The position numbers and the translations under genes are program-made. A stretch of DNA of 64,000 nt. Origin: a virus. The stretch is taken from IMG/VR virus record IMGVR_UViG_3300042558_002764, positions 42,906-106,905 of that record, one strand, 5' to 3'. Below are positions 1 to 64,000 of the stretch, piece after piece (positions within the stretch are counted from its first letter, which is position 1; each line of letters opens with the position of its first letter). Below the pieces are notes generated by a model. The model was not told where the DNA came from, ran no database searches, and was given only the letters and a program-made list of their open reading frames with translations.

Positions 1-1
1 T

Positions 2-1387
2 GTATTAGAGTTTGATAGGAATGATACAAATAATGCTTACTCCGTAGACCTATCCTCAATTAAATTCAGTGGTAATACATCGGGTGATTGTATTACCGAT
101 ATTTATGTGTCTAATTTAAATTCTTGTTCACCATTACATATTCAAAATATAAGTTCAGGTGATGTTTTAATACTTGAGAACGGTAATGGTTTTGTAGGTA
201 TAGGTACTTTAACACCAACTGAAAGATTAGATGTTAATGGTAAAACAAAAACTACAAGATTACAAGTAACTAACGGAGCTGTATCTAATTATGTTTTGAC
301 ATCAGATTCTTTTGGTAATGCCTCTTGGTCACAGGGTTTAGACAATTATGTTACAGGTGGAACCTATTCTAATGGTTCTATTACCCTTAATAGACAAAAC
401 GGTTTAGTTACTATTAATGGTTTATCAACAGGTTACACATTAACTTCATCAGCTATTAACACAGCCTTAGGTTATACACCACTTTCAGCATCTACAGATA
501 CATTTGTCACAGGTGGTACATACTCTAACGGAACTTTAACATTTAACAGACAAAATGGTACATTTAATGTAACTGGGTTATCTACAGGATACACCTTAAC
601 ATCTTCAGCTATTAATACGGCTTTAGGTTATACTCCTTTATCAGCATTTACCGATACTTTTATTACTGGGATTACTTATTCTAATAATAATATTATAGTT
701 GGTAGAAACCAAGGTCAATCATCTTTAACTACAAATATTTCTACAATGACAGGTTTAACTGTTAATGGAAATTTAACTGTAACAGGTAACACATCAATGG
801 AAGGTGTAACCGCATCAACATTAAACCTATCAACAACACCAGCAAACGACTCAACAAACAATAATGTTTTAGTAAGGGATGTCTTAACAGGTGTTGTTAA
901 ACAAAGAGATATTACAAATGCTTTAAATAAAAATTACGCATCTTTTTATGATACTGGTAATCAAACAGGTCTTGCTAATACAGTATTAACTATGTCGGCA
1001 AACACATCAGATTCTTGGAATACTGGAATTACTTTAAGTGCAAATACAAGATTTGTAATACAAAATCCTGGTGTTTATAATTTAGCATTTAGCGCTCAAA
1101 TGGTAAAAACTGGTGGTAATAGTTCTACACACGCACACATATGGCTTTATCAAAACGGTCTTGATGTATTATATAGTGCTAGTCAGATTGGATTTCCTTC
1201 AAATAGTGTATATGTTGTTCCTGCTTGGAATTTCTTTTTTAGTACTACAACACCAAATGAATATGTTGAATTAAAATGGGAAATAAATAGTAATGTAGAT
1301 AACCAATTGTCAATAAAACATCAACCAGCCGCTGGAAGTGTACCCGCAATCCCATCTCTTATTGTTACTATCAACCAAGTAAATTAG
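2..1387 (+). CDS. tail fibre or fibre-like virion protein, C-terminal part (gene truncated by window edge)
   Basis: The frame is open back to the left edge; an internal GTG at 107 is not a convincing start, so this is the 3' part of a longer gene. A motif reading VGIGTLTPTERLDVNG (from about residue 60 of the visible part) is typical of phage fibre proteins and of Bacteroidota adhesins ahead of fibre domains. It is followed by two full 52-residue repeats and a partial third, each carrying a TALGYTPLSA motif known from tail fibres. The last ~130 residues look like a beta-sandwich head of the C1q/TNF-like type (hydrophobic strands, aromatic-rich, ending VTINQVN). The likely role is host receptor binding at the baseplate periphery. 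No clear terminator follows. The fibre assignment is firm at class level; the receptor cannot be inferred. Confidence 0.75.
   Translation, partial: VLEFDRNDTNNAYSVDLSSIKFSGNTSGDCITDIYVSNLNSCSPLHIQNISSGDVLILENGNGFVGIGTLTPTERLDVNGKTKTTRLQVTNGAVSNYVLTSDSFGNASWSQGLDNYVTGGTYSNGSITLNRQNGLVTINGLSTGYTLTSSAINTALGYTPLSASTDTFVTGGTYSNGTLTFNRQNGTFNVTGLSTGYTLTSSAINTALGYTPLSAFTDTFITGITYSNNNIIVGRNQGQSSLTTNISTMTGLTVNGNLTVTGNTSMEGVTASTLNLSTTPANDSTNNNVLVRDVLTGVVKQRDITNALNKNYASFYDTGNQTGLANTVLTMSANTSDSWNTGITLSANTRFVIQNPGVYNLAFSAQMVKTGGNSSTHAHIWLYQNGLDVLYSASQIGFPSNSVYVVPAWNFFFSTTTPNEYVELKWEINSNVDNQLSIKHQPAAGSVPAIPSLIVTINQVN
353..664 (+). repeat. two tandem 156-bp coding repeats (52 residues each)
   Basis: Direct repeats start at about 353 and 509, and a diverged partial third starts at 665. 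Each encodes TGGTYSNG...NRQNG...GLSTGYTLTSSAINTALGYTPLSA-type sequence. Spacing is an exact 156 bp, so the reading frame is kept. They probably form repeated segments of a trimeric fibre shaft. Confidence 0.8.
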
Positions 1388-1445
1388 TTCACTTTAAAGA
1401 TTTTAACAATATATTTTCAAGAAACTTAACCCTTACTAAAATATT

Positions 1446-1604
1446 TTAATTTAAATCTTCACCGTATATATCTGTTTTTGGTCTACATTTTTCTTTGATG
1501 AGTTTTTCAACAAAAGCAAACATCTTTAAACCATTTTTTTCACAATACTCTTTTAATAGTTTATGTGTTTGTGGTGTAATTTTTAAGTTTTTATCTCTTT
1601 TCAT
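1446..1604 (-). CDS. small ribbon-helix-helix-like DNA-binding protein (52 aa)
   Basis: The minus strand encodes a 52-residue protein beginning MKRDKNLKITPQTHKLLKEY and ending IYGEDLN. The pattern is a short basic strand (KNLKIT), then a helix (PQTHKLLKEYCEKNG), then a second helix (KMFAFVEKLIKEKC), which matches the fold order of Arc/MetJ-type ribbon-helix-helix proteins. It lies between the tail-fibre gene and the tail-sheath gene, facing away from the sheath. Two inverted repeats lie just upstream of its start, and a TACTTTTG box (1628-1635, minus strand) fits a Bacteroidota -7 element, though no -33 TTG is visible. It is likely an autoregulated repressor. The plus-strand frame across the same bases gives low-complexity Phe/Ser-rich sequence and is rejected. 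The remaining gap, 1388-1445, holds nothing I can recognise. Confidence 0.72.
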   Translation of the reverse strand: MKRDKNLKITPQTHKLLKEYCEKNGLKMFAFVEKLIKEKCRPKTDIYGEDLN

Positions 1605-1624
1605 CTACTATTTATTGATAAGTA

Positions 1625-1647
1625 TGACAAAAGTATCTTTTTTGTCA
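1625..1647. promoter_or_regulatory. inverted repeat, candidate operator 1
   Basis: Arms TGACAAAA (1625-1632) and TTTTGTCA (1640-1647) are perfectly complementary around a 7-nt spacer. The left arm overlaps the TACTTTTG -7-like box of the divergent small DNA-binding gene, so binding here could block that promoter. Confidence 0.5.
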
Positions 1648-1652
1648 CACTC

Positions 1653-1676
1653 ATTTTGTTGTTATAACAACAAAAT
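1653..1676. promoter_or_regulatory. 24-bp perfect palindrome, candidate operator 2
   Basis: The sequence 1653-1676 equals its own reverse complement; half-site ATTTTGTTGTTA. It shares the TTTTGT/ACAAAA core with the inverted repeat 6 nt away. No T-run or GC-rich stem supports a terminator reading. It lies between the ribbon-helix-helix-like gene and the sheath gene. Confidence 0.55.
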
Positions 1677-1698
1677 AAAATTTTTGGTAAAGTCACCA

Positions 1699-1706
1699 AT
1701 ATTTAT
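1699..1706 (+). promoter_or_regulatory. candidate late promoter motif before sheath gene
   Basis: ATATTTAT followed by TAATAAAA, 38 nt before the sheath start. One of about ten copies found before virion-type genes in this window. Confidence 0.4.
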
Positions 1707-1744
1707 TAATAAAATAACGAAAGAAAAAAAAATAAAATTAAAAA

Positions 1745-4537
1745 ATGGCATCAGACAAAATATTTGTATCACCAGGTGTATTTACATCAGAAAAAGATTT
1801 AAGTTTCGTAGCGCAACAAGTAGGTGTTACAACTTTGGGTGTTGTTGGTGAAACGACTAAAGGACCAGCTTTTGAACCAATCTTCATTACAAACTATGAA
1901 GAGTTCTTAGCTATTTTCGGTGGTCTAAACTCTAAGAAATTTGGGGGAGAAGATAAAAAACCAATGTATGAATTACCTTACATTGCTAAAAGTTATCTAC
2001 AACAATCAAACCAAATGTTTGTTACAAGAATTCTTGGTTTAACTGGTTATGACGCAGGAGCGGCTTGGTTAATTACAGCAAGTGCTAACTACGACCCAAC
2101 AACAATTGTATCGGTAACAACTACAGGGTGGACAGCATCTTTTACAGGAAACACTTTTGGTTCAATTTCTAACGCTAACGTACAAGCGTTATACAATTTA
2201 GGATTGTTCCCTAACGGACCAACATTAACAACAACAGAACCAATACCAAATGATATAGCAACTTACCCTGAAGGTATTGTATTCACAAAAACAGGTCTTT
2301 CTTTTATAGGGACATCAGCAAATATAACCCAAACTAGTTATATATCTAGTGCGAATACTGGTTCTGTTTCTGGTACAGTTACAACTTATTCAGCATCTTC
2401 TTATTCTGAATATGAAGGTATGGCATTAGCAATGTTACGTTCTAGAGGTGATTATGGTGATGTAAATACAGTAACCGATACACTTACATTTAGAACTTTA
2501 CAAACTTCAAATGGTGTGGTTATGAACCCACTTACAACAGCTACTAACGCGGAAGCTAACTTTGTTCTTTCAGCTACAAACGCCACAACAAGTGCAGTAA
2601 CTGCTTACGAAGTTTCTTTAAACACATCCTCAAGAGATTATATGCCAAGAGTACTTGGTACTGATTGTTTTGATAGAGACCCTTATATTTTTGTTGAGGA
2701 AATTTATCCAAACAAATTAGCTGATTTAGTTTCAGCTGGATATATCTTAGGATTAAATTCTACCGTAACATACACAAACGATTTTAACAATTATAAACAA
2801 CAATGGCAAACTCCTGAAACTCCTTGGGTTGTTTCTGAATTACGTGGTAACCTTGTTGAAAAATTATTCAAATTTATTTCTATCTCTGACGGTAGTTCGG
2901 GTAACAAAGAGATTAAAATCTCAATAGCTAACATCAAACCTGATACAAAACAATTTGATATCCTTGTTAGAGAATTTTATGACAACGATACAAGACCAAC
3001 AATTATTGAGTCTTTCCGTAAAGTTGTTATGAATCCTGCTGATGATAACTATATTGCTAGAAGAATAGGTACCGCTGACGGTGAATTCTCTTTAAAGAGT
3101 AGATACATTATGATGGTTATGAACGCTGAAGCACCAATTGACTCATTCGCAGCGGGTTATGAAGGTTATGTTGTTAGAGATTATCCTGTAGGTGTATTAG
3201 CACCACAATTAAACTACAAAACACAATACGATATTGTTAATGATACAATTAGAAAAGTTTACTTAGGTATTTCTGATACAGTTGGTATTGACCAAAACAT
3301 GTTTAATTGGAAAGGTTATACTAATGACGCATCACCTAATCAATGGACAGCTACAACAAAAGGTTTCCACATGGATAGTGGAGCTACAGTAGCAGGTACT
3401 TTTGAAGTAGGATGTTGTCCGTTTAGAACAATCGCTGGTATTGAAGGTACTTCTTATCAGTCTATTCAAGCTAGAAAATTCACATTCGCACCTTATTTAG
3501 GATTTGACGGATGGAACTGTTATAGAAATACAAGAACAAATACTGATAGATATAGAGTTGGTAGAGCTGGTTTTGACGCAGGTTTACTTAACGGTGAATT
3601 TGAAAACATTACCGCTACTCAAGGTACTTCTGATTACTACGCATACCAAGAAGGTATCTACACATTTAGAAATCCTGAAGCAGTAAACATTAACGTATTA
3701 GCAACACCTGGTATTGATTACTCAGAAAATAATTCATTGGTTGGTTTAACAATTGACATGGTTGAAGAAGAAAGAGCTGATTCAGTTTATATCTTAACTT
3801 CTCCTGAAGGTGTTACTTACAACAATGTTGTTCAATTAACTAGTATTGGGTTCGCAACAATTAGTAATTATACAGCTGATGACATGGTAGGTTTACTTGA
3901 AGCAGCAGATATTGACTCTAACTACACAGCCACTTATTGGCCATGGATTCAATCAAAAGATACTGAAAATAATGTTAACGTTTGGTTACCACCTACATAT
4001 GAAGTAGTACGTAACATCGCTTTAACTGATAACGTATCATTCCCTTGGTTCGCTTCAGCTGGTTACACAAGGGGTCTTACTTCAGCTATTCAAGCTAGAG
4101 TTAAATTGACTGAAGCTGATAGAGATACTTTATATGAAGGAAGAATTAACCCAATGGCTACATTCTCTGACCAAGGAGTTGTAATTTGGGGTAACAAAAA
4201 CTTACAAATAGCTGATTCAGCTCTTGATAGATTGAACATCAGAAGATTGTTACTACAAACAAGAAAGTTGATTTCAGCAGTAGCAGTAAGATTGTTGTTC
4301 GAACAAAACGACCAAATCGTAAGAAATCAATTCTTATCACTTGTTAACCCAATCTTGGAAAACATTAAGAGAGAAAGAGGTTTGGCTGACTTTAGAGTTC
4401 AATTATCAAGTGACCCTGAAGAAATTGACAGAAATGAATTAAGAGGTAAAATCTTTTTAAAACCTGTACCAGCTTTAGAATTCATAATCTTAGAGTTCAA
4501 CGTAACTTCAACAGGAGCGTCATTCGACAATCTATAA
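1745..4537 (+). CDS. gp18: contractile tail sheath protein (T4 gp18-like)
   Basis: 930 residues. The N-terminus (FVSPGVFTSEKDLS, then GVVGETTKGPAFEP and an ITNYEEF segment) matches the opening of myovirus sheath proteins, where the stretch forms the inter-subunit linking strand. The C-terminal part (IRRLLLQTRKLISAV... QNDQIVRNQFL... FRVQLSS... KPVPALEFIILEFNVT) is the conserved C-terminal sheath domain that packs on the tube. It is longer than T4 gp18 (659 aa); the extra length is in the Ser/Thr-rich middle (about residues 110-300), likely surface-exposed domains. The start is preceded by an A-rich leader with no Shine-Dalgarno. A strong terminator follows and a candidate late motif lies 38 nt upstream. 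Confidence 0.93.
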   Translation: MASDKIFVSPGVFTSEKDLSFVAQQVGVTTLGVVGETTKGPAFEPIFITNYEEFLAIFGGLNSKKFGGEDKKPMYELPYIAKSYLQQSNQMFVTRILGLTGYDAGAAWLITASANYDPTTIVSVTTTGWTASFTGNTFGSISNANVQALYNLGLFPNGPTLTTTEPIPNDIATYPEGIVFTKTGLSFIGTSANITQTSYISSANTGSVSGTVTTYSASSYSEYEGMALAMLRSRGDYGDVNTVTDTLTFRTLQTSNGVVMNPLTTATNAEANFVLSATNATTSAVTAYEVSLNTSSRDYMPRVLGTDCFDRDPYIFVEEIYPNKLADLVSAGYILGLNSTVTYTNDFNNYKQQWQTPETPWVVSELRGNLVEKLFKFISISDGSSGNKEIKISIANIKPDTKQFDILVREFYDNDTRPTIIESFRKVVMNPADDNYIARRIGTADGEFSLKSRYIMMVMNAEAPIDSFAAGYEGYVVRDYPVGVLAPQLNYKTQYDIVNDTIRKVYLGISDTVGIDQNMFNWKGYTNDASPNQWTATTKGFHMDSGATVAGTFEVGCCPFRTIAGIEGTSYQSIQARKFTFAPYLGFDGWNCYRNTRTNTDRYRVGRAGFDAGLLNGEFENITATQGTSDYYAYQEGIYTFRNPEAVNINVLATPGIDYSENNSLVGLTIDMVEEERADSVYILTSPEGVTYNNVVQLTSIGFATISNYTADDMVGLLEAADIDSNYTATYWPWIQSKDTENNVNVWLPPTYEVVRNIALTDNVSFPWFASAGYTRGLTSAIQARVKLTEADRDTLYEGRINPMATFSDQGVVIWGNKNLQIADSALDRLNIRRLLLQTRKLISAVAVRLLFEQNDQIVRNQFLSLVNPILENIKRERGLADFRVQLSSDPEEIDRNELRGKIFLKPVPALEFIILEFNVTSTGASFDNL

Positions 4538-4547
4538 AAAATAAAAA

Positions 4548-4580
4548 AGAAAAGGCTTTCGGGCCTTTTCTCTTTTTTTT
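4548..4580 (+). terminator. intrinsic terminator after sheath gene
   Basis: Stem AGAAAAGGC (4548-4556) pairs with GCCTTTTCT (4563-4571); the loop can close as a TTCG tetraloop. A run of eight T follows (4573-4580). Confidence 0.9.
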
Positions 4581-4581
4581 A

Positions 4582-4590
4582 ATATTTATA
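4582..4590 (+). promoter_or_regulatory. candidate late promoter motif
   Basis: ATATTTATA followed by ATAAAA, 14 nt before the start at 4605 and directly after the sheath terminator, where a new promoter is needed. Confidence 0.45.
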
Positions 4591-4604
4591 ATAAAAAAGA
4601 AACT

Positions 4605-5159
4605 ATGTCAAAAATTATAACAAAAAGACAATTAAATACCTTAATCGAATCTACATTAAAAGAGTATGTTCGAGACGAAGACGCTATTTACGCAATGCCA
4701 GGTGGTGAGGAATTTATGAACAAAATGGACCAAGAATACAATCCAAATTCACCTTCTGAGTATCATAGAGATATTGATAAAAAGAATCAAGAAGCAGAAA
4801 AAAACAAGGCTAATACTAATGAAGACTATATGGAAGATAAAACTTGTTCTGAGTGTGGTGGAGTAATTAAAGAAGGTCTTTGTGAGTCTGGGTGTGGGTC
4901 ACAAATGGAAGAAGGTAGTTACATGAAAGAAGACGAACTTGAGGAGGGTAACGCTTTTTCAGGAGCATTAGAAACAGCTAGAAAAGAAGGTAAAACTGAG
5001 TTTGAATTTAATGGTAAAACTTATCCTGTTGAGGGTGAGGATAAGGTTAAAGAATCAGTTAAAGATTTAGCCGAATCAGTTACAAAAACTTTTAACCCTT
5101 CATTCTTAACTGAAAATATGGATAACTTTAATAAGTTAATTAATTACAGAAACAAATAA
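4605..5159 (+). CDS. putative virion/internal protein with Cys-rich motif, unknown function
   Basis: 184 residues, not recognised. The first ~20 residues (MSKIITKRQLNTLIESTLKE) form a short amphipathic helix with L/I-x-E steps, like the N-termini of the next genes and similar in style to T4 capsid-targeting peptides cleaved by the prohead protease; this is inference. Residues ~81-98 carry CSECGG...CESGCG, a possible small zinc knuckle. The rest is very acidic and Lys-rich with low complexity, so largely disordered. It heads a two-gene unit that starts just after the sheath terminator and ends at a terminator at 5777. The next gene begins 11 nt after its stop. Confidence 0.6.
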   Translation: MSKIITKRQLNTLIESTLKEYVRDEDAIYAMPGGEEFMNKMDQEYNPNSPSEYHRDIDKKNQEAEKNKANTNEDYMEDKTCSECGGVIKEGLCESGCGSQMEEGSYMKEDELEEGNAFSGALETARKEGKTEFEFNGKTYPVEGEDKVKESVKDLAESVTKTFNPSFLTENMDNFNKLINYRNK

Positions 5160-5170
5160 AAAAAAATAAA

Positions 5171-5770
5171 ATGAGTAAGATTAGATATAAAATCAGAAAA
5201 GAACAACTAGAAAGAGTTGTGGAATCTTTTGTAATGGAATCTACAGAAGGTAAGATGATAGTTAAAGACGCTGCCAAAAAACATAAAATGAATATGGGAG
5301 CTGAACAAAATGATGATATGGGTGATGGAATGAAAAAAGCTCCTGTATCTAAAAAACACAAAATGAAACAAGCTCCTGAAGTTAAGAAAAACATTCATGG
5401 AAAAGTTTCTGAATCTAGAATGGCAGAAATTAAAAACATAATGGAAACTTATGGAATTACTGAAGACGAACTAGAAGAAGGTATGATTTTTAAAACACCA
5501 GAAGAACTTATGGCTAGAGGACAAAAAATAATTTCTATGGACTCAAACGCTGAAAGAATTTACAACACTATTAAAAGAGATGAAAGTAAGTATGGTGAAA
5601 ACTCAGCTAATAAATATTTAATATTTATTGGAAAAAGTAAGGGTAGAATGCTTTACGCTACTTGGGATAAAGGTCTTATGGCTCCAGATAAAACAATGGG
5701 TTATTGGATTGAAAGAGGTAAACCTAGAAGTGGTTATGACAAATCTACTGGTAGTGGAACCGAACTATAA
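5171..5770 (+). CDS. putative virion/internal protein, unknown function
   Basis: 199 residues, not recognised. It opens MSKIRYKIRKEQLERVVESF, the same kind of amphipathic N-terminal helix as its upstream neighbour. Residues ~35-90 are Met/Lys-rich and low-complexity with two KKHKMN/KKHKMK stretches. Residues ~90-110 carry a second L-x-E-rich helix (EIKNIMETYGITEDELEEG). The last ~80 residues look folded (ANKYLIFIGKSKGRMLYATWDKG...GYWIERGKPRSG) as a small mixed alpha/beta domain. It is cotranscribed with the gene 11 nt upstream and followed by a strong hairpin terminator. Antisense frames across 5140-5398 are low-complexity shadows. Confidence 0.6.
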   Translation: MSKIRYKIRKEQLERVVESFVMESTEGKMIVKDAAKKHKMNMGAEQNDDMGDGMKKAPVSKKHKMKQAPEVKKNIHGKVSESRMAEIKNIMETYGITEDELEEGMIFKTPEELMARGQKIISMDSNAERIYNTIKRDESKYGENSANKYLIFIGKSKGRMLYATWDKGLMAPDKTMGYWIERGKPRSGYDKSTGSGTEL

Positions 5771-5776
5771 AATTAT

Positions 5777-5803
5777 AAAAACCCCTTTTAAAGGGGTTTT
5801 TTT
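5777..5803. terminator. bidirectional terminator between convergent genes
   Basis: Stem AAAACCCC / GGGGTTTT (5778-5785 with 5793-5800), T-run on the plus strand to 5803 and an A-run upstream for minus-strand reading. It serves the gene ending at 5770 and the minus-strand gene ending at 5802. Confidence 0.88.
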
Positions 5804-6122
5804 ATTTATCACCGTTAAGTCCCTCAAAAAATTTATAATGGTCTTCCAATGACATGTTATTTACATGTACAATATCTGAGTACAATTGGTACTTGTTATT
5901 GAAAAATAAACCTGACAATAAAAAAACAATAAAAAAAGGTAGTGTGACGTTCATTGGTGTCATAGTTAACATAGTTAAGGTGACAAAAGACAAACCAAAA
6001 GAATGTTTTGTAATTAAACCAAGAATATTTTTTTTACGCAAATTACTTTCTTTTTGCTTTTTGTACTCAATCTCCTGTTCAGGGGTTAGTCTAAATTGTT
6101 CTTTAAAATCTTCTAGTGTCAT
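5802..6122 (-). CDS. small membrane protein, unknown function
   Basis: 106 residues on the minus strand. The N-terminal third is charged and helical (MTLEDFKEQFRLTPEQEIEY then a Lys-rich stretch). Two hydrophobic segments follow at about residues 33-55 and 58-75, then a soluble tail with FNNKYQLYSDIV and EDHYKFFEGL. The likely topology is a two-helix inner-membrane protein. A TATATTTG -7 box at 6142-6149 (minus strand) lies 20 nt upstream of the start, so it may be transcribed early by host polymerase. The opposing plus-strand frame (5854-6150) is rejected: it is Lys/Phe/Cys-rich with no gene-like leader. No function can be assigned. Confidence 0.62.
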   Translation of the reverse strand: MTLEDFKEQFRLTPEQEIEYKKQKESNLRKKNILGLITKHSFGLSFVTLTMLTMTPMNVTLPFFIVFLLSGLFFNNKYQLYSDIVHVNNMSLEDHYKFFEGLNGDK

Positions 6123-6141
6123 AACTTTATCTATTTTTTAT

Positions 6142-6172
6142 CAAATATAACAATATTTATCTATATATCATA
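6142..6172 (-). promoter_or_regulatory. candidate Bacteroidota-type promoter for the small membrane protein
   Basis: On the minus strand, a TATATTTG -7 box (6142-6149) with TATG (6169-6172) exactly 19 nt upstream, one mismatch from the TTTG -33 element. Confidence 0.45.
6153..6160 (+). promoter_or_regulatory. candidate late promoter motif
   Basis: ATATTTAT then CTATAT, 27 nt before the HAD-like gene at 6188. Confidence 0.35.
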
Positions 6173-6187
6173 AATATTTTAAAAAAT

Positions 6188-7048
6188 ATGAAAAAAATTA
6201 TTTTAACAGAATCACAAAAAATAAAACTACAACAATATCTTAAAGAAGAAAAAAATATTCGTATGTATGTTTTTGATTGGGATGACAACATTTTAAGGAT
6301 GCCTACAGAGGTTAAAATGGAGAAGAATGAAAACGGTAAGTGGGTCCCATTAAGAGTTTCCACAGAAGATTTTGCTCATTTTAGAACTGACCCTAATTAT
6401 AGAACAACCCCTGATTCATTTTCCGATTTTACAAATAATGAGGCTTTTTTAATTGACGCAAAAAAAGCTATTAATAATAAAAGTTTTGCACCAAGTTACA
6501 AAAAATTTATTGAATCATTAATATACGCAAACCCATTCGCAATTAATACTGCTAGGGGTCATAGTCCAAACACATTAAAAGAGGGGGTAAAACTTTTCAT
6601 TCAAACGGTATTAAGTGATGATGAAAAAATGATGATGATTAATAATATCAAAAAAGAATTACCACAAAGTTTAGTAAAAGGATTAAACAATAAACAATTA
6701 ATAGATTTATATTTAGATGAGATGGGTGAGTTTTACCCTGTTACTTCTGAAGAGTTTGGTGATAGGTTTGGCCTTAATGTAAAAGGTGGGGCTTCAAATC
6801 CTGAAAATTCTAAAAAAGTGGCTATTGCTCACTTTGTAGAAAAGGTGTTTAAAAACGTAGAAAAATTAATCCAAAGTGGTGAATATACAAAAGTATCTTT
6901 TGGTTTTTCTGATGATGATGTTAGAAATGTTAAAGCTACGGTTGAGTTACTGGAAGATGAATTATCTAAAATGTATCCTGAAATACACTTTGTTATATAT
7001 GATACATCTGACGGTGGGAATAAAAAAATAGTTATTGAGAAAGAATGA
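6188..7048 (+). CDS. HAD-superfamily hydrolase, putative phosphatase
   Basis: 286 residues. After an N-terminal amphipathic peptide (MKKIILTESQKIKLQQYLKE), residues 26-37 give MYVFDWDDNILR, a HAD motif I with nucleophile Asp30 and Asp32. TARGHSP around residue 119 fits motif II (Thr/Ser), and GFSDDDVRNV around residue 240 fits the acidic motif IV. Between them is a mainly helical cap region. The substrate is unknown; phage HAD enzymes include nucleotide and polynucleotide phosphatases. The N-terminal peptide resembles those of the two genes upstream, so it may be packaged in the head. The stop overlaps the next start (ATGA), so it is translationally coupled to a small lipoprotein gene. Confidence 0.75.
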   Translation: MKKIILTESQKIKLQQYLKEEKNIRMYVFDWDDNILRMPTEVKMEKNENGKWVPLRVSTEDFAHFRTDPNYRTTPDSFSDFTNNEAFLIDAKKAINNKSFAPSYKKFIESLIYANPFAINTARGHSPNTLKEGVKLFIQTVLSDDEKMMMINNIKKELPQSLVKGLNNKQLIDLYLDEMGEFYPVTSEEFGDRFGLNVKGGASNPENSKKVAIAHFVEKVFKNVEKLIQSGEYTKVSFGFSDDDVRNVKATVELLEDELSKMYPEIHFVIYDTSDGGNKKIVIEKE

Positions 7049-7164
7049 GGTTAATTTTAATAATATTAGGTGTCACTATTTTATTTTCTTGTAAAAGTAC
7101 AAGAAATGGTGATTGTGATGCTTACAGTAAAAATGAAGTAAAAAGTGAAGTTAATCAGATGTAA
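7045..7164 (+). CDS. small lipoprotein (39 aa)
   Basis: This 39-residue frame starts at an ATG overlapping the stop of the HAD gene (ATGA) and ends at TAA 7162-7164. It begins MRLILIILGVTILFSCKSTR: one Arg, a hydrophobic stretch, then the lipobox LFSC, so Cys16 would be the lipidated residue after signal peptidase II cleavage. The mature part is ~24 polar residues. The short signal and polar residues after the Cys are typical of Bacteroidota lipoproteins. It overlaps the next gene by 20 nt. Small phage lipoproteins are known as lysis regulators (spanin subunits, such as Rz1) and superinfection blockers; either is possible here and neither is proven. Confidence 0.68.
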   Translation: MRLILIILGVTILFSCKSTRNGDCDAYSKNEVKSEVNQM

Positions 7165-8089
7165 TACTTGTGAAGATGTTGTTAGATTAGTACATACTAA
7201 GTGGAAGACTTGTGAATGTGGTAAATCTGGTGGTCAATACAATGACGATTTAATTAGTGCTACTATCGGTGGTGACTGTGAAGTTATAGGTTTAAGAAAT
7301 GATTTTTTTAAAGAACAACCATTTTCTAAAAAAAGAAATGGTAAAGACGTAATCATACAAGGTGAATACTTGGGTGATAATCAGATACACAGAATCAAAT
7401 CAGGAAAAGGACCAAAATTAAAAATGGAAATTAAAGATAATGGTGATGGAACACATGATATTATCTTTAAAGATAAACGAGATTATACTGTAAATGTAAA
7501 AGGTAGTGATAAAAAGCCCAAAGAACTAAAGGGGGTAACATCTAATACCGAACCAAGTTTTAAAGATAAAAAGGTTAAAAAAGAATCTTTTATTTCTATT
7601 AAAAAAATAATTAAAGAAGAGATGGAAGATTTTGAATGGACAAATCAAATAGACCCATTAGAAAACTTTAAGGAATTCTTTTACGGTACTGGTGAATACG
7701 AATCTAATAGAAAAAATTCTCCAGGTATTTATATTGCTCGTGATATTAAATGGTGGTACAATTGGATTCATGAGATTGAAATGTCTCACGCCAGTTTTTT
7801 AGAAGATATTGAAGACTTAAATAACATGGTACATGACTTAGTTAATCCAATAGATGGTTCAGAAAAATATCGAATCTTAGCTATAGACGTATATTCTTAC
7901 CTTTCACCCACAAGACATTTAGGTGGTAAAAATTATTTACAAGATTCAGCTAGAACAATAGTTGATGGTTATGAAACATTAGGTCTTTTTGCTAAAAAAA
8001 ATAATTTAACTCTTTTAGAAACTTTATTTATTTTTGAACAGTTCTTGGATAAAATGCGTCATGAAGGTAAACCTTTACACAAAAATTAA
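7145..8089 (+). CDS. two-domain protein with N-terminal zinc ribbon, unknown function
   Basis: 314 residues from a GTG start; an in-frame TAA at 7139 rules out an earlier start. Residues 6-25 carry C-x2-C...C-x-C (Cys6, 9, 23, 25), a rubredoxin-like zinc ribbon, within a small domain ending near residue 60. Residues ~70-125 are beta-rich and Lys-rich. Around residues 140-160 there is an internal amphipathic stretch (ESFISIKKIIKEEMEDFEW) resembling the N-terminal peptides of neighbouring proteins. The C-terminal ~150 residues are helical and Trp/Tyr-rich (IKWWYNWIHEIEMSH... LLETLFIFEQFLDKMRHEG). The layout suggests a fusion of two formerly separate proteins. It overlaps the lipoprotein gene by 20 nt. 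I do not recognise the family. Confidence 0.62.
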   Translation: MKLIRCNTCEDVVRLVHTKWKTCECGKSGGQYNDDLISATIGGDCEVIGLRNDFFKEQPFSKKRNGKDVIIQGEYLGDNQIHRIKSGKGPKLKMEIKDNGDGTHDIIFKDKRDYTVNVKGSDKKPKELKGVTSNTEPSFKDKKVKKESFISIKKIIKEEMEDFEWTNQIDPLENFKEFFYGTGEYESNRKNSPGIYIARDIKWWYNWIHEIEMSHASFLEDIEDLNNMVHDLVNPIDGSEKYRILAIDVYSYLSPTRHLGGKNYLQDSARTIVDGYETLGLFAKKNNLTLLETLFIFEQFLDKMRHEGKPLHKN

Positions 8090-8097
8090 TAGAATAT

Positions 8098-8124
8098 AAA
8101 AAAAGGGTCCGAAGACCCTTTTTT
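8098..8124. terminator. bidirectional terminator between convergent genes
   Basis: Stem AAAAAGGGTC (8100-8109) with GACCCTTTTT (8114-8123), CGAA loop, T-run on plus and matching A-run for minus reading. It lies between the zinc-ribbon gene and the minus-strand clpP. Confidence 0.88.
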
Positions 8125-8812
8125 ATTTTTTCTTGACTTTACCAATTACCTCATCAATAATACCATATTCCAAAGCTTCATCAGAGCTTAACCATAAATC
8201 ACGTTGAGCGTCTTTTTCAACTTGTGAAGGTTTTTTACCACAATACTCACCCAAAAGTTCAAACAACAATTTGTTTGTTTTTTCCCATTCAATCATAGTA
8301 ATACGTGCGTCTTGGATATTACCCCCAGCACCACCACTAGATTGGTGTAACATTGTTTTTGAAAAACGTAGAGAACTTCTCATACCTTTTGTACCCGCTC
8401 CTAAAAGGACTGAACCCATTGAAGCTGCCATACCCGTGTTAATTGTTTGGATTTTTGTGTCAATATAGTTCATTACGTCAACCATAGAGAGACCTGATTT
8501 AACAGAACCACCTGGACTATCAATGTGCATTGTGATTGTTTTCTTTGGGTCTTGTTGTGACAAGAAAAGAAGTTGTGCCTGTACCGTGATAGCCATTCTA
8601 TCATCAACAGGACCAGCACACCAAATAATTCTATCCATCATCAATCTATCGAATACTGACATTGCTGCAACGTTCATCTGACGTTCTTCAATAATTGTTG
8701 GGGTAACTGAACCAATCACGTTTGGTATTGCTGATTGAAAATTTTGGTAGTCGTGTAGGGTTTGTGAGCCAATACCCATATGCTTTATTGCATATTTATC
8801 AAATTCTGTCAT
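8123..8812 (-). CDS. clpP: ClpP-like serine protease
   Basis: 229 residues, close to full-length bacterial ClpP. The catalytic triad is intact with canonical spacing: Ser131 in GMAASMGS, His156 in TMLHQSSGG, and Asp205 in QRDLWLSSDEA. The 25- and 49-residue steps match E. coli ClpP (97/122/171, mature numbering). The oxyanion segment IDSPGGSV (98-105) and the C-terminal EALEYGIIDEVI are also conserved. The N-terminal ~45 residues are longer than in mature ClpP and may be a propeptide. No ATPase partner is visible, so it may work with host ClpX/ClpA, act alone in head or tail maturation, or compete with host ClpP. It sits on the minus strand among plus-strand virion genes and has a host-like promoter candidate. 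The call is very sure at family level. Confidence 0.93.
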   Translation of the reverse strand: MTEFDKYAIKHMGIGSQTLHDYQNFQSAIPNVIGSVTPTIIEERQMNVAAMSVFDRLMMDRIIWCAGPVDDRMAITVQAQLLFLSQQDPKKTITMHIDSPGGSVKSGLSMVDVMNYIDTKIQTINTGMAASMGSVLLGAGTKGMRSSLRFSKTMLHQSSGGAGGNIQDARITMIEWEKTNKLLFELLGEYCGKKPSQVEKDAQRDLWLSSDEALEYGIIDEVIGKVKKK

Positions 8813-8842
8813 ATTTTATCTTTTATTATTTTTTTCTTAAAA

Positions 8843-8874
8843 CAAGAATATTTATAATAAAACAATTTGTCAAA
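8843..8874 (-). promoter_or_regulatory. candidate Bacteroidota-type promoter for clpP
   Basis: On the minus strand, TTTG (8871-8874), 20 nt, then TATTCTTG (8843-8850), one mismatch from TAnnTTTG. It overlaps the divergent late-type motif and the start of the gene at 8874. Confidence 0.4.
8848..8856 (+). promoter_or_regulatory. candidate late promoter motif
   Basis: ATATTTATA then ATAAAA, 17 nt before the start at 8874. Confidence 0.45.
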
Positions 8875-11294
8875 TGAAAAAACCTAATTACGATAATGCT
8901 TTAACTCTTTTGTTTGAAAATAAAGAAAGCAATGAATTAGAATACAACATACTTACCCTTGAGGGTGAAGACTTATATAGAGAACTAGCTTTTATTTTAA
9001 CAGAACTTTCATTAATTGATAGGAATAGTGGTAAAAAAATTATTTCTGAAGGTGAAAGAAGATTAATGGAAGAAAGTTTCATGTCTAGTTTAAGAGATTC
9101 ATGGAAAAATTTATGGGGAACTGCTAATAAACAAGCTCAACAAAATACAGGGAAAAATTTAACAGCACAACAACAACAAGCAATACAACAATCTCAAAAA
9201 GCTGTAGCTGATGCTACTCAAATATGTATCGAAAGAAAAGAAGCTGATTGGGAAGTTTATGGTACCGATAAAACCGACAAGAGTGAGGAAGCTAAAAAGG
9301 TTTGGATGCAGAAACAAATTAAATCTTGTGTTGAGGAAGTTCTTAGAGGTAGTAAAGGACAATCTATTATTGGTAAATTGGGAGATTTTTTACGTGATAC
9401 TGTAGTTGGTAAAGTTTTAGTTGGTGTTATTGCTATAGGTGCTATGGCTTATGTAACAGGAGCTATTGGTTCACATACTAAAACTACTACAAAACAAGTT
9501 GATGACGGTAATGTAGATGTTTCTGATAGTGTAGTTAAAAACGCTTCTGATAGTACTTTAGATAATCAAGTACATGTTAAGGTTAATCCTGATGGTGGTA
9601 TAGTTAAAGTTAAGGTTGGTTCCGATGGTAGTACCGTTGGTGTAATAGAAAGGGACCACGGAGTTACCGATTTAAAACCTGACCAAGTACAACAAGTTGC
9701 TGACAATATTATTAAAACAATAAAAGATGTTAACAAAGACCCAGACTTAGGTGGGAAACAAGTTAAATCTATCACATTAAAATTCCATTCTGATAAATCT
9801 AATACTGATGGTAATGCTGATTCTGACAATGATGGTGTTCCTGACAGTAATGATTGTAAGGGAGGACCTTGTGCTGAAACACATAATCAGAAAACTATTG
9901 ACTCTGTTTTGAAATTAGTAAAACAAGGTTTAGAAAAAGATGGTATTACAACAAAAGTTAAAGTTAAATCAGAAATTGGTGGTTTAGCTAAAGACCAAGT
10001 AAGTAAAAATAGTACTGACGCGAAAGCGGAACAAGGAACTACTGTAAGTGTCGATGGTATAGATGCCCCTATTAAAACTGTTAAAGATACTAGTTTTCAA
10101 CAAGGACCTTATGGACCATTAGTGGATAACCCACCAGCACCAGTTCCTAAAGCTTGTTATTTAGTTTTAAATGGTAAAAAAGTTACTTTAGGTAATGGTG
10201 ATTACATTTATTTCTACGGTAAGTTAGTAAATAAAAAAATACAAACAAAAAAAGACGGTCAGACATTTGAAGGTATGATTATTAAAGGTAGTGAAGCTGC
10301 TGGAGATACTGATTATGATTTAAAAGTATTGGGTGGATTCACACTTGAGGAAAATGCTTCTGGAATAAATAAAGGTAGATATCTATCTGTACAAGTTAAT
10401 AAACCTGAAGGTATTAAAGGTATGTATTTAATTGCATGTGGTACTGAAGGTGAAGGTGGTCAAGGTGGAGAAGACGTTGGCAGAGGTGAGGACAAACCTA
10501 TTAAAGGTGGTGATGAACCAATACAAGGTGACGAACCAATTGTAGAACCTATGGTACCAACTGATTTCTTACAAGGTAACAGAAATATGCAATTAGCTTA
10601 TTTGGCTAGTAACTTCTTACCTGAAGGAAAAGATTTTTGGTCAAACATGTACATTAAAAAAGGAACAGTAATCCCTAGTGGGTTTTTAGATGCCGCTCTA
10701 AACCAAGGTAAATATGACCCTGAAAAATATTTAACAGCTTTTTATAATAAACTTAAAAAAGATAATTCACTTACTAGAGATATTAATCTTGGTGCGTGGT
10801 TAGCTAAAGTACGTAGTACAGAAAATTTAGGTTTAATAAAATGGGTTAGGAATACAAGAAAAGGTATTGGTAGTTTTATTAAAAATTTACAAAAATCATT
10901 CCCTGAGTTTGGTATTGGTAAAAGACAAAAAGCTAAATCTGTTAGACCAGGTGCTGAAGGACAAGCTATGGGATTGGCAGGTGAATCTTTAAATGGTAGA
11001 GTTGATTTAATTAATGAATTAAGTGGTTCCGCTGAACAAGCTGGTTTTGACCAAAATCAGTTTATGAAAAATTTACCACAATTTATGGCTATGTTAAGTG
11101 CAATGTATTACAGCGTTGGGGGTACTAAATTACCGTACGACAAGGAAGCTGTATTACAAAAATGTAAAAAATATGGATGTAAAACAGGTGGTGGTACCAA
11201 ATATAAGAAAACAAAGTCAGATGACTATAAATTTTTAGAATCTAATTCACCTTTAAAAGAAGAATTAAATAGAATAAAAAAGTTGATGAAATAA
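8874..11294 (+). CDS. large putative virion protein with one membrane segment, unknown function
   Basis: 806 residues, not recognised as a whole. The N-terminal ~160 residues are helical and Gln-rich. A hydrophobic segment at ~177-199 (GKVLVGVIAIGAMAYVTGAIG) could span a membrane. Residues ~317-330 carry DSDNDGVPDSNDC, a thrombospondin type-3-like calcium-binding loop. Residues ~530-560 are a Gly/Glu/Pro linker. Near residue ~675 a FIKNLQKSFPEFGI motif matches a segment of the 590-residue protein at 14577, so the two share a module. The C-terminus (PLKEELNRIKKLMK) is an amphipathic helix like other putative packaging tails. The late-type motif and its place before the tail tube suggest a virion component, perhaps one that enters the host envelope. 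Confidence 0.6.
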   Translation: MKKPNYDNALTLLFENKESNELEYNILTLEGEDLYRELAFILTELSLIDRNSGKKIISEGERRLMEESFMSSLRDSWKNLWGTANKQAQQNTGKNLTAQQQQAIQQSQKAVADATQICIERKEADWEVYGTDKTDKSEEAKKVWMQKQIKSCVEEVLRGSKGQSIIGKLGDFLRDTVVGKVLVGVIAIGAMAYVTGAIGSHTKTTTKQVDDGNVDVSDSVVKNASDSTLDNQVHVKVNPDGGIVKVKVGSDGSTVGVIERDHGVTDLKPDQVQQVADNIIKTIKDVNKDPDLGGKQVKSITLKFHSDKSNTDGNADSDNDGVPDSNDCKGGPCAETHNQKTIDSVLKLVKQGLEKDGITTKVKVKSEIGGLAKDQVSKNSTDAKAEQGTTVSVDGIDAPIKTVKDTSFQQGPYGPLVDNPPAPVPKACYLVLNGKKVTLGNGDYIYFYGKLVNKKIQTKKDGQTFEGMIIKGSEAAGDTDYDLKVLGGFTLEENASGINKGRYLSVQVNKPEGIKGMYLIACGTEGEGGQGGEDVGRGEDKPIKGGDEPIQGDEPIVEPMVPTDFLQGNRNMQLAYLASNFLPEGKDFWSNMYIKKGTVIPSGFLDAALNQGKYDPEKYLTAFYNKLKKDNSLTRDINLGAWLAKVRSTENLGLIKWVRNTRKGIGSFIKNLQKSFPEFGIGKRQKAKSVRPGAEGQAMGLAGESLNGRVDLINELSGSAEQAGFDQNQFMKNLPQFMAMLSAMYYSVGGTKLPYDKEAVLQKCKKYGCKTGGGTKYKKTKSDDYKFLESNSPLKEELNRIKKLMK

Positions 11295-11314
11295 AAATAA
11301 AATATTTTATCAGC

Positions 11315-11323
11315 ATATTTATA
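11315..11323 (+). promoter_or_regulatory. candidate late promoter motif before tail tube
   Basis: ATATTTATA then ATTAAA, 36 nt before the tube gene start. Confidence 0.45.
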
Positions 11324-11359
11324 ATTAAACATAACAAAAAATTAAAAAAAAATTAAACT

Positions 11360-11848
11360 ATGGCAGATTTGTTAATGAGAATGCCTGTTCCTTACGAACC
11401 AAAGAAAAAGAATAGGTTTATATTTAGATTCCCTACACCATTGGGTATCCAAGAATGGTTTGTATCAACAGGTGCTAGACCGACTTATACAGCAGAAGAA
11501 ACTGAGATTCAATTCTTAAATACTTCTACTTTTGTAATTGGTAGATTTACTTGGGAAACAATCGATGTTACTTTCCGTGACCCAATCGGTCCTTCAGCTA
11601 CTCAAGCACTTATGGAGTGGGTTCGCCTTCACTCTGAATCTGTTACAGGTAGACAAGGTTACGCAGCTGGTTACAAGAAAGATGTAGAGTTGGAGTTGTT
11701 AGACCCAACAGGAGTTGTTATCGAAAAGTGGATTCTACAAGGTACAATGATTACTTCAGCTAACTTTGGTGATTTGGATTACTCTTCATCAGATATCGCT
11801 GATATCTCTGTTACTTTAAGATTTGACAGAGCAATTAGTGTATTCTGA
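11360..11848 (+). CDS. gp19: tail tube protein (T4 gp19-like)
   Basis: 162 residues, essentially the length of T4 gp19 (163). The pattern of the T4-type tube family is clear: an N-terminal PxKKNRFIFRFP strand, GIQEWFVSTGARPT, IGRFTWETIDVTFRDPIGPSATQALMEW, then ELELLDPTGVVIEKWILQGTMI and a closing strand SSDIADISVTLRFDRA. It forms the inner tube of the contractile tail through which DNA passes. It is monocistronic: A-rich leader, candidate late motif upstream, strong hairpin downstream. The codon choice looks more uniform than in neighbouring genes, which fits a highly expressed gene (impression, not computed). Confidence 0.93.
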   Translation: MADLLMRMPVPYEPKKKNRFIFRFPTPLGIQEWFVSTGARPTYTAEETEIQFLNTSTFVIGRFTWETIDVTFRDPIGPSATQALMEWVRLHSESVTGRQGYAAGYKKDVELELLDPTGVVIEKWILQGTMITSANFGDLDYSSSDIADISVTLRFDRAISVF

Positions 11849-11871
11849 TATTTCTTTATTGAACATAAATT

Positions 11872-11911
11872 ATACCCCTTTTATAAATTTTTATATGAAA
11901 GGGGTATTTTT
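11872..11911. terminator. bidirectional terminator after tail tube
   Basis: Stem ATACCCCTTT (11872-11881) with AAAGGGGTAT (11898-11907), followed by a T-run. It is shared with the convergent minus-strand oxygenase gene ending at 11910. Confidence 0.85.
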
Positions 11912-12359
11912 ATTTACTTATTATCCTAAAACCAATTAATTTTTTATTAAAAGTATTATCTCCTACTAAAAAATTTTGACTTTTATGATATAAACCTATA
12001 TTGAATATTACTAAACGGTTTAATTTATTTTCAACTAATTGTTCATCAGCACCATCAAAGAAAATAGTACCTCCATTTGGTACTTCATTTAAATAAATAA
12101 ACATTTTATATTTTTCATTACGTATTTTTTTATCTAAATGTTTATTTACCGGTTCTGAGTTATTTGTCTTTGTTACATTATTATATAGACCAATCCAATC
12201 AGAATTTATATTTTGTATTTTTTCTTTATTTTCTTCCCAAAAATTATTAACAAAATTTTTATCACCAATAATACCTTGTCCATAAAAATTATCAATGTAG
12301 TCTTGGCAAGTTTTTAAAACTTCATCAGATAAAAAATTGTCTATATAAATAACGTCCAT
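11910..12359 (-). CDS. 2-oxoglutarate/Fe(II)-dependent oxygenase
   Basis: 149 residues, a minimal prolyl-4-hydroxylase-like double-stranded beta-helix. The iron triad is His74 and Asp76 (KHLDKK) with His125 (GLYHKS), and Arg145 in LIGFRI fits the residue that binds the 2OG carboxylate. The N-terminus (MDVIYIDNFLSDEVLKTC) matches the usual lead-in strand and helix. Such enzymes hydroxylate proteins, nucleobases or small molecules and are common in large phages; the substrate here cannot be told. It lies downstream of the M20 peptidase gene on the same strand, separated by a terminator. An ATATTTATA motif sits only 3 nt before the start, closer than in other genes, so that copy may not act as a promoter. 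Confidence 0.78.
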   Translation of the reverse strand: MDVIYIDNFLSDEVLKTCQDYIDNFYGQGIIGDKNFVNNFWEENKEKIQNINSDWIGLYNNVTKTNNSEPVNKHLDKKIRNEKYKMFIYLNEVPNGGTIFFDGADEQLVENKLNRLVIFNIGLYHKSQNFLVGDNTFNKKLIGFRIISK

Positions 12360-12362
12360 ATT

Positions 12363-12371
12363 TATAAATAT
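12363..12371 (-). promoter_or_regulatory. ATATTTATA motif next to oxygenase start
   Basis: The same motif as the candidate late promoter, on the minus strand, ending 3 nt before the start codon. The short distance would leave almost no leader, so the role is doubtful. Confidence 0.25.
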
Positions 12372-12380
12372 TTAATGATA

Positions 12381-12410
12381 AAAAAAAAGACCCTTTTGGG
12401 TCCCTTTTTT
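12381..12410 (-). terminator. terminator after M20 peptidase gene (minus strand)
   Basis: Stem GACCC/GGGTC (12389-12393 with 12398-12402) with a 4-nt loop. Reading on the minus strand it is followed by eight T (plus-strand A-run 12381-12388). Confidence 0.8.
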
Positions 12411-13427
12411 TTAATAATCATATCTGAAATACTCTTCATTATCTGTTCCGTAATTTACGATTGAATAACCTCCATTAAATTCATCATAATCCCATAGGTC
12501 AGAAAAATCTTCATCATCCTTGTAATGATAATCTAAGTCATTGTCATCATTATCCTCATCGTAAAACAAGTCTTCTTTTTCTGTTAGAATAGTTTTAGTA
12601 TTTTCTTTCTTCACAGGAGCCCAAGAAGTTGATACGTAACTAACAATTGGGTCTTCAACTCTTTCGTAGAAGTTTTCACCAAGAGTTTTATGAAGTTTAA
12701 GACCTAATTCAAAACCATTTTGAACCTCGTCAATAACAACATACTCATTTGCTGTGTGGTAACGGTGATAACCTGCTGCCAAGTTCAAACACGAGAAACC
12801 AAACTTCTCCATCAAAGGCCAAATATCAGTATAAGGGTGACGTTCCCAATGTGTGATACCGTGTTCAGTGATAAGACCACCTACTTTTGAGCCAAATTCA
12901 GATTTTTTACCAAAAAGTTGTTTACCCATAAGTGTCATACTCATTGAGTCTCCTTCAGGTGAATCATACTGAATAGCGTAACCAACATTTTTAAAGAACT
13001 CAGGGTCAGCTTGGCGTGAACCAACACAACCTACTTCTTCCGATACAAAGAATGCTGCTTTAACGTTGTCCAATGTATCCAACATTTCAAGACAAAGATA
13101 AACACCACACTTATCATCACCACCAATACCGGATGGTTTCATAGTTTCTTTATCGATACCAGTAAGAATAACTCTACCGTTTTCTTCTAATTGAACTACT
13201 TTAAAGTTTGGGTTAACTTTGTGGACAGTATCCGTGTGTGATACAAAACAAGGGTACCATTCAGCTTTACCTTTAGTAACATAGATATTACCGATTTTAT
13301 CTGTGTAATGCTCAAAACCTTTTTCTGTCAAGACATTTTGTAAGTAAGTAATCATCAACTCCTCATCACCTGAGTATGTAGGTACTGATAATACTTCTTT
13401 TAATCTTTGTAATTTTCTATCTTCCAT
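12411..13427 (-). CDS. M20-family zinc aminopeptidase, peptidase T-like
   Basis: 338 residues. All metal-site motifs of the M20 (PepT/dipeptidase) family are in order: SHTDTV (His64, Asp66), GGDDKCG (Asp104/105), SEEVGCVGS (Glu130 catalytic base, Glu131), YDSPEGD (Asp155) and a late HRYHTANEY (His221/224). The N-terminal SVPTYSGDEE is also typical. The usual dimerisation (lid) domain between the Asp155 and His221 motifs appears reduced. The last ~70 residues are an acidic Asp/Tyr-rich tail not found in bacterial PepT. It may cleave small peptides for amino-acid supply, or a peptide substrate of host defence or signalling; both are inference. The start is supported by a well-spaced Bacteroidota-type promoter 23 nt upstream. 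Confidence 0.85.
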   Translation of the reverse strand: MEDRKLQRLKEVLSVPTYSGDEELMITYLQNVLTEKGFEHYTDKIGNIYVTKGKAEWYPCFVSHTDTVHKVNPNFKVVQLEENGRVILTGIDKETMKPSGIGGDDKCGVYLCLEMLDTLDNVKAAFFVSEEVGCVGSRQADPEFFKNVGYAIQYDSPEGDSMSMTLMGKQLFGKKSEFGSKVGGLITEHGITHWERHPYTDIWPLMEKFGFSCLNLAAGYHRYHTANEYVVIDEVQNGFELGLKLHKTLGENFYERVEDPIVSYVSTSWAPVKKENTKTILTEKEDLFYDEDNDDNDLDYHYKDDEDFSDLWDYDEFNGGYSIVNYGTDNEEYFRYDY

Positions 13428-13449
13428 AGTGTGTTTTTTAATTATAAAG

Positions 13450-13480
13450 CAAATATACGTTATGTTTTTACTTTGGCAAA
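13450..13480 (-). promoter_or_regulatory. Bacteroidota-type promoter for the M20 peptidase gene
   Basis: Minus strand: TTTG (13477-13480), exactly 19 nt, TATATTTG (13450-13457). This matches the TTG-N(17-23)-TAnnTTTG consensus of Bacteroidota primary sigma. The expected transcript start leaves a leader of roughly 15 nt. Confidence 0.7.
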
Positions 13481-13605
13481 ATTTTTGTTGAAAAAAAATT
13501 AAAACTTTTTCTATTTATAGAGAAATGAATAAATCTTTACTTTGTTAATAAAGGGTTTAAGATTAAAATATAAAATAATATAAAATATAAAAAAAAGTTT
13601 TTAAA

Positions 13606-14367
13606 ATGTCAAATCAAGAAAACGAATTTAATTTTGATGCTCCATTCGATGTACTAGAGTTACCATCAAAAGGATTATTGTACCCAGGTAGACCATCTAC
13701 GGTTAGGGTAGAATATCTTACTGCTTCCGATGAGAATATTTTAACTTCACCAAACTTAATTAAAAGTGGTAAAGTTTTAGATATTCTTCTACAAAAGAAA
13801 ATTAAAAGTACAGAAATCTCTTTAGACCAAATGTTAGTTGGTGATAGAAACTCCATTATGATTTGGTTAAGAGCCACAGGATATGGTGAAATGTATCCAG
13901 TTAAAATGATGGACCCTGAAACAGGTGATGAATTTGAAACAGAAATTGATTTGTCTGCTTTAGGTACAAAAGAATTAACTGCTGAACCAGATGAAAATGG
14001 TGAGTTTGACTTTTTCTTACCTAGAAGTAAAAAGAAAATTAAATTTAAATTGTTAACTGTTTCTGATGAATCTTCTATCAGTAAAAAAACAGACCAAAGA
14101 AACAAAGCAACAAAATCTTTAATTAGTAACGCTTTAACATATAGATTACAGGCACAAATTAAAGAAATTGACGGTAACAGAGACCCTGCTTTCCTTGCTA
14201 AGTTTATTGAAGTTATGCCAGCTTTTGATTCTCTAAAGTTTAGAGAATATTCAGACGAAATTGAGCCAGGAATAGAACTGGAGGTGGACGTGGAGGGACC
14301 ATCTGGTCCATTTCGTAGTCCCTTTAACATTGGACTCAACTTTTTTTGGCCTAACGCTAGAGTATAG
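13606..14367 (+). CDS. gp26-like baseplate hub assembly protein
   Basis: 253 residues. The opening (LELPSKGLLYPG, VRVEYLTASDENILTSPNLIKSG, VLDILLQ) is characteristic of the T4 gp26-type family of hub assembly proteins in T4-like phages. It then has ISLDQMLVGDRNSIMIWLRATGYGEMYPV and ends with a FNIGLNFFWPNARV tail. The FFWP end and the overlapping +1-frame continuation (YRKNLIEVIYY... SEILKMPVWERR) look like two halves of one tail-assembly-chaperone-like product, possibly joined by frameshifting. A TATTTATA at 13512 lies 87 nt upstream; the 178-nt gap 13428-13605 otherwise holds only the divergent peptidase promoter. The long antisense frame (13614-14339) is a codon-bias shadow. Confidence 0.75.
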   Translation: MSNQENEFNFDAPFDVLELPSKGLLYPGRPSTVRVEYLTASDENILTSPNLIKSGKVLDILLQKKIKSTEISLDQMLVGDRNSIMIWLRATGYGEMYPVKMMDPETGDEFETEIDLSALGTKELTAEPDENGEFDFFLPRSKKKIKFKLLTVSDESSISKKTDQRNKATKSLISNALTYRLQAQIKEIDGNRDPAFLAKFIEVMPAFDSLKFREYSDEIEPGIELEVDVEGPSGPFRSPFNIGLNFFWPNARV

Positions 14368-14395
14368 AAAAAACCTAATAGAGGTAATCTATTAT

Positions 14396-14536
14396 ATGGT
14401 TAAACATATGCGTTTTAGTTATTCAGAAATTTTAAAAATGCCTGTTTGGGAAAGGAGAATCTATGTTGACCTTTGGCAAAAAGAAATGGAAGAACAACAA
14501 AAACAGTATAAAAATGCTCAAAGCAAAAAAAGATAA
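14396..14536 (+). CDS. small gp51-like hub assembly partner, or frameshift extension of the gene before
   Basis: From the first ATG in frame this is 46 residues (MVKHMRFSYSEILKMPVWER then a Glu/Lys/Gln-rich helix). The frame is open upstream to at least a TTG at 14330, and the upstream codons look coding (EYRKNLIEVIYY). The GFSYSEIxxMPVxxRR-type motif occurs in small proteins or C-terminal extensions following gp26-like proteins in T4-like phages. The frame is +1 relative to the gp26-like gene, and a run of seven T lies at 14341-14347 in the overlap. Either it is translated on its own from 14396, 29 nt after the upstream stop, or as a +1 frameshift product. The sequence alone cannot decide. 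Confidence 0.55.
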   Translation: MVKHMRFSYSEILKMPVWERRIYVDLWQKEMEEQQKQYKNAQSKKR

Positions 14537-14550
14537 AACAAAATTAAGGC

Positions 14551-14558
14551 ATATTTAT
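14551..14558 (+). promoter_or_regulatory. candidate late promoter motif
   Basis: ATATTTAT then CAATAAAA, 18 nt before the start at 14577. Confidence 0.45.
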
Positions 14559-14576
14559 CAATAAAAAGAAATCAAA

Positions 14577-16349
14577 ATGCCTAGAAGTATAAAAGAAATA
14601 CTTGAAGATTATAAACAAGAGGTAAATTCAGGCTCAAAAGGCCTGAATTTTAGTGCATATAAAAATGAAATGATTACCGAAAAAAGAGTAAAGGTACCTG
14701 GTATTGAAAAAAACGTTGCTACAAGTGCTGGTGAAGGGTACTCAAACATGGATGTTGTTAAACAAAATCTAAGGTCTTTAGGTTTTGACGTTGATGATTT
14801 GGGTAAACAAAAAACTGTTGCTCAATTAATGGCAGCACCTTTTGGTTTTAAATTTTCACTTCTTTGGCCTAAAGAAAATAAATGGGGTGAAAAAAGTTAT
14901 GTTACTCTATCAATAAATGATAAAGCAGTAGAAGCCGATAGAATTGATACTAGAGCAAAAGTTTCTAACCCAAATAGTAATGGTAAATTAATATTAGAAA
15001 CAAAATTAGGTCCGGCAATTATTTTTATAGACCCTAAAGAAATAGAAAGAACTTTAGGTGGTGATGCCGGTAAGTTACCACCAGGTAAAAAAGGTGAAAA
15101 CTATAAAAGAATGTTAGAAGAAGGTGTTACTTATAAAGTACAAGTAGATTCAGACGTTATTTTATCAGGAGAAGGTAATGAAGAAACAGAGGGGGAGGAA
15201 ACAGAAAAAGAAATTCCAATTCCAGAAGAAATCGCTTCAGGTAAAAATAGAAATGAAATTTTTAGATTATTACTAAAAGGTTTTGGTAAATACGATGGAG
15301 CTGTTGTTTATGGTGATGGTTTTAAAGACCCTGAAATGGCTAAAGAATATTCTAAACTACAAAGAGAAGTACAAAAGGGTAATGCTAGTAAAGAAGATTT
15401 AAAAGAGTTTAGGGAAAAGTCTGGTAGGGATTCTTACAGTATGATGGTTTCTAATTTAAGAAAGTCATTTCCAAATAACTTTTTAAAAAACTTATCAAAA
15501 GTTTTCCCTGAATTTAATATTCAATTTACAAAACAAAATGTCGAAGAAAATTATACTTTATCTGAAGATGAAAAAAACAAAGACAAATATAAAAGATGGA
15601 ATTTAGTTTTTCCTGGTAAAGTTGTGGGGGGTCAGACCTTAGACAATTTAGATAAGAACGTTAGAGAATTTATGGTGGCAGTTAAAAAATGGTTTGCTGT
15701 ACCTGTAAAGGGGCCTGATGGTAAAAAACGTTCTTATAGTATTTCTTATGATGAAGACAAGGTAAATCAGTACTGGAATAATTTTTACGGTACTAAAACT
15801 GAATCTAAGTTAACACTTTCAAATATTTTAATGGAAATGTTAAAAGAAGAAGATGATACAAATGGTGGTAAAACAGTTAAACCCGATTATCTTTTATTAA
15901 AAATATTACCTGGTGGATTACAAACTATTGATGAAGGTCAAGAAGACGTTGAATCTCGTGAGGTGGGGGGTTCAAAAGGTTCTAAAAAACAACTTATTGA
16001 TGCTGTTTTAGTTGAAGCGTCAGCTTTCTTTAAAGAAGGGGAGGACGGTAAAATAAATCAAAATGATTTAAATGTATTACCTGGTTATTCTAACGATAAA
16101 ACTTATAGTGATAAAAAAGGTAAGTCCAATTTAAACATCGAATACACTAAGGACGGTAAAGTAACTAAAGGTGTTATAACCATTAAAAATAATACTAAAT
16201 TAACTAATTTATTAACAGAAGTTATTAGGGGTGGTGATATGAAAATCAAAAAATCTAAAACAGATAGTAAATTTATTATCTTATATTATCCTTCACAAAC
16301 AGAAGTTTCAAATAAAATTAATAACACTTGGAGTGAAATTTTAAAATAA
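14577..16349 (+). CDS. putative virion protein, unknown function
   Basis: 590 residues, not recognised. It opens MPRSIKEILEDYKQEV, an amphipathic helix with I/L-x-E steps. Residues ~60-190 look like a folded alpha/beta domain (FGFKFSLLWPKENKWGEKSY, LGPAIIFIDPKEIERTLGG). An acidic linker lies at ~200-220. Near residue ~305 FLKNLSKVFPEFNI matches a segment of the 806-residue protein at 8874. The C-terminal part has KLTLSNILMEMLKEED and KQLIDAVLVEASAFFKEGE helices. It lies between the hub-assembly genes and the tape measure and has its own late-type motif. The next gene starts 7 nt after its stop. A perfect hairpin lies within codons ~17-25. Confidence 0.6.
   Translation: MPRSIKEILEDYKQEVNSGSKGLNFSAYKNEMITEKRVKVPGIEKNVATSAGEGYSNMDVVKQNLRSLGFDVDDLGKQKTVAQLMAAPFGFKFSLLWPKENKWGEKSYVTLSINDKAVEADRIDTRAKVSNPNSNGKLILETKLGPAIIFIDPKEIERTLGGDAGKLPPGKKGENYKRMLEEGVTYKVQVDSDVILSGEGNEETEGEETEKEIPIPEEIASGKNRNEIFRLLLKGFGKYDGAVVYGDGFKDPEMAKEYSKLQREVQKGNASKEDLKEFREKSGRDSYSMMVSNLRKSFPNNFLKNLSKVFPEFNIQFTKQNVEENYTLSEDEKNKDKYKRWNLVFPGKVVGGQTLDNLDKNVREFMVAVKKWFAVPVKGPDGKKRSYSISYDEDKVNQYWNNFYGTKTESKLTLSNILMEMLKEEDDTNGGKTVKPDYLLLKILPGGLQTIDEGQEDVESREVGGSKGSKKQLIDAVLVEASAFFKEGEDGKINQNDLNVLPGYSNDKTYSDKKGKSNLNIEYTKDGKVTKGVITIKNNTKLTNLLTEVIRGGDMKIKKSKTDSKFIILYYPSQTEVSNKINNTWSEILK
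14624..14650 (+). other. perfect hairpin within the 5' end of a coding region
   Basis: Arms AAATTCAGGC (14624-14633) and GCCTGAATTT (14641-14650) pair fully around a 7-nt loop, about 50 nt into the gene. No T-run follows, so it is unlikely to be a terminator. It could slow early translation or be chance. Confidence 0.4.
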
Positions 16350-16356
16350 GTTTTAA

Positions 16357-19152
16357 ATGGCTGACGAAAATTTTGGGCAAAATAAAAAAGACGCCAAAGA
16401 ATACTACGATACCCAAAGGCAAATAGCCAAGGTTATTAAACAACAAACCGAAAGTTGGTCAACATATGGTGATGCTCAAAAAACTGTTTCTGAAAATGCT
16501 AAACAGATACGAGATACACAGAAAAGAATTAATGAGTTATTAGCTGAAGGTTCTAAGGAAGCTAAAGCTGAAGCAGCTGAACTACAAAAACAAGTTGATT
16601 ATACTAGAGAATTAAACAAAGAATTAGCTAAAACTAGTGTCCTATTAAAAGCTGGTGGTAAAGCCATTGGTAAATGGGGTATGGACAAATTGTCAAAAGG
16701 TTTTGACAATATTCTAGATAGGTACAACAGAATGGATAGGTCTTCTAGAGAAGCAGCTATCAACATCGGTATGTCCACCACTAGAATGAACCAGTTTAGA
16801 ATGGTTGTGGCAAAATCACAGTCTAGTTTAACCGCGATGGGTGTTGAACTTGAGAAAGCTGGTCAAATGCAAGAATCTTTTGCTGACGCTACAGGTAGAC
16901 AAGTGATGTTAACCGAAAAGACATTGGTACAAATGGCTGCTTTAGCTAAGACAACTGGAATGGCTGAAGAAGAAATGGCTGGTTTAGTTGGTCAGATGGA
17001 TTCTTTCGGTATGGGGGCACAAGCCTCGTCACAAGCAATAAGTAATATTGTACAAAGAACAAATAAGTTAGGACTTAATACCAAAAACGTGATGAAAAAG
17101 ATTACACAGAATGTGGGTCTTTTAAATAAACTTAGTTTTAAAAATGGTATTAATGGTTTAGCTAAAATGGCTAGATATTCAGAAAAATATAAATTGTCGT
17201 TAGAAGCTGCAGCTGGTTTCGCTGAAAAGGTAATGAGACCTGAAGGTGCTATTGATGCGGCAGCTAATTTACAGGTGTTAGGTGGTAGTATGGCTCAAAT
17301 GGGTGATGCTTTTCAGTTAATGGGTCAGGCAAGAAATAACCCTGAAGAATTTATAAAGACTATCACAAAAGGTGCTGCGGAAGCTGCACAATGGGACGAT
17401 GTTTCCAAAAGTTTTAAAGTTAGTGCTTATCAAATGGATAGGTTAAGAGAGGCGTCTGAAGCAACAGGTATCTCTGTGGAAGAATTAGCTGGGACTGCTA
17501 AACAAACAGCTAAGATGAATATGTTTGGTAACCTAATTAAAATTTCTGGTGATGATAAGGAATTCTTGTCGGGGATAATGGAACTTGACAGTAAAGGTCA
17601 GGCTTTCCTTTTTGATGAGAAGGGTCATAAACAATATTTAAAAGATTTAAGTGCAACAGACCAACAAGCTATAGCGGATAAATTAACCGCGGAAAAAGAA
17701 ACTGAAAAAGAAAGAGCAATATCAAGACAAACTTCACAAGATTTATTAGTGAATAATTTAAATGCATTGTTAGATAAATTAATGCCAGCAATAGTTAAAT
17801 TTGACGATAGTCTTAGACCTATGTTGGAATCTTTGTTAAAGAAACTTGGTTCATGGGTTGATTCTTTAATTAAAAACCCTTGGTTACTTAAACTAGCTTT
17901 AGGTCTATTGGTATTTGCTAAAGTGGCACCAATATTATCAGCAATTCTTTCCCCATTAGCTTGGTTGTTGAAGGGTAGAATGTTAGCTCGTGGTTTTAAT
18001 GCAGGTGTTGCTAAAGGACCTTTAGGTGCCGCGGGTGCAGCTAAAAGTGGTGCACAAAGTGGTGCTGGTGGTAATATGGTTAAAGCTAAATCAGGTAAAA
18101 TGTACAACGCTGATAGCCCACAAGGAAAAATGATTAGTACTAAAGGTGGGACTCAACCATTAGGTGGAGGTCAGTCTGGTCAAGCAGGTAAGGCTAGTCA
18201 AATGGGTGATTCAACGGGAAAATCGGCAACAAACATGTTAAAAGGAGCCGCAGCTATATTAATCTTATCAGCAGCTTTATTTGTATTCGCTAAAGCGTTA
18301 CAGGAGTTTGAAAAGTTACAAAATGGGTGGCAAACATTAGCTTTAGCCGCAGTTAGTCTACTTGTTTTATCTGGAGCTTTATACGTTGTCGGTCAGATAA
18401 TGAGTAAAGCAAGTACAAATATATTATTGGGGTCTGTAGCTATATTAGCCTTAGGTATTGCGTTGATACCGTTTGCTTACGCGATGTCATTACTCGCTGG
18501 TGTGGGTGTGGGTACTATGTTAGGTGCCGCATTAGCCCTTGGTGCTTTTGCGTTAGCAGCATTTTTAATGGGTGTGGCTCTTGTACCTATTTTATTAGGT
18601 GCTGTAGCAATTGCCGTTTTGAGTTTAGCTTTGATGTTATTCGGGACAGCTCTACAAATGGTAGCACCTGGAATGGAAATGTTCTTATCTTCACTTTCAC
18701 AATTACCTTCATTAATTGGTCCGTTATTTATGTTTGGTCCGGCCTTAATGTTAGCGTCTGTTGGTATATTTGCTTTATCAGTTTCTTTATTCGCGTTAGG
18801 TGCCGCTTGGTGGTTTGGTGGGAGTGCCTTTAAAGATTTAACACATAGTCTTGCAGCACTTAAAGGATTAGACCTTTCTGGTATGTCATCTTCCATAAGG
18901 GCAATAAATCGTGTTGATTTGGATAAGATTGAGGCTATTAAAGATTTGGCTTCAATGCTTTCTTTAGTTAGTTTGTTTGGTGGTATTAAAATTGAATTTG
19001 GTGATATCGATGTTAAAGGTACTATTAATCTTAAAGGAGGGAGTGGGGTTAGTAGAGGTACTGATTGGGTTAACGACCCTGTATTTGTTTCCAAACTTAA
19101 AAACCTTATTTGGGAATCTACCGGTAAAGGTAAAAAGGGCGGCAAATCCTAA
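16357..19152 (+). CDS. tail tape measure protein
   Basis: 931 residues. The N-terminal ~130 residues are coiled-coil-like and charged. Residues ~130-480 contain repeated helical segments (AALAKTTGMAEEEMAGLVGQ, EAAAGFAEKVMRP, VLGGSMAQMGDAF) of the sort found in tape measure proteins. A hydrophobic stretch at ~507-540 is followed by a Gly/Ala/Ser-rich linker, then a long hydrophobic region at ~624-825 with five or more membrane-like helices. This order fits a protein that sets tail length and may form a channel in the host inner membrane. Its place between tube/hub-assembly genes and the baseplate hub genes agrees. The antisense frames at 17625-18107 and 18477-19145 are shadows of its Ala/Leu-rich codons. 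Confidence 0.85.
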   Translation: MADENFGQNKKDAKEYYDTQRQIAKVIKQQTESWSTYGDAQKTVSENAKQIRDTQKRINELLAEGSKEAKAEAAELQKQVDYTRELNKELAKTSVLLKAGGKAIGKWGMDKLSKGFDNILDRYNRMDRSSREAAINIGMSTTRMNQFRMVVAKSQSSLTAMGVELEKAGQMQESFADATGRQVMLTEKTLVQMAALAKTTGMAEEEMAGLVGQMDSFGMGAQASSQAISNIVQRTNKLGLNTKNVMKKITQNVGLLNKLSFKNGINGLAKMARYSEKYKLSLEAAAGFAEKVMRPEGAIDAAANLQVLGGSMAQMGDAFQLMGQARNNPEEFIKTITKGAAEAAQWDDVSKSFKVSAYQMDRLREASEATGISVEELAGTAKQTAKMNMFGNLIKISGDDKEFLSGIMELDSKGQAFLFDEKGHKQYLKDLSATDQQAIADKLTAEKETEKERAISRQTSQDLLVNNLNALLDKLMPAIVKFDDSLRPMLESLLKKLGSWVDSLIKNPWLLKLALGLLVFAKVAPILSAILSPLAWLLKGRMLARGFNAGVAKGPLGAAGAAKSGAQSGAGGNMVKAKSGKMYNADSPQGKMISTKGGTQPLGGGQSGQAGKASQMGDSTGKSATNMLKGAAAILILSAALFVFAKALQEFEKLQNGWQTLALAAVSLLVLSGALYVVGQIMSKASTNILLGSVAILALGIALIPFAYAMSLLAGVGVGTMLGAALALGAFALAAFLMGVALVPILLGAVAIAVLSLALMLFGTALQMVAPGMEMFLSSLSQLPSLIGPLFMFGPALMLASVGIFALSVSLFALGAAWWFGGSAFKDLTHSLAALKGLDLSGMSSSIRAINRVDLDKIEAIKDLASMLSLVSLFGGIKIEFGDIDVKGTINLKGGSGVSRGTDWVNDPVFVSKLKNLIWESTGKGKKGGKS

Positions 19153-19244
19153 TTAATATATAAGCATTTATTATTTATTATTAATACTTATTTTTAATTA
19201 AAGCTGATATGCGCTAAAATTAGTAAGTAAATTTAAATATGTAA

Positions 19245-19253
19245 ATATTTATA
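19245..19253 (+). promoter_or_regulatory. candidate late promoter motif before hub gene block
   Basis: ATATTTATA then TAAAAAAG, 17 nt before the start at 19271. It heads a closely spaced gene series running to 35.7 kb. Confidence 0.45.
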
Positions 19254-19270
19254 TAAAAAAGTTTAAAGGT

Positions 19271-22200
19271 ATGCCAAACGCGATAAACCCAAATGATTAT
19301 AATATAGATTTTTTCGCCACCGATTTTATTGGTGTTACGACAGCAGAAAGTTTTAGAGATTATCTTTTTAGTAAAAATTTACCTGACTTACCACCTGAAT
19401 TAATTAACGGTGCGGCAGGTAACTTTAGTAGTGACTATGCTGAAAAAGGTTTGGAGAAATCCATTAATTATACAAGTATATCGAATCCCGGTGATATTGA
19501 TGAGTGGTTGGTGGAGGGTAATTTTTCCACTTCACTTCACGAAGTTAGAGATATTAATTTATTATCAGGTAATAACTATGGGCCACCGACAATCGAGGCC
19601 TATAATGAACCAGGTTTAATACCTGAAAACACAGGTTTCTTACAATACCCTACTTCTTCAGGTGGAGACGACCTTAAATCAATTTTATTAAGTGACCAAT
19701 TAGCAGGTTTAGGACCTGGAGCGGCAATTAATTTTCCTTCAGACTTAAATGATATTGCGAAAGATAGAAGAAAAGAAGAAGCTATTAATAGACTTAAACT
19801 TAAAGCTCAAGATAATATTTTAGGTAAATTAAATTTAGACCCTTTTGGATTATTAGCGGGAGAAGATTTAATCCTTAGAGATTATAAAATCACAACAAGA
19901 CCGACAGTTTTAGGTAAGGTATTTGAATTTTTTAGTGATGCAGCAGATGTAACAATACCGAATAGTCCAATACCGTCAGGTGCCTTTGGTTCCTACGGAG
20001 ATTTAGATAACCCAGTTTCGTATTCCGATTTAATGGACTCTACTGGTTCTGGTACAAAAACTTTAATCTATAACGCTGTAGCTAGAAATAAATACGGACC
20101 TACATTAAGTGAACCAAAAGGTTTCTTAGCAAATACTTTTGGAGCAGGACAAGCTGCACAAAAAAATAATTATTTATCACCCGCTAGTACAACATTAGGA
20201 CAAGCGTTAGGAATTCCTTTAATAGATAAAATAAATCAGGCTGTAGGAAAAGCGGTTGACGCTTTAAATGGTGGGGTTAATAACGGGGTTGGTATAGAAG
20301 GAAATACACCACCCACAGAAACAGAAAACCCATCAATCACATTAGACAATATCCAAGAAAACGCACAGGCTGAATTTGATACATTATGGAATGGTCAAAA
20401 TATAGATACTTGGCAAACACAGGGACCCATAACTAAAATAGAGATACCTGGTATTGGATTAAGTCTAACTATTCCTGATAATGGACCCGATGGACCTATA
20501 GGTACAAAAATACCTATGAATGTTGGTGATGAATTTTACCCAGGAGAAATAAATGGTTCTAAAAATAGTGGTATATCTTATGATAGGGGAATGTATTGGG
20601 GTAGTCACACCAACAACCCATTTAAAAAAGGTATTTTAAAATACACACAAGATTTAATTAATAATTCTAGAAATACAAAAGATTATAAAGATAAAGCAAG
20701 ATTTGTCGGTGCAACAAACGACGCCTCAAATTTTGATGCAAAAAGTGGTAGACATAATAATTACTCTATGGGTAACACCGTTACTGATGCAGAAAACAAT
20801 TTTTATTGTCGTTCTTGGTCTGTAAGAAATCCATACAGAAAAGTTAGTGATTTAATTAGACACGGAGGTGGTGTTGATTCTTCTGGTAATACAAGAAGTT
20901 TAACAAGAGAAGATTTAAATTTAAGTGTATTAGATAATAATGGTTTTGTTAAAATAGCACCATATGTTGGGGATTTTAAATCTAGAAGTTTCAGCACTGA
21001 TGGTAGTGAAAATAATTTAGAATCTGGTGTATTAAAATTAGGAAATCCACAAATTCAAAAATACATGTTGTCTATTGAAAATTTAGCTTGGCAAAATAGT
21101 GAACATATATTACATGTTGCTCCTTGTGAGGTAGGACCTAACGGTGGACGTATAATGTGGTTCCCACCCTATGATATTAGTTTTACCGATAACTCTAGTG
21201 CCAATTGGGAAGCAACAAGTTTTATTGGTAGAGGTGAACCTGTGTACACTTACAATAATACCGAAAGAAGTGGTACCCTTAGTTTTACCTTGATTATTGA
21301 CCACTCAATGGCAATGACTGAAATAAAACAAAAGGGGGAAGAAGCTTTATTTAGATATTTCGCTGGATGTGAAAATCCAATAGAAGCCTTTACGTCAATT
21401 GTACCTAAAGCAGTTGAAGATGAAACAAAGGTACAACAAGTTACAGAAACAACAACAACTAAAACTGATGTAACTAAAGATAACCCTGAAGTTTGTGACC
21501 CTGAACCACCACCAGTAACTAAGTTACAATTTTATTTTAGGAATGCTAGAAGATTTGAATTAGATTCTGTTGGTACAAACTTAACAACTGAATTAGGTTC
21601 TAATGCTGATGAAAAACCACCCAATTATTTATCTCAATATACTAAACTTTGGCCTAATGGTTATTTAAGAGGTAGTTCAGGTACACCACCACCTACCATA
21701 CCTAACCCGAATAATCCTGGTCAGTTTATACCTAACCCTGCTTTTACATCTAGTACACAAACTGATATAGAAACTTTAAACCAACAAGCTTTAGACAATT
21801 TAAATACTTTAGTTGATTTCTTATTAACACCTGACGGTAAAAGATATAAAATTAAAATTATTGGTAAAACAAGTGATGCAGGACCAACTTCAGGTGGTAA
21901 AAGTAATGAAAAATTAGCTCAAAAACGTGCTAATTCAACAAAAGATTATTTATTAAACACACTTTACGCTGTAGAAACAGCTGTTGGTGTTGTTAAAGCA
22001 GAAAATTTAGGTTCACAAAAAACATACCCAACGGAAAAAGAATGGCGAGATAGTAATTTAAGATGGGAAGTTTTAGCTGTTGGTGAAACCGATTCTAGTT
22101 TATCAGTATCTTATGATGATGGTACTGGACAAAAAACGGAACAAAAAGATGATAATAGAACTTTTGGTGATTCACAAACAAGTGTACCACAAGCTATAAG

Positions 22201-23644
22201 AAATAGAACAACACTAGTTACTTTAGAATATAATAAAGAAATTGATGATACTTTAATTGGTGCGGCACAACCACCAATAACAGAGCAAACAGAACAAACA
22301 GTAGTTACTGTTAGAGATGTTGAAACCACAATACCCGCTAGTAAAGAAAAAATAGAAAGACAACGTGAAGCTGAATTAGCTGCAGCGTTAGCAGCGAAAG
22401 CTTCTAGATACATGGCTTGGGAATGTTCTTATTTTGAAAAAATGAAACAAGATGATTCATTTATTTATGAAACATTAACACAGAAATTAAAATATTTCCA
22501 CCCAGCATTTCACTCAATGACACCTGAAGGTTTTAATGCTAGATTAACATTCTTAAAACAATGTACAAGACAAGGACCTAACATTGCTGTAGGTGAACCT
22601 AGTAATTTAGCATTTGGTAAACCACCTGTTTGTGTTTTAAGAATTGGTGATTTTTATCATACCAAAATTATTATAGATTCAGTTAATTTAACTTTTGACC
22701 CATTACAATGGGATTTAAATCCTGAAGGTATTGGTGTACAACCAATGTTATGTAAAGCTGATTTAAGTTTTAAATTTATTGGTGGTTCTTCACTAGGTGG
22801 ACCTATATCACAATTACAAAATGCAGTAGGATTTAACTTCTTTGCTAATACGGCCTTATATAACCCAAGAGTAATTTCTAAATCGGTTGGTAAATATGTA
22901 ACAAAAAGGGTTGACCCACTTACAGGACAAGAAACTGAATTTACAGTACAAACACCTGCAGGAGCTAATGGTTCTATTGAATACGGTGCTTTCATGACAC
23001 CTAGACAATCAACATCAACAAGTTTATCTAATAATGACTCTAATGGGTCTACATCAAATTCTAGTACAGATACGGTACCAAATGATAAAGCAAAAGCTAC
23101 AGCTGATGCACAACAAGCGGACCAACAAGTAGCTGGTAAAGAGGCACAATCAACAGTTGCTGAACAAACTAAAGTTGACCAAGAGTTCACTAAAAAAGAA
23201 GAAGAAATAGCTGATAGCTCAACAGCAGAAAATGATGGTGTGAAAGGAAATACATTCCCTGGATTTGATAAAAAGACTGGTGTATATACAATGCAATATA
23301 CACAAATATTAACATGGAAAAAAGGTGGTGGAACAAATGCCGCACCTGCCGGTGTTAATAAGTTAAAGGTAGAAAAAGGACAAAAAGTTTATTTACAAAC
23401 TACCACAAACGGAAAAGAAATTTTTATTGGTGGTTCATTTAAAAACCCTGATAATAATAAAGTATATAGTACAATAAACAACCCTCTTAGGGTATACTGT
23501 AACGGGGATAACGGTTTCAATTTCTTCTTTGTAGAATCATCTGGAAATAGTGGTTTTTATACAAACACAGGATTCTATAATGTGGTAAAAAAAGTATTCT
23601 GTAAAGGTACTGTACCTAAAACATGGGCTGAATTAACAGCATAA
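19271..23644 (+). CDS. large baseplate protein with embedded OmpA-like domain
   Basis: 1457 residues. Residues ~580-720 and ~1030-1200 look like two halves of a baseplate structural protein (ENLAWQ... GPNGGRIMWFPPYDISF, GRGEPVYTYNNTERSG; later PPVCVLRIGDFYHTKIIIDSV). Between them, from residue 751 to about 990, is an OmpA/MotB-like domain: KLQFYFRNARRFEL, then IKIIGKTSDAG with EKLAQKRANSTKDYLLN, and a late RNRTTLVTLEY. Thr/Pro-rich linkers flank it, so it looks inserted. OmpA-like domains bind diaminopimelate-containing peptidoglycan. Residues ~1240-1320 are Ser/Asp/Gln-rich, then a small beta-rich C-terminal domain. A Shine-Dalgarno-like AAAGG precedes the start, unlike most genes here. The role is likely a baseplate hub-proximal part touching the cell wall. 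Confidence 0.7.
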   Translation: MPNAINPNDYNIDFFATDFIGVTTAESFRDYLFSKNLPDLPPELINGAAGNFSSDYAEKGLEKSINYTSISNPGDIDEWLVEGNFSTSLHEVRDINLLSGNNYGPPTIEAYNEPGLIPENTGFLQYPTSSGGDDLKSILLSDQLAGLGPGAAINFPSDLNDIAKDRRKEEAINRLKLKAQDNILGKLNLDPFGLLAGEDLILRDYKITTRPTVLGKVFEFFSDAADVTIPNSPIPSGAFGSYGDLDNPVSYSDLMDSTGSGTKTLIYNAVARNKYGPTLSEPKGFLANTFGAGQAAQKNNYLSPASTTLGQALGIPLIDKINQAVGKAVDALNGGVNNGVGIEGNTPPTETENPSITLDNIQENAQAEFDTLWNGQNIDTWQTQGPITKIEIPGIGLSLTIPDNGPDGPIGTKIPMNVGDEFYPGEINGSKNSGISYDRGMYWGSHTNNPFKKGILKYTQDLINNSRNTKDYKDKARFVGATNDASNFDAKSGRHNNYSMGNTVTDAENNFYCRSWSVRNPYRKVSDLIRHGGGVDSSGNTRSLTREDLNLSVLDNNGFVKIAPYVGDFKSRSFSTDGSENNLESGVLKLGNPQIQKYMLSIENLAWQNSEHILHVAPCEVGPNGGRIMWFPPYDISFTDNSSANWEATSFIGRGEPVYTYNNTERSGTLSFTLIIDHSMAMTEIKQKGEEALFRYFAGCENPIEAFTSIVPKAVEDETKVQQVTETTTTKTDVTKDNPEVCDPEPPPVTKLQFYFRNARRFELDSVGTNLTTELGSNADEKPPNYLSQYTKLWPNGYLRGSSGTPPPTIPNPNNPGQFIPNPAFTSSTQTDIETLNQQALDNLNTLVDFLLTPDGKRYKIKIIGKTSDAGPTSGGKSNEKLAQKRANSTKDYLLNTLYAVETAVGVVKAENLGSQKTYPTEKEWRDSNLRWEVLAVGETDSSLSVSYDDGTGQKTEQKDDNRTFGDSQTSVPQAIRNRTTLVTLEYNKEIDDTLIGAAQPPITEQTEQTVVTVRDVETTIPASKEKIERQREAELAAALAAKASRYMAWECSYFEKMKQDDSFIYETLTQKLKYFHPAFHSMTPEGFNARLTFLKQCTRQGPNIAVGEPSNLAFGKPPVCVLRIGDFYHTKIIIDSVNLTFDPLQWDLNPEGIGVQPMLCKADLSFKFIGGSSLGGPISQLQNAVGFNFFANTALYNPRVISKSVGKYVTKRVDPLTGQETEFTVQTPAGANGSIEYGAFMTPRQSTSTSLSNNDSNGSTSNSSTDTVPNDKAKATADAQQADQQVAGKEAQSTVAEQTKVDQEFTKKEEEIADSSTAENDGVKGNTFPGFDKKTGVYTMQYTQILTWKKGGGTNAAPAGVNKLKVEKGQKVYLQTTTNGKEIFIGGSFKNPDNNKVYSTINNPLRVYCNGDNGFNFFFVESSGNSGFYTNTGFYNVVKKVFCKGTVPKTWAELTA

Positions 23645-23655
23645 AATTTTAAAAT

Positions 23656-23970
23656 ATGGCAATATACTACGATAGATATAGAGATTTCAGGAAAGACGGT
23701 ATGGTAACAACCTTACCGTTTATAAAAATACCTGTAAAACCATCAGACAAAAGAATTGTTACGGATAATAAAACAAGATTTGATAAAATAAGTCAAACTT
23801 ATTATGGGAATCCCTTCCATGGTTGGTTGATATTACAAGCTAATCCAGAATTCGGTGGTTTAGAGTTTGACATTCCTGAAAATACAGTTATAATAGTACC
23901 ATTTCCTTTAAACAAATCATTAGAGGAATACCAATCTCAAGTAGAGAGATATAAAAGATTATACGGATAA
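23656..23970 (+). CDS. LysM-like baseplate protein (gp53 / tail protein X type)
   Basis: 104 residues. TRFDKISQTYYGNPFHGWLI followed by LQANPEF and IPENTVIIVPFP is the LysM-type pattern found in gp53-like wedge proteins and tail protein X: an opening helix with YYG, a WLI helix, and a closing PxxTxxxxP strand. In contractile phages such proteins bind the hub-sheath junction and fix wedges to the hub. It sits 11 nt after the 1457-residue gene and 14 nt before the 1725-residue gene, within the hub operon. The 104-residue length fits tail protein X better than T4 gp53 (~196 aa). Confidence 0.78.
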   Translation: MAIYYDRYRDFRKDGMVTTLPFIKIPVKPSDKRIVTDNKTRFDKISQTYYGNPFHGWLILQANPEFGGLEFDIPENTVIIVPFPLNKSLEEYQSQVERYKRLYG

Positions 23971-23984
23971 ATAATAAGTTTTTT

Positions 23985-26900
23985 ATGGCACTTAATCAAG
24001 GACCACAACCAAAAGTTCAAGATATGGGTAACGGAATTAGATACGTTGACCCAAACCCAACAGATGAAATAGTTAATCACGAAGACTTGGTGATGTATGT
24101 AAAACTAGTTGCTAGGTCTAAAGGTAGAAGTATCTTAACATTTGATGACGCTAATGACCAAGTTACTAATATTGTAGAACAAAGAAATGTAAAATCAGAA
24201 ACTAACTTCACATACCCAACAGGTAAAGATAGTATTGATACTAGTTGGACTAACATTGGGGGTGGTAACTTAAACTTTGGTGAAGATTTAGGTTCATTTG
24301 GTATCACAAATATTAATATAGAATTTAAATCTAGTTTCATGCCACAAATTGTAATTGATTTTGTGGATGTTCGTGGAGCAGCTTTATTTGAACAAGGACC
24401 CTGTTCACCTTACGCAGTCTTTTTTCACTTACCTTACCCTGTTTTTGAATTAACAGTAAAAGGATATTATGGTAGACCAGTTACATACACATTAGCTTTA
24501 ACTAAATTTAATACAAAATTTAATTCGGACACAGGTAACTTTGAATCGAAAGCAGAATTTGTGGGTTATACTTATGCATTCTTAGCGGATATCCCTATGG
24601 GATATGTTATGGCAGCTGGATTTATGGAAAAACCACATAATGGTAAAGATATTTTGGCTGAAAAATGGAAATTATTAATGGATAAAAAAGTTTTGGTTAA
24701 TAATGTAGAAACACCATTAATAGACCAAACGTCATTCACTGATGCTACAAAACCTATAAACGTTTATGATTTAATTAAATCCTCTAAAAAACTAGAATCA
24801 AGAACAAGTGAATTAAAAAATTCTACACAAGTAACCAATTTAGGTAAAATTAATAAAACCAAAAATGAGTTAAAGGGGTTACGAGAATCAGTTTTAGAAT
24901 TTAGACAAAAATTTTTAGAAAAAATAGCTAATTCCCCCAATGGTGGGTATAGAATTAGTCCCAATACTACAAACCAAAAAAACACATTATATTTAAAATT
25001 ACCCAACGTTAGTGCATCAGATGATAATCCAGTATTAGTTGAACTTAAAAAAGTAGTTGAAACTTATTTTGGTACAGGGGAAAACTCTCAATTAGGTGGT
25101 ACTATAGGTGCAAAATATAATTCCGTAAATAGTTATTACACAAATAATGCTATTGATGGACCACCAATACTTTCTTGGGATACAATTAAAACTAATGCTT
25201 CTGGATTTTTCGGTACACCAATAAATATAGTTGATGGTTTAAGAGATTATTATATTGATATATATGAAAGTTTATTAAAACCTATTGATGTTGCTAGTGT
25301 AGAACTTAATAAAAAATATATAATTGAAAAAGATAATACTAAAAATTTCTTAAACAAAGAAGTTGTGACCACGTTAGGTTTTTTACCTACAATTAGTAAT
25401 GTTTTTGCTATAATTCTAACAAACGTTGAGGTATTTCTAGAATTACTATTAAGAACTTCTCGTGACGCAGAAAAATATCACCAAGAAAATAATGTGAATA
25501 TTGGCCTAGATAAAACTGGGCTCCAACAAATTTTAGATTTAAAAGGTACCCAAAATAATGGTGCTGAATTATCTGATGAAGAGAACGATAAACAAAAAAA
25601 CAAAGTATATCCTTGGCCAACATATTATGAAAAGAAACAAGGTTCTGATAGTGAAGTTGGGGATAAAGAAACATACCCAGGGGAAAATCCCGAATTTGTT
25701 AGTTGGCCTGAAGTAATATTTGTTGAATCGTTTATTAAAGCTTTAACAAAATTAAAAGGTGAATTAGCTGTTTTAGAATTACAATTAGAAAATTTACCTG
25801 GTTATGATAATTTTGCCCCAATCACACCCTACGAAACTCACGCATTTGGTGTAGTAGAATCACCAAATAGATGGTTAAAAATACAAAACGGTAGTAGTGA
25901 CCAAGCTTCTTGGGCTGATTCAATCTATAAAGTAATGGGTGAAAATGCTTTTATTATTGGTGACTACACTATGATTAATAGTTTAAGTGTTTGGAAATCA
26001 CAATTAGGTTTTAAAAATGGTTGGGGTGTAGAAACATTAACTAATGGTAATGGGGCTAGTAATGGATATTCTAACACTGGTAATAAGTATTCTATTAAAC
26101 CACAAAGATTAGCAGAAAACCCAAAAGTATTACAAAATATTGCTGCAAATAACCAATTAGGTAGATATGGTGGTGAAGGATTTACCTACGGTTCACAAGG
26201 GAAAGATACAGATTCTTTTAAAAGAAAAATAGTTCCCGCTACCACAAAAAGAATGAAAGATTGGGGTTATGTTGATGCTTTAAATTTGATGACAACCCTT
26301 AAATTAGATGGCGGGGTAAATACGACCCTAGAATGGTTACAAAATGATATTACAACAGCAAAGAAAGATTTTATTATAACAGAAATAAAAAGAGTTTTAA
26401 CCAATAAACTTAAAACACAAAAATTTGATGAGTGGAAAGTTTCGGCTACCGCGGCTATTGGTGGTACACCAGCTCTTGTAGATAAACAATCACAAATATG
26501 GAATAGCTATTTCCAATACGTTACAGCTAAAAATGTATTAACACTAACAGGCCCAATTTATTTAAATGATAGGGTTGATAGTGCTAAAGATATAAAAATA
26601 TCAGCAAACCCACATAATAATGACGGAAGTGGAGCTGTTTTAGTAAAAGACACTGATTTAACAGCAAGAGAAATAGATTTTAGTAGTGATTCATTAATAG
26701 AAGAAATTAAAAATGGTTATAAAAAATATTATGCTAGTACTGAAGAAACTGATAGTGGTATAGCCGAAAATCTTTTAGAAGTTGGTTCTTTAGCGTATAG
26801 ATTATTAAAATTCAGGCCAAAAACACCTAGGGACAAACCAACTACCGCTTATGATACAAAAAAAGTGATAGAGACAGAGGCTGACATAAATTTAAGTAGA

Positions 26901-29162
26901 GATAAAAATACAAATATGCTTACTTTAGGTGATTATTTTGCACCTAATTTTTATCATACATATGAAAACCTAAAAGACCTACCACAAGAGGGACCAATAT
27001 TAGATTTAAGTTCATCGAGAACAATTTATGACAGTTATTCTCCAAAATATATATTTTGGTCTAATTTTATGGGTGCCTCAAATACTAATACTTCTGTTGG
27101 TTCCGCGGATTCAATAATAAACACACCACTATGGTTACTTAATTATCCTTTATGGAAAAATTCTTGGCAATACGCTGAGTCTGGTGGTGATAACGGTACC
27201 GTGGCTCTTGATGAAGTAGTTTCAATAGTGGCTGGTAAAACTTCTGGTGAATTTGCTACTTACCTTGGAGAAGATATTGGTACATACCCATCTTACCATA
27301 ATAAAGCTGATTCAAACCAAAGAAGAAATTGGTCTACTTGGTGGGGATTAAATCAGTGGGGTGTAGATAATACTAATAATATATACAAACCATTGGCTTA
27401 TATGGCGGTAATGTCATTTGGTTTTGATAATTTAAAATCTGAATTTAGAACAGGACATTTTCCACCTTGGGATGGCAATAGTGATACAGATTTATCATCA
27501 TTTTCTAATTTCACAACTTCAGCTATTATGGCATATCCACCTAAAGCTTATATATTATTAATTGGAGCCATTTTATGGAGAATGAAAGAAACTAATTTAT
27601 TATTATGGGACGAAATAAAACCTACAAAAGACCCTTTTCCTTATGACGCTAGTATAAATTCAGGGTGGAATAGATTAAATAAATCATACCTTTCTGACAA
27701 TTCAAATATAGGTATAGATGACATAAACGACCCTGTATGGTTTTTCCATACATCTACGTCTAGACCTTGGTTTAAAGGTGGTTCTGTATACGCAATAAAA
27801 CCAGAACAAAATGCTTTATCTTTTGGTGGTACAAATTCTAGTTATCAAAGAAGATGGTTAGGTGCCCAAGGGGGTGTAGATAGATGGACCAATGGTGGAG
27901 CATCCATAAGTAAAAATTTTGGAACTCAAAAACCAGTAATTATCGGACCTAATAACAGTATTAATTTTCCTCCTGGTTTATCTGCTTCTGATTTTAACTT
28001 TACAAATTCATTATATCGAGCCGGATGGACTAAATCAAGTTCTATTTTTGGTAAAAATGATGATAAAGTCCCTAGTAATGGTATATTTAGAAGTGCTGTA
28101 GGTAATATTACCAAAGGATGGTTTGACCAATGTAGACCCGACCAAATGCCTTTTATTTTAAGTGATAGTGGTAGAGGTATTGATTTTACAAGTCCTAAAA
28201 CATTGGTTATTACTAATCTAAGTACTGAAACAAATAAGAATATCAATTACAGTGATAAGACACCTAATTTATTAAATAATAAATACCCTATTTTAAAAGA
28301 AGAATGTAAAGAATTAATGTTTATACCAAAAAGTTTAAAAATACAATTTATTGATGCTTTTGAATCTTGGGCAACAGGTGAAAATGCTAGATGGTTATTA
28401 GGCTTAGACCCATTAAATTGGAATGATAATGGTAGTTTAGATAATTGGTCAACAACAAGTGGTGGTTTTGATAATTCATATGTTTTAAATGGGTATAAAG
28501 GATTTTTAACTCAGACTGTTAGAAAAGATAGACAGTATTTAACATACACCAAAGAAGATAAGAAAAATTACTATACACAACGTTTTACTTTTCTTGATGA
28601 GGGTGAATTATCTGGCACAAAACCAAAACCAAAAAAACAAAAGAAAAGTAATAGTAATACTGATTACGAACCAGCATCACCTACTTATGATGTTTCATGT
28701 TTTGTGGCTGGTTCTAAAATTAAGTTAAGTAGTGGTAAAAATATTAATATTGAAGATTTAGTAGTTGGTGATATTGTATTAAGTTATAATGTAAATACAA
28801 ATATTTTTGAAGAAAGTAGTATTGAAAACGTTACAATAAATTATAAAGATAATCTTGTAATTTACAATTTTGATAACGGAATTAAAATAACTTGTACCGA
28901 TACCCACCCTATTTGGGTTGTTGGTAAAGGTTGGTCTTCTTATAGACAAACTGATGTAAATGATTCTGAACATATAGGACCCACAAAACAAATTAGTAGT
29001 GGTGATGAATGTTTTTATTATTCTAACAATAAATTTAATAAAGTTAAAATTTCTAAAATAATTGAAAAACAAAATAAAATGGTTAGGGTTTGGAACGTTA
29101 AAAACGTTACTGGTAACCATAACTTCATCATAAATAATGTTTTAGTACATAACGTTACATAA
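23985..29162 (+). CDS. very large baseplate structural protein with C-terminal Hint domain
   Basis: 1725 residues. The N-terminal ~220 residues (NIEFKSSFMPQIVIDFVDVR, GPCSPYAVFFHLPYPVFELT, VKGYYGRPVTYTLALTKF, FVGYTYAFLADI) look like a baseplate hub-type beta domain. The long middle (about 230-1540) is Asn/Trp/Tyr-rich and not recognised. A Lys-rich linker near 1550 leads into residues 1572-1725, a Hint domain: Cys1572 in CFVAGSKI, the TDTHPIW block, and a C-terminal NHNFIINNVLVHNVT. The residue after the terminal Asn is Val, not Cys/Ser/Thr, so normal protein splicing is unlikely but self-cleavage is possible. The stop overlaps the next start (TAATG). The unspliced length is unusual for a baseplate protein. 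Confidence 0.72.
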   Translation: MALNQGPQPKVQDMGNGIRYVDPNPTDEIVNHEDLVMYVKLVARSKGRSILTFDDANDQVTNIVEQRNVKSETNFTYPTGKDSIDTSWTNIGGGNLNFGEDLGSFGITNINIEFKSSFMPQIVIDFVDVRGAALFEQGPCSPYAVFFHLPYPVFELTVKGYYGRPVTYTLALTKFNTKFNSDTGNFESKAEFVGYTYAFLADIPMGYVMAAGFMEKPHNGKDILAEKWKLLMDKKVLVNNVETPLIDQTSFTDATKPINVYDLIKSSKKLESRTSELKNSTQVTNLGKINKTKNELKGLRESVLEFRQKFLEKIANSPNGGYRISPNTTNQKNTLYLKLPNVSASDDNPVLVELKKVVETYFGTGENSQLGGTIGAKYNSVNSYYTNNAIDGPPILSWDTIKTNASGFFGTPINIVDGLRDYYIDIYESLLKPIDVASVELNKKYIIEKDNTKNFLNKEVVTTLGFLPTISNVFAIILTNVEVFLELLLRTSRDAEKYHQENNVNIGLDKTGLQQILDLKGTQNNGAELSDEENDKQKNKVYPWPTYYEKKQGSDSEVGDKETYPGENPEFVSWPEVIFVESFIKALTKLKGELAVLELQLENLPGYDNFAPITPYETHAFGVVESPNRWLKIQNGSSDQASWADSIYKVMGENAFIIGDYTMINSLSVWKSQLGFKNGWGVETLTNGNGASNGYSNTGNKYSIKPQRLAENPKVLQNIAANNQLGRYGGEGFTYGSQGKDTDSFKRKIVPATTKRMKDWGYVDALNLMTTLKLDGGVNTTLEWLQNDITTAKKDFIITEIKRVLTNKLKTQKFDEWKVSATAAIGGTPALVDKQSQIWNSYFQYVTAKNVLTLTGPIYLNDRVDSAKDIKISANPHNNDGSGAVLVKDTDLTAREIDFSSDSLIEEIKNGYKKYYASTEETDSGIAENLLEVGSLAYRLLKFRPKTPRDKPTTAYDTKKVIETEADINLSRDKNTNMLTLGDYFAPNFYHTYENLKDLPQEGPILDLSSSRTIYDSYSPKYIFWSNFMGASNTNTSVGSADSIINTPLWLLNYPLWKNSWQYAESGGDNGTVALDEVVSIVAGKTSGEFATYLGEDIGTYPSYHNKADSNQRRNWSTWWGLNQWGVDNTNNIYKPLAYMAVMSFGFDNLKSEFRTGHFPPWDGNSDTDLSSFSNFTTSAIMAYPPKAYILLIGAILWRMKETNLLLWDEIKPTKDPFPYDASINSGWNRLNKSYLSDNSNIGIDDINDPVWFFHTSTSRPWFKGGSVYAIKPEQNALSFGGTNSSYQRRWLGAQGGVDRWTNGGASISKNFGTQKPVIIGPNNSINFPPGLSASDFNFTNSLYRAGWTKSSSIFGKNDDKVPSNGIFRSAVGNITKGWFDQCRPDQMPFILSDSGRGIDFTSPKTLVITNLSTETNKNINYSDKTPNLLNNKYPILKEECKELMFIPKSLKIQFIDAFESWATGENARWLLGLDPLNWNDNGSLDNWSTTSGGFDNSYVLNGYKGFLTQTVRKDRQYLTYTKEDKKNYYTQRFTFLDEGELSGTKPKPKKQKKSNSNTDYEPASPTYDVSCFVAGSKIKLSSGKNINIEDLVVGDIVLSYNVNTNIFEESSIENVTINYKDNLVIYNFDNGIKITCTDTHPIWVVGKGWSSYRQTDVNDSEHIGPTKQISSGDECFYYSNNKFNKVKISKIIEKQNKMVRVWNVKNVTGNHNFIINNVLVHNVT
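28698..29159 (+). other. Hint (intein/hedgehog-like) autoprocessing domain
   Basis: This codes for the last 154 residues of the 1725-residue protein. Visible motifs: N-terminal block with Cys1 followed by FVAGSKI and IEDLVVGDIVLSYN; block B TDTH with PIW; C-terminal block F/G ending in His-Asn. Only Val-Thr follow the terminal Asn, so there is no real C-extein. No homing-endonuclease domain is present. This arrangement matches bacterial intein-like domains better than true inteins. Confidence 0.88.
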
Positions 29163-31090
29163 TGAGTGATAACACAAGATTAGTAGGATTAAAAAAAGAT
29201 AAAAACAAAGAACTGTATGAAGAATTATTTGTAACTGATTCTAAATACCGTTTAATTTCTTCATCACCTAAAGTTTTTTCTGCCATACATCCTGATGATT
29301 TTAATGAAGAATTTTATATATCTGAGGATGAATTAAGTTCATACGTCGACGGATTTATTCAAGCGGTGTCAGACAATTCCAAAAAAATTATTGAGTCAAT
29401 TACACAAAATACGGATAATAACGATAATATAGCTGATTCCGCTTTAAATGACACAGACCTAAAACTTTCTTTATATCGTTCATTTAAATCACTTTACGAT
29501 AAATGGATTTCTTGTTCTGTAATTGGTTCAGATAGTACTTCGGGTAATACTTCAGGTTATTTCTATAATAACTATGGTAGTAGTAGTCCATCTGAAACAA
29601 GGATGTTATATGAACATTTTAGTTTTGTTAATAGAGGTAATGGTGATGTGGGTAAAAAAGCAGTTATAGATTTTTCATACCTTTCTAATTTAGCTAGTAC
29701 CAAAAACGGACAAGGGCCAACACAATCCCTATACGAATCTATAACTAATTTATTAACAAAAAACAATTTTGAATTTTTTGCAATGCCAAACGTAATTGGG
29801 TATTCTACAGGGGGCAATGAAGTTCTTGAAAATATTTTTAGAGCTTTCGATAGTCCTATAGATAGAATACCCGCTAAACCTGGATTTGTGTGTATGTTTA
29901 TTGGGGGTAATTCTAGGACATTAGATATACCAAAAACTTCATGTAGTAATAATGGTATTAATTTTGATTATGTAGACGATACCTTTGATATAGATAAACC
30001 CACTACATACCCAGAAGATTTTATTAAAAATGGTGGTATAACAGCTTTTAAAGTTAGATACGGACAACAAACCCAAAATCATTTTAAATCTTTAGAACTA
30101 GACCAATCCGAATTTAAAGAAACTCAAGAATCACTTTTGGTAATTGATGCCTTAACAAATCCTAGTAGTGGCTCAGACCCAACACAAATTGGTAAGGGTA
30201 ATAATATTTATGATATGTATTTGACAAGAAACTATTCTTGTACTGTTAACACATTTGGTAACATGCAAATACAACCAATGATGGTCTTTAAATTAGAGAA
30301 CGTCCCAATGTATAAAGGAACTTATTTAATTACAAACGTCAGTCATTCCATAAAACCACACAATGTAGAAACAACATTTAAAGGTGTGAGACAACCAATA
30401 GTCACCGTACCTATTGTAACAGAAGCTTTGAGTTTGATTGACCTAGCTCTAGCTGAAACACTACAAGGAGATGCTGCTTTAGGTAACACTGGTGGGGGAG
30501 GTGGAGGAACCACAACTACAACTACAATATTACCAGCCAACCAAATATTCATAGACGATACTGTTTATGGAGATAGTTCAAATGAACAATGCCCTAAAAT
30601 AGACGGTATAACAGATGGTGGTGTTGGTGACGCTTATACCGGTGGTAAATTATTTAAAATTAGGTTATGTAAGGTAAAAGGTGCACTTATAAACGTCAAA
30701 ATGGCGGAAAATTTAAATAATATGGTTAATGCCGCACAAGCGGATGGTGTACCATTAACTTGTGGTAGTAACTTTAGAACAATGGAAGACCAAATAAATA
30801 CGGCTAAAGCTAATGGGTGTTATAAAACAGGTGTTTATGTAAAAGGTAATTGTGACCCTGATACTGCCACACCAGGGAGGTCAAGACACCAAAGTGGATT
30901 TGCAATAGATTTTGGTTGTAATGGGTCGACAATTTGTTATAAACACGATTCAGCTTGGTGTGCCGCAAATGGTGCTTCTAAAAAACCAAACGAATATGTT
31001 TGTTTTAATTGGTTGGTTAATAACGCCTCAAAATACGGATTTATTAATTACAACGGTGAGGCTTGGCACTGGTCAATAGATGGTACATAA
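29162..31090 (+). CDS. baseplate hub protein paralog 1 with M15 D,D-carboxypeptidase domain
   Basis: 642 residues. The first ~440 residues are shared with the next two genes and end in a hub-type segment (GNMQIQPMMVFKLENVPMYK, GTYLITNVSHSI) seen in gp27/gpD-like hub proteins. A Gly6-Thr6 linker follows. The C-terminal ~150 residues are a VanY-type M15 peptidase: SRHQSGFAIDFG gives zinc ligands His576 and Asp583, and EAWHWS gives Glu633 and His636. The enzyme would cut D-Ala-D-Ala or related peptidoglycan bonds at the tail tip during entry. The start overlaps the upstream stop (TAATG). The 5' end is nearly identical at DNA level to those of both downstream paralogs, which shows recent duplication or gene conversion. 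Confidence 0.82.
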   Translation: MSDNTRLVGLKKDKNKELYEELFVTDSKYRLISSSPKVFSAIHPDDFNEEFYISEDELSSYVDGFIQAVSDNSKKIIESITQNTDNNDNIADSALNDTDLKLSLYRSFKSLYDKWISCSVIGSDSTSGNTSGYFYNNYGSSSPSETRMLYEHFSFVNRGNGDVGKKAVIDFSYLSNLASTKNGQGPTQSLYESITNLLTKNNFEFFAMPNVIGYSTGGNEVLENIFRAFDSPIDRIPAKPGFVCMFIGGNSRTLDIPKTSCSNNGINFDYVDDTFDIDKPTTYPEDFIKNGGITAFKVRYGQQTQNHFKSLELDQSEFKETQESLLVIDALTNPSSGSDPTQIGKGNNIYDMYLTRNYSCTVNTFGNMQIQPMMVFKLENVPMYKGTYLITNVSHSIKPHNVETTFKGVRQPIVTVPIVTEALSLIDLALAETLQGDAALGNTGGGGGGTTTTTTILPANQIFIDDTVYGDSSNEQCPKIDGITDGGVGDAYTGGKLFKIRLCKVKGALINVKMAENLNNMVNAAQADGVPLTCGSNFRTMEDQINTAKANGCYKTGVYVKGNCDPDTATPGRSRHQSGFAIDFGCNGSTICYKHDSAWCAANGASKKPNEYVCFNWLVNNASKYGFINYNGEAWHWSIDGT

Positions 31091-31096
31091 AATATT

Positions 31097-31144
31097 ATGG
31101 GTGATAAAAAAAATTAATAGGATTAAAAAAATAAGATAAAAATA
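31097..31144 (+). repeat. decayed copy of the hub-paralog 5' end
   Basis: These ~48 bases align with the first ~46 bases of the hub paralogs, sharing a 14-nt exact block (TAGGATTAAAAAAA) and the GTGATAA and GATAAAAA blocks, but with small indels that break the frame after six codons. They directly precede the intact start of paralog 2, as expected for a scar of tandem duplication. Confidence 0.6.
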
Positions 31145-33130
31145 ATGAGTGATAACACAAGATTAGTAGGATTAAAAAAAGATAAAAATGATGAACTGTA
31201 CAAAGAATTATTTGTAACTGATTCTAAATACCGTTTAATTTCTTCATCACCTAAAGTTTTTAGTGCAATTCACCCTGAAGATTTTGGAGAAGATTTTTAT
31301 ATTTCAGAGGATGAACTAGGTTCTTATATTGATGGATTTATTCAAGCGGTGACCGATAACTCTCAAAAAATCATTGATTCCATCACACAAAATACAGATA
31401 ATAACGATAATATAGCTGATTCTGCTTTAAATGACACAGACCTAAAACTTTCTTTATATCGCTCATTTAAATCTCTTTACGATAAATGGATTTCTAGTTC
31501 AGAATATAACCAACAACAAACATCTAATTATTTTTATAATGCATATTCAGCAGAAAAAACTGACGAAAGAATGTTATACGAACATTTTAATTTTGTTAAT
31601 AGATGTGGTACTGACATAGGTAAAAAGGCTGTTATAGATTTTGCTTACCTTTCTAATTTAGCTAGTACCAAAAATGGGCAAGGACCTACACAATCACTAT
31701 ACGAATCTATAACTGGAGTTTTAAGTAAAAATAATTTTAATTTCTTACCATTACCTGGGTATATTAAATATTCAGACGCAAATACAAGTGAATTAGAAGA
31801 TATGTTTAGAGCTTTTGATGGTCCACTAACTAAAATGAGAGCAAACCCTAAATTTGTGTGTATGTTTATTGGTGGTAGTTCTAGAAGTTTAGATATACCT
31901 AGGTCTTATTGTGGTACTAACGGAACTAATTTTGAATATAAAGATGATTCTTTTGACATATTTGACCCAACCACTTACCCCCAAGATTTTAATAACGATA
32001 AAACAAGTGGTATTGTGGCTTTTAAAGTTAGATACGGACAAGAAACCCAAAACCACTTTATTAAAGTGGAGTTAGACCAAGCTGAGTTTAGGGAAACACA
32101 AGATTCACTTTTGGTAATTGACGCTTTGGTAAACCCAAGTAGTGGTTCGGACCCAACACAAATTGGTAAGGGTAATAATTTATATGATGTTAACTTAACT
32201 AGAGGTTACACTTGTAAGGTTGAGACTTTGGGTAACATGCAAATACAACCCACAATGTTTTTTAAATTAGAAAATATCCCAATGTTTAGAGGTACTTATC
32301 TAATTACAGATGTATCACACACAATCGTACCACATAACGCTAAAACAACTTTTACAGCAACAAGACAACCAATAATTACGGTACCAATTGTGACCGAAGC
32401 TTTGAGTATATTAGATTTATCTTTAGTTGAAACAGTACAAGGAGACACGAATTTAAATAACACTGGAGGTGGAGGAACCACAACAACCACAACAACTGAT
32501 AATAATTATGACGAATCTACAGTAACAACATTCAGTGGAATTGATGATTGTGTAACAACTTCTTTAAATAGTGTTAAAAATGATGGGTCCTTCCCAGTAA
32601 TCATAAAAGGATGTTATACGGCTAAAGATTTAGGTGGAGACGCCTTACACTCTTTTAATACTAGAAAAAGTGATAATTTTGGTGGTTATATGTTTACTGA
32701 ATCAGCAGTACCAGCTAATTTTAGTAATAGAGTTAAAGTTGGTACACAGGGTGGAGTTTATGCTGGAAAAGGTGTTAACACTGTAATAAAAGAAATAAAT
32801 AGTAAGGGTGTTAAAGTAAAAGTTTCAAAAATAGAAATTAATATAGATTGGACTAATTATTTTGTTAGTTGGGCAGTTACAATAGAAAAAAGTACTGACG
32901 AAAAATCTTACATTGGAGTAGCTACTAGAGGTTCAATAGGTAGTATATCTTCTGGAAACTATTCAGACAGAGCAGATTCACAAATACCGACATTAAAAAG
33001 CCAAAACCCAGAATACGCAAATTGGGTTTCACCAAAAATTATTTATAATAAAAATATAATGGCAACTGGTTATTTAGAAGACCCTAAAAAACAATTAAGA
33101 CAATATTTTTTAGCTTATACAAAAGCTTAA
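31145..33130 (+). CDS. baseplate hub protein paralog 2 with unknown C-terminal domain
   Basis: 661 residues. Residues 1-~440 are collinear with paralogs 1 and 3 (same start MSDNTRLVGLKKDKN, same YLSNLASTKNGQGPTQSLYE block, same GNMQIQPTMFFKLENIPMFR hub motif). A Gly4-Thr6 linker leads into ~220 residues that I do not recognise: VIIKGCYTAKDLGGDALHSF, GGYMFTESAVPANFSNRVKV, GSIGSISSGNYSD and a Lys/Tyr-rich end. No catalytic motif of lysozymes, M15/M23 peptidases, amidases or SGNH hydrolases is obvious. By position it should be an envelope-acting or binding tip domain. The start is chosen at 31145 because the near-identical upstream ATG at 31097 belongs to a frame-broken remnant. Confidence 0.75.
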   Translation: MSDNTRLVGLKKDKNDELYKELFVTDSKYRLISSSPKVFSAIHPEDFGEDFYISEDELGSYIDGFIQAVTDNSQKIIDSITQNTDNNDNIADSALNDTDLKLSLYRSFKSLYDKWISSSEYNQQQTSNYFYNAYSAEKTDERMLYEHFNFVNRCGTDIGKKAVIDFAYLSNLASTKNGQGPTQSLYESITGVLSKNNFNFLPLPGYIKYSDANTSELEDMFRAFDGPLTKMRANPKFVCMFIGGSSRSLDIPRSYCGTNGTNFEYKDDSFDIFDPTTYPQDFNNDKTSGIVAFKVRYGQETQNHFIKVELDQAEFRETQDSLLVIDALVNPSSGSDPTQIGKGNNLYDVNLTRGYTCKVETLGNMQIQPTMFFKLENIPMFRGTYLITDVSHTIVPHNAKTTFTATRQPIITVPIVTEALSILDLSLVETVQGDTNLNNTGGGGTTTTTTTDNNYDESTVTTFSGIDDCVTTSLNSVKNDGSFPVIIKGCYTAKDLGGDALHSFNTRKSDNFGGYMFTESAVPANFSNRVKVGTQGGVYAGKGVNTVIKEINSKGVKVKVSKIEINIDWTNYFVSWAVTIEKSTDEKSYIGVATRGSIGSISSGNYSDRADSQIPTLKSQNPEYANWVSPKIIYNKNIMATGYLEDPKKQLRQYFLAYTKA

Positions 33131-33169
33131 TTATACTATCTGTTTTAGTTAAAAAAATAATAAAGTAAT

Positions 33170-35707
33170 ATGAGTGATAACACAAGATTAGTAGGATTAA
33201 AAAAAGATAAAAACAAAGAACTGTATGAAGAATTATTTGTAACTGATTCTAAATATAGGCTCATATCTTCTTCACCTAAAGTTTTTTCTGCTATTCACCC
33301 CGAAGATTTTGGTGAAGATTTTTATATATCTGAGGATGAATTAAGTTCTTATGTTGATGGGTTTATTCAAGCGGTGACAGACAATTCCAAAAAAATTATT
33401 GAATCAATTACACAAAATACAAATAATAACTCTATTGAGGATAACATGTCAAGTGACCCAGATGTTAAACTTTCATTATATCGTTCATTTAAATCATTTT
33501 ATGATAAATGGGTATCTAATTCTTATGATAGTGTAAATAAATCTTCTGGTTATTTCTTTAATAATTACGGTGAAGAAGATGATAGAATGTTATATGAACA
33601 TTTTAAATTTATTAATAGAGCAAATCAAGACGTGGGTAAAAAAGCAGTTATAGACTTTTCATACCTTTCTAATTTAGCTAGTACCAAAAACGGACAAGGG
33701 CCAACACAATCACTATATGAGTCATTGACAAGTTTATTAAGTAAAAACAATTTTGATTTTTGGCCATTACCAGCAAACATTGATTTATCAACAGTATCAT
33801 TAACAAATGAACAAGTAAAAGATATTTTTAGACCATTAACATTTATAGATAAGGTACATCCAGGACCATCATTTGTTTGTGTTCATATTGGGGGTAGTTC
33901 TAGGTCTCTAGCTGATTTAAAAGACAATAGTAATACTTGTAGTGTTAATGGTGGTAATTTTGAATATGTTGATGACTCTTTTGATATTACAAATACAGTA
34001 GATTTACCGGTTGAATACACTAAAGAAGGTGAGGGTTTAGTTGTTTTTAAAGTTAGATATGGGCAAGAAGCACAAAATCATTTTAACTCAATAGAGTTAG
34101 ACCAAACAGAATTTAAAGAAACACAAGAATCTTTACAAATAATAGATGCCTTAACAAATCCTAATAGTGGCTCAAACCCATCACAAATTGGTAAAGGTAA
34201 TAACATGTATGATGTTTATTTAACAAGGGCTTATAATTGTACGGTTTCAGGTTTGGGTAATATGTCAATACAACCTTTAATGTATTTTAAATTAGAAAAC
34301 GTACCAATGTTTAGAGGTACTTATCTAATTAATGCCGTTAGCCATACAATAACAAATAATAAAATTACTACTGAATTTACTGGTATGAGACAACCCAAAG
34401 TAACCGTACCTGTTGTAACTGAAGCTTTGAGTTTAATTGATTTAGCTTTAGTTGAAGTAGTACAAACTGATACAACTACCACTAATACTAATGGTAATGG
34501 AAGTACTACTGATAGTGGTGATTATAGTGGTGGTGATATTTCAGTATTTAATAGTGTTGATACAAACGCTAAAGGTTGTGAGATTATAGGAAGACTTAAG
34601 GGTGATTTGGGTATAACTGATGCACAGGCCGCTGGTATTATTGGTAATTTAATTGCTGAATCAGGTTTAATACCTGATAGAATACAAGATAGAAAAGGGA
34701 GAAAACCAAGGGGACTTATAACAGAATCTGGTGGATGGAATGGAACTACATTTTCTAAAGGTGGGGAAGATGAAGAAGGTTATGGTTGGGCACAATGGAC
34801 TTTCTATACATTAAAAAATGATTTTATAGAATATGCAAGTACTAAAGGTTTTGATTTAAAAACAAAACCAGCAACAGATGAAATTAATTATGGTTATTTA
34901 ATATATTGGTTAACTGTATCAGAAGGTGGTAAAAAATTTGAAAAATTTAAAAGTGAAGATACAGTTTATAAAGCAGCAAAATATGTTGCTCAAAAATGGG
35001 AAAGATGTGAATTTTGTCAAACAGAGGCTGAATGGAAAAAAAGAAGTGCTTTTGCACAAAACGTGTTTGATAGTTGTGGTAAAACACCAACTGGTGGGGG
35101 TGGTACAGGAAAACCACCAGAACCAAAAAATTGTAGTAGTTCTGTTAAATTTGGTCTTAATGGTGGTGGTACTTTAGCTAACGCTAAAAACGCTATTGTT
35201 GGTTCTTCAAGTGTTGGGACCCTTAATGGTATGAGTAAATCTAGTACTTACGGTAACTTAACTAGTAATAATATATACGTATACTATAACTGTGGTGGTA
35301 AAACACTCTCTTGGTTAAAACAACAAATTAATGGAGACGGTAATGTTTACACAAGTGTAGAATCATTCTTCCAAGTAGGTATTGGTACTAATGACGGGTA
35401 TCCAACAAAGGATAGTACCAAGAAAGATATTAAAGCATATACTGATTTGGTTAGAAAAAAATTCCCTAACGCTACATTATATATTTTACCTGGTACTCGT
35501 GGTTGGGGAAGTGTTTCTAATACTACACTTAGTCAAATGAAATCTTATTATAAACAATATACAGATTTAGGTTGGACTTTATTGTGGCCTTTAAATAGTT
35601 CTAGTAATGAAATAGACCCTTATTTTGACACACAAACAAAAGCTCACAACAGTAATGATGAATGGTTTAAAAAACAAATGAAAAGAATCAAAGATAATAA
35701 GAGTTAA
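33170..35707 (+). CDS. baseplate hub protein paralog 3 with tail-lysozyme and SGNH hydrolase-like domains
   Basis: 845 residues. Residues 1-~445 match the other two paralogs. After a Thr/Asn/Gly linker, residues ~460-620 fit the phage tail lysozyme type: AAGIIGNLIAESGLIPDR with candidate catalytic Glu497, and GYGWAQWT. A Gly/Pro linker follows, then residues ~670-845 resemble an SGNH/GDSL hydrolase: VGSSSVGTL with candidate nucleophile Ser680 (the usual Asp is Ser), GIGTNDGY with Asn741 of the GxND block, and a late DTQTKAH with His826, though the Asp-His spacing is not canonical. Together they would cut glycan strands and possibly remove acyl groups. The stop at 35707 closes the hub block, and no clear terminator is visible after it. 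Confidence 0.8.
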   Translation: MSDNTRLVGLKKDKNKELYEELFVTDSKYRLISSSPKVFSAIHPEDFGEDFYISEDELSSYVDGFIQAVTDNSKKIIESITQNTNNNSIEDNMSSDPDVKLSLYRSFKSFYDKWVSNSYDSVNKSSGYFFNNYGEEDDRMLYEHFKFINRANQDVGKKAVIDFSYLSNLASTKNGQGPTQSLYESLTSLLSKNNFDFWPLPANIDLSTVSLTNEQVKDIFRPLTFIDKVHPGPSFVCVHIGGSSRSLADLKDNSNTCSVNGGNFEYVDDSFDITNTVDLPVEYTKEGEGLVVFKVRYGQEAQNHFNSIELDQTEFKETQESLQIIDALTNPNSGSNPSQIGKGNNMYDVYLTRAYNCTVSGLGNMSIQPLMYFKLENVPMFRGTYLINAVSHTITNNKITTEFTGMRQPKVTVPVVTEALSLIDLALVEVVQTDTTTTNTNGNGSTTDSGDYSGGDISVFNSVDTNAKGCEIIGRLKGDLGITDAQAAGIIGNLIAESGLIPDRIQDRKGRKPRGLITESGGWNGTTFSKGGEDEEGYGWAQWTFYTLKNDFIEYASTKGFDLKTKPATDEINYGYLIYWLTVSEGGKKFEKFKSEDTVYKAAKYVAQKWERCEFCQTEAEWKKRSAFAQNVFDSCGKTPTGGGGTGKPPEPKNCSSSVKFGLNGGGTLANAKNAIVGSSSVGTLNGMSKSSTYGNLTSNNIYVYYNCGGKTLSWLKQQINGDGNVYTSVESFFQVGIGTNDGYPTKDSTKKDIKAYTDLVRKKFPNATLYILPGTRGWGSVSNTTLSQMKSYYKQYTDLGWTLLWPLNSSSNEIDPYFDTQTKAHNSNDEWFKKQMKRIKDNKS

Positions 35708-35747
35708 AATAGTTTATTCTTAGTTATTTTTTTGGTATAATTGTTTT

Positions 35748-36314
35748 ATGAACATCATTAAAATTACAACAGACGATATAGATTTGGTTAAACCATATAT
35801 GAACGATATCATGTCTTTTGATAATGGTTTGATTGAGATAATTGTTGGTTGGGATTTAGCTAAATCTAAGGGTGCTTCTATTTTAAATCATATAATTAAT
35901 GATACTACTTACTGGACTTTTTCACCTAGAGAAAAGAGAAAAATTTTTGAAGAACATTTAAAAACTTTTTTAGAAGATTCACTAGAAAATATGACTAGTA
36001 AAATCAAAATAAATAATTTAAATCCATTAGATTTTAATACGGAAAAGGATTATTTAAATTATGTAAAAGAGAACGTTGCGGGATGTGACGGATATTTATA
36101 TTCGAATAGACTTTATATTTATTGTGGTAAAACAATTCATCACATAGATATGGGTCTTTTGTCTTTTATTTCTTGGGATTTAAAGGATAAAATTACAGAA
36201 TTAATAACATTAAAAAAATACGAAGAATTACCTAAAAATTTAGGTAAAATCGATATAAAATATATCCCGTACTTAAATGCAAAAGAAGATATTATTAGTC
36301 GCGACATTTATTAA
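35748..36314 (+). CDS. hypothetical protein
   Basis: 188 residues, not recognised. It begins MNIIKITTDDIDLVKPYMND; features include YWTFSPREKRKIFEEHLKTF and a central CDGYLYSNRLYIYCGKTIHH segment with two Cys and two His that might bind metal. It is soluble and mixed alpha/beta, with no signal peptide. It is the first gene after the hub block and overlaps the next gene by 38 nt, so the two are probably translated together and may be partners. Confidence 0.6.
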   Translation: MNIIKITTDDIDLVKPYMNDIMSFDNGLIEIIVGWDLAKSKGASILNHIINDTTYWTFSPREKRKIFEEHLKTFLEDSLENMTSKIKINNLNPLDFNTEKDYLNYVKENVAGCDGYLYSNRLYIYCGKTIHHIDMGLLSFISWDLKDKITELITLKKYEELPKNLGKIDIKYIPYLNAKEDIISRDIY

Positions 36315-36681
36315 TTCGTCATCTCTAGATAAATTCCTATATAAAATATACAAATCCTTTGGTGTTAAAAAAAATTCAGTTTTTGTTTTTGAAACAGACA
36401 CAGAAGATTTATTATTAACTTATAAAATATTTTTAGAATTCGACCAAAAAATAGACATTAGAAAAGAATTACCTAAGACAATACAAATACATAAAAAAGG
36501 TACAACATTTTTTACCATAAATGCTCTAAATAAATTAATCGAAAAAGAATTCAACCTAAATTCCGGCAATGTAAACTATTCTGAATATAATTTAGAATGG
36601 TCAAAATACGAAAACTCTATTATTTTAATTAAAAATAATGAATTAGATATTTTACAACTAAAGAAGAAGATTACTGAATAA
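36277..36681 (+). CDS. hypothetical protein
   Basis: 134 residues, not recognised. It starts MQKKILLVATFINSSSLDKF, the only ATG in frame, inside the last 38 nt of the previous gene. It contains SVFVFETDTEDLLLTYKIFL, a RKELPKTIQIHKKGTTFFTI segment and a hydrophobic SIILIKNNELDILQL strand. The pattern looks like a small alpha/beta fold. The unusually long overlap with the upstream gene is kept in an alternative frame without stops, which supports both being real. Confidence 0.58.
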   Translation: MQKKILLVATFINSSSLDKFLYKIYKSFGVKKNSVFVFETDTEDLLLTYKIFLEFDQKIDIRKELPKTIQIHKKGTTFFTINALNKLIEKEFNLNSGNVNYSEYNLEWSKYENSIILIKNNELDILQLKKKITE

Positions 36682-36685
36682 GAGC

Positions 36686-36694
36686 ATATTTATA
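36686..36694 (+). promoter_or_regulatory. candidate late promoter motif
   Basis: ATATTTATA then AGAAAAAA, 13 nt before the start at 36708. Confidence 0.45.
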
Positions 36695-36707
36695 AGAAAA
36701 AAGGGTT

Positions 36708-36896
36708 ATGGAAGATAATAGAAAAAAAGAAAAACAACTTCAGGATAAACTGAATAACTTCCTAAAGAATAATGATAATGATTGTGACGGTGAGGAATGT
36801 TTAATTAAAGACCCACAAGAAATAGTTCAAAGAGAACAGAAAAAAATTATCACTAATGATGGAAGACAATTACTTAGTGAATATACAAGATATTAA
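36708..36896 (+). CDS. small charged protein, unknown function
   Basis: 62 residues. Lys/Glu/Asn-rich with a coiled N-terminal helix (EKQLQDKLNNFLKNN), a C-x4-C pair in DCDGEECL, and a C-terminal QKKIITNDGRQLLSEYTRY. It is preceded by an AAGGG run that could act as a ribosome-binding site and by a candidate late motif, and ends 3 nt before the next gene, so the two form one unit. A role with the following acidic virion-like protein (for example head core) is a guess. Confidence 0.55.
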   Translation: MEDNRKKEKQLQDKLNNFLKNNDNDCDGEECLIKDPQEIVQREQKKIITNDGRQLLSEYTRY

Positions 36897-36899
36897 GAA

Positions 36900-37844
36900 A
36901 TGGCAAAAACTAAAATCAACGAAGACTTAGAAAGGTTTAAAAAACTTTTTGGTTACAACCCGTCTAAGGGTAACGAATTAAATGAAGTTAGAAGACACAC
37001 ATATTCTATAAATGAATATGGTGATTATGCTGATGACGATGAAGAAGGTACTGATACTGAAGAAGATGCTGGTACTGAAGAAGAAAACACTGATTTTGAT
37101 TTTGGTGATGAAGGCAATCCTGAAGATACCGAAGGGACTGATGATTTTGGTACGGAAGAACCAACTGAAGAACCTGAAGAAGAAACTGATGAGTTTGGTA
37201 CCGCAGATGAATTTAGTGCTGTTGATGAATTAGAAGATGAAGATTCTGATGTTGAAGAAGTAGATGTTACAGACATCATCAAAAAATCTGACGAAGCAAC
37301 AGAATTTGCTAGACAAGCTTTAACTGTTGGACAAGAGAATGGTCAGTTCTTACAATCTTTAACTGATAAACTATCTAATCTTGAGTCACAAATAATGAAG
37401 ATGGACACAATAGCTTCTAAAATTTCTAAATTGGAACAAGATATTAAAACTCCTGAAGAAAAGTTAGAACTTCGTTCATTAGATAGTTATCCATTTAATT
37501 TGAAACTTACTGACTATTGGTCAGAAAAGGCGGCACAAAATAAACATTATGATATTTCTGGTGGTGAATCAAATGTTAATGGTAAAGAAGTTGAATATAA
37601 ATTAACACCAGAAGATATTGACGATTTTGATGATGTGAATGTTAAAAATTCTTTTGTACCTGAATCTTACAATCGAAAAAAAAGAGTTTTAAAAGAAGGT
37701 GAAGAAGAACAAAATATTGCTAAAAGTAAAATTGAATCAATTTTCAGGAATTTATCAAAAGAAGATAAAGAAGAAGTTATAAAATCACTGTCTCGTAAAG
37801 AAATTACTAGAGATGAGGTTTTGAAAAATTTTAAAAAAAAGTAA
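36900..37844 (+). CDS. very acidic putative virion/core protein
   Basis: 314 residues. The N-terminus MAKTKINEDLERFKKLFGYN is an amphipathic helix like other putative capsid-targeting ends here. Residues ~40-125 are almost wholly Asp/Glu/Thr/Gly, strongly acidic and disordered. Residues ~128-180 form a predicted coiled coil (EFARQALTVGQENGQFLQSL, SQIMKMDTIASKISKLEQDI). A Lys/Glu-rich helical C-terminus follows (SIFRNLSKEDKEEVIKSLSR). Such a layout fits a scaffold, DNA-mimic or head-internal protein; none is proven. A hairpin terminator follows at 37868. Other frames in the acidic region are repeat-codon shadows. Confidence 0.6.
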   Translation: MAKTKINEDLERFKKLFGYNPSKGNELNEVRRHTYSINEYGDYADDDEEGTDTEEDAGTEEENTDFDFGDEGNPEDTEGTDDFGTEEPTEEPEEETDEFGTADEFSAVDELEDEDSDVEEVDVTDIIKKSDEATEFARQALTVGQENGQFLQSLTDKLSNLESQIMKMDTIASKISKLEQDIKTPEEKLELRSLDSYPFNLKLTDYWSEKAAQNKHYDISGGESNVNGKEVEYKLTPEDIDDFDDVNVKNSFVPESYNRKKRVLKEGEEEQNIAKSKIESIFRNLSKEDKEEVIKSLSRKEITRDEVLKNFKKK

Positions 37845-37867
37845 TAAAATAAAAAAAAGTAATAAAA

Positions 37868-37895
37868 TAAAAGAGGTTTAAAAGACCTCTTTTTT
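37868..37895 (+). terminator. intrinsic terminator before replication genes
   Basis: Stem AAAAGAGGT (37869-37877) with ACCTCTTTT (37885-37893), 7-nt loop, ending in a T-run. It separates the acidic-protein unit from the SSB gene. Confidence 0.85.
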
Positions 37896-37968
37896 GTTTA
37901 CTAATGGTAATGTTTTACCTATAATTAACACATAACATAATTTATTAATTAACTAAAAAAAAAGTAAC

Positions 37969-38853
37969 ATGGGTGTACTAGACGCAATTGCGAAACAGTA
38001 TGAAAAAAACAAAACTGGAAACAGTGGAGGGAGTACTTCATACGAACAAGACTTCAGTAAATATTTTGCTGTTAGACTTGAAGACGGACATGATAGTGGA
38101 GAGTCTACTATCAGAATTATGCCACCTAAGAATGGTGTTCATCCCGTTAATAAAGACGGTGATACTCCTTTTGATGAAGGGCATTGGCACAGTGTTAAAG
38201 TCGGTGGTAAGTGGAGAAAAATCTACTGTAGAAAACACAACGACGGAGAACAATGTCCACTTTGTGATGTTTCTGATGATTTGTTTAAATCATGGAAAGA
38301 AACTGGTAACAAAACAGACAAAGAGTTGGCAACTCAGTATTCAGCTAAAAAATTCTATTTAGCTAGAATCATTGATAGAGCTAACGAAAAAGATGGGATT
38401 AAATTTTGGAGATTCCCACACAACTACAAAGGTGAAGGTGCCTTAGATAAAATCATCCCTCTTTTCACTAAGAAAGGTGATATTACTGACCCTAGAGAAG
38501 GTAGAGATTTAACTATTATTATCGGTAAAGATAATAAAGGTTATGCTAAGATTACTTCTATTATGTCAGAGGACCCATCAGTATTGACTGACCCCAAATC
38601 TCCAAACGCTAAAGAATGGATGGGTGATACATTGACATGGAAAGAGATTTATAAAGCTCAACCATTGGATTATGTACAACTTATTGCAGATGGTGAAACA
38701 CCTATGTGGGATAAAAATCTTGAGAAGTTTATCGCTAAAGGTGATGACAGTGAAACTGAATCTTCTTTCAAGACACAACCATCAGCACCAGTACAAAAAG
38801 CAAAAACATCATCAGCTAAAGATGATGATTACGATGAAGAAGAACCGTTTTAA
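37969..38853 (+). CDS. gp32: single-stranded DNA-binding protein (T4 gp32-like)
   Basis: 294 residues (T4 gp32 is 301). An N-terminal helical basic patch (MGVLDAIAKQYEKNK) corresponds to the cooperativity domain. The core carries the zinc site pattern: a His pair (GHWHSV, ~residues 66-68) and C-x8-C-x2-C (CRKHNDGEQCPLC). It continues with ARIIDRANEKDGIKFWRFP and a Trp/Tyr-rich OB core, and ends with an acidic DDDYDEEEPF tail, typical for recruiting partner replication proteins. It leads a gene series of replication and recombination proteins. The 124-nt leader contains the upstream terminator and an A-run before the start but no ATATTTAT motif, consistent with a different temporal class. Confidence 0.9.
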   Translation: MGVLDAIAKQYEKNKTGNSGGSTSYEQDFSKYFAVRLEDGHDSGESTIRIMPPKNGVHPVNKDGDTPFDEGHWHSVKVGGKWRKIYCRKHNDGEQCPLCDVSDDLFKSWKETGNKTDKELATQYSAKKFYLARIIDRANEKDGIKFWRFPHNYKGEGALDKIIPLFTKKGDITDPREGRDLTIIIGKDNKGYAKITSIMSEDPSVLTDPKSPNAKEWMGDTLTWKEIYKAQPLDYVQLIADGETPMWDKNLEKFIAKGDDSETESSFKTQPSAPVQKAKTSSAKDDDYDEEEPF

Positions 38854-38863
38854 TTAAATTTAC

Positions 38864-39922
38864 ATGGCTAAGAAAACAATATCAAAAAAAGAGTTTTCTT
38901 TGGATTCTATTTCAGATAGATTCTCATCGAAAACCAAATATAAACCCGATACTTTTATCGATTTAGGTAAAGTGTTCCAACAAGCGACAGGAGTTCCTGG
39001 TCCCGCTATTGGACACTTAAATGTATTCTTAGGACATTCTGATACAGGTAAGACCACGGCACTCATTAAGAGTGCCATTTGGTGTCAGAAGAACGGAATT
39101 TTACCAATCTTTATTATCACTGAAAAGAAATGGAGTTTTAAACACGCCCAATTGATGGGGTTTGATTGTACTGAGACTGCACCAGGTGATTGGGGTGGGT
39201 TCTTTATTTTTAAAGATGACTTTGAATATATCGAACAAATTACTGATTACATGAATGAAATTCTTGAAGCTCAAGCTAAAGAGAAATGGGAAAAAGATGG
39301 TAAACCATTAGACATTTGTTTCTTTTGGGATTCAGTTGGTTCTATTCCATGTAAGATGACTTTTGACGGTAAGGGTGGTAAGATGCATAACGCTTCAGTA
39401 TTAGCTGATAAAATCGGTATGGGTCTTAATGGTAGAATTACGGGTTCTAGAAAAGAAACTAGTATGCATACTAACACTTTAGTCATTGTTAACCAGCCTT
39501 GGGTAGAGTTACCTGATTCACCAATGGGTCAACCAAGAATTAAAATGAAAGGTGGTGAAGCTATTTATCTTAACAGTACTCTAATTTTCTTGTTCGGTAG
39601 TCAAAAAAATGCTGGAACAAACAAATTGAAAGCTACTAAAAACGGTAGAAGTATTAATTACGGAACTCGTTCCAAAATTTCAATCCTTAAAAATCACGTT
39701 AATGGAATTGGGTATCAGGATGGTAAAGTAATTGTAACACCTCATGATTTTATTGAGGATACTAAAGAGGCAGAAAAAGACTACAAAGATGAACACGCTG
39801 ATTATTGGATTAGCATGTTTATTAAAAGTGGACTTGGAGAAGTTGATGAAAACGATTTGGATTTTGCTATTGAAGAATCTGAAAACGATTTTGAAAACGA
39901 AGAAATTGACGGACTTATTTAA
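38864..39922 (+). CDS. uvsX: UvsX/RecA-like recombinase
   Basis: 352 residues. Walker A is GHSDTGKT (57-64), followed by a RecA-type Glu in ITEKKWSF, Walker B ICFFWDSVGSI, and an NQPWVELPDSP...IKMKGGEAI segment matching the L2/DNA-binding region of T4 UvsX. The C-terminus is acidic. It catalyses strand exchange in recombination-dependent replication and repair, acting on SSB-coated DNA with the gp32-like protein encoded 10 nt upstream. No mediator (uvsY) is recognised in the window. The adjacency of SSB, recombinase, exonuclease and helicase is typical of far-T4 phages. Confidence 0.93.
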   Translation: MAKKTISKKEFSLDSISDRFSSKTKYKPDTFIDLGKVFQQATGVPGPAIGHLNVFLGHSDTGKTTALIKSAIWCQKNGILPIFIITEKKWSFKHAQLMGFDCTETAPGDWGGFFIFKDDFEYIEQITDYMNEILEAQAKEKWEKDGKPLDICFFWDSVGSIPCKMTFDGKGGKMHNASVLADKIGMGLNGRITGSRKETSMHTNTLVIVNQPWVELPDSPMGQPRIKMKGGEAIYLNSTLIFLFGSQKNAGTNKLKATKNGRSINYGTRSKISILKNHVNGIGYQDGKVIVTPHDFIEDTKEAEKDYKDEHADYWISMFIKSGLGEVDENDLDFAIEESENDFENEEIDGLI

Positions 39923-39934
39923 AGAATACCAAAG

Positions 39935-40183
39935 ATGAAAATTAATTATAATGTATTGAAAGTACTTAACGAACAAGCTTTGACATCATCAGGTGACCAA
40001 ATGACTTGTTTTTGGACAATCCAAAGTGGAGTTGAAAAATTACTACATGGGGAAACAATTACTGATATGCAAAAAAAATTATTATTTGAGGTAGGTGTTC
40101 TTGAAGAATCCGAAGATGAATTAAATAGAAGAAATATTGTAGGACCTTTTAAATTCTCGGAAGATGGGTCTACGAACTCCTAA
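39935..40183 (+). CDS. small hypothetical protein
   Basis: 82 residues, not recognised. It starts MKINYNVLKVLNEQALTSSG and contains TCFWTIQSGVEKLLHGETIT and an acidic helix LFEVGVLEESEDELNRR. It lies 12 nt after uvsX and overlaps the exonuclease gene by 20 nt, so it is translated within the replication operon. It might be a recombination or exonuclease accessory protein, by position only. Confidence 0.58.
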   Translation: MKINYNVLKVLNEQALTSSGDQMTCFWTIQSGVEKLLHGETITDMQKKLLFEVGVLEESEDELNRRNIVGPFKFSEDGSTNS

Positions 40184-41192
40184 GAGTAAACCTAAAAAAA
40201 CAAAAACACTAATTGTCGATGGTAACGTTCTTATGAAACGTTCTTATAACGGAGCTAAGAACGTTTACCATAAAGACAAACACATTGGTGGTATATCTGC
40301 TTTTTATAGTACTTTACGAAAATTAATCTCTGAACATAAGATTGATAAAGCTGTAATCACTTGGGACGGTGAAAGAGGTGGTACTTTGCGTTTAGATTAT
40401 TATCCTGAATACAAAGAAAACAGACCTAGATTTTTTGACCAAGATTACGAAATCCAAAAACTCAGAGTTAAACAATACGCTGAGGACCTTTTCATTAGAC
40501 AATATGAACATCCCGATGTTGAATCAGATGATTTAATAGCTTTCTATTGCCAAAACAGAAAGAAGATGGAGGAGGTTATGATTTACACTAATGATAGAGA
40601 CCTTTGCCAATTGATTAATGAAAACGTTACAATATTCTTAGCAGATAAAAGAATGGAGGTTGGTATAGGTAATTACCAATGGTTCTTTGAACACCATTAT
40701 TCAAATGCTGGGTTAATAAAGATGATTGAGGGATGTAAAAGTGATAACGTTAAGGGTATTGATGGTGTAACTGAAAATACACTCTTAACACACTTCCCAC
40801 AACTAAAAGAACGTAACGTAACATTAGAAGAAATATTCGAATCAAGTAAACTTATACAAGAAGAAAGAACGACACCACTAAAAGCATTAGATAACATCTT
40901 AAACGGTGTATCTAGAGGAGTCCATAAAGGACCATTCTATGAAATAAATAAAAAAATAATTGATTTAAATAACCCTTTATTACCTGAAGAGGCTAGAGAA
41001 TCAATTAGAAATTTAGTAGAATTACCATTAGACCCCGAAGGTAGAGATTACAAAAACGTTTTAAAAATGATGATAGAAGACGGAGTAATGTATGTAATAC
41101 CTGGAGGTGAAAACGGTTACCTAAATTTCATGGAACCATTTATTAATTTATTAAAAAAAGAAAAGTTAAACTTTAAAAACCAAAAAAAATGA
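40164..41192 (+). CDS. 5'-3' exonuclease / RNase H of the FEN family (T4 Rnh-like)
   Basis: 342 residues. Acidic metal-binding motifs appear in FEN order: LIVDGNVLMKRS, VITWDGERGG, the helical-arch region, VESDDLIAFYC, YTNDRDLCQL and EGCKSDNVKGIDGV (helix-hairpin-helix-like). This matches the PIN/FEN nuclease core of T4 RNase H and polymerase-I 5' nucleases, which remove RNA primers from lagging strands. The extended helical C-terminus is longer than in T4 Rnh (305 aa). It overlaps the small gene upstream by 20 nt and the next by 4 nt, showing tight coupling. T4-style lagging-strand processing together with the SSB is inferred. Confidence 0.88.
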   Translation: MGLRTPKSKPKKTKTLIVDGNVLMKRSYNGAKNVYHKDKHIGGISAFYSTLRKLISEHKIDKAVITWDGERGGTLRLDYYPEYKENRPRFFDQDYEIQKLRVKQYAEDLFIRQYEHPDVESDDLIAFYCQNRKKMEEVMIYTNDRDLCQLINENVTIFLADKRMEVGIGNYQWFFEHHYSNAGLIKMIEGCKSDNVKGIDGVTENTLLTHFPQLKERNVTLEEIFESSKLIQEERTTPLKALDNILNGVSRGVHKGPFYEINKKIIDLNNPLLPEEARESIRNLVELPLDPEGRDYKNVLKMMIEDGVMYVIPGGENGYLNFMEPFINLLKKEKLNFKNQKK

Positions 41193-41626
41193 AAAAATTT
41201 GAATTTGTATTGTACATTAATGGGAACATTATCTGTCAAAGATTTTTCGCAATCAAAAATTTTAATAACAAAATTTTAAATTCTTTAGAATTAACTGATT
41301 GTGTAAATGATTGTGTAAAACTTATTGAGGACGACCTCAAAGAAAAAACCTATGAATACTTGTACAAAAATTACAACCCTTACAAAGAACAAACCAAAGA
41401 AGAAATCCTAGTTGAAAACATTTATGATAATGAAGACATTTTTGATTTTGAAATTAAGATTGATGAGAAATGTGTGGTTAAAAAGAGGTTCTCTGGTAAC
41501 GTTTATCCACAACGTGTAAGATACTCTGTGGATGTTCGTAAAATTATTCCTGCCTTAATCAAAGAAATACAAGAAGTATTTTCTTTAGAAAATTTTAGTG
41601 TGGAATATAGTGGAATTGCACTGTAA
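41189..41626 (+). CDS. hypothetical protein between exonuclease and helicase
   Basis: 145 residues. Begins MKKFEFVLYINGNIICQRFF, then a Cys-containing helix (ELTDCVNDCVKLIEDDLKEK) and VYPQRVRYSVDVRKIIPALI. Mixed alpha/beta with no known motif. The ATGA overlap with the exonuclease stop and the following helicase gene suggest a replication accessory role, possibly a helicase loader or primase partner. Neither T4 gp59 nor gp61 features are visible, so I leave it unnamed. Confidence 0.6.
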   Translation: MKKFEFVLYINGNIICQRFFAIKNFNNKILNSLELTDCVNDCVKLIEDDLKEKTYEYLYKNYNPYKEQTKEEILVENIYDNEDIFDFEIKIDEKCVVKKRFSGNVYPQRVRYSVDVRKIIPALIKEIQEVFSLENFSVEYSGIAL

Positions 41627-41646
41627 ATATATACTTATTATTATAA

Positions 41647-43062
41647 ATGTTGGGTATGAGTAAAGAAGTTACATTAGGTTATTTAGGATATAAGTTTCAA
41701 ACAGAGTTTATTAATCAAATTCTACATCCAGCAAATAAAAAATTCTCAGATAGAATTATCGATATTGTTCACGCGAAATATTTTGATAATGAGTATTTCA
41801 GGTTGATTATTGCCACAATAAAAGATTATTTTGAAAGATTTGAAAAAGTTCCTGCTTGGGATACATTAGAAACTATTCTAAAAGTAGAAATTAAGGATAA
41901 GATAACCCAAGATTATGTGTTTGAAATCACAAAAGAAATAAGAAATCTAGGTGTTGAGGATTGGGAATTTGTTCAGGATAAAGCCTTAAATTTCTGTAGA
42001 CAACAAGAACTTAAAAAAGCCAACGATAAGATATCAAAAATTATTGATGACGGTGATTTTGATAAGTATGAAGAGTGTGCAGATATAATGAAAGAAGCTC
42101 TTTCCATCGGAGCTGAAAAAGATGATGGGACATCAATTACCGAAGGTTGGGATACAGTGTTACAAGAGGATTTTAGACATCCAGTTCCTACGGGAATAAG
42201 TGGTATCGACGAATTAACTGACGGTGGTTTATCACGGGGAGAATTAGGGGTTATTCTAGCACCTTATGGTGTTGGTAAAACAACAATTCTAACCAAAATA
42301 GCAAATACCGCATATAATGTGGGGTATAATGTTTTACAAATTGTTTTTGAAGACATACCTGATGTTATCAAAAGAAAACATGCCGCTTGTTGGAGTGGGA
42401 TAGAACTTAACTCTCTATCTGACGAAGAAGAAAGAGTCATGGAAGTAATTAAAGAAAGAACAAATGGTAAAGAAAACGATTTAGTTATTCGAAAGTTTTC
42501 GTCTGAAGGAGTTACGGTTAATCACCTTAAAACCTACGTAAGACATTTAATTTCAGTTGGGTTTAAACCTGACATGATTGTATTAGATTACATTGACTGT
42601 GTTGAATCGGCAAGAAGATATAACGATGAATGGTCAGGTGAGGGTAACGTCATGAGAGGTTTTGAATCCATGTTAGCTGAATATGGTATGGTGGGATGGA
42701 CAGCGGTTCAAGGTAACAGGGCGTCAATCTCAGCTGATGTAGTAACAGGGGACCAAATGGGTGGGTCAATTAAAAAGGCTCAGATTGGTCACTTTATAAT
42801 GTCTATCGCAAGAACTCTAACACAAAAAGAAAACAATAGAGCAACGATAGCGGTTTTAAAATCTAGATTCGGTAAAGATGGTGTTATCTTTGAGGATTGT
42901 ACGTTTGATAATGGTCGAGTATTCATTGATACAGAAACTTCAGACACTTTCTTAGGTTATGAGAGAAAGGTTGAGGAAAGAAAAGATGAGAATGTTCGTG
43001 AAAGATTGAAGATGGCAAAACTCAGAAAAAAACAAAAAGATACTGAAGAAAGTATTAATTAA
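41647..43062 (+). CDS. gp41: replicative DNA helicase (T4 gp41/DnaB-like)
   Basis: 471 residues, close to T4 gp41 (475). An N-terminal helical domain (~1-150) precedes the RecA-like core: GISGIDELTDGGLSRGEL, Walker A APYGVGKTT (205-213), VLQIVFEDI, Walker B MIVLDYIDCV, then TAVQGNRAS and GSIKKAQIGHFIMSI. Hexameric 5'-3' helicase that unwinds ahead of the replisome. The C-terminal ~40 residues are a charged Lys/Glu helix. The ATG at 41647 is used; a second in-frame ATG at 41656 is also possible. It sits in the replication operon after the exonuclease and before the reductase. Confidence 0.92.
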   Translation: MLGMSKEVTLGYLGYKFQTEFINQILHPANKKFSDRIIDIVHAKYFDNEYFRLIIATIKDYFERFEKVPAWDTLETILKVEIKDKITQDYVFEITKEIRNLGVEDWEFVQDKALNFCRQQELKKANDKISKIIDDGDFDKYEECADIMKEALSIGAEKDDGTSITEGWDTVLQEDFRHPVPTGISGIDELTDGGLSRGELGVILAPYGVGKTTILTKIANTAYNVGYNVLQIVFEDIPDVIKRKHAACWSGIELNSLSDEEERVMEVIKERTNGKENDLVIRKFSSEGVTVNHLKTYVRHLISVGFKPDMIVLDYIDCVESARRYNDEWSGEGNVMRGFESMLAEYGMVGWTAVQGNRASISADVVTGDQMGGSIKKAQIGHFIMSIARTLTQKENNRATIAVLKSRFGKDGVIFEDCTFDNGRVFIDTETSDTFLGYERKVEERKDENVRERLKMAKLRKKQKDTEESIN

Positions 43063-43091
43063 TAATTAAAAGTTTATAAAAAATTTAAAAA

Positions 43092-44954
43092 ATGGAATTA
43101 TCAAATCAGATTCTATCAGACATTACTGTCTACATGAAATACGCTAAGTATTTACCAGAAAAACAAAGAAGAGAAACTTGGGAAGAGTTGGTGACAAGAA
43201 ACAAAGAAATGCACCAAAAAAAATATTCTCATTTAAAAGAAGAAATTGAAACCGTTTATAAAATGGTTTATGACCGTAAAGTTTTACCATCCATGCGTTC
43301 ATTACAGTTTGGGGGGAGACCAATTGAAATCTCACCAAACAGAGTTTATAACTGTGCTTTCTTACCGATTGACCACATTGATGCATTTCCAGAAACAATG
43401 TTCTTATTGTTAGGGGGTACAGGTGTAGGTTATTCAGTACAAAAACACCACGTTGATAAGTTACCTGAAATTAGAAAACCAGACCCAAACAGAACTAGAC
43501 GATATGTAGTTAGTGATTCAATTGAAGGATGGGCTGACGCAATCAAAGTTTTGATGAAATCTTATTTTGGGGTTAATTCATCAACACCTATCTTTGATTT
43601 CTCAGACATCAGACCAAAAGGAGCTTTATTGGTTACATCAGGTGGTAAAGCACCAGGTCCACAACCACTTAAAGATTGTGTTCACAATATTAAAAAAGTG
43701 TTGGATGCTAAGGTAGATAGAGAAAAACTAACAACACTAGAAACACATGATATTGTATGTCACATTGCTGACGCAGTATTAGCTGGTGGTATCAGAAGAG
43801 CAGCACTTATCTCATTATTTTCAGCTGACGATGATGAAATGATTTCGTGTAAATCAGGACCTTGGTGGGAACTTAATCCACAAAGAGGTAGAGCTAATAA
43901 CTCAGCAGTTCTATTAAGAAACAAAATCACTAAAGAATTCTTTATGGATTTGTGGAAAAGAGTCGAGTTATCTGGAGCTGGTGAACCTGGAATTTATTTT
44001 TCTTACGACAAAGATTGGGGAACTAACCCTTGTTGTGAAATTGCTCTTAGACCTTATCAGTTCTGTAATCTTTGTGAGGTTAACGTATCAAACATTGAAT
44101 CACAAGAAGACTTGAATGAGAGAGTTAAAGCGGCAGCATTTATTGGTACGTTACAAGCTGGTTACACAGATTTTCATTACCTAAGAGATGTATGGAAACG
44201 AACTACCGAGAAAGACGCCTTAATCGGGGTATCAATGACAGGAATTGGTTCAGGTGTTGTATTGGGTTATAATATGACTGAAGCTGCTGAAATGGTTAAC
44301 GCTGAAAATGAAAGAGTAGCTAATTTAATTAATATTAATCCTGCAGCAAGAACAACAACTGTTAAACCAGCTGGTACAACATCATTAACACTTGGAACTT
44401 CTTCAGGTATTCACGCTTGGCATAACGATTATTATGTTAGAAGAGTTAGAGTTGGTAAAAATGAGGCTATTTACACATACCTTTCTATCTACCACCCTGA
44501 ACTAGTTGAGGACGAAGTATTTAGACCACACGATACAGCAGTTATTTCTGTACCACAAAAATCACCACTAGGCTCAATCCTTAGACATGAGTCACCTTTT
44601 GAACTTTTGGAAAGAGTTAAAAAAGTATCACAAGAATGGATTAAACCTGGACATAGAACAGGACAAAATACACATAACGTTTCAGCAACAATTTCATTGA
44701 AGGATGAAGATTGGGATTTGGCAGGTGAATGGATGTGGACTAATCGTAAATTCTATAACGGATTGTCAGTTTTACCTTATAATGGAGGTACCTACCAACA
44801 AGCTCCTTTTGAAGATTGTGATGAGGAAACTTACCATAGAATGATGAAATCTCTATCTAACATAGATTTATCTAAAGTAGTAGAACTTTCTGATAATACT
44901 GACCTTAGTGGTGAGTTGGCTTGTAGTGGTGGAGCAGGATGTGAAGTGAAGTAA
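43092..44954 (+). CDS. nrdJ: class II (adenosylcobalamin-dependent) ribonucleotide reductase
   Basis: 620 residues, shorter than Lactobacillus RTPR (739). The active-site block NPCCEIAL gives Asn312, thiyl Cys314 and Glu316, and Cys325 in FCNLCEVN lies 11 residues on, as Cys419 follows Cys408 in RTPR. Cys88 (VYNCAF) is the partner of that redox pair. A C-terminal CSGGAGC (Cys611, Cys617) fits the swinging disulfide-relay pair. No beta subunit gene follows and the gene is single, in line with B12-dependent monomeric class II rather than class I. It makes deoxynucleotides for phage DNA synthesis, so infection would depend on host or environmental cobalamin. A terminator closes the operon. Confidence 0.87.
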   Translation: MELSNQILSDITVYMKYAKYLPEKQRRETWEELVTRNKEMHQKKYSHLKEEIETVYKMVYDRKVLPSMRSLQFGGRPIEISPNRVYNCAFLPIDHIDAFPETMFLLLGGTGVGYSVQKHHVDKLPEIRKPDPNRTRRYVVSDSIEGWADAIKVLMKSYFGVNSSTPIFDFSDIRPKGALLVTSGGKAPGPQPLKDCVHNIKKVLDAKVDREKLTTLETHDIVCHIADAVLAGGIRRAALISLFSADDDEMISCKSGPWWELNPQRGRANNSAVLLRNKITKEFFMDLWKRVELSGAGEPGIYFSYDKDWGTNPCCEIALRPYQFCNLCEVNVSNIESQEDLNERVKAAAFIGTLQAGYTDFHYLRDVWKRTTEKDALIGVSMTGIGSGVVLGYNMTEAAEMVNAENERVANLININPAARTTTVKPAGTTSLTLGTSSGIHAWHNDYYVRRVRVGKNEAIYTYLSIYHPELVEDEVFRPHDTAVISVPQKSPLGSILRHESPFELLERVKKVSQEWIKPGHRTGQNTHNVSATISLKDEDWDLAGEWMWTNRKFYNGLSVLPYNGGTYQQAPFEDCDEETYHRMMKSLSNIDLSKVVELSDNTDLSGELACSGGAGCEVK

Positions 44955-45000
44955 TATTCATAACTTTATATAACATCATAAAAAGTAATGGTTAAAAATT

Positions 45001-45026
45001 AAACCCCTCACACGAGGGGTTTTTTA
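45001..45026 (+). terminator. intrinsic terminator after reductase gene
   Basis: Stem AACCCCTC (45002-45009) with GAGGGGTT (45014-45021), ACAC loop, T-run to 45025. It ends the replication/nucleotide block. Confidence 0.9.
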
Positions 45027-45073
45027 TGCTTAAAATTTACATTTCATATTTATGGTATAAATTGTATAATTGA

Positions 45074-45082
45074 ATATTTATA
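45074..45082 (+). promoter_or_regulatory. candidate late promoter motif before baseplate wedge genes
   Basis: ATATTTATA then AATAAAAAG, 11 nt before the gp25-like start. A weaker copy (ATATTTATG) lies at 45046-45054. It follows the operon terminator directly. Confidence 0.5.
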
Positions 45083-45093
45083 AATAAAAAGAA

Positions 45094-45498
45094 ATGGCAG
45101 AAAGGTTTATAAACATAGCATTCCCATTTAGGGATGACGATACGAAAAACTATTTTCTTAAAATGAATAAGAATAGTTATGATGCTATTAAATCTGATTT
45201 ATTACATCTTTTATTAACAACACCAGGGGATAGATTATATCTACCCGACTTTGGTACAAATCTAAAACAATTTCTATTTGAACCAAACGACAATCAAGTT
45301 AGAGATGACATTAGGAACGAAGTTCAAAACGCAGTTAGTAAATACATACCAAATTTAACAATAACAACATTAACTGTAGATAGACCCGATAGTAGTGAAT
45401 ACAATGGTAAGGGAGACCATTCCGCGGTAGTAAGGATAGATTATATTGTAACAGAAGGGGCATTAAATAAAGTAGATTTTGTAACTATCACAGTTTAA
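45094..45498 (+). CDS. gp25: baseplate wedge protein (T4 gp25-like)
   Basis: 134 residues (T4 gp25 is 132). Contains INIAFPFRDD, SDLLHLLLTTPGDRLYLPDFGTNL and the signature FLFEPND (EPR-type core) followed by a conserved helix and SAVVRIDYIVTEG strand. gp25/gpW-like lysozyme-fold proteins lie at the wedge-sheath junction and start sheath assembly. It heads the peripheral baseplate block and lies 12 nt before the gp6-like gene, the usual 25-6 pairing. Confidence 0.93.
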   Translation: MAERFINIAFPFRDDDTKNYFLKMNKNSYDAIKSDLLHLLLTTPGDRLYLPDFGTNLKQFLFEPNDNQVRDDIRNEVQNAVSKYIPNLTITTLTVDRPDSSEYNGKGDHSAVVRIDYIVTEGALNKVDFVTITV

Positions 45499-45510
45499 AT
45501 AAAAAAAAAT

Positions 45511-47382
45511 ATGGCAACACAAAGTAAAAAAATAAATTATTTTGCGAGGAACTTCGCTGATGTAAGAACCGAACTAGTTAATTTCATTAAATTATATTAC
45601 CCAGAAGTATTTTCTGATTTTAATGACGCATCAGTAGGGATGATGTTATTAGAGTTAAATGCGGCTGTTGGAGATATGTTATCCAATCACACAGACCGAA
45701 TGTTTAACGAAACTTTTTTGGATTATGCACAAGAAAGAAAAAATGTTTTAGCTATAGCAAGAACATTGGGGTTAAAAGTACCAGGTCTAAGACCTAGTAT
45801 TACTTTAGTAGATTACTCCGTTGTAGTACCTGTATACGGTGATACATGGGATATTAGATACGCACCAACGATTAGATACGGTTCACAAGTTTTAGGTGGT
45901 GGACAAGTATTTGAAAATTTAGAGGATATAGACTTTTCTTCACCTTATACTGTAGGTGGTACACCTAATAGATTAATTCTACCTAACATAGATGATAATG
46001 GTACATTACAAAATTATACTATAGTTAAAAGAGAGTTAGTAATTAATGGTTTAACGAAAATCTTTAAAAAGAGTATCTCACAAAGTGAGTCAGTACCTTT
46101 CTTTGAAATATTTTTACCTGATACAAACGTACTTTCAATTGAAAGTATAATAAATCTTGAAGGTACAAATTATAGTAATAACCCAACAATAGACCAGTTC
46201 ATTGACCCAGATTTAAGATGGTATGAAATGGATTCGTTAGCTGAAGATAAAGTTTTTATTGAAGACACTAGTAGAACTACTGATAATGAAGCGGTTAAAC
46301 CTGGTAAGTATGTTCACACAACAAGAAAATTTGTTAGAGAATTTACTGATAATAATTACTGTAAATTAACTTTTGGTAGTGGTGTTAGTACAGACGATGA
46401 ACAATTACAAAACATATCTACAACTGGTATAAAAATAGGTGACTTTATAAATACTACAGCTTTAGGTGAAATAATTAAACCAAACACAACCTTATTTATT
46501 AGATATAGAGTTGGTGGTGGACCTAGTAGTAATATAGGACCTAATGCTATAAACGCAATTGGTAATGTTACTTTAAATGTAAATGGACCCAACACACCAA
46601 CAAATCAATCGGTAATAAGGTCGTTAAGAGTTAATAACCCAATTCCAGCAATAGGTGGAGCTGGGGTACCTTCAGTTGACCAAATAAGACAATATACAAA
46701 GTATAATTTTGCCTCACAAAATAGAGCGGTTACTATTAAAGATTATGAAGCTATTTTAGCTAAAATACCTGGTAGATACGGCTCACCTTATAGACATAAA
46801 ATAGCTGAGGAACAAAATAAAGTAATTATTTATACACTAGGTTTAGATGCTTCAGGTAAGTTAACAAACCAATCTACTAATACTCTAAAAGAAAATATAG
46901 CAACTTGGTTATCAGATTATAGAATGATAAATGATTACGTATTAGTTGGTGATGGTAAAGTAGTTAACCTAGGATTTGAAATAGACTTATTTATAGATAA
47001 ACAGATTAATCAATCAGAATTAATTAATAACGTTATTACTAGTGTTAAAAATTATTTTGATGTTAAGAAGTGGGAAATGGGTGATAATATTTATATCGCT
47101 CAATTGGTTGAAAACATTAATAATGTTGGTGGTGTACTAAATGTTATTGATATAAGAGCTTACAATTTAATAAGTTCTCCTTATTCATTAAACCAAACAT
47201 CACAAAATTTCATACCAGAATCTTTAGTAAATGGTGTTATACCATTTAATAATGGTAAACTAATTGATTTAGGTTCTGATTACGCTTTATTTGGTGATAT
47301 AGACTCTATGTTTGAAATTAAGTTCCCTGAAAGGGATATAAAAGTAAGGATTAAGAGAAGTTCGACTGTAACTGAAGGGTAA
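45511..47382 (+). CDS. gp6: baseplate wedge protein (T4 gp6 / gpJ-like)
   Basis: 623 residues (T4 gp6 is 660). The N-terminus is diagnostic: FADVRTELVNFIKLYYPEVF, FNDASVGMMLLELNAAVGDM, LSNHTDRMFNETFLDYAQER, then KNVLAIARTLGLKVPG. Further blocks: RYRVGGGPSSNIGPNAI, ASQNRAVTIKDYEAILAKIP and a C-terminal INNVGGVLNVIDI. It forms the iris-like dimer ring of the baseplate wedge that opens on sheath contraction. It follows the gp25-like gene and is followed 2 nt later by a further structural gene. Confidence 0.92.
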   Translation: MATQSKKINYFARNFADVRTELVNFIKLYYPEVFSDFNDASVGMMLLELNAAVGDMLSNHTDRMFNETFLDYAQERKNVLAIARTLGLKVPGLRPSITLVDYSVVVPVYGDTWDIRYAPTIRYGSQVLGGGQVFENLEDIDFSSPYTVGGTPNRLILPNIDDNGTLQNYTIVKRELVINGLTKIFKKSISQSESVPFFEIFLPDTNVLSIESIINLEGTNYSNNPTIDQFIDPDLRWYEMDSLAEDKVFIEDTSRTTDNEAVKPGKYVHTTRKFVREFTDNNYCKLTFGSGVSTDDEQLQNISTTGIKIGDFINTTALGEIIKPNTTLFIRYRVGGGPSSNIGPNAINAIGNVTLNVNGPNTPTNQSVIRSLRVNNPIPAIGGAGVPSVDQIRQYTKYNFASQNRAVTIKDYEAILAKIPGRYGSPYRHKIAEEQNKVIIYTLGLDASGKLTNQSTNTLKENIATWLSDYRMINDYVLVGDGKVVNLGFEIDLFIDKQINQSELINNVITSVKNYFDVKKWEMGDNIYIAQLVENINNVGGVLNVIDIRAYNLISSPYSLNQTSQNFIPESLVNGVIPFNNGKLIDLGSDYALFGDIDSMFEIKFPERDIKVRIKRSSTVTEG

Positions 47383-47384
47383 CA

Positions 47385-49199
47385 ATGGAAAGAATTGAAC
47401 AACTATTGGGTAGGGCTAGATATAAAATGGCCCCTGACACTAATTTTAACTATAAATTAAATTTAGATAGCAGCCTTAGTCCGTTAAAAAATAATTTTAA
47501 TAAAATTATTTCAATCCTTAGTGCAGACCAAGTTTTTCAAGATGAAAGAGACAATTCTACAAAATATAGAATTCTAGGTAGATTAAACATTATTACCGAC
47601 AATTCAATTAATTACACAGCAACAACAGTTACAACAGGGGCTAACCCACAAACTATTGGTATAACAAGACCAAACAATTCTGATTGGACCCCACTTTTTG
47701 GTTCTGGTAATGTAATAACTAATCAAAACCCACCTATACCAAATAATTGGGTTTTACAAATACTGTACCCTAGTAAAATTGATAAATACACTAAAGTAGG
47801 AGACAATCAGGCTTATAAAGGTATTACTATAAAAAATTTAATTTCTACTGACCCTTCTGGCACTAAAGAACAAGTTTTATTGGAGACCCAACAAAAAAAT
47901 AAATTGGTTGAGGGTGATTTTTGTTACATATACAGTAACACACATAATAGTATTTATACTGGTTTTCATGATGTAGATTTTTTAGGTGTTAACGGACAGT
48001 ATTCGGAAACAAAATTTAGGTTAACAACTAAATATATTGGTCCCGATAATGAATTGATTTTAAAAAGAGTGATAAATGTTTCTGATAACGACATAAATTT
48101 TCTTAACACACAGAACATTATAAAAGTAGTATCTACAGATTTAAGTGGAACCTCTACTAATGCAAATTATACCAAAGTAACTACAGGTAACCTATCACCC
48201 AGCTTTTCAGCATTAACACATAATTTAAGGGTTTCTGATTACATAGACATAAGAACCGTAAATGGACCTTTTATACTCAATGGTTTATATAGGGTTGAAA
48301 AAATTATTGATAGATACAATTTTATTATTGATTTAAAAATAAGTAATATACCTGGGTTAAATATTAATAATTTAAGTATACCATTTAGAAGAATGGATGG
48401 TATACCGTCAGATTATTATATAAGAAAATTTACTTTGTTAACAGGTAATGATTACGAAGTTAATAAAGCAACTTCATTTGGTACTAACATTTACCCAAAA
48501 ACTAAAATTAATAAATTAGCTATAGCTAACGATACTTGGTTATTTACCTTTATACAAGACATAAATACTAAGTTTATATACAGTCATAAAGACGGTGAAT
48601 TAACCCAACTATACCTAGGTACAATAAAAAGAGCAGGAGCAAATAATTTTAATTGGTCAGATGTAACCGCTAATTGGGATTTTGAATATAGTTACGCAGA
48701 TAGTTCTAACAAAATAGAAACAATATCACTTAATAACCCAAGCGGTATAGGGACTATTGAAAAAAACATACCCAAAACTAGTGAGTATTTTGGTGACTTT
48801 GTTGAATATAATAGAGGGGATATTTTAGAAAGAACAGTTTCTAAAATAATACATAGATTTGCTTTAAATACTAATAACACACCCGAAAAAGGTTATTATA
48901 TAGACCCTTTCTCTAAATTAGACATTAGGAAATTTTCTAATATTATTGAATCAGCATATGTTGGACAAAACGTTGTTGGTATTCCTGGTGATTCAGAATT
49001 AAGACCTAATGGTTCTCTTGAATGGAGGGATATTCTAGAACCAGGTTATATAGAAAATGGTGACAATGGCGTTAATTACCCATTTTTAAATGGTGCTAAC
49101 TATATATATTTAAATAAATTTATATATGTTAGGAGACAAATACCAGAAATAACAATTGAACCTTTAACGGTGAACCCTTCAGCAACAGTTAAGTGTTAA
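47385..49199 (+). CDS. baseplate structural protein, unknown (wedge position)
   Basis: 604 residues, not firmly recognised. Opens MERIEQLLGRARYKMAPDTN with NLDSSLSPLKNNFNKIISIL, then long beta-rich sequence (LTTKYIGPDNELILKRVINV, VSDYIDIRTVNGPFILNGLY, RKFTLLTGNDYEVNKATSFG). No catalytic motif. Position directly after the gp6-like gene corresponds to T4 gp7, a wedge linker protein, but size and sequence do not show homology. The stop overlaps the next start (TAATG). Confidence 0.65.
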   Translation: MERIEQLLGRARYKMAPDTNFNYKLNLDSSLSPLKNNFNKIISILSADQVFQDERDNSTKYRILGRLNIITDNSINYTATTVTTGANPQTIGITRPNNSDWTPLFGSGNVITNQNPPIPNNWVLQILYPSKIDKYTKVGDNQAYKGITIKNLISTDPSGTKEQVLLETQQKNKLVEGDFCYIYSNTHNSIYTGFHDVDFLGVNGQYSETKFRLTTKYIGPDNELILKRVINVSDNDINFLNTQNIIKVVSTDLSGTSTNANYTKVTTGNLSPSFSALTHNLRVSDYIDIRTVNGPFILNGLYRVEKIIDRYNFIIDLKISNIPGLNINNLSIPFRRMDGIPSDYYIRKFTLLTGNDYEVNKATSFGTNIYPKTKINKLAIANDTWLFTFIQDINTKFIYSHKDGELTQLYLGTIKRAGANNFNWSDVTANWDFEYSYADSSNKIETISLNNPSGIGTIEKNIPKTSEYFGDFVEYNRGDILERTVSKIIHRFALNTNNTPEKGYYIDPFSKLDIRKFSNIIESAYVGQNVVGIPGDSELRPNGSLEWRDILEPGYIENGDNGVNYPFLNGANYIYLNKFIYVRRQIPEITIEPLTVNPSATVKC

Positions 49200-50185
49200 T
49201 GAGTACGTATAGATATAAAATAAGATTAAATTACCCCACAATAACAGGTGGAACAGTAGAACCGATGGTCAACGTAGTTACGGGTACACAACAGTTTACT
49301 GATTATTTAACTACTTATGCTATTAAACCTGGGCAATCTGGCAATCAATTACAAATACCTAAAAATATCGGTAAAAATTATTTTACCAAAAGTTCTTTTA
49401 GTAATTTAAAAACAGCATTAATTGAAAATATTGGTGGATATTTTGATGTATCAGAGGGTGGTATTTTAATTTCTTCAGGTAATACAATAAACCCTGATTA
49501 TAATTACAAAAATATTAACATACCTATAAATGTTAAATTTGAGGTTGTAGATTATTCTGATGATATCGATAATTTTATTGAAAGAGAAAAGAAAAAAGCC
49601 ATAAACCCAATTATAGATGGAGAAAAAGTTAAATACATCCCTGAAAATTATAATACTGTAACTATAAATTTTAGATTTTATAATAAGGATAGTGGTATGT
49701 ATGATACCCCTAATTATATTACCGCTGGATTTGTACCACAAGATATTGGTGTTAAAAATAACTTTAAAAAAAGTTTTTTTAGGTTATATTTTTATGACAG
49801 TAATAATAATAAAAAACAAAATTTATTGTCATCAGAAGATATATCTGCTAATGGTAGTACAATGCCTTCGTTTAATTTAAATAAAATTTATTGGTTAATG
49901 TCCGACAACCCAATTACAGGTACGGGTAATAAAAAAATTTATATGGAGGCTAGATTTTTTAACGCTAAAACAGGTAGAGTCCATAGATTTTTTAATGTAC
50001 CAATTTATATTGCGTCACCAATAACTGTAAGTGATTTAGCTAATAACCAAACTTGGAAAACAAGCCAAATCACTATTTTAAACCCTACTACTAATAACGG
50101 TAATCGTTGGTTTAGGGTAGAACCAGGTATTGGTGCAAACACACAAAATACAATAACAATGACAGAATTTATATTAAGTACATAA
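49199..50185 (+). CDS. baseplate structural protein, unknown
   Basis: 328 residues from the ATG at 49199, which overlaps the upstream stop as TAATG; a GTG two codons earlier is less likely. Begins MSTYRYKIRLNYPTITGGTV. Two beta-rich halves: one around NINIPINVKFEVVDYSDDID, the other around KKIYMEARFFNAKTGRVHRF with FNVPIYIASPITVSDL. No known motif. The last codons overlap the next gene by one base, so expression is coupled. Role inferred only from the operon. Confidence 0.62.
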   Translation: MSTYRYKIRLNYPTITGGTVEPMVNVVTGTQQFTDYLTTYAIKPGQSGNQLQIPKNIGKNYFTKSSFSNLKTALIENIGGYFDVSEGGILISSGNTINPDYNYKNINIPINVKFEVVDYSDDIDNFIEREKKKAINPIIDGEKVKYIPENYNTVTINFRFYNKDSGMYDTPNYITAGFVPQDIGVKNNFKKSFFRLYFYDSNNNKKQNLLSSEDISANGSTMPSFNLNKIYWLMSDNPITGTGNKKIYMEARFFNAKTGRVHRFFNVPIYIASPITVSDLANNQTWKTSQITILNPTTNNGNRWFRVEPGIGANTQNTITMTEFILST

Positions 50186-53088
50186 TGAGTTTTTATGATA
50201 GAAAGATACCTTATTATAAGTCATTTAAATTAATTGATAGTGATGGGGATGGTATTAAAGATACCATTGTCTATCGACCTATTTCCGATTTTTATTATAT
50301 ACAATTTGGTTTAGAACAAGATATTAAAAATATTGGTCATTATATAAAAGGTGAAGGAAAACCTAAATTTGAATTAGTAGATTTTAGTAGTATATGGAAT
50401 GAAGGTCTTGTAATATCTAATCCAGGTCATAACACGAGTAGTTCTGGTAACACCACTACTACGCCAACACCCATTTGTATTGACATAAGAGATTGGAGTG
50501 TTTTTAATCCTTGGCCACAAGGAGACACTTTACCAATATCTGAGGGTAATTTAATTTGGTTAACAACCACAGACATAGACGCAGCAAATTTACAAGTTGG
50601 GCAACAGATAATTTTATCTGGTATGGATGTAACCCCAGTCAACCAAACATGTAAAGGTGAAACTAATTTAACAACCCTTAATTTAACAACTGATATTGTT
50701 GCAATATGGGGACCATATTTAGGTAGTTGGAGTATAGCTACTTCAATATATTTTAACACACAGACAGGTGATTACACAAATGGTTTATGTACAGCCGCAG
50801 AAAATTACGGTGTTATAAGTGTCTTAGGTAGTGGTAAAGCTTGTGTTACTACATCATCTAATGGTGGTGACACACTACAACCAGTAGAATTTTGTAATGA
50901 CCCAAGTGCGAGTAATTATGATGTTTCATTAGTTGGTGTTAATGGATACACACCATGTTTTGACAATACTTGTTGTACTTACAATAGTGTAGAAAATTAT
51001 AAAAAATCGGCTAACAGTGGTTATGATGAATTAAATTGCTTAGCATTTTATACTGATTGGGGCCCTTGGAATGATAATCTTTTATTAAACGATACACAAC
51101 AATTATTTATTAAAAAAACAGATTGTACCTTAACATTAAGGTTAATAAATCAATTAGACGGTGAGAATAACTTTACTAAAGGTGGTTGGTATGGTGCTTC
51201 TGTAAAAATAGAAATCGATGAAGGTAATGGTTTTATGCCATTATTACCTGGAAATACTTTAATACAAAATTTAGATAACGATATATCTTTTAATCAAAGT
51301 AAGGAATCTTATACGTTAGATAATAAAGTTAGAATATGGAAAGCAAAATCAACAACTACTATTCCTAAATATTATACAACAAAACCTTATAGGGATATTA
51401 TTTTAAAACCAAATACTAATACAAAAGTTAAAATTACTTACATAAATTCTGATGAAAATATCAGTGAATACGAAAAATATGCTAAATATTTAAGACTACA
51501 ACTAATAAAGGGTAGTACGTCATCACCCACACCTACACCACCTACACCAACAACAGACGTGAGTAGTTTTGTATGGTCACAAAATATATCAGAAATAAAT
51601 ACTTTTTTAGGGACACCGAGTAACAGACAAAATAATGGTGAAACTTTTCATTATATATCTAATGGTTCGGTAGAGGTTAAAGGTAAAACGTGGTCAGATT
51701 ATTTAATGGGATATAAAAACCCTAGTAATATAGTTCCTTGGGCACCATCAACAACAGGTATAGCTGTTGGTACATTTTATGCTAACCCTATAGTTACTGT
51801 TCTAAATGATTTTGGTGATTCAATTAATACTACAGTAATCGATAATAGTAGTAATAATAGTTTAAATTATTTTAGTAATCCTAATGAATTATTAAAAGAA
51901 TTAACTTTTACCTGTTCAGTAAAAGAAAATTATGTTTCTTATTTTGATAGAAACGGTGATGGGTTTATTGAATACAGTAAAAGTTATCCTAAAATAAATT
52001 CAGAAAATAGTAGTTCAGTAGATATTGGTTTATTTAGTAAAACTAGATACGATTCACCTTATATATTTTTAAAACCTGGAACTAAAGATAATACAGAATT
52101 TTTAAATGATAATCCATTAACAAAAACTACGGTACAACAAAGTGACGCACCAGTTGGACCTAGTTCCCATGGTGGTTGGAAAAACTACGCTTATGTTGCC
52201 ACAAATTTAATAAACACATTAAATAATAATCTTACATATTCTTTTACAAATGTCTCACCGACATGTCAATTAGGTGGATTTAATAATTTAAGTGAGATTG
52301 ATATTAATTTAGTAGACCAGTCGAATAGTAATATATTTTTACAACAACCTTATTTTACGTTAACAACATCAAATCCAACGAAAGAAGCTACTTTTGGTAC
52401 TGGGACAACAGTACCACATTTATGGAATTATGGATTCAGTAATGCTAAAGGTGGTTGTTGTGCCAAATCTTATAGTAGTTCATTAGATATATCGACATCA
52501 GGACCTTATTTTAATAGTAAGTGCTCAAGTTGTCATGGACAAATGACACCTAGGTCAGCACAAACGGTTTTAGATAGAGGAACTAAAATAGCTATGCAAA
52601 CAACAGACAGTGATGTTTATTACGGACCTTTTTATGACCCACAAAACCCAACCTATAATGGGTATGGATTAGCATTCTCTAAAGCAAATAAATTTTGTCG
52701 TGATGTAAAAAACAAAAATGGTGTTTTAGTAGATACATCTGAAATAGGTGTTAGTACAGACGCTTTATATGTTGGTGGTATATTACATGGTGGGGCTGTA
52801 CAATATAAACCTAACACTGATTTCACTAATAATTATGGGGTTACGGAAGCAATACAACTAGGGTTTGATGAAATTGGGGTTACAGAAGCTAACAGTACTT
52901 GTTTAAGCGGCACCAAAATACCCCTTAAATGTAGGAGAGTTGTTAATGACCCTAACTGTCCCAACAACAATTGTATGAAATGTCTTTTTTGTTTTAAATG
53001 TAATTCAGAAGATAAACAACCTGGCATATTTACAGGTAATAACGGGGACTCAAATGGACCTAGTGATGGAATAACTTATTTAGGATGA
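50185..53088 (+). CDS. large Cys-rich baseplate/fibre protein, unknown
   Basis: 967 residues. Starts MSFYDRKIPYYKSFKLIDSD with a DSDGDGIKDT calcium-type loop. Around residues 237-265, CNDPSASNYD...CFDNTCCTY resembles the C-x-DPxAxNY...C repeats of Bacteroidota surface proteins. A Pro/Thr linker (TPTPTPPTPTTD) lies near residue 450. DRNGDGFIEYSK near residue 590 is EF-hand-like but lacks the last acidic residue. The C-terminal third has CC pairs, CSSCH at 780-784 and a cluster of seven Cys in the last ~60 residues, perhaps metal or disulfide bound. It is likely an external baseplate or fibre-attachment protein. The stop overlaps the next start (ATGA). Confidence 0.6.
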   Translation: MSFYDRKIPYYKSFKLIDSDGDGIKDTIVYRPISDFYYIQFGLEQDIKNIGHYIKGEGKPKFELVDFSSIWNEGLVISNPGHNTSSSGNTTTTPTPICIDIRDWSVFNPWPQGDTLPISEGNLIWLTTTDIDAANLQVGQQIILSGMDVTPVNQTCKGETNLTTLNLTTDIVAIWGPYLGSWSIATSIYFNTQTGDYTNGLCTAAENYGVISVLGSGKACVTTSSNGGDTLQPVEFCNDPSASNYDVSLVGVNGYTPCFDNTCCTYNSVENYKKSANSGYDELNCLAFYTDWGPWNDNLLLNDTQQLFIKKTDCTLTLRLINQLDGENNFTKGGWYGASVKIEIDEGNGFMPLLPGNTLIQNLDNDISFNQSKESYTLDNKVRIWKAKSTTTIPKYYTTKPYRDIILKPNTNTKVKITYINSDENISEYEKYAKYLRLQLIKGSTSSPTPTPPTPTTDVSSFVWSQNISEINTFLGTPSNRQNNGETFHYISNGSVEVKGKTWSDYLMGYKNPSNIVPWAPSTTGIAVGTFYANPIVTVLNDFGDSINTTVIDNSSNNSLNYFSNPNELLKELTFTCSVKENYVSYFDRNGDGFIEYSKSYPKINSENSSSVDIGLFSKTRYDSPYIFLKPGTKDNTEFLNDNPLTKTTVQQSDAPVGPSSHGGWKNYAYVATNLINTLNNNLTYSFTNVSPTCQLGGFNNLSEIDINLVDQSNSNIFLQQPYFTLTTSNPTKEATFGTGTTVPHLWNYGFSNAKGGCCAKSYSSSLDISTSGPYFNSKCSSCHGQMTPRSAQTVLDRGTKIAMQTTDSDVYYGPFYDPQNPTYNGYGLAFSKANKFCRDVKNKNGVLVDTSEIGVSTDALYVGGILHGGAVQYKPNTDFTNNYGVTEAIQLGFDEIGVTEANSTCLSGTKIPLKCRRVVNDPNCPNNNCMKCLFCFKCNSEDKQPGIFTGNNGDSNGPSDGITYLG

Positions 53089-53525
53089 TAATAACAGGAT
53101 TTACAGACTCAAAATTAAATTTAGTTAAGACATACGACGATAATAATCCATATCAAGTAGGGATTAATGGAGTTACAGAAGTTGTTACTGAGGGTGATAG
53201 TTTATCTTATGTAGAATATACCATAAATGGTATCAACTACAAGACTTCAGTATTAAAACCTTTATTTGAAGATTCTGACCTTTTCTTTAAAACCCAAACA
53301 GTTTATTTTTTTGAAGCTAATGGTTTAACGCAACAAAACATTAATGTTGTAAAAAGAGAAGCAGAAATGGGTATAGCTTTTCCACCTAAAATTAAAACAG
53401 AGATATTTATTGAAAGACAGTCAATATCTGTTTTTGAAAGACATCTTAGAATGGAAGAAATAGAAACAATTGAACAATTAACTGATTATAAAAATGGGTA
53501 TTACAATATTTTTAATATAGAATAA
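53085..53525 (+). CDS. small baseplate-operon protein, unknown
   Basis: 146 residues. Begins MIITGFTDSKLNLVKTYDDN and contains SLSYVEYTINGINYKTSVLK, FFKTQTVYFFEANGLTQQNI and KIKTEIFIERQSISVFERHL. Beta-rich then helical. It starts in an ATGA overlap and ends 1 nt before the next gene, so it is a coupled member of the structural operon. No known domain. Confidence 0.62.
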   Translation: MIITGFTDSKLNLVKTYDDNNPYQVGINGVTEVVTEGDSLSYVEYTINGINYKTSVLKPLFEDSDLFFKTQTVYFFEANGLTQQNINVVKREAEMGIAFPPKIKTEIFIERQSISVFERHLRMEEIETIEQLTDYKNGYYNIFNIE

Positions 53526-53526
53526 C

Positions 53527-54429
53527 ATGGCTACAGGCAACTATGGAACGGTAAGACCGGCTAACGTATCAGCAGATGATATAGATATTTTTTATACCTA
53601 TTCACCTAGTAGAGACGTACCGCCATCTGTACCTGTAAGAGTTTTAGACGCAAACTCTTTTTTAACACAATTTAATAACCCATTAAATATTAATGGGGTA
53701 CAACCATTATTGAGTGGTTTATATAATTTAAATCTACCTTCGAATTTATTTTCGTCAAAGGGATTTTATACAATAATGATAAGACCAAAACAATATTACG
53801 TTACAATAGCGGATTGTGGTGTTTTATCAGCTTACCCCGACATTAAAGGTTTAGTATTTGATACTAATAGTTTACCACCTGTTTTGGGTCAAAATGACTC
53901 TATGGTTGGGTATCGAATTGAATATATTGATAACACAAATCAAATCATACCTAATTTATATAGAATAGTTACTTCAGCTAATTTAACTGAAGCAGTAAAT
54001 CAAAATTTATCTAATACATCACAAAAAGCTATTAGATATAGATTTAATGACAACTCAAATTTATTGTTTTGTACATTAACACCGTCTTCACCTTCAGTGG
54101 TTACACCAAATAAAATACCTTTTATTGGTTCACCTGGTCAGGCTGTTGTTATTACAAATACCTTTTTTAATCCCGTAACAATTGAATTAGAAATGGTTGA
54201 ATATGATGTTGAGACTCTTGCTTATGGTTTGTTTGGGAATCAAAGTAAAAGTATTGTTGATGGTAAATATACTATCTACGACTTTGAAAATAGAATTTAC
54301 AAACAATACAATCTTTATGAGGTACAAGATACATTTAATAGTGAACCACTTTATGAAATTAGAGAAGAAGTTAATGAGATTGATGACACAAAAGATTTTG
54401 ACACGATAACTAATATAGGAAATATTTAA
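53527..54429 (+). CDS. baseplate-operon structural protein, unknown
   Basis: 300 residues. Begins MATGNYGTVRPANVSADDID, followed by FYTYSPSRDVPPSVPVRVLD, a GFYTIMIRPKQYYVTIADCG strand pair, MVGYRIEYIDNTNQIIPNLY and KAIRYRFNDNSNLLFCTLTP. The C-terminal ~60 residues are acidic (YKQYNLYEVQDTFNSEPLYE). It looks like a beta-sandwich adaptor. I do not recognise it beyond its place between two structural genes. Confidence 0.62.
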   Translation: MATGNYGTVRPANVSADDIDIFYTYSPSRDVPPSVPVRVLDANSFLTQFNNPLNINGVQPLLSGLYNLNLPSNLFSSKGFYTIMIRPKQYYVTIADCGVLSAYPDIKGLVFDTNSLPPVLGQNDSMVGYRIEYIDNTNQIIPNLYRIVTSANLTEAVNQNLSNTSQKAIRYRFNDNSNLLFCTLTPSSPSVVTPNKIPFIGSPGQAVVITNTFFNPVTIELEMVEYDVETLAYGLFGNQSKSIVDGKYTIYDFENRIYKQYNLYEVQDTFNSEPLYEIREEVNEIDDTKDFDTITNIGNI

Positions 54430-54436
54430 AAATTAA

Positions 54437-57400
54437 ATGTCTAAAAAAGTAGTACCTGGTTCAATAACGGAACCATATAAAAAAGGGCAAGGTGACTTTT
54501 CACCAAACCTAGTAGGACAACAATTTACTAATGGTGTAACACTTTTTACATTAGGCAATTTTGCTATTACAACAAATGCTTCAGCTAGTTTAAGTAAGGT
54601 TTATAACACCGGTAGTTTTTCTGACGCATATACTTTAAATGATTTAAATCTAACTATAGATGAATCACAAGTTCTTTCAAACGAGAGTTTAAAAATATCA
54701 CTAAACATAGACCCTAATAGATTAGAAGGTTATGTTTATTTTGGTAGTTTTTTCCAATTCATTAAAAGTAATATCGAACAAATTTTATTAAAATGGAAAG
54801 GTTCTTTATACGTCGATAATTTAATAGACGATGACCCAGAAAGAATACCAAGAAATACTGTATTAAACTATAACTATGATAGTATATCAGGAACCTCTAC
54901 ATTCAAAATACCCGTATCATTAATAAAAAATAAATTTGGTTTAGTCTTTGCACAAAACCCATTATTTAATATTAATAATTACGGTGATATATCCGACTTA
55001 AATAATAGCTTTTTGGATTACCAAGTCACAAATATATTTGGTGATTTTTATGTTTTAGGTTTTACTGGTAGTACAAGTTTAGATAATTACGTTTATCTAC
55101 AAGTTAATGGTAATCCATGGCCTAATTTAAATGGTGTTGGTTTTGGTAGTTTTGTCTACCACGTTAGACCTAAAGAGGAATTAATAAACAAATATTTCTT
55201 CAGCCGTTTAAATGAATTTGAGTCTAACATGTTAAATAGACTTATAACCCCACAATATACAATAGCTGTTAATTTACCTATAAGAACTGAATCAGGTACA
55301 CTATTCAGTAGTAATAGAAGATTAACTTGGCCAACAAGTGATGGTTATAATCTTGATAATGGTTCAACTGAATTCACAAACTACCTTAATGATTGGATTG
55401 ATATAGGAATTCAAATGGATGCAAATAAAACAGACCTTATTGCTAGAAGATTTGTTTCCGATTCAATCATAGAGTTTGATACTGAAGGTGATAACACAGA
55501 CGTTTATGGTAGAAAAGTTAACAAACTTTTAAGAATTTACGGTAGAGAATTTGATGAGGTTAAAAAATATATTGATGGGATATCCATTTCAAGAATAGTA
55601 ACATACGATAAAAAAGATAATACCGCAGATGAATTAGTTAAAGTTTTAGCATCTGAATTAGGGTTAGATGTGTTATTAAGTTTCTTTGACAATAATCTAT
55701 TTAATAATACTTTACCTGGTAATTCTGGTGAAGAAGGTTATGGTAATCCATATAATGTACCTTTTTCAGGGTACTCAAGAAACCTTTCACCTAAAGAAAT
55801 GGATTTTGAATTATGGAGAAGATTAGTTATAAACGCATGGTGGCTATTTAAATCTAAAGGCCATAGAAAAGTATTGGAATTTTTCTTAAACCTTTTTGGA
55901 ATCCAAAAGTGTGTGGTTAGTCTTGACGAATATCTTTATATAGCTAAAGATAAATTGAATGCTGATAAGGTATATACTTTATTAGCCGAATATTTTGACC
56001 AACCGGTAGACGATTTTATATCTAGTTTAACCGCTGGTGAAATATCATACCCGATAGACCAATACGGATTTCCAAAAGTACCAGCAGACGGTGATGCTTT
56101 TTATTATCAGATGAATGGTTTTTGGTATAATGGTGGTAATTTATCCGAAATTGGTAATAACCCACATATTGGGCCTTACGATTACGGTAAAATGTATTTG
56201 GATAGGTTTAGGTGTTTCGTTGAAGATTTTCAAGGGACTACAACAGGAACTACAACATTTATTACTTTAGATAATTTATTTAAAGATTTTAATAATGGTG
56301 ACATAGAAGACGGGGTTTCAAATTACGGTGGGGATTACGCACAAATACTAAACGACAATAATCAAATATCATCTAATGCTACTGTAGTTATGGCAGGTGG
56401 TGTTGGTGATGTTACGTATGGTCATAGTGGAGCTTCATTAAGAATAACATTTAGTTATGGTGGGTCTAATTGTGAATTAACTTGTCCTACAGATTTAATA
56501 TATTACGATAATGGGATTATATTTGCCAACGATTTAACTCCAGTAGCTGTTGATTTAACAAATATCTATAGTTTACTAAATACAAACCAACAAGATTTAA
56601 TAGTTGCCTCACAAATAACTGAACAATGTTGTTCTAATATAGGTGGTTATTATTTACCTAGTAGTGTGTCAACAATAACTACTATATGTCCCACAGAAGG
56701 ACAAATTTCTATTTTACCTAGTGGTTTAGTCTTTGGAGTAGAAAACGAAACTTGTTGTACTAATATTGTTGTGGGTACTGATGTTTATTGGGATGGGACT
56801 AGATGTATATTAGCGGACATAAATTCTAACACAGTTGTAGATGTATTTACTGCTGATGAATTATTTTACGACCCAATAATCCAAACAAACAATACTAATT
56901 TTGTTTGTTATTGGTGCCCACCAACAAATGTTTATTGTGGTACAGAATACTATGATTTATTAATAAATTCAAATAAACAATTAAAAGTTCCAAGTGGTAC
57001 AAACGGTAACGGTGGGGGTGGAGGTCCGATTAATTTTGGTTGTACTCTTGGTGTTGGAACCACTTATAACGATACTGATGGGTTTAGTTATATCATTAGT
57101 AGTTCTAGTGAACCTGCTCCGTCAGGATACCAAATGTGCGCTAGCTTTTACACAAGTCAATGGACACCGATACTTGGTACAAGTCCTTTATTATATGAAA
57201 AGGGATGTTGTAGAGGATATAGAAATAATAATAATACAGGTGGTGGAGCTACTGGTGGAGCTATTGGTGAAGTACAATTAGGTCCAGCTAGTTTAGTGTA
57301 TTGTCCTAATATTTCAGACATTATAATTAATAATAACATTGTTTATTATAATTACACGGCTAACCCAAATACATCGACAGTCCAAAAATTAGGTGAGTTA

Positions 57401-58771
57401 TGTTGTACACAAAGTGTGGTAGGCCAACAAGTTGTGTGGGATGGTACTAATTGTGTATTAGCAAATCCTGTTAATATTAAATGTCCAGATATAACTAATA
57501 TAGCAATTAGCCCAACTGGGGTTGTTTATTATGTCAATAATGGCACAACACAACTATTATCCGCAGAATGTTGTACAAAAGACGTTGTTGGTAATGACGT
57601 AACAATATCAATTAATGGTGAGTGTGTTGTTAGTAATAGTCCTAGTAACTGTACCTTTACTATATTACAAACTGGACTTGTTTCAGGAATATCGACACCA
57701 GATTGTTGTACAGAAAGTGTTGTAGGACAACCCGTTATATGGAATGGTAATTCTTGTAACTTAATACCAAACGACTTTTGTGTTATAATGAGTGTTAGTG
57801 ACGAGAACATATCAAATCTTGAATGTTGTAAAGCTAAAGGTGGTTATATTGGTTTAGATGCTTTTGGTAATCAAGTCTGTCTTGATTTAGCTGACACTTC
57901 TATAAGTGTTTCCACAACAAATTGCCCAACTACTTTTACATTTTTAGATAATTTAGTTTTAATAGGTACAGATACTTTTATACAAACAGAAGTATTGGGT
58001 TCTGATGGTTCTCCTTTAGATGCCAATTGTTGTAAAAATTATACAACAATTACTGGTGATTTAAATTATCATTATGATGTTAATACTAAAAAATGTGTTA
58101 AAACTGAAATTGCTGAATTTACTTCTTGTAGACATACTTTAATAGAAACTTACATGTCCTTATTATACCCACAATATCATGTTGGTAGTAATTATGGTAT
58201 TTACGGTTTAAATGAAAGAGTGTACGTCAAACTTAAGAAATTGATAATAAATGGTTACGATTATTTATCGGGATATTCAAATTTACCGAGTACGGTATTA
58301 GACGCAAATTATTTACCACCTGATAAATGGAATTCAGTACTTTTCATACAAAAAACATTAAATGATTTAAGTATAGATTTTTCTAAAGCACAACTACCTG
58401 GACAACCATTAAATTTATCTAATACACCTAACACACAAGGTACTTTAACAAATATTTTTAATAATGGTTACGGATTCTATTTTATTGGTTTAAACAATTA
58501 TTCATATAAAATTGAGTTGGAAGTCTACACAATATCTAACCCTAGTGACGTAAAAACAATTTACTACTCATCAAGTTCATCAGGTATTGTTGTTAGTGAC
58601 GTTGATATACAAGATGTCACACTAAAAACAGAGTGTGGTTACCAAGTCAAAAGAACAATAAATACTTCAAATGAATCATGTTATACTGTAGGTATGAACA
58701 TAACGGCAGGAATAGATGTAGAACCATCACAATGTTATCCATATATTCTTGGTGGAAATACTTACTTATAA
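54437..58771 (+). CDS. large baseplate/fibre protein with P2 gpI-like part and Cys-rich repeats
   Basis: 1444 residues. The N-terminal ~560 residues include FELWRRLVINAWWLFKSKGH and RKVLEFFLNLFGI, resembling the phage tail protein I (P2 gpI) pattern that links the baseplate to fibres. From ~677 to ~1230 are about seven imperfect Cys modules of 40-60 residues with the form CP...(I/L)xxxG(V/L)xx...CCTxxVVGxxVxWDGxxC. A Gly-rich stretch followed by CTL...MCASFYTSQWT, GCC and GGAIG (~853-955) is matched at the start of the next gene. The C-terminal ~210 residues are a separate beta-rich domain. Probably a rigid disulfide- or metal-braced extension outside the baseplate. Start 7 nt after the previous stop. 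Confidence 0.65.
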   Translation: MSKKVVPGSITEPYKKGQGDFSPNLVGQQFTNGVTLFTLGNFAITTNASASLSKVYNTGSFSDAYTLNDLNLTIDESQVLSNESLKISLNIDPNRLEGYVYFGSFFQFIKSNIEQILLKWKGSLYVDNLIDDDPERIPRNTVLNYNYDSISGTSTFKIPVSLIKNKFGLVFAQNPLFNINNYGDISDLNNSFLDYQVTNIFGDFYVLGFTGSTSLDNYVYLQVNGNPWPNLNGVGFGSFVYHVRPKEELINKYFFSRLNEFESNMLNRLITPQYTIAVNLPIRTESGTLFSSNRRLTWPTSDGYNLDNGSTEFTNYLNDWIDIGIQMDANKTDLIARRFVSDSIIEFDTEGDNTDVYGRKVNKLLRIYGREFDEVKKYIDGISISRIVTYDKKDNTADELVKVLASELGLDVLLSFFDNNLFNNTLPGNSGEEGYGNPYNVPFSGYSRNLSPKEMDFELWRRLVINAWWLFKSKGHRKVLEFFLNLFGIQKCVVSLDEYLYIAKDKLNADKVYTLLAEYFDQPVDDFISSLTAGEISYPIDQYGFPKVPADGDAFYYQMNGFWYNGGNLSEIGNNPHIGPYDYGKMYLDRFRCFVEDFQGTTTGTTTFITLDNLFKDFNNGDIEDGVSNYGGDYAQILNDNNQISSNATVVMAGGVGDVTYGHSGASLRITFSYGGSNCELTCPTDLIYYDNGIIFANDLTPVAVDLTNIYSLLNTNQQDLIVASQITEQCCSNIGGYYLPSSVSTITTICPTEGQISILPSGLVFGVENETCCTNIVVGTDVYWDGTRCILADINSNTVVDVFTADELFYDPIIQTNNTNFVCYWCPPTNVYCGTEYYDLLINSNKQLKVPSGTNGNGGGGGPINFGCTLGVGTTYNDTDGFSYIISSSSEPAPSGYQMCASFYTSQWTPILGTSPLLYEKGCCRGYRNNNNTGGGATGGAIGEVQLGPASLVYCPNISDIIINNNIVYYNYTANPNTSTVQKLGELCCTQSVVGQQVVWDGTNCVLANPVNIKCPDITNIAISPTGVVYYVNNGTTQLLSAECCTKDVVGNDVTISINGECVVSNSPSNCTFTILQTGLVSGISTPDCCTESVVGQPVIWNGNSCNLIPNDFCVIMSVSDENISNLECCKAKGGYIGLDAFGNQVCLDLADTSISVSTTNCPTTFTFLDNLVLIGTDTFIQTEVLGSDGSPLDANCCKNYTTITGDLNYHYDVNTKKCVKTEIAEFTSCRHTLIETYMSLLYPQYHVGSNYGIYGLNERVYVKLKKLIINGYDYLSGYSNLPSTVLDANYLPPDKWNSVLFIQKTLNDLSIDFSKAQLPGQPLNLSNTPNTQGTLTNIFNNGYGFYFIGLNNYSYKIELEVYTISNPSDVKTIYYSSSSSGIVVSDVDIQDVTLKTECGYQVKRTINTSNESCYTVGMNITAGIDVEPSQCYPYILGGNTYL

Positions 58772-58785
58772 AATATTTAAAATAA

Positions 58786-61098
58786 ATGGGACAAAATAAT
58801 AATATAGCAATAGGTGGTGGAAAAGGAGGGGGAGGTGGAGGACCACTAACACAATCCTGTACACTTACATACCAACCAGGGATAGGTAATGTAATCCCAG
58901 GACCACAAATTATTAACCAATTACCACCTTCTTATCAAAATCAAGGGTACTCTACAACTACCGCAACTCTTAGAGTGTATGGTGGTACACAAGCTGTATC
59001 TGGAGATATTATGTGTACTTCATATAGTACCGCAGCACAATGGACGTATGTGGTAGGTTCAGAAACTACAGCAGCAGGTCCTACTTATACAAAAGGTTGT
59101 TGTACAGCTAGATGGCTTCCTGGTGATAATAATGGAACGGGAGGTTCAACAGGAGTTTCAGCAGGTGGTGCAATAGGAACATTACCATCTTTAGAAATTT
59201 CGAATGTTTGTCCAGATGCCACACAAATATACATAACTTTATCGGGTGATATTTTTTACACCACAAACGGAAATCAAATACCGTTATCACAAGAATGTTG
59301 TAACAGGAATATTGTTGGTTCCGATGTTATATGGATTTCACAAGGTAATACAGGTTTTTGTAAAGTATTAAAAAACTCATGTCCACCAAATATTGCTATT
59401 TCAATAAGTAAAGATACTGTTATTGGTGTAACTAGTCCTGATTGTTGTACACCTGAAGTTACTGGTATACCTAATGTTTATTGGGATTCTACCCATAACT
59501 TATGTAAAATACCTTTAACAAATTATGGTTGTTTATATAGTGATTTTACAACACAACCAGCCAATATACCTGACAGACCTAATGTAGAACAAGTTTTCGG
59601 TACAATTTCAAAAATTAATGAAAGTTTAAATGAGTCTTGTTGTACTAAAGAAATTGTTGGTTTTGATGTAGTTTGGAACCCAATCCTAGGAATCTGTGAA
59701 AAAAGTCCTGATTTAACTATTGGTGGGCCAGACTCCATCAACATCACTTTAAATAGTGAACCAATAAAACCCGATGGTTGTGATGATTTAGTTGTTTCAG
59801 CTAAAATATTTTTTACACAACCATCAGAAATTTGTTTTACTGAATTTTTAACTGCGTCGTTATTAACAAATAACCCGAATGTTGTAATTTCACAATTTGG
59901 GGTCTTTGATTCAAGTGTAGACGGTTTTAATACTTGGGTTGATTTAAGTGCTAGATTTACTGTTAATTCTGGTGAAACTTTTAATTTAATGTTAAATATC
60001 GGTGGTGGAATAATACCTTGCTGTGAATATGATGTTAGAGTAGATAATATTAGGATTGATTGTTATAAAGAAGAAGATAGATTATTTTTTGATACTAAAA
60101 AATGTGTTGGATTTGATTTAGTAAGAGTTATTGATAATAAAAGGTCTTGGGTATATAACCCAGGTTTAGAAAATATCGGGGAATCAACACAGGATAATTT
60201 AATAAGAGATAGGGGTCAGGTAGGGTTAATACAAGGTTATGGTTATGTGAATAGAACATTCGCACCTAGTGCTGATGCAGATATTCCGTGGAGATATACA
60301 GATTATTTTGAACAATCTAACATATTAGAACCACATAGTAATTCCGTTATTATCAGTAAGGAAATGGAACTTACATTTAACATGTGTAGTGATTGTTGTG
60401 TTGAATATAGTAAATGCCCTGATGGGTATTCACTTGTAACAACTACAGGTGGGACTGAATATTGTACAAAAACTGAGACTTATTGTCCTAGTGGATATAC
60501 TTTAAGTGCTGGAACTTGTTATAGTGGAGTCACTACTGCAAGTACGATAGTAGAAACAGTAACAGCATCAACAGGTTCTTATTGTGTAAAAACAGCCACA
60601 CTATTACAATTAGAAGAGTACAAAAAAGTTTTCCAAAGTTTTTGGGTTAGGATGATTGAACAATTTGTACCAGCAACCACAATATTTGTCTCAGGTGAAA
60701 AATGGTGTAATAATGATTCATTTATTTGCCCACAATTTGATGTGTGTGATTTTGATTTTGAATATGTTGAATCTGAAATAACAGTTATTGAATATGGCAC
60801 TAATTTTGTTCCATATACAGGATTCACACTTAATGGTGGGGATGTTGTAACTAGTAATGTTGATAGTACTGTTTTATCTGGTACTAGTTCGGGGACACCA
60901 CACGATTCAACTAACGGACCTATAATTACTGATGGTACAGTAGTAATTTCAACAACACAAGACCCGACAGGGGGTGGTGGAATCGTGGTAGTAAATGTTG
61001 TTACATTAACACAACCACAATTAGAACCTTTACTTAAACAAAAACAAGAATATTATAATAACTTAATTAGAGGTGGAGTAAAAGAAGTATTTGTATAA
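58786..61098 (+). CDS. Cys-rich virion protein, partial paralog of the preceding protein
   Basis: 770 residues. Opens MGQNNNIAIGGGKGGGGGGP, then CTL, MCTSYSTAAQWT, KGCCTARW, GGAIG and CPD, the same order as the internal segment of the previous gene, so the two share a duplicated module. Residues ~140-304 carry three to four CP...ECCxxxIVGxDVxW...C repeats. Residues ~310-430 are a beta domain (EPIKPDGCDDLVVSAKIFFT... NTWVDLSARFTVNSGE), and ~515-600 hold another Cys cluster (CSDCCVEYSKCPDGYSLV, YCPSGYTLSAGTCYSG). The C-terminal helices (LLQLEEYKKVFQSFWVRMIE, TQPQLEPLLKQKQEYYNNLI) may mediate attachment. The stop overlaps the next start (TAATG). Confidence 0.65.
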   Translation: MGQNNNIAIGGGKGGGGGGPLTQSCTLTYQPGIGNVIPGPQIINQLPPSYQNQGYSTTTATLRVYGGTQAVSGDIMCTSYSTAAQWTYVVGSETTAAGPTYTKGCCTARWLPGDNNGTGGSTGVSAGGAIGTLPSLEISNVCPDATQIYITLSGDIFYTTNGNQIPLSQECCNRNIVGSDVIWISQGNTGFCKVLKNSCPPNIAISISKDTVIGVTSPDCCTPEVTGIPNVYWDSTHNLCKIPLTNYGCLYSDFTTQPANIPDRPNVEQVFGTISKINESLNESCCTKEIVGFDVVWNPILGICEKSPDLTIGGPDSINITLNSEPIKPDGCDDLVVSAKIFFTQPSEICFTEFLTASLLTNNPNVVISQFGVFDSSVDGFNTWVDLSARFTVNSGETFNLMLNIGGGIIPCCEYDVRVDNIRIDCYKEEDRLFFDTKKCVGFDLVRVIDNKRSWVYNPGLENIGESTQDNLIRDRGQVGLIQGYGYVNRTFAPSADADIPWRYTDYFEQSNILEPHSNSVIISKEMELTFNMCSDCCVEYSKCPDGYSLVTTTGGTEYCTKTETYCPSGYTLSAGTCYSGVTTASTIVETVTASTGSYCVKTATLLQLEEYKKVFQSFWVRMIEQFVPATTIFVSGEKWCNNDSFICPQFDVCDFDFEYVESEITVIEYGTNFVPYTGFTLNGGDVVTSNVDSTVLSGTSSGTPHDSTNGPIITDGTVVISTTQDPTGGGGIVVVNVVTLTQPQLEPLLKQKQEYYNNLIRGGVKEVFV

Positions 61099-62702
61099 TG
61101 TGTATATTATGTAAAAATAAAAAAACAGATATCCCTACAGTAAATTTAACTTCTGTAGAACAAACTAATGTTGATAGGTCTTTGGGTTTATCTAACATTT
61201 ACAATATTAGTAATAGTTTAGCTTTTTTAGAAGAAACTTTTTTAAATCCTTTATATAATTTAAGTGGAACAACTAAACCTACATCAGGATTTACAACAAT
61301 AAACTGTAGTGGTTTTACTACGGGTAGTTCTTATTCTACGTCAGCTTGTACTGCCGTTTATAACTTATCTGATGTTGATGAAATAGACTTAGTATTCCAA
61401 ATTACGGGTAATACACAGTATAGTGCATACACTGGTAATTTTTGTTACCACACATTCCAATTAGCTAAATTACCCAAAAATCGTGATTACGTCACAAAAA
61501 TAGATTCAACATATTCAAATTGTTTTGGTTATTCAACAATAACCGCTAATACAATTTATGAAACTATAAATAAATCATCATTACCTGTTATTGATGCTGA
61601 ATATATCATAAAAGATTATAATATATTCCAAACACAAAATCTTGTAGATAATCTTAAGGTAAACACTTTTGATATGTCTACACAAACAAAAGAATCTTTA
61701 TTTGATGATGGTTGGTATTTTGTAACAACAGTTAATCCTGATAAACCCACAATTGGTCAAATCAATACTTTTGATATATTACAAAACGCTACCTTAATTA
61801 CAGAAACCCCTAATTTGTTAGAAGGTTACACATCCGTGTTTAAAATTGGTGGATATGCTTTAAATAATAAATTTATTGTATTTGTTAATGGTATTTTATT
61901 GACAGAAAATTTAGATTGGGTTTATTTAAGTAATTTGGGTAATGGTTATTTTGAAATCATTTCAGGTGAAATAGAACCAACAAAAGATGTAATCCAAGTT
62001 GTTTATTTAAACAATCCAGATGTAACTGTTGATAGTATTAATTTATATGAAAATTATTTGAATATAGATGCGGGAATTGTTAATACTATAACAACTGGTA
62101 TTACATCAGGGGTGACAAGTTTAACAGTAAATTACAACCCTGTAAAAAACAGACAAGAAATATTATTAACAAAACTAAATAGAAGTGAGTCTAGTTTAAT
62201 AATTGTAATTAACGGGGTTAAACTACAAGAAAATGTTGAGTACTTTCTTAGTTCTACGGACAACTCAAAATTAATAATAAACCCTTTAAATCAAATACAA
62301 ATAAATGATGCTATATCTATTTTTTATTTTACAGATTTAGGTTCTAAGTATTTTGACTTAGGGTATTATAGAACATTAACACCAACTATTTTATGGGAAG
62401 CCCCACAATCATATTCTTCTATTAAGAGTGAGGATGGTAAATTCCTAATACAAGTAACTACTTTTGATGATACCCAATTTTTAAATTTAGTACAATCCAA
62501 ATTATATGGATTTGATAGATTACAATCCGAATATTCTACAACATTAGACCAATTACCTACAAATGTAGGTGAAAAATTTTTACTTAGGATATGTTTTTTC
62601 AAAAATTACCATATATTATTTGATAATGTGGTAACAACTAGAAGTGTAAGTGATACAGTATCATTTAAAGTTAACATTGACTATGCTAAAAACAGTTATT
62701 AA
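61098..62702 (+). CDS. structural protein, unknown, beta-rich
   Basis: 534 residues. Starts MCILCKNKKTDIPTVNLTSV with a C-x2-C pair at residues 2-5. Two similar segments, FIVFVNGILLTENLDWVYLS and LIIVINGVKLQENVEYFLSS, each followed by a ...QVVYL/ISIFYF strand, look like an internal duplication of a fibre-type beta domain (NGxxL...xDY pattern common in appendage proteins). The C-terminus (FLLRICFFKNYHILFDNVVT) is strand-rich. Likely part of the outer baseplate or fibre network. Coupled to the gene before by a TAATG overlap. Confidence 0.62.
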   Translation: MCILCKNKKTDIPTVNLTSVEQTNVDRSLGLSNIYNISNSLAFLEETFLNPLYNLSGTTKPTSGFTTINCSGFTTGSSYSTSACTAVYNLSDVDEIDLVFQITGNTQYSAYTGNFCYHTFQLAKLPKNRDYVTKIDSTYSNCFGYSTITANTIYETINKSSLPVIDAEYIIKDYNIFQTQNLVDNLKVNTFDMSTQTKESLFDDGWYFVTTVNPDKPTIGQINTFDILQNATLITETPNLLEGYTSVFKIGGYALNNKFIVFVNGILLTENLDWVYLSNLGNGYFEIISGEIEPTKDVIQVVYLNNPDVTVDSINLYENYLNIDAGIVNTITTGITSGVTSLTVNYNPVKNRQEILLTKLNRSESSLIIVINGVKLQENVEYFLSSTDNSKLIINPLNQIQINDAISIFYFTDLGSKYFDLGYYRTLTPTILWEAPQSYSSIKSEDGKFLIQVTTFDDTQFLNLVQSKLYGFDRLQSEYSTTLDQLPTNVGEKFLLRICFFKNYHILFDNVVTTRSVSDTVSFKVNIDYAKNSY

Positions 62703-62703
62703 T

Positions 62704-64000
62704 AATGGAGAATAAGAGTATAAGAATAAGAACAACACCTGGTGTAGATAAAAATATTAGTTTTGAGTTAAAACAAGACTTTGATTTTATTGAAATCTTA
62801 AGTTTAAAAATAACACAACAAGATGTTTATGAATCTTTTTGTGCTGATTATGGTGTTGTAGTTGGACGTGTAATATCTAATGAAGGTTTTGGTGTCCCGA
62901 ATGCTAAGGTTTCTATATTTATACCTGTTACTAGCGAAGACCAAAAAAATGATTTAATAAATACTTTATACCCTTATAAAACAGTAACTAGTGTTAATGG
63001 TGAGGGATATAGATATAATTTATTATTAGAACAGTCAACTTGTAGTCTTAATCAGGCCGTAGGAACTTTCCCAACAAAAGAAACGTTATTAAATAATGAA
63101 ATTTATTTAGAAATATTTGATAAATATTATAGATATACAACAGTCACTAATGACGCAGGAGATTATATCATATTTGGGGTTCCACCTGGACAACAAACAA
63201 TACACATGGATGTTGATATAAGTGACATAGGATTTTTAAGCCTTAGACCTTATGATTTAAAATCACAAGGATTCACTGATTCTTTATTTGATGGTAAAAA
63301 TTTTAAAAAATCTACTAACCTAGATAGTTTGGCACAAATTAAAACACAAAATAAAGGTGTTGAAGTTGTTCCTTTTTGGGGTGATGAGGAAAGATGTAAT
63401 TTTGGGATTACTAGAGTTGATTTTAATATTGGTAACGATTTAGTTGCTAACGCTATTTTTATGGGTTCAATCTTTACCGATTCTGATAAGAATTATTTAA
63501 AGAAAAGTTGTAGAATTAAAAGATTTATGGGAGACCAAACACAGTTAATTACCGCTTCAGGACAAGTAGATATTCTAAGATTAGAAGTTAATGATGATGG
63601 TGACCCCATAAACATATCAAGATTACCCTCGAAAGAAATTGATGAAAACGGTGTTTATGTATTTACATTACCATTGTATTATGATAAGGTAGTAACAGAT
63701 GAATTCGGTAATTTAGTTAAATCACCAGACCAAACCAAAGGTGTACCCACTAAAGGTAAATATAGATTTAAATTAAAATTTAATGACAATTCAGCCACTT
63801 TTAAAGGTAGAAAAACTTTTAGAACAGCTAGTTTAATAACACCTAGTACAAATAGTTCTGTTAGATTTACTGACGACATTGATAGTTATGCAATGATTAA
63901 TGTTAATACAGATTTTCATACTTTTGAATGGAAACAAGTTTATACTACAACACAATTTATAAGAAAGTTAAAGAAAAGGAAATCTGGTAGATTTGACTTT
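62704..64000 (+). CDS. structural protein with carboxypeptidase-regulatory-like domain (runs off the right edge)
   Basis: Open from the ATG at 62704 to the window end (432 codons visible), 1 nt after the previous stop. Begins MENKSIRIRTTPGVDKNISF. Residues ~55-75 read VVGRVISNEGFGVPNAKVSI, the opening of a CarboxypepD_reg/Ig-like beta-sandwich (GRVxxxxGxPxxxAxV), with a later TTVTNDAGDYIIFGVPPGQQ segment that fits its second half. These domains are common in Bacteroidota surface proteins and in virion decoration proteins. The rest is beta-rich. Gene incomplete; full length unknown. Confidence 0.68.

Follow-up and report, generated by a model that had tools for sequence, protein, structure and literature searches.

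Three Adjacent Hub Paralogs in a Tail Gene Block

The window analyzed here, a 64,000-nucleotide stretch of an IMG/VR virus record (IMGVR_UViG_3300042558_002764) that represents a large, uncultured phage, contains three neighboring genes, hub1, hub2 and hub3 (Table 1). The initial annotation had described an adjacent gene trio with a common N-terminal hub region, and this was borne out, the bodies (~435 residues) being 67–74% identical (hub1-hub2 74%, hub1-hub3 70%, hub2-hub3 67%). Over the full length, hub2 and hub3 share 62% and 55% identity with hub1, respectively. No further hub copies were found elsewhere in the 170,905-base record. The surrounding sequence shows a phage with a predicted contractile tail, the hub genes lying inside a contractile-tail gene block; the wedge subunit encoded beside them we take to be gp53-like.

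Table 1. Features of the hub locus and tail genes, in coordinates of the window.
Feature	Position	Strand	Details
Sheath	1745-4537		
Tube	11360-11848		
Baseplate wedge subunit beside hub genes	23656-23970	+	phrog_7145 'baseplate wedge subunit', E = 4.2e-4
P0004	23985-29162	+	1725 aa; homologous to N-terminal part of single-chain hubs
Hint/intein-like domain, P0004 C-terminus	28698-29159	+	Cys1572, TDTHP, ends VHN-VT
Hub paralog 1 (hub1)	29162-31090	+	642 aa; body aa 1-440, then VanY/M15 D,D-carboxypeptidase-like domain
VanY/M15 domain of hub1 (predicted)	30689-31072	+	PF02557, E = 2e-13, aa 510-637
Decayed copy of hub gene 5' end	31097-31143	+	between hub1 and hub2; remnant left by tandem recombination
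Hub paralog 2 (hub2)	31145-33130	+	661 aa; body aa 1-435, then orphan ~225-aa domain
Orphan domain of hub2	32450-33127	+	relative in L122
Hub paralog 3 (hub3)	33170-35707	+	845 aa; body aa 1-440, Phage_lysozyme2, possible SGNH-like domain
Phage tail lysozyme domain of hub3 (predicted)	34589-35071	+	PF18013, E = 2.4e-20, aa 474-634
Possible SGNH/GDSL-like domain of hub3	35090-35704	+	Lipase_GDSL_2, E = 0.047, below curated cut-off
gp25	45094-45498		
Baseplate wedge	45511-47382		

An assembly artefact was considered as the source of the triplet and is unlikely, since three other IMG/VR records match the region at 100% identity over 21,983 bases and a diverged phage has the triplet too. This phage is ~66% identical in hub1; its third hub runs off the contig and was completed by L021. 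The decayed hub start between hub1 and hub2 gave a local alignment score of 54 against the start of hub2, matched by 0/1000 base shuffles (maximum 35), and the best score elsewhere in the window was 38 (hub starts excluded).

C-Terminal Domains

Profile searches of the three C-termini identified VanY in hub1 and Phage_lysozyme2 in hub3, and gave nothing above cut-off for hub2. PF02557 scored 50.7 bits in hub1 (cut-off 25), where the M15 region contains SRHQSGFAID and EAWHW, fitting SxHxxGxAxD and ExxHW, which we take to be the zinc-ligand motifs of VanY/M15 peptidases; by profile and motif alike, the hub1 C-terminus is a predicted member of this family. For hub3, PF18013 reached 73.6 bits (cut-off 28.2), and the domain has Glu497 in AESG, presumably the catalytic Glu of Phage_lysozyme2, plus GWAQW, so that both profile and Glu region are those of a predicted Phage_lysozyme2 domain.

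The diverged ends had been read as M15 (hub1), an unrecognised domain (hub2), and lysozyme plus SGNH-like domains (hub3); all of these stood except the SGNH-like label, whose basis in the sequence is weak. The last ~200 aa of hub3 have a GTND block, GSSS where GDS is expected and no clean DxxH (GDS, GTND and DxxH being presumably SGNH blocks I, III and V). Lipase_GDSL_2 matched a hub3 ortholog likewise below the curated cut-off (E = 0.061). Domains homologous to this part were found on the single-chain hubs L132 and L123, the latter with a Lipase_GDSL_2 match (E = 0.0021) that is also below cut-off.

The hub2 orphan domain had no match above cut-off in Pfam or NCBIfam and no sequence match in the PDB, and a pattern scan detected it in only one other phage. 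Its relative in L122 (49% over 180 aligned columns) lies within a distinct 508-aa gene that immediately follows a single-chain hub. In the AF2 model blocks 541–580 had a pLDDT of 57–72 and the remainder lower, and rows from VIA structure comparison were weak (Z 4–5), of mixed alpha/beta folds and not interpretable.

Fold of the Shared Body

We find, with moderate confidence, that the shared body resembles the second half (domains 2–4) of central tail hubs such as T4 gp27, Mu gp44 and VgrG. In VIA structure comparison, rows 1–31 of 50 were hubs, spikes, tail tips or baseplates (Z 5.1–7.4), every Z being below 8 and such values individually not decisive. The best match was 6u5h (Z 7.4, rmsd 4.7, 144 aligned) and gp27 (1k28) gave Z 6.7 (rmsd 6.0, 168 aligned); residues ~110–427 of the hub body model align to gp27 134–376. 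BFVD returned two proteins named baseplate hub subunit (E = 3.3e-4 and 9.3e-4), and hhalign of the hub against nine gp27 sequences gave E = 0.022, placing gp27 309–354 on hub 357–402. Foldseek with the hub model found nothing in the PDB at E ≤ 0.001, and a profile search found no PDB match for the hub body. For the hub bodies of the window, Pfam gave no match above cut-off and PHROG none that was convincing, with 2/65 and 1/65 alignment members weakly matching tail families; in the phages collection the body had no match, the matches obtained being to the lysozyme part only, plus one chance match (E = 2). Domain profiles and hub-fold matches together uphold the description of the three products as hub paralogs with several cell-wall activities.

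The AF2 hub model is weak overall (pLDDT 52). Hub matches mostly begin at model residue 110–143, equivalent to residue 120–134 of gp27, gp44 and the R2 hub, which suggests that the hub chain is without the tube-like domain 1, residues 1–140 of the model being of low confidence.

The Upstream Gene P0004

Relatives outside the clade of the window phage carry a P0004-like part in the same chain as the hub domain (59/61 non-redundant complete ORFs), and for this reason P0004 corresponds, judged by sequence, to the missing half of the ancestral hub chain. This upstream gene had been overlooked as the remaining half in the earlier reading. We infer that P0004 would contribute domain 1, the tube-like part, to the hub ring. 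In hhalign, its N-terminus gave E = 0.24 against gp27 domain 1, which is not significant, and nothing significant against the hub domain or gp27; a PDB profile search gave no hub match for it.

The P0004 stop and the hub1 start overlap by one base (TAATG). A programmed frameshift or read-through fusing the two was considered and rejected for want of a conserved arrangement, because the frames differ in the window but coincide in L016, where hub1 is in frame behind a stop.

The Hint-like domain at the P0004 C-terminus exceeded the cut-off for AXH (36.9 bits, cut-off 33); PF14890 (E = 1.4e-6, 28.7 bits, cut-off 35.8), PF01079 (E = 2.9e-5, 24.2 bits, cut-off 29.7) and TIGR01445 (E = 0.00099) matched below theirs. 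An N-terminal Cys, TxxH and a terminal HN are present, with just two residues following, and the L016 homolog ends YN with nothing beyond. The combination of complete splicing motifs and a C-extein expected of an intein was not found in this domain.

Hub Architecture Among Relatives

Relatives were taken as the best 80 of 238 and the best 80 of 168, and removal of near-duplicate loci left 88. One of those removed, L038, a near-copy of L037, had no P0004 match, but it starts near the contig start. More than one hub ORF occurred in 0/127 related loci outside the clade, within flanks of up to 10 kb that were often ended by contig edges. Among the loci examined the hub is multiplied solely in the clade of the window (three copies in two phages, two copies in two). 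One related contig belongs to a Bacteroidota MAG. The comparison shows that in this clade the chain is split into two genes, the hub half being present in 2–3 copies, each of which ends in a different C-terminal domain or lacks one. G006 has another hub chain, but this lies ~231 kb away in a duplicate of the hub/replication block and the record is possibly chimeric, so it was not counted as a further tandem case.

Several enzymes were found in tandem on one hub chain, namely lysozyme2 with VanY in L035 and L122 and amidase with lysozyme2 and M15 in L145 and L150; L122 is also the locus with the relative of the hub2 orphan domain in an adjoining gene. Two hub bodies, L017 hub3 and L022 hub1, are without a C-terminal domain, and the companion of the latter, L022 hub3, retains a long unrecognised C-terminal part. 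A TIGR02594-like gene (E = 1.8e-9, below the model's cut-off) sits between two hubs of L022 and has a homolog in L133, and a stand-alone gene adjoining the hub of L182 is amidase-like by eye.

Separate Histories of N-Terminus and Body

Trees of 10 hubs grouped residues 1–150 by phage (paralog topology rejected, AU p = 1e-60) and residues 151–432 by paralog class (phage topology rejected, p = 1.3e-4). Neither the 1–150 tree nor the 10-hub trees included the outgroup F (L035) or two partial hubs, B3 (L017) and E1 (L025). The hub3-type clade had a bootstrap of just 75 in the 151–432 tree, and at residues 301–432 hubs C1 and C3 pair (bootstrap 55). Residues 151–432 appear to represent two old paralog classes (1/2 versus 3) predating the split of the four phages. 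Divergence between classes is sharpest at residues 226–300, where hub1 or hub2 is 39–49% identical to hub3 in the three-hub phages; strictly class-specific positions number 4 only and none of 7 label swaps gave any, which is a thin test.

At residues 1–75 the hubs of one phage are 88–97% identical to each other. Synonymous-codon identity in the window is 72–80% in this segment and 55–85% elsewhere; since it is not clearly raised, the matched N-termini there may be due to selection imposed by a common partner and not to recent gene conversion. Past recombination is visible as a tract in L024 and as the relic between hub1 and hub2.

A Possible Mixed Tip and Its Alternatives

We lean toward reading the three paralogs as differentiated subunits of one mixed trimeric tip. 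The initial annotation had offered a mixed trimer or alternative tips, and the comparison favors the former, because single-chain relatives carry the activities in tandem, because body lineages stay separate while residues 1–150 match within a phage, and because a C-terminal domain is absent from two hubs in other phages. The ancestor would have been a single long chain with a P0004-like N-terminal part, a hub domain and an optional C-terminal cell-wall enzyme, in which fission probably came first and duplication later. Three P0004 subunits would form one half of a pseudo-hexameric ring at the tube end and three hub chains drawn from the paralogs the other half. The near-identical N-terminal segment (residues 1–150, strongest at 1–75) would dock on the same partner(s), the diverged bodies would decide which hub sits beside which, and flexible Gly/Thr linkers would present the D,D-carboxypeptidase, the lysozyme (with a possible esterase) and the orphan domain together upon tail contraction. 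A fixed 1:1:1 ratio is plausible in such a trimer, and would not be general because the hub count is two instead of three in two related phages. More tentatively, the tip could be an obligate heterotrimer, in which three P0004 halves form the ring with a single copy each of hub1, hub2 and hub3. Such a tip would be chemically asymmetric, would deliver its three activities (carboxypeptidase, lysozyme and a third) from fixed positions, and would have arisen from a multi-enzyme homotrimer via gene fission and division of labor.

Each paralog might instead form its own homotrimer, a burst then holding particles with different tips as bet-hedging or for host range, like multiple VgrG assemblies. Serratia VgrG1 was not detected in VgrG2 co-purification (PMC4924876, in excerpt), and diverged bodies with a common N-terminus would also be expected if all bound the same tube and partner. 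We nevertheless consider alternative tips unlikely, given that the same activities act together in single-chain relatives, being on one chain there, and that hub bodies have been kept even where they lack a C-terminal domain. A homotrimer of each paralog would yield the identical gene order, which is a point against the mixed model.

Bodies could also be interchangeable, any three co-assembling at random and the extra genes merely widening the enzyme repertoire. The near-identity of residues 1–75 within each phage and the traces of recombination are in keeping with this, but free exchange would erode the two body classes, which appear older than the four-phage split, and we regard a random mixture as improbable. 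We give very little credence to only one paralog occupying the central ring with the rest turned into peripheral baseplate proteins or soluble lysins; hub-linked enzymes can be separate genes, as L022, L133 and L182 illustrate, but every paralog, unlike such stand-alone genes, has retained an entire hub body together with the common N-terminal segment.

In tailed phages, T6SS and contractile injection systems, the trimeric hub is generally regarded as symmetric. With a mixed tip, the structure that pierces the host may consist of unlike instead of identical parts. One family holds single-chain, two-hub and three-hub members side by side, so that sequences allow one to trace how a homomeric hub became a possibly heteromeric one. 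Cooperating cell-wall activities at the tip are likewise revealed, because the activities that relatives combine in tandem on one chain are here distributed over separate subunits.

Comparison With Known Systems

T4 gp27, P2 gpD and Mu gp44 resemble the hubs of the window in body fold, contractile-tail neighborhood and inferred tip role. VgrGs comprise the whole hub together with a gp5-like spike, and they equip a secretion system, not a virion. gp27 is encoded by one gene and has four domains, with the lysozyme in a separate protein, gp5, whereas here the first half is a separate protein and the second half is three paralogs bearing the enzymes themselves. As described in the accessible part of PMC2147016, gp147 of Bacillus phage 0305phi8-36 is an enlarged gp27 homolog with several peptidoglycan-degrading domains on one chain. 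It resembles the single-chain relatives of the window phage; it is one gene with all enzymes on one chain, and that part of the paper describes no split hub or tandem paralogs (PMC2147016).

T6SS VgrG sets are similar in having several hub paralogs per machine with different C-terminal parts (PMC3166118, PMC4924876). Within the available portions of these papers, a homo- or heterotrimer of VgrG-2 is proposed for V. cholerae VgrG-1/-2/-3 (PMC3166118), and the authors conclude that Serratia VgrG1 and VgrG2 form no heterotrimers (PMC4924876). Phage T1 capsid decoration, according to an excerpt of PMC11945409, is a gp48:gp49 heterotrimer of one gp48 with two gp49, and is thus a structural trimer of two similar-fold subunits, one with an extra C-terminal part, that belongs to the capsid and not to a tail tip. 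Tandem hub paralogs in a phage were not described in the open-access literature found, including the available parts of PMC2147016, PMC4924876, PMC3166118, PMC11945409 and PMC3322345. New here are a hub that is both split and multiplied with distinct ends, single-chain counterparts with tandem enzymes, and an N-terminus that groups by phage as against a body that groups by class.

A probable gp27-type hub body

The three-hub locus most probably codes for a tail tip; besides it, the window has genes for the sheath, for a gp19-type tube, and for gp25 together with two more wedge-type proteins. No name for the hub body could be obtained from sequence searches. An AlphaFold2 model was built from 65 sequences (pLDDT 52 overall, 71-87 at residues 351-410), and in the VIA structure comparison each of the first 31 of 50 rows was a hub, spike, tail tip or baseplate; their Z scores ran from 5.1 to 7.4, with T4 gp27 at 6.7 and Mu gp44 at 6.1. 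Foldseek searches of BFVD returned two "baseplate hub subunit" proteins (E 3.3e-4 and 9.3e-4), the two top rows being an uncharacterised phage protein and a protein named lysozyme, and gave no match at E <= 0.001 in the PDB. A profile comparison with nine gp27 sequences aligned hub residues 357-402 to gp27 309-354 (E 0.022). With moderate confidence, the structural and profile lines concur on a probable hub identity. As the structure matches start near hub residue 110-143, and at residue 120-134 in gp27, in gp44 and in the hub of R2 pyocin, the paralogues appear to represent the second half of a gp27-type hub; with model residues 1-140 of such low certainty, they may represent more.

Features of the window at and near the hub locus
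Feature	Coordinates	Strand	Residues	Content
OmpA-type protein	19271-23644		1457	OmpA-type domain at aa 834-898
P0004	23985-29162	+	1725	directly upstream of hub1
Hint/intein-like domain	28698-29159			extreme C-terminus of P0004
hub1	29162-31090	+	642	VanY/M15 peptidase at C-terminus
Decayed hub gene 5' end	31097-31143			between hub1 and hub2
hub2	31145-33130	+	661	C-terminal orphan domain
hub3	33170-35707	+	845	Phage_lysozyme2, then ~200 residues with GDSL match below threshold

The first ~435 residues can be aligned throughout all three hubs (identity 74% for hub1 and hub2, 70% for hub1 and hub3, 67% for hub2 and hub3), beyond which divergence is complete. The expected motifs were found in the hub1 peptidase and hub3 lysozyme; the hub2 C-terminal domain was recognised by no library searched. 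The 170,905-base virus record contains no fourth hub copy.

P0004 and the ancestral single chain

Hub-alignment scans of viral contigs gave 238 and 168 relatives, and the best 80 of each were used. Outside the window's clade, 127 loci were looked at (88 once near-duplicates were removed), and none had more than one hub ORF within flanks of up to 10 kb, often ended by a contig edge. In 59 of 61 non-redundant ORFs with an intact 5' end, the hub domain was fused to an N-terminal part resembling P0004; the two exceptions (L080:4830-9460 and L177:4092-10864) are single-chain hubs split at other positions. Since these ORFs carry both parts fused, P0004 and the paralogues are two halves of one ancestral chain. 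P0004 would then supply the gp27 domain-1 ring part; direct comparison with that domain was not significant (E 0.24).

The Hint/intein-like domain of P0004 lies at the old P0004/hub junction, with Cys1 and HN present and two residues only beyond HN. It is also found in L016 (ending YN), is seemingly degenerate by eye in L024 and was not seen in L022; autocleavage or ligation is a possible function. The OmpA-type protein (domain E 8.9e-7) may bind peptidoglycan; L016 and L182 each have a homologue upstream of their hub.

Single-chain relatives carry enzymes in tandem. L035 (2804 aa) and L122 (2623 aa) have one hub domain, then lysozyme2, then VanY; L145 and L150 (5' end missing) have amidase, lysozyme2 and M15 on one chain; L132 has a domain like that of L022 hub3, then the SGNH-like domain. 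The hub2 orphan domain recurs (49% over 180 columns) in a 508-residue gene that directly follows the hub in L122. The L122 record (94,981 bases) gave one hub match and looks like a single-hub tip, so lysozyme2, VanY and the orphan domain all occur at one apparent tip there and on separate paralogues in the window. Other representatives have GH25, M23, M15 or SLT in the C-terminal slot, and further ones nothing recognised or no C-terminal part; a part of at least 100 residues was present in 51 of the 88 non-redundant loci.

Record G006 (380 kb; L182 = G006:C1:4000-23900, and L145) has two hub/replication blocks ~231 kb apart, a chimera or large internal duplication; its second hub is hardly extended at the C-terminus, and behind it lies a stand-alone gene, amidase-like by eye. 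One relative (L104, in a Bacteroidota MAG) emerged when 84,980 genomes of bacteria and archaea were scanned with a pattern. As four tblastn queries brought up no hub-body relatives among INPHARED phages, the family may be without an isolate.

Copy number and evolution of the hubs

Three hubs occur in two phages (the window; L016, completed by L021) and two hubs in two others (L022, L024). Whole-record searches gave the same counts, for records that may be fragments. In a fifth clade member, L017, a single hub3 is visible, its 5' end lost at the contig edge. At position 1 the C-terminus is VanY in the window, a VanY homologue in L016, amidase in L024 and absent in L022; at position 2, the window has the orphan domain and L016 a divergent lysozyme2; at position 3, L021 and L024 share lysozyme2 with the window, L022 has a long unrecognised part and L017 has none. 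A gene between the two L022 hubs (L022:7365-8306) has a hub-adjoining homologue (L133:10403-11395), both with TIGR02594 matches below threshold.

Residues 1-75 are 88-97% identical among paralogues of the same phage, and 45-69% among orthologues complete in that stretch. Trees were made of ten hubs from four phages. Residues 1-150 grouped by phage (paralogue topology rejected, AU p 1e-60), whereas residues 151-432 separated hub3-type from hub1/2-type bodies (phage topology rejected, p 1.3e-4), hub2 joining hub1. Against two body classes stand the bootstrap of only 75 for the hub3-type clade and a C1 plus C3 pair in residues 301-432 (bootstrap 55). In L024, paralogue DNA is 99% identical over residues 111-150, which suggests recent gene conversion. 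In the window, synonymous-codon identity shows no clear rise in residues 1-75, so conversion is not established there and selection on a common partner would also account for the match. The decayed hub start (score reached in 0/1000 shuffles) is a footprint of tandem recombination.

Assembly of the paralogues

We propose, with a little more confidence than doubt, that the hub paralogues form a mixed trimer which pairs with P0004. The N-terminal segment, changing jointly within a phage, would be one docking surface common to all subunits, and the long-lived distinct bodies would be specialised neighbours in one assembly; N-termini matched per phage and old distinct bodies would be the pattern expected of such subunits. 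That single-chain relatives carry these enzymes in tandem shows the activities to be partners at the same tip. Alternative homotrimers, one per paralogue, seem rather unlikely, as hubs retained without a C-terminal domain (L017 hub3, L022 hub1) suit a stand-alone tip less well than a mixed trimer in which they serve as structural subunits. Random mixing of paralogues is more doubtful still. Joint N-termini, distinct bodies, tandem enzymes and enzyme-less hubs together favour the mixed trimer.

Comparison with known systems

Several enzymes on one hub chain, as in the single-chain relatives found here, are already known from gp147 of 0305phi8-36 (PMC2147016). Like the window hubs, T6SS VgrG sets include paralogues differing in their C-termini; a homo- or heterotrimer was proposed for VgrG-2 (PMC3166118), and the authors of the Serratia study excluded heterotrimers for the VgrGs there (PMC4924876). 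In the open-access literature searched for tandem or heterotrimeric hubs, no phage was found described as having a split hub and tandem paralogues of it; the arrangement in the window is a new form of central hub.
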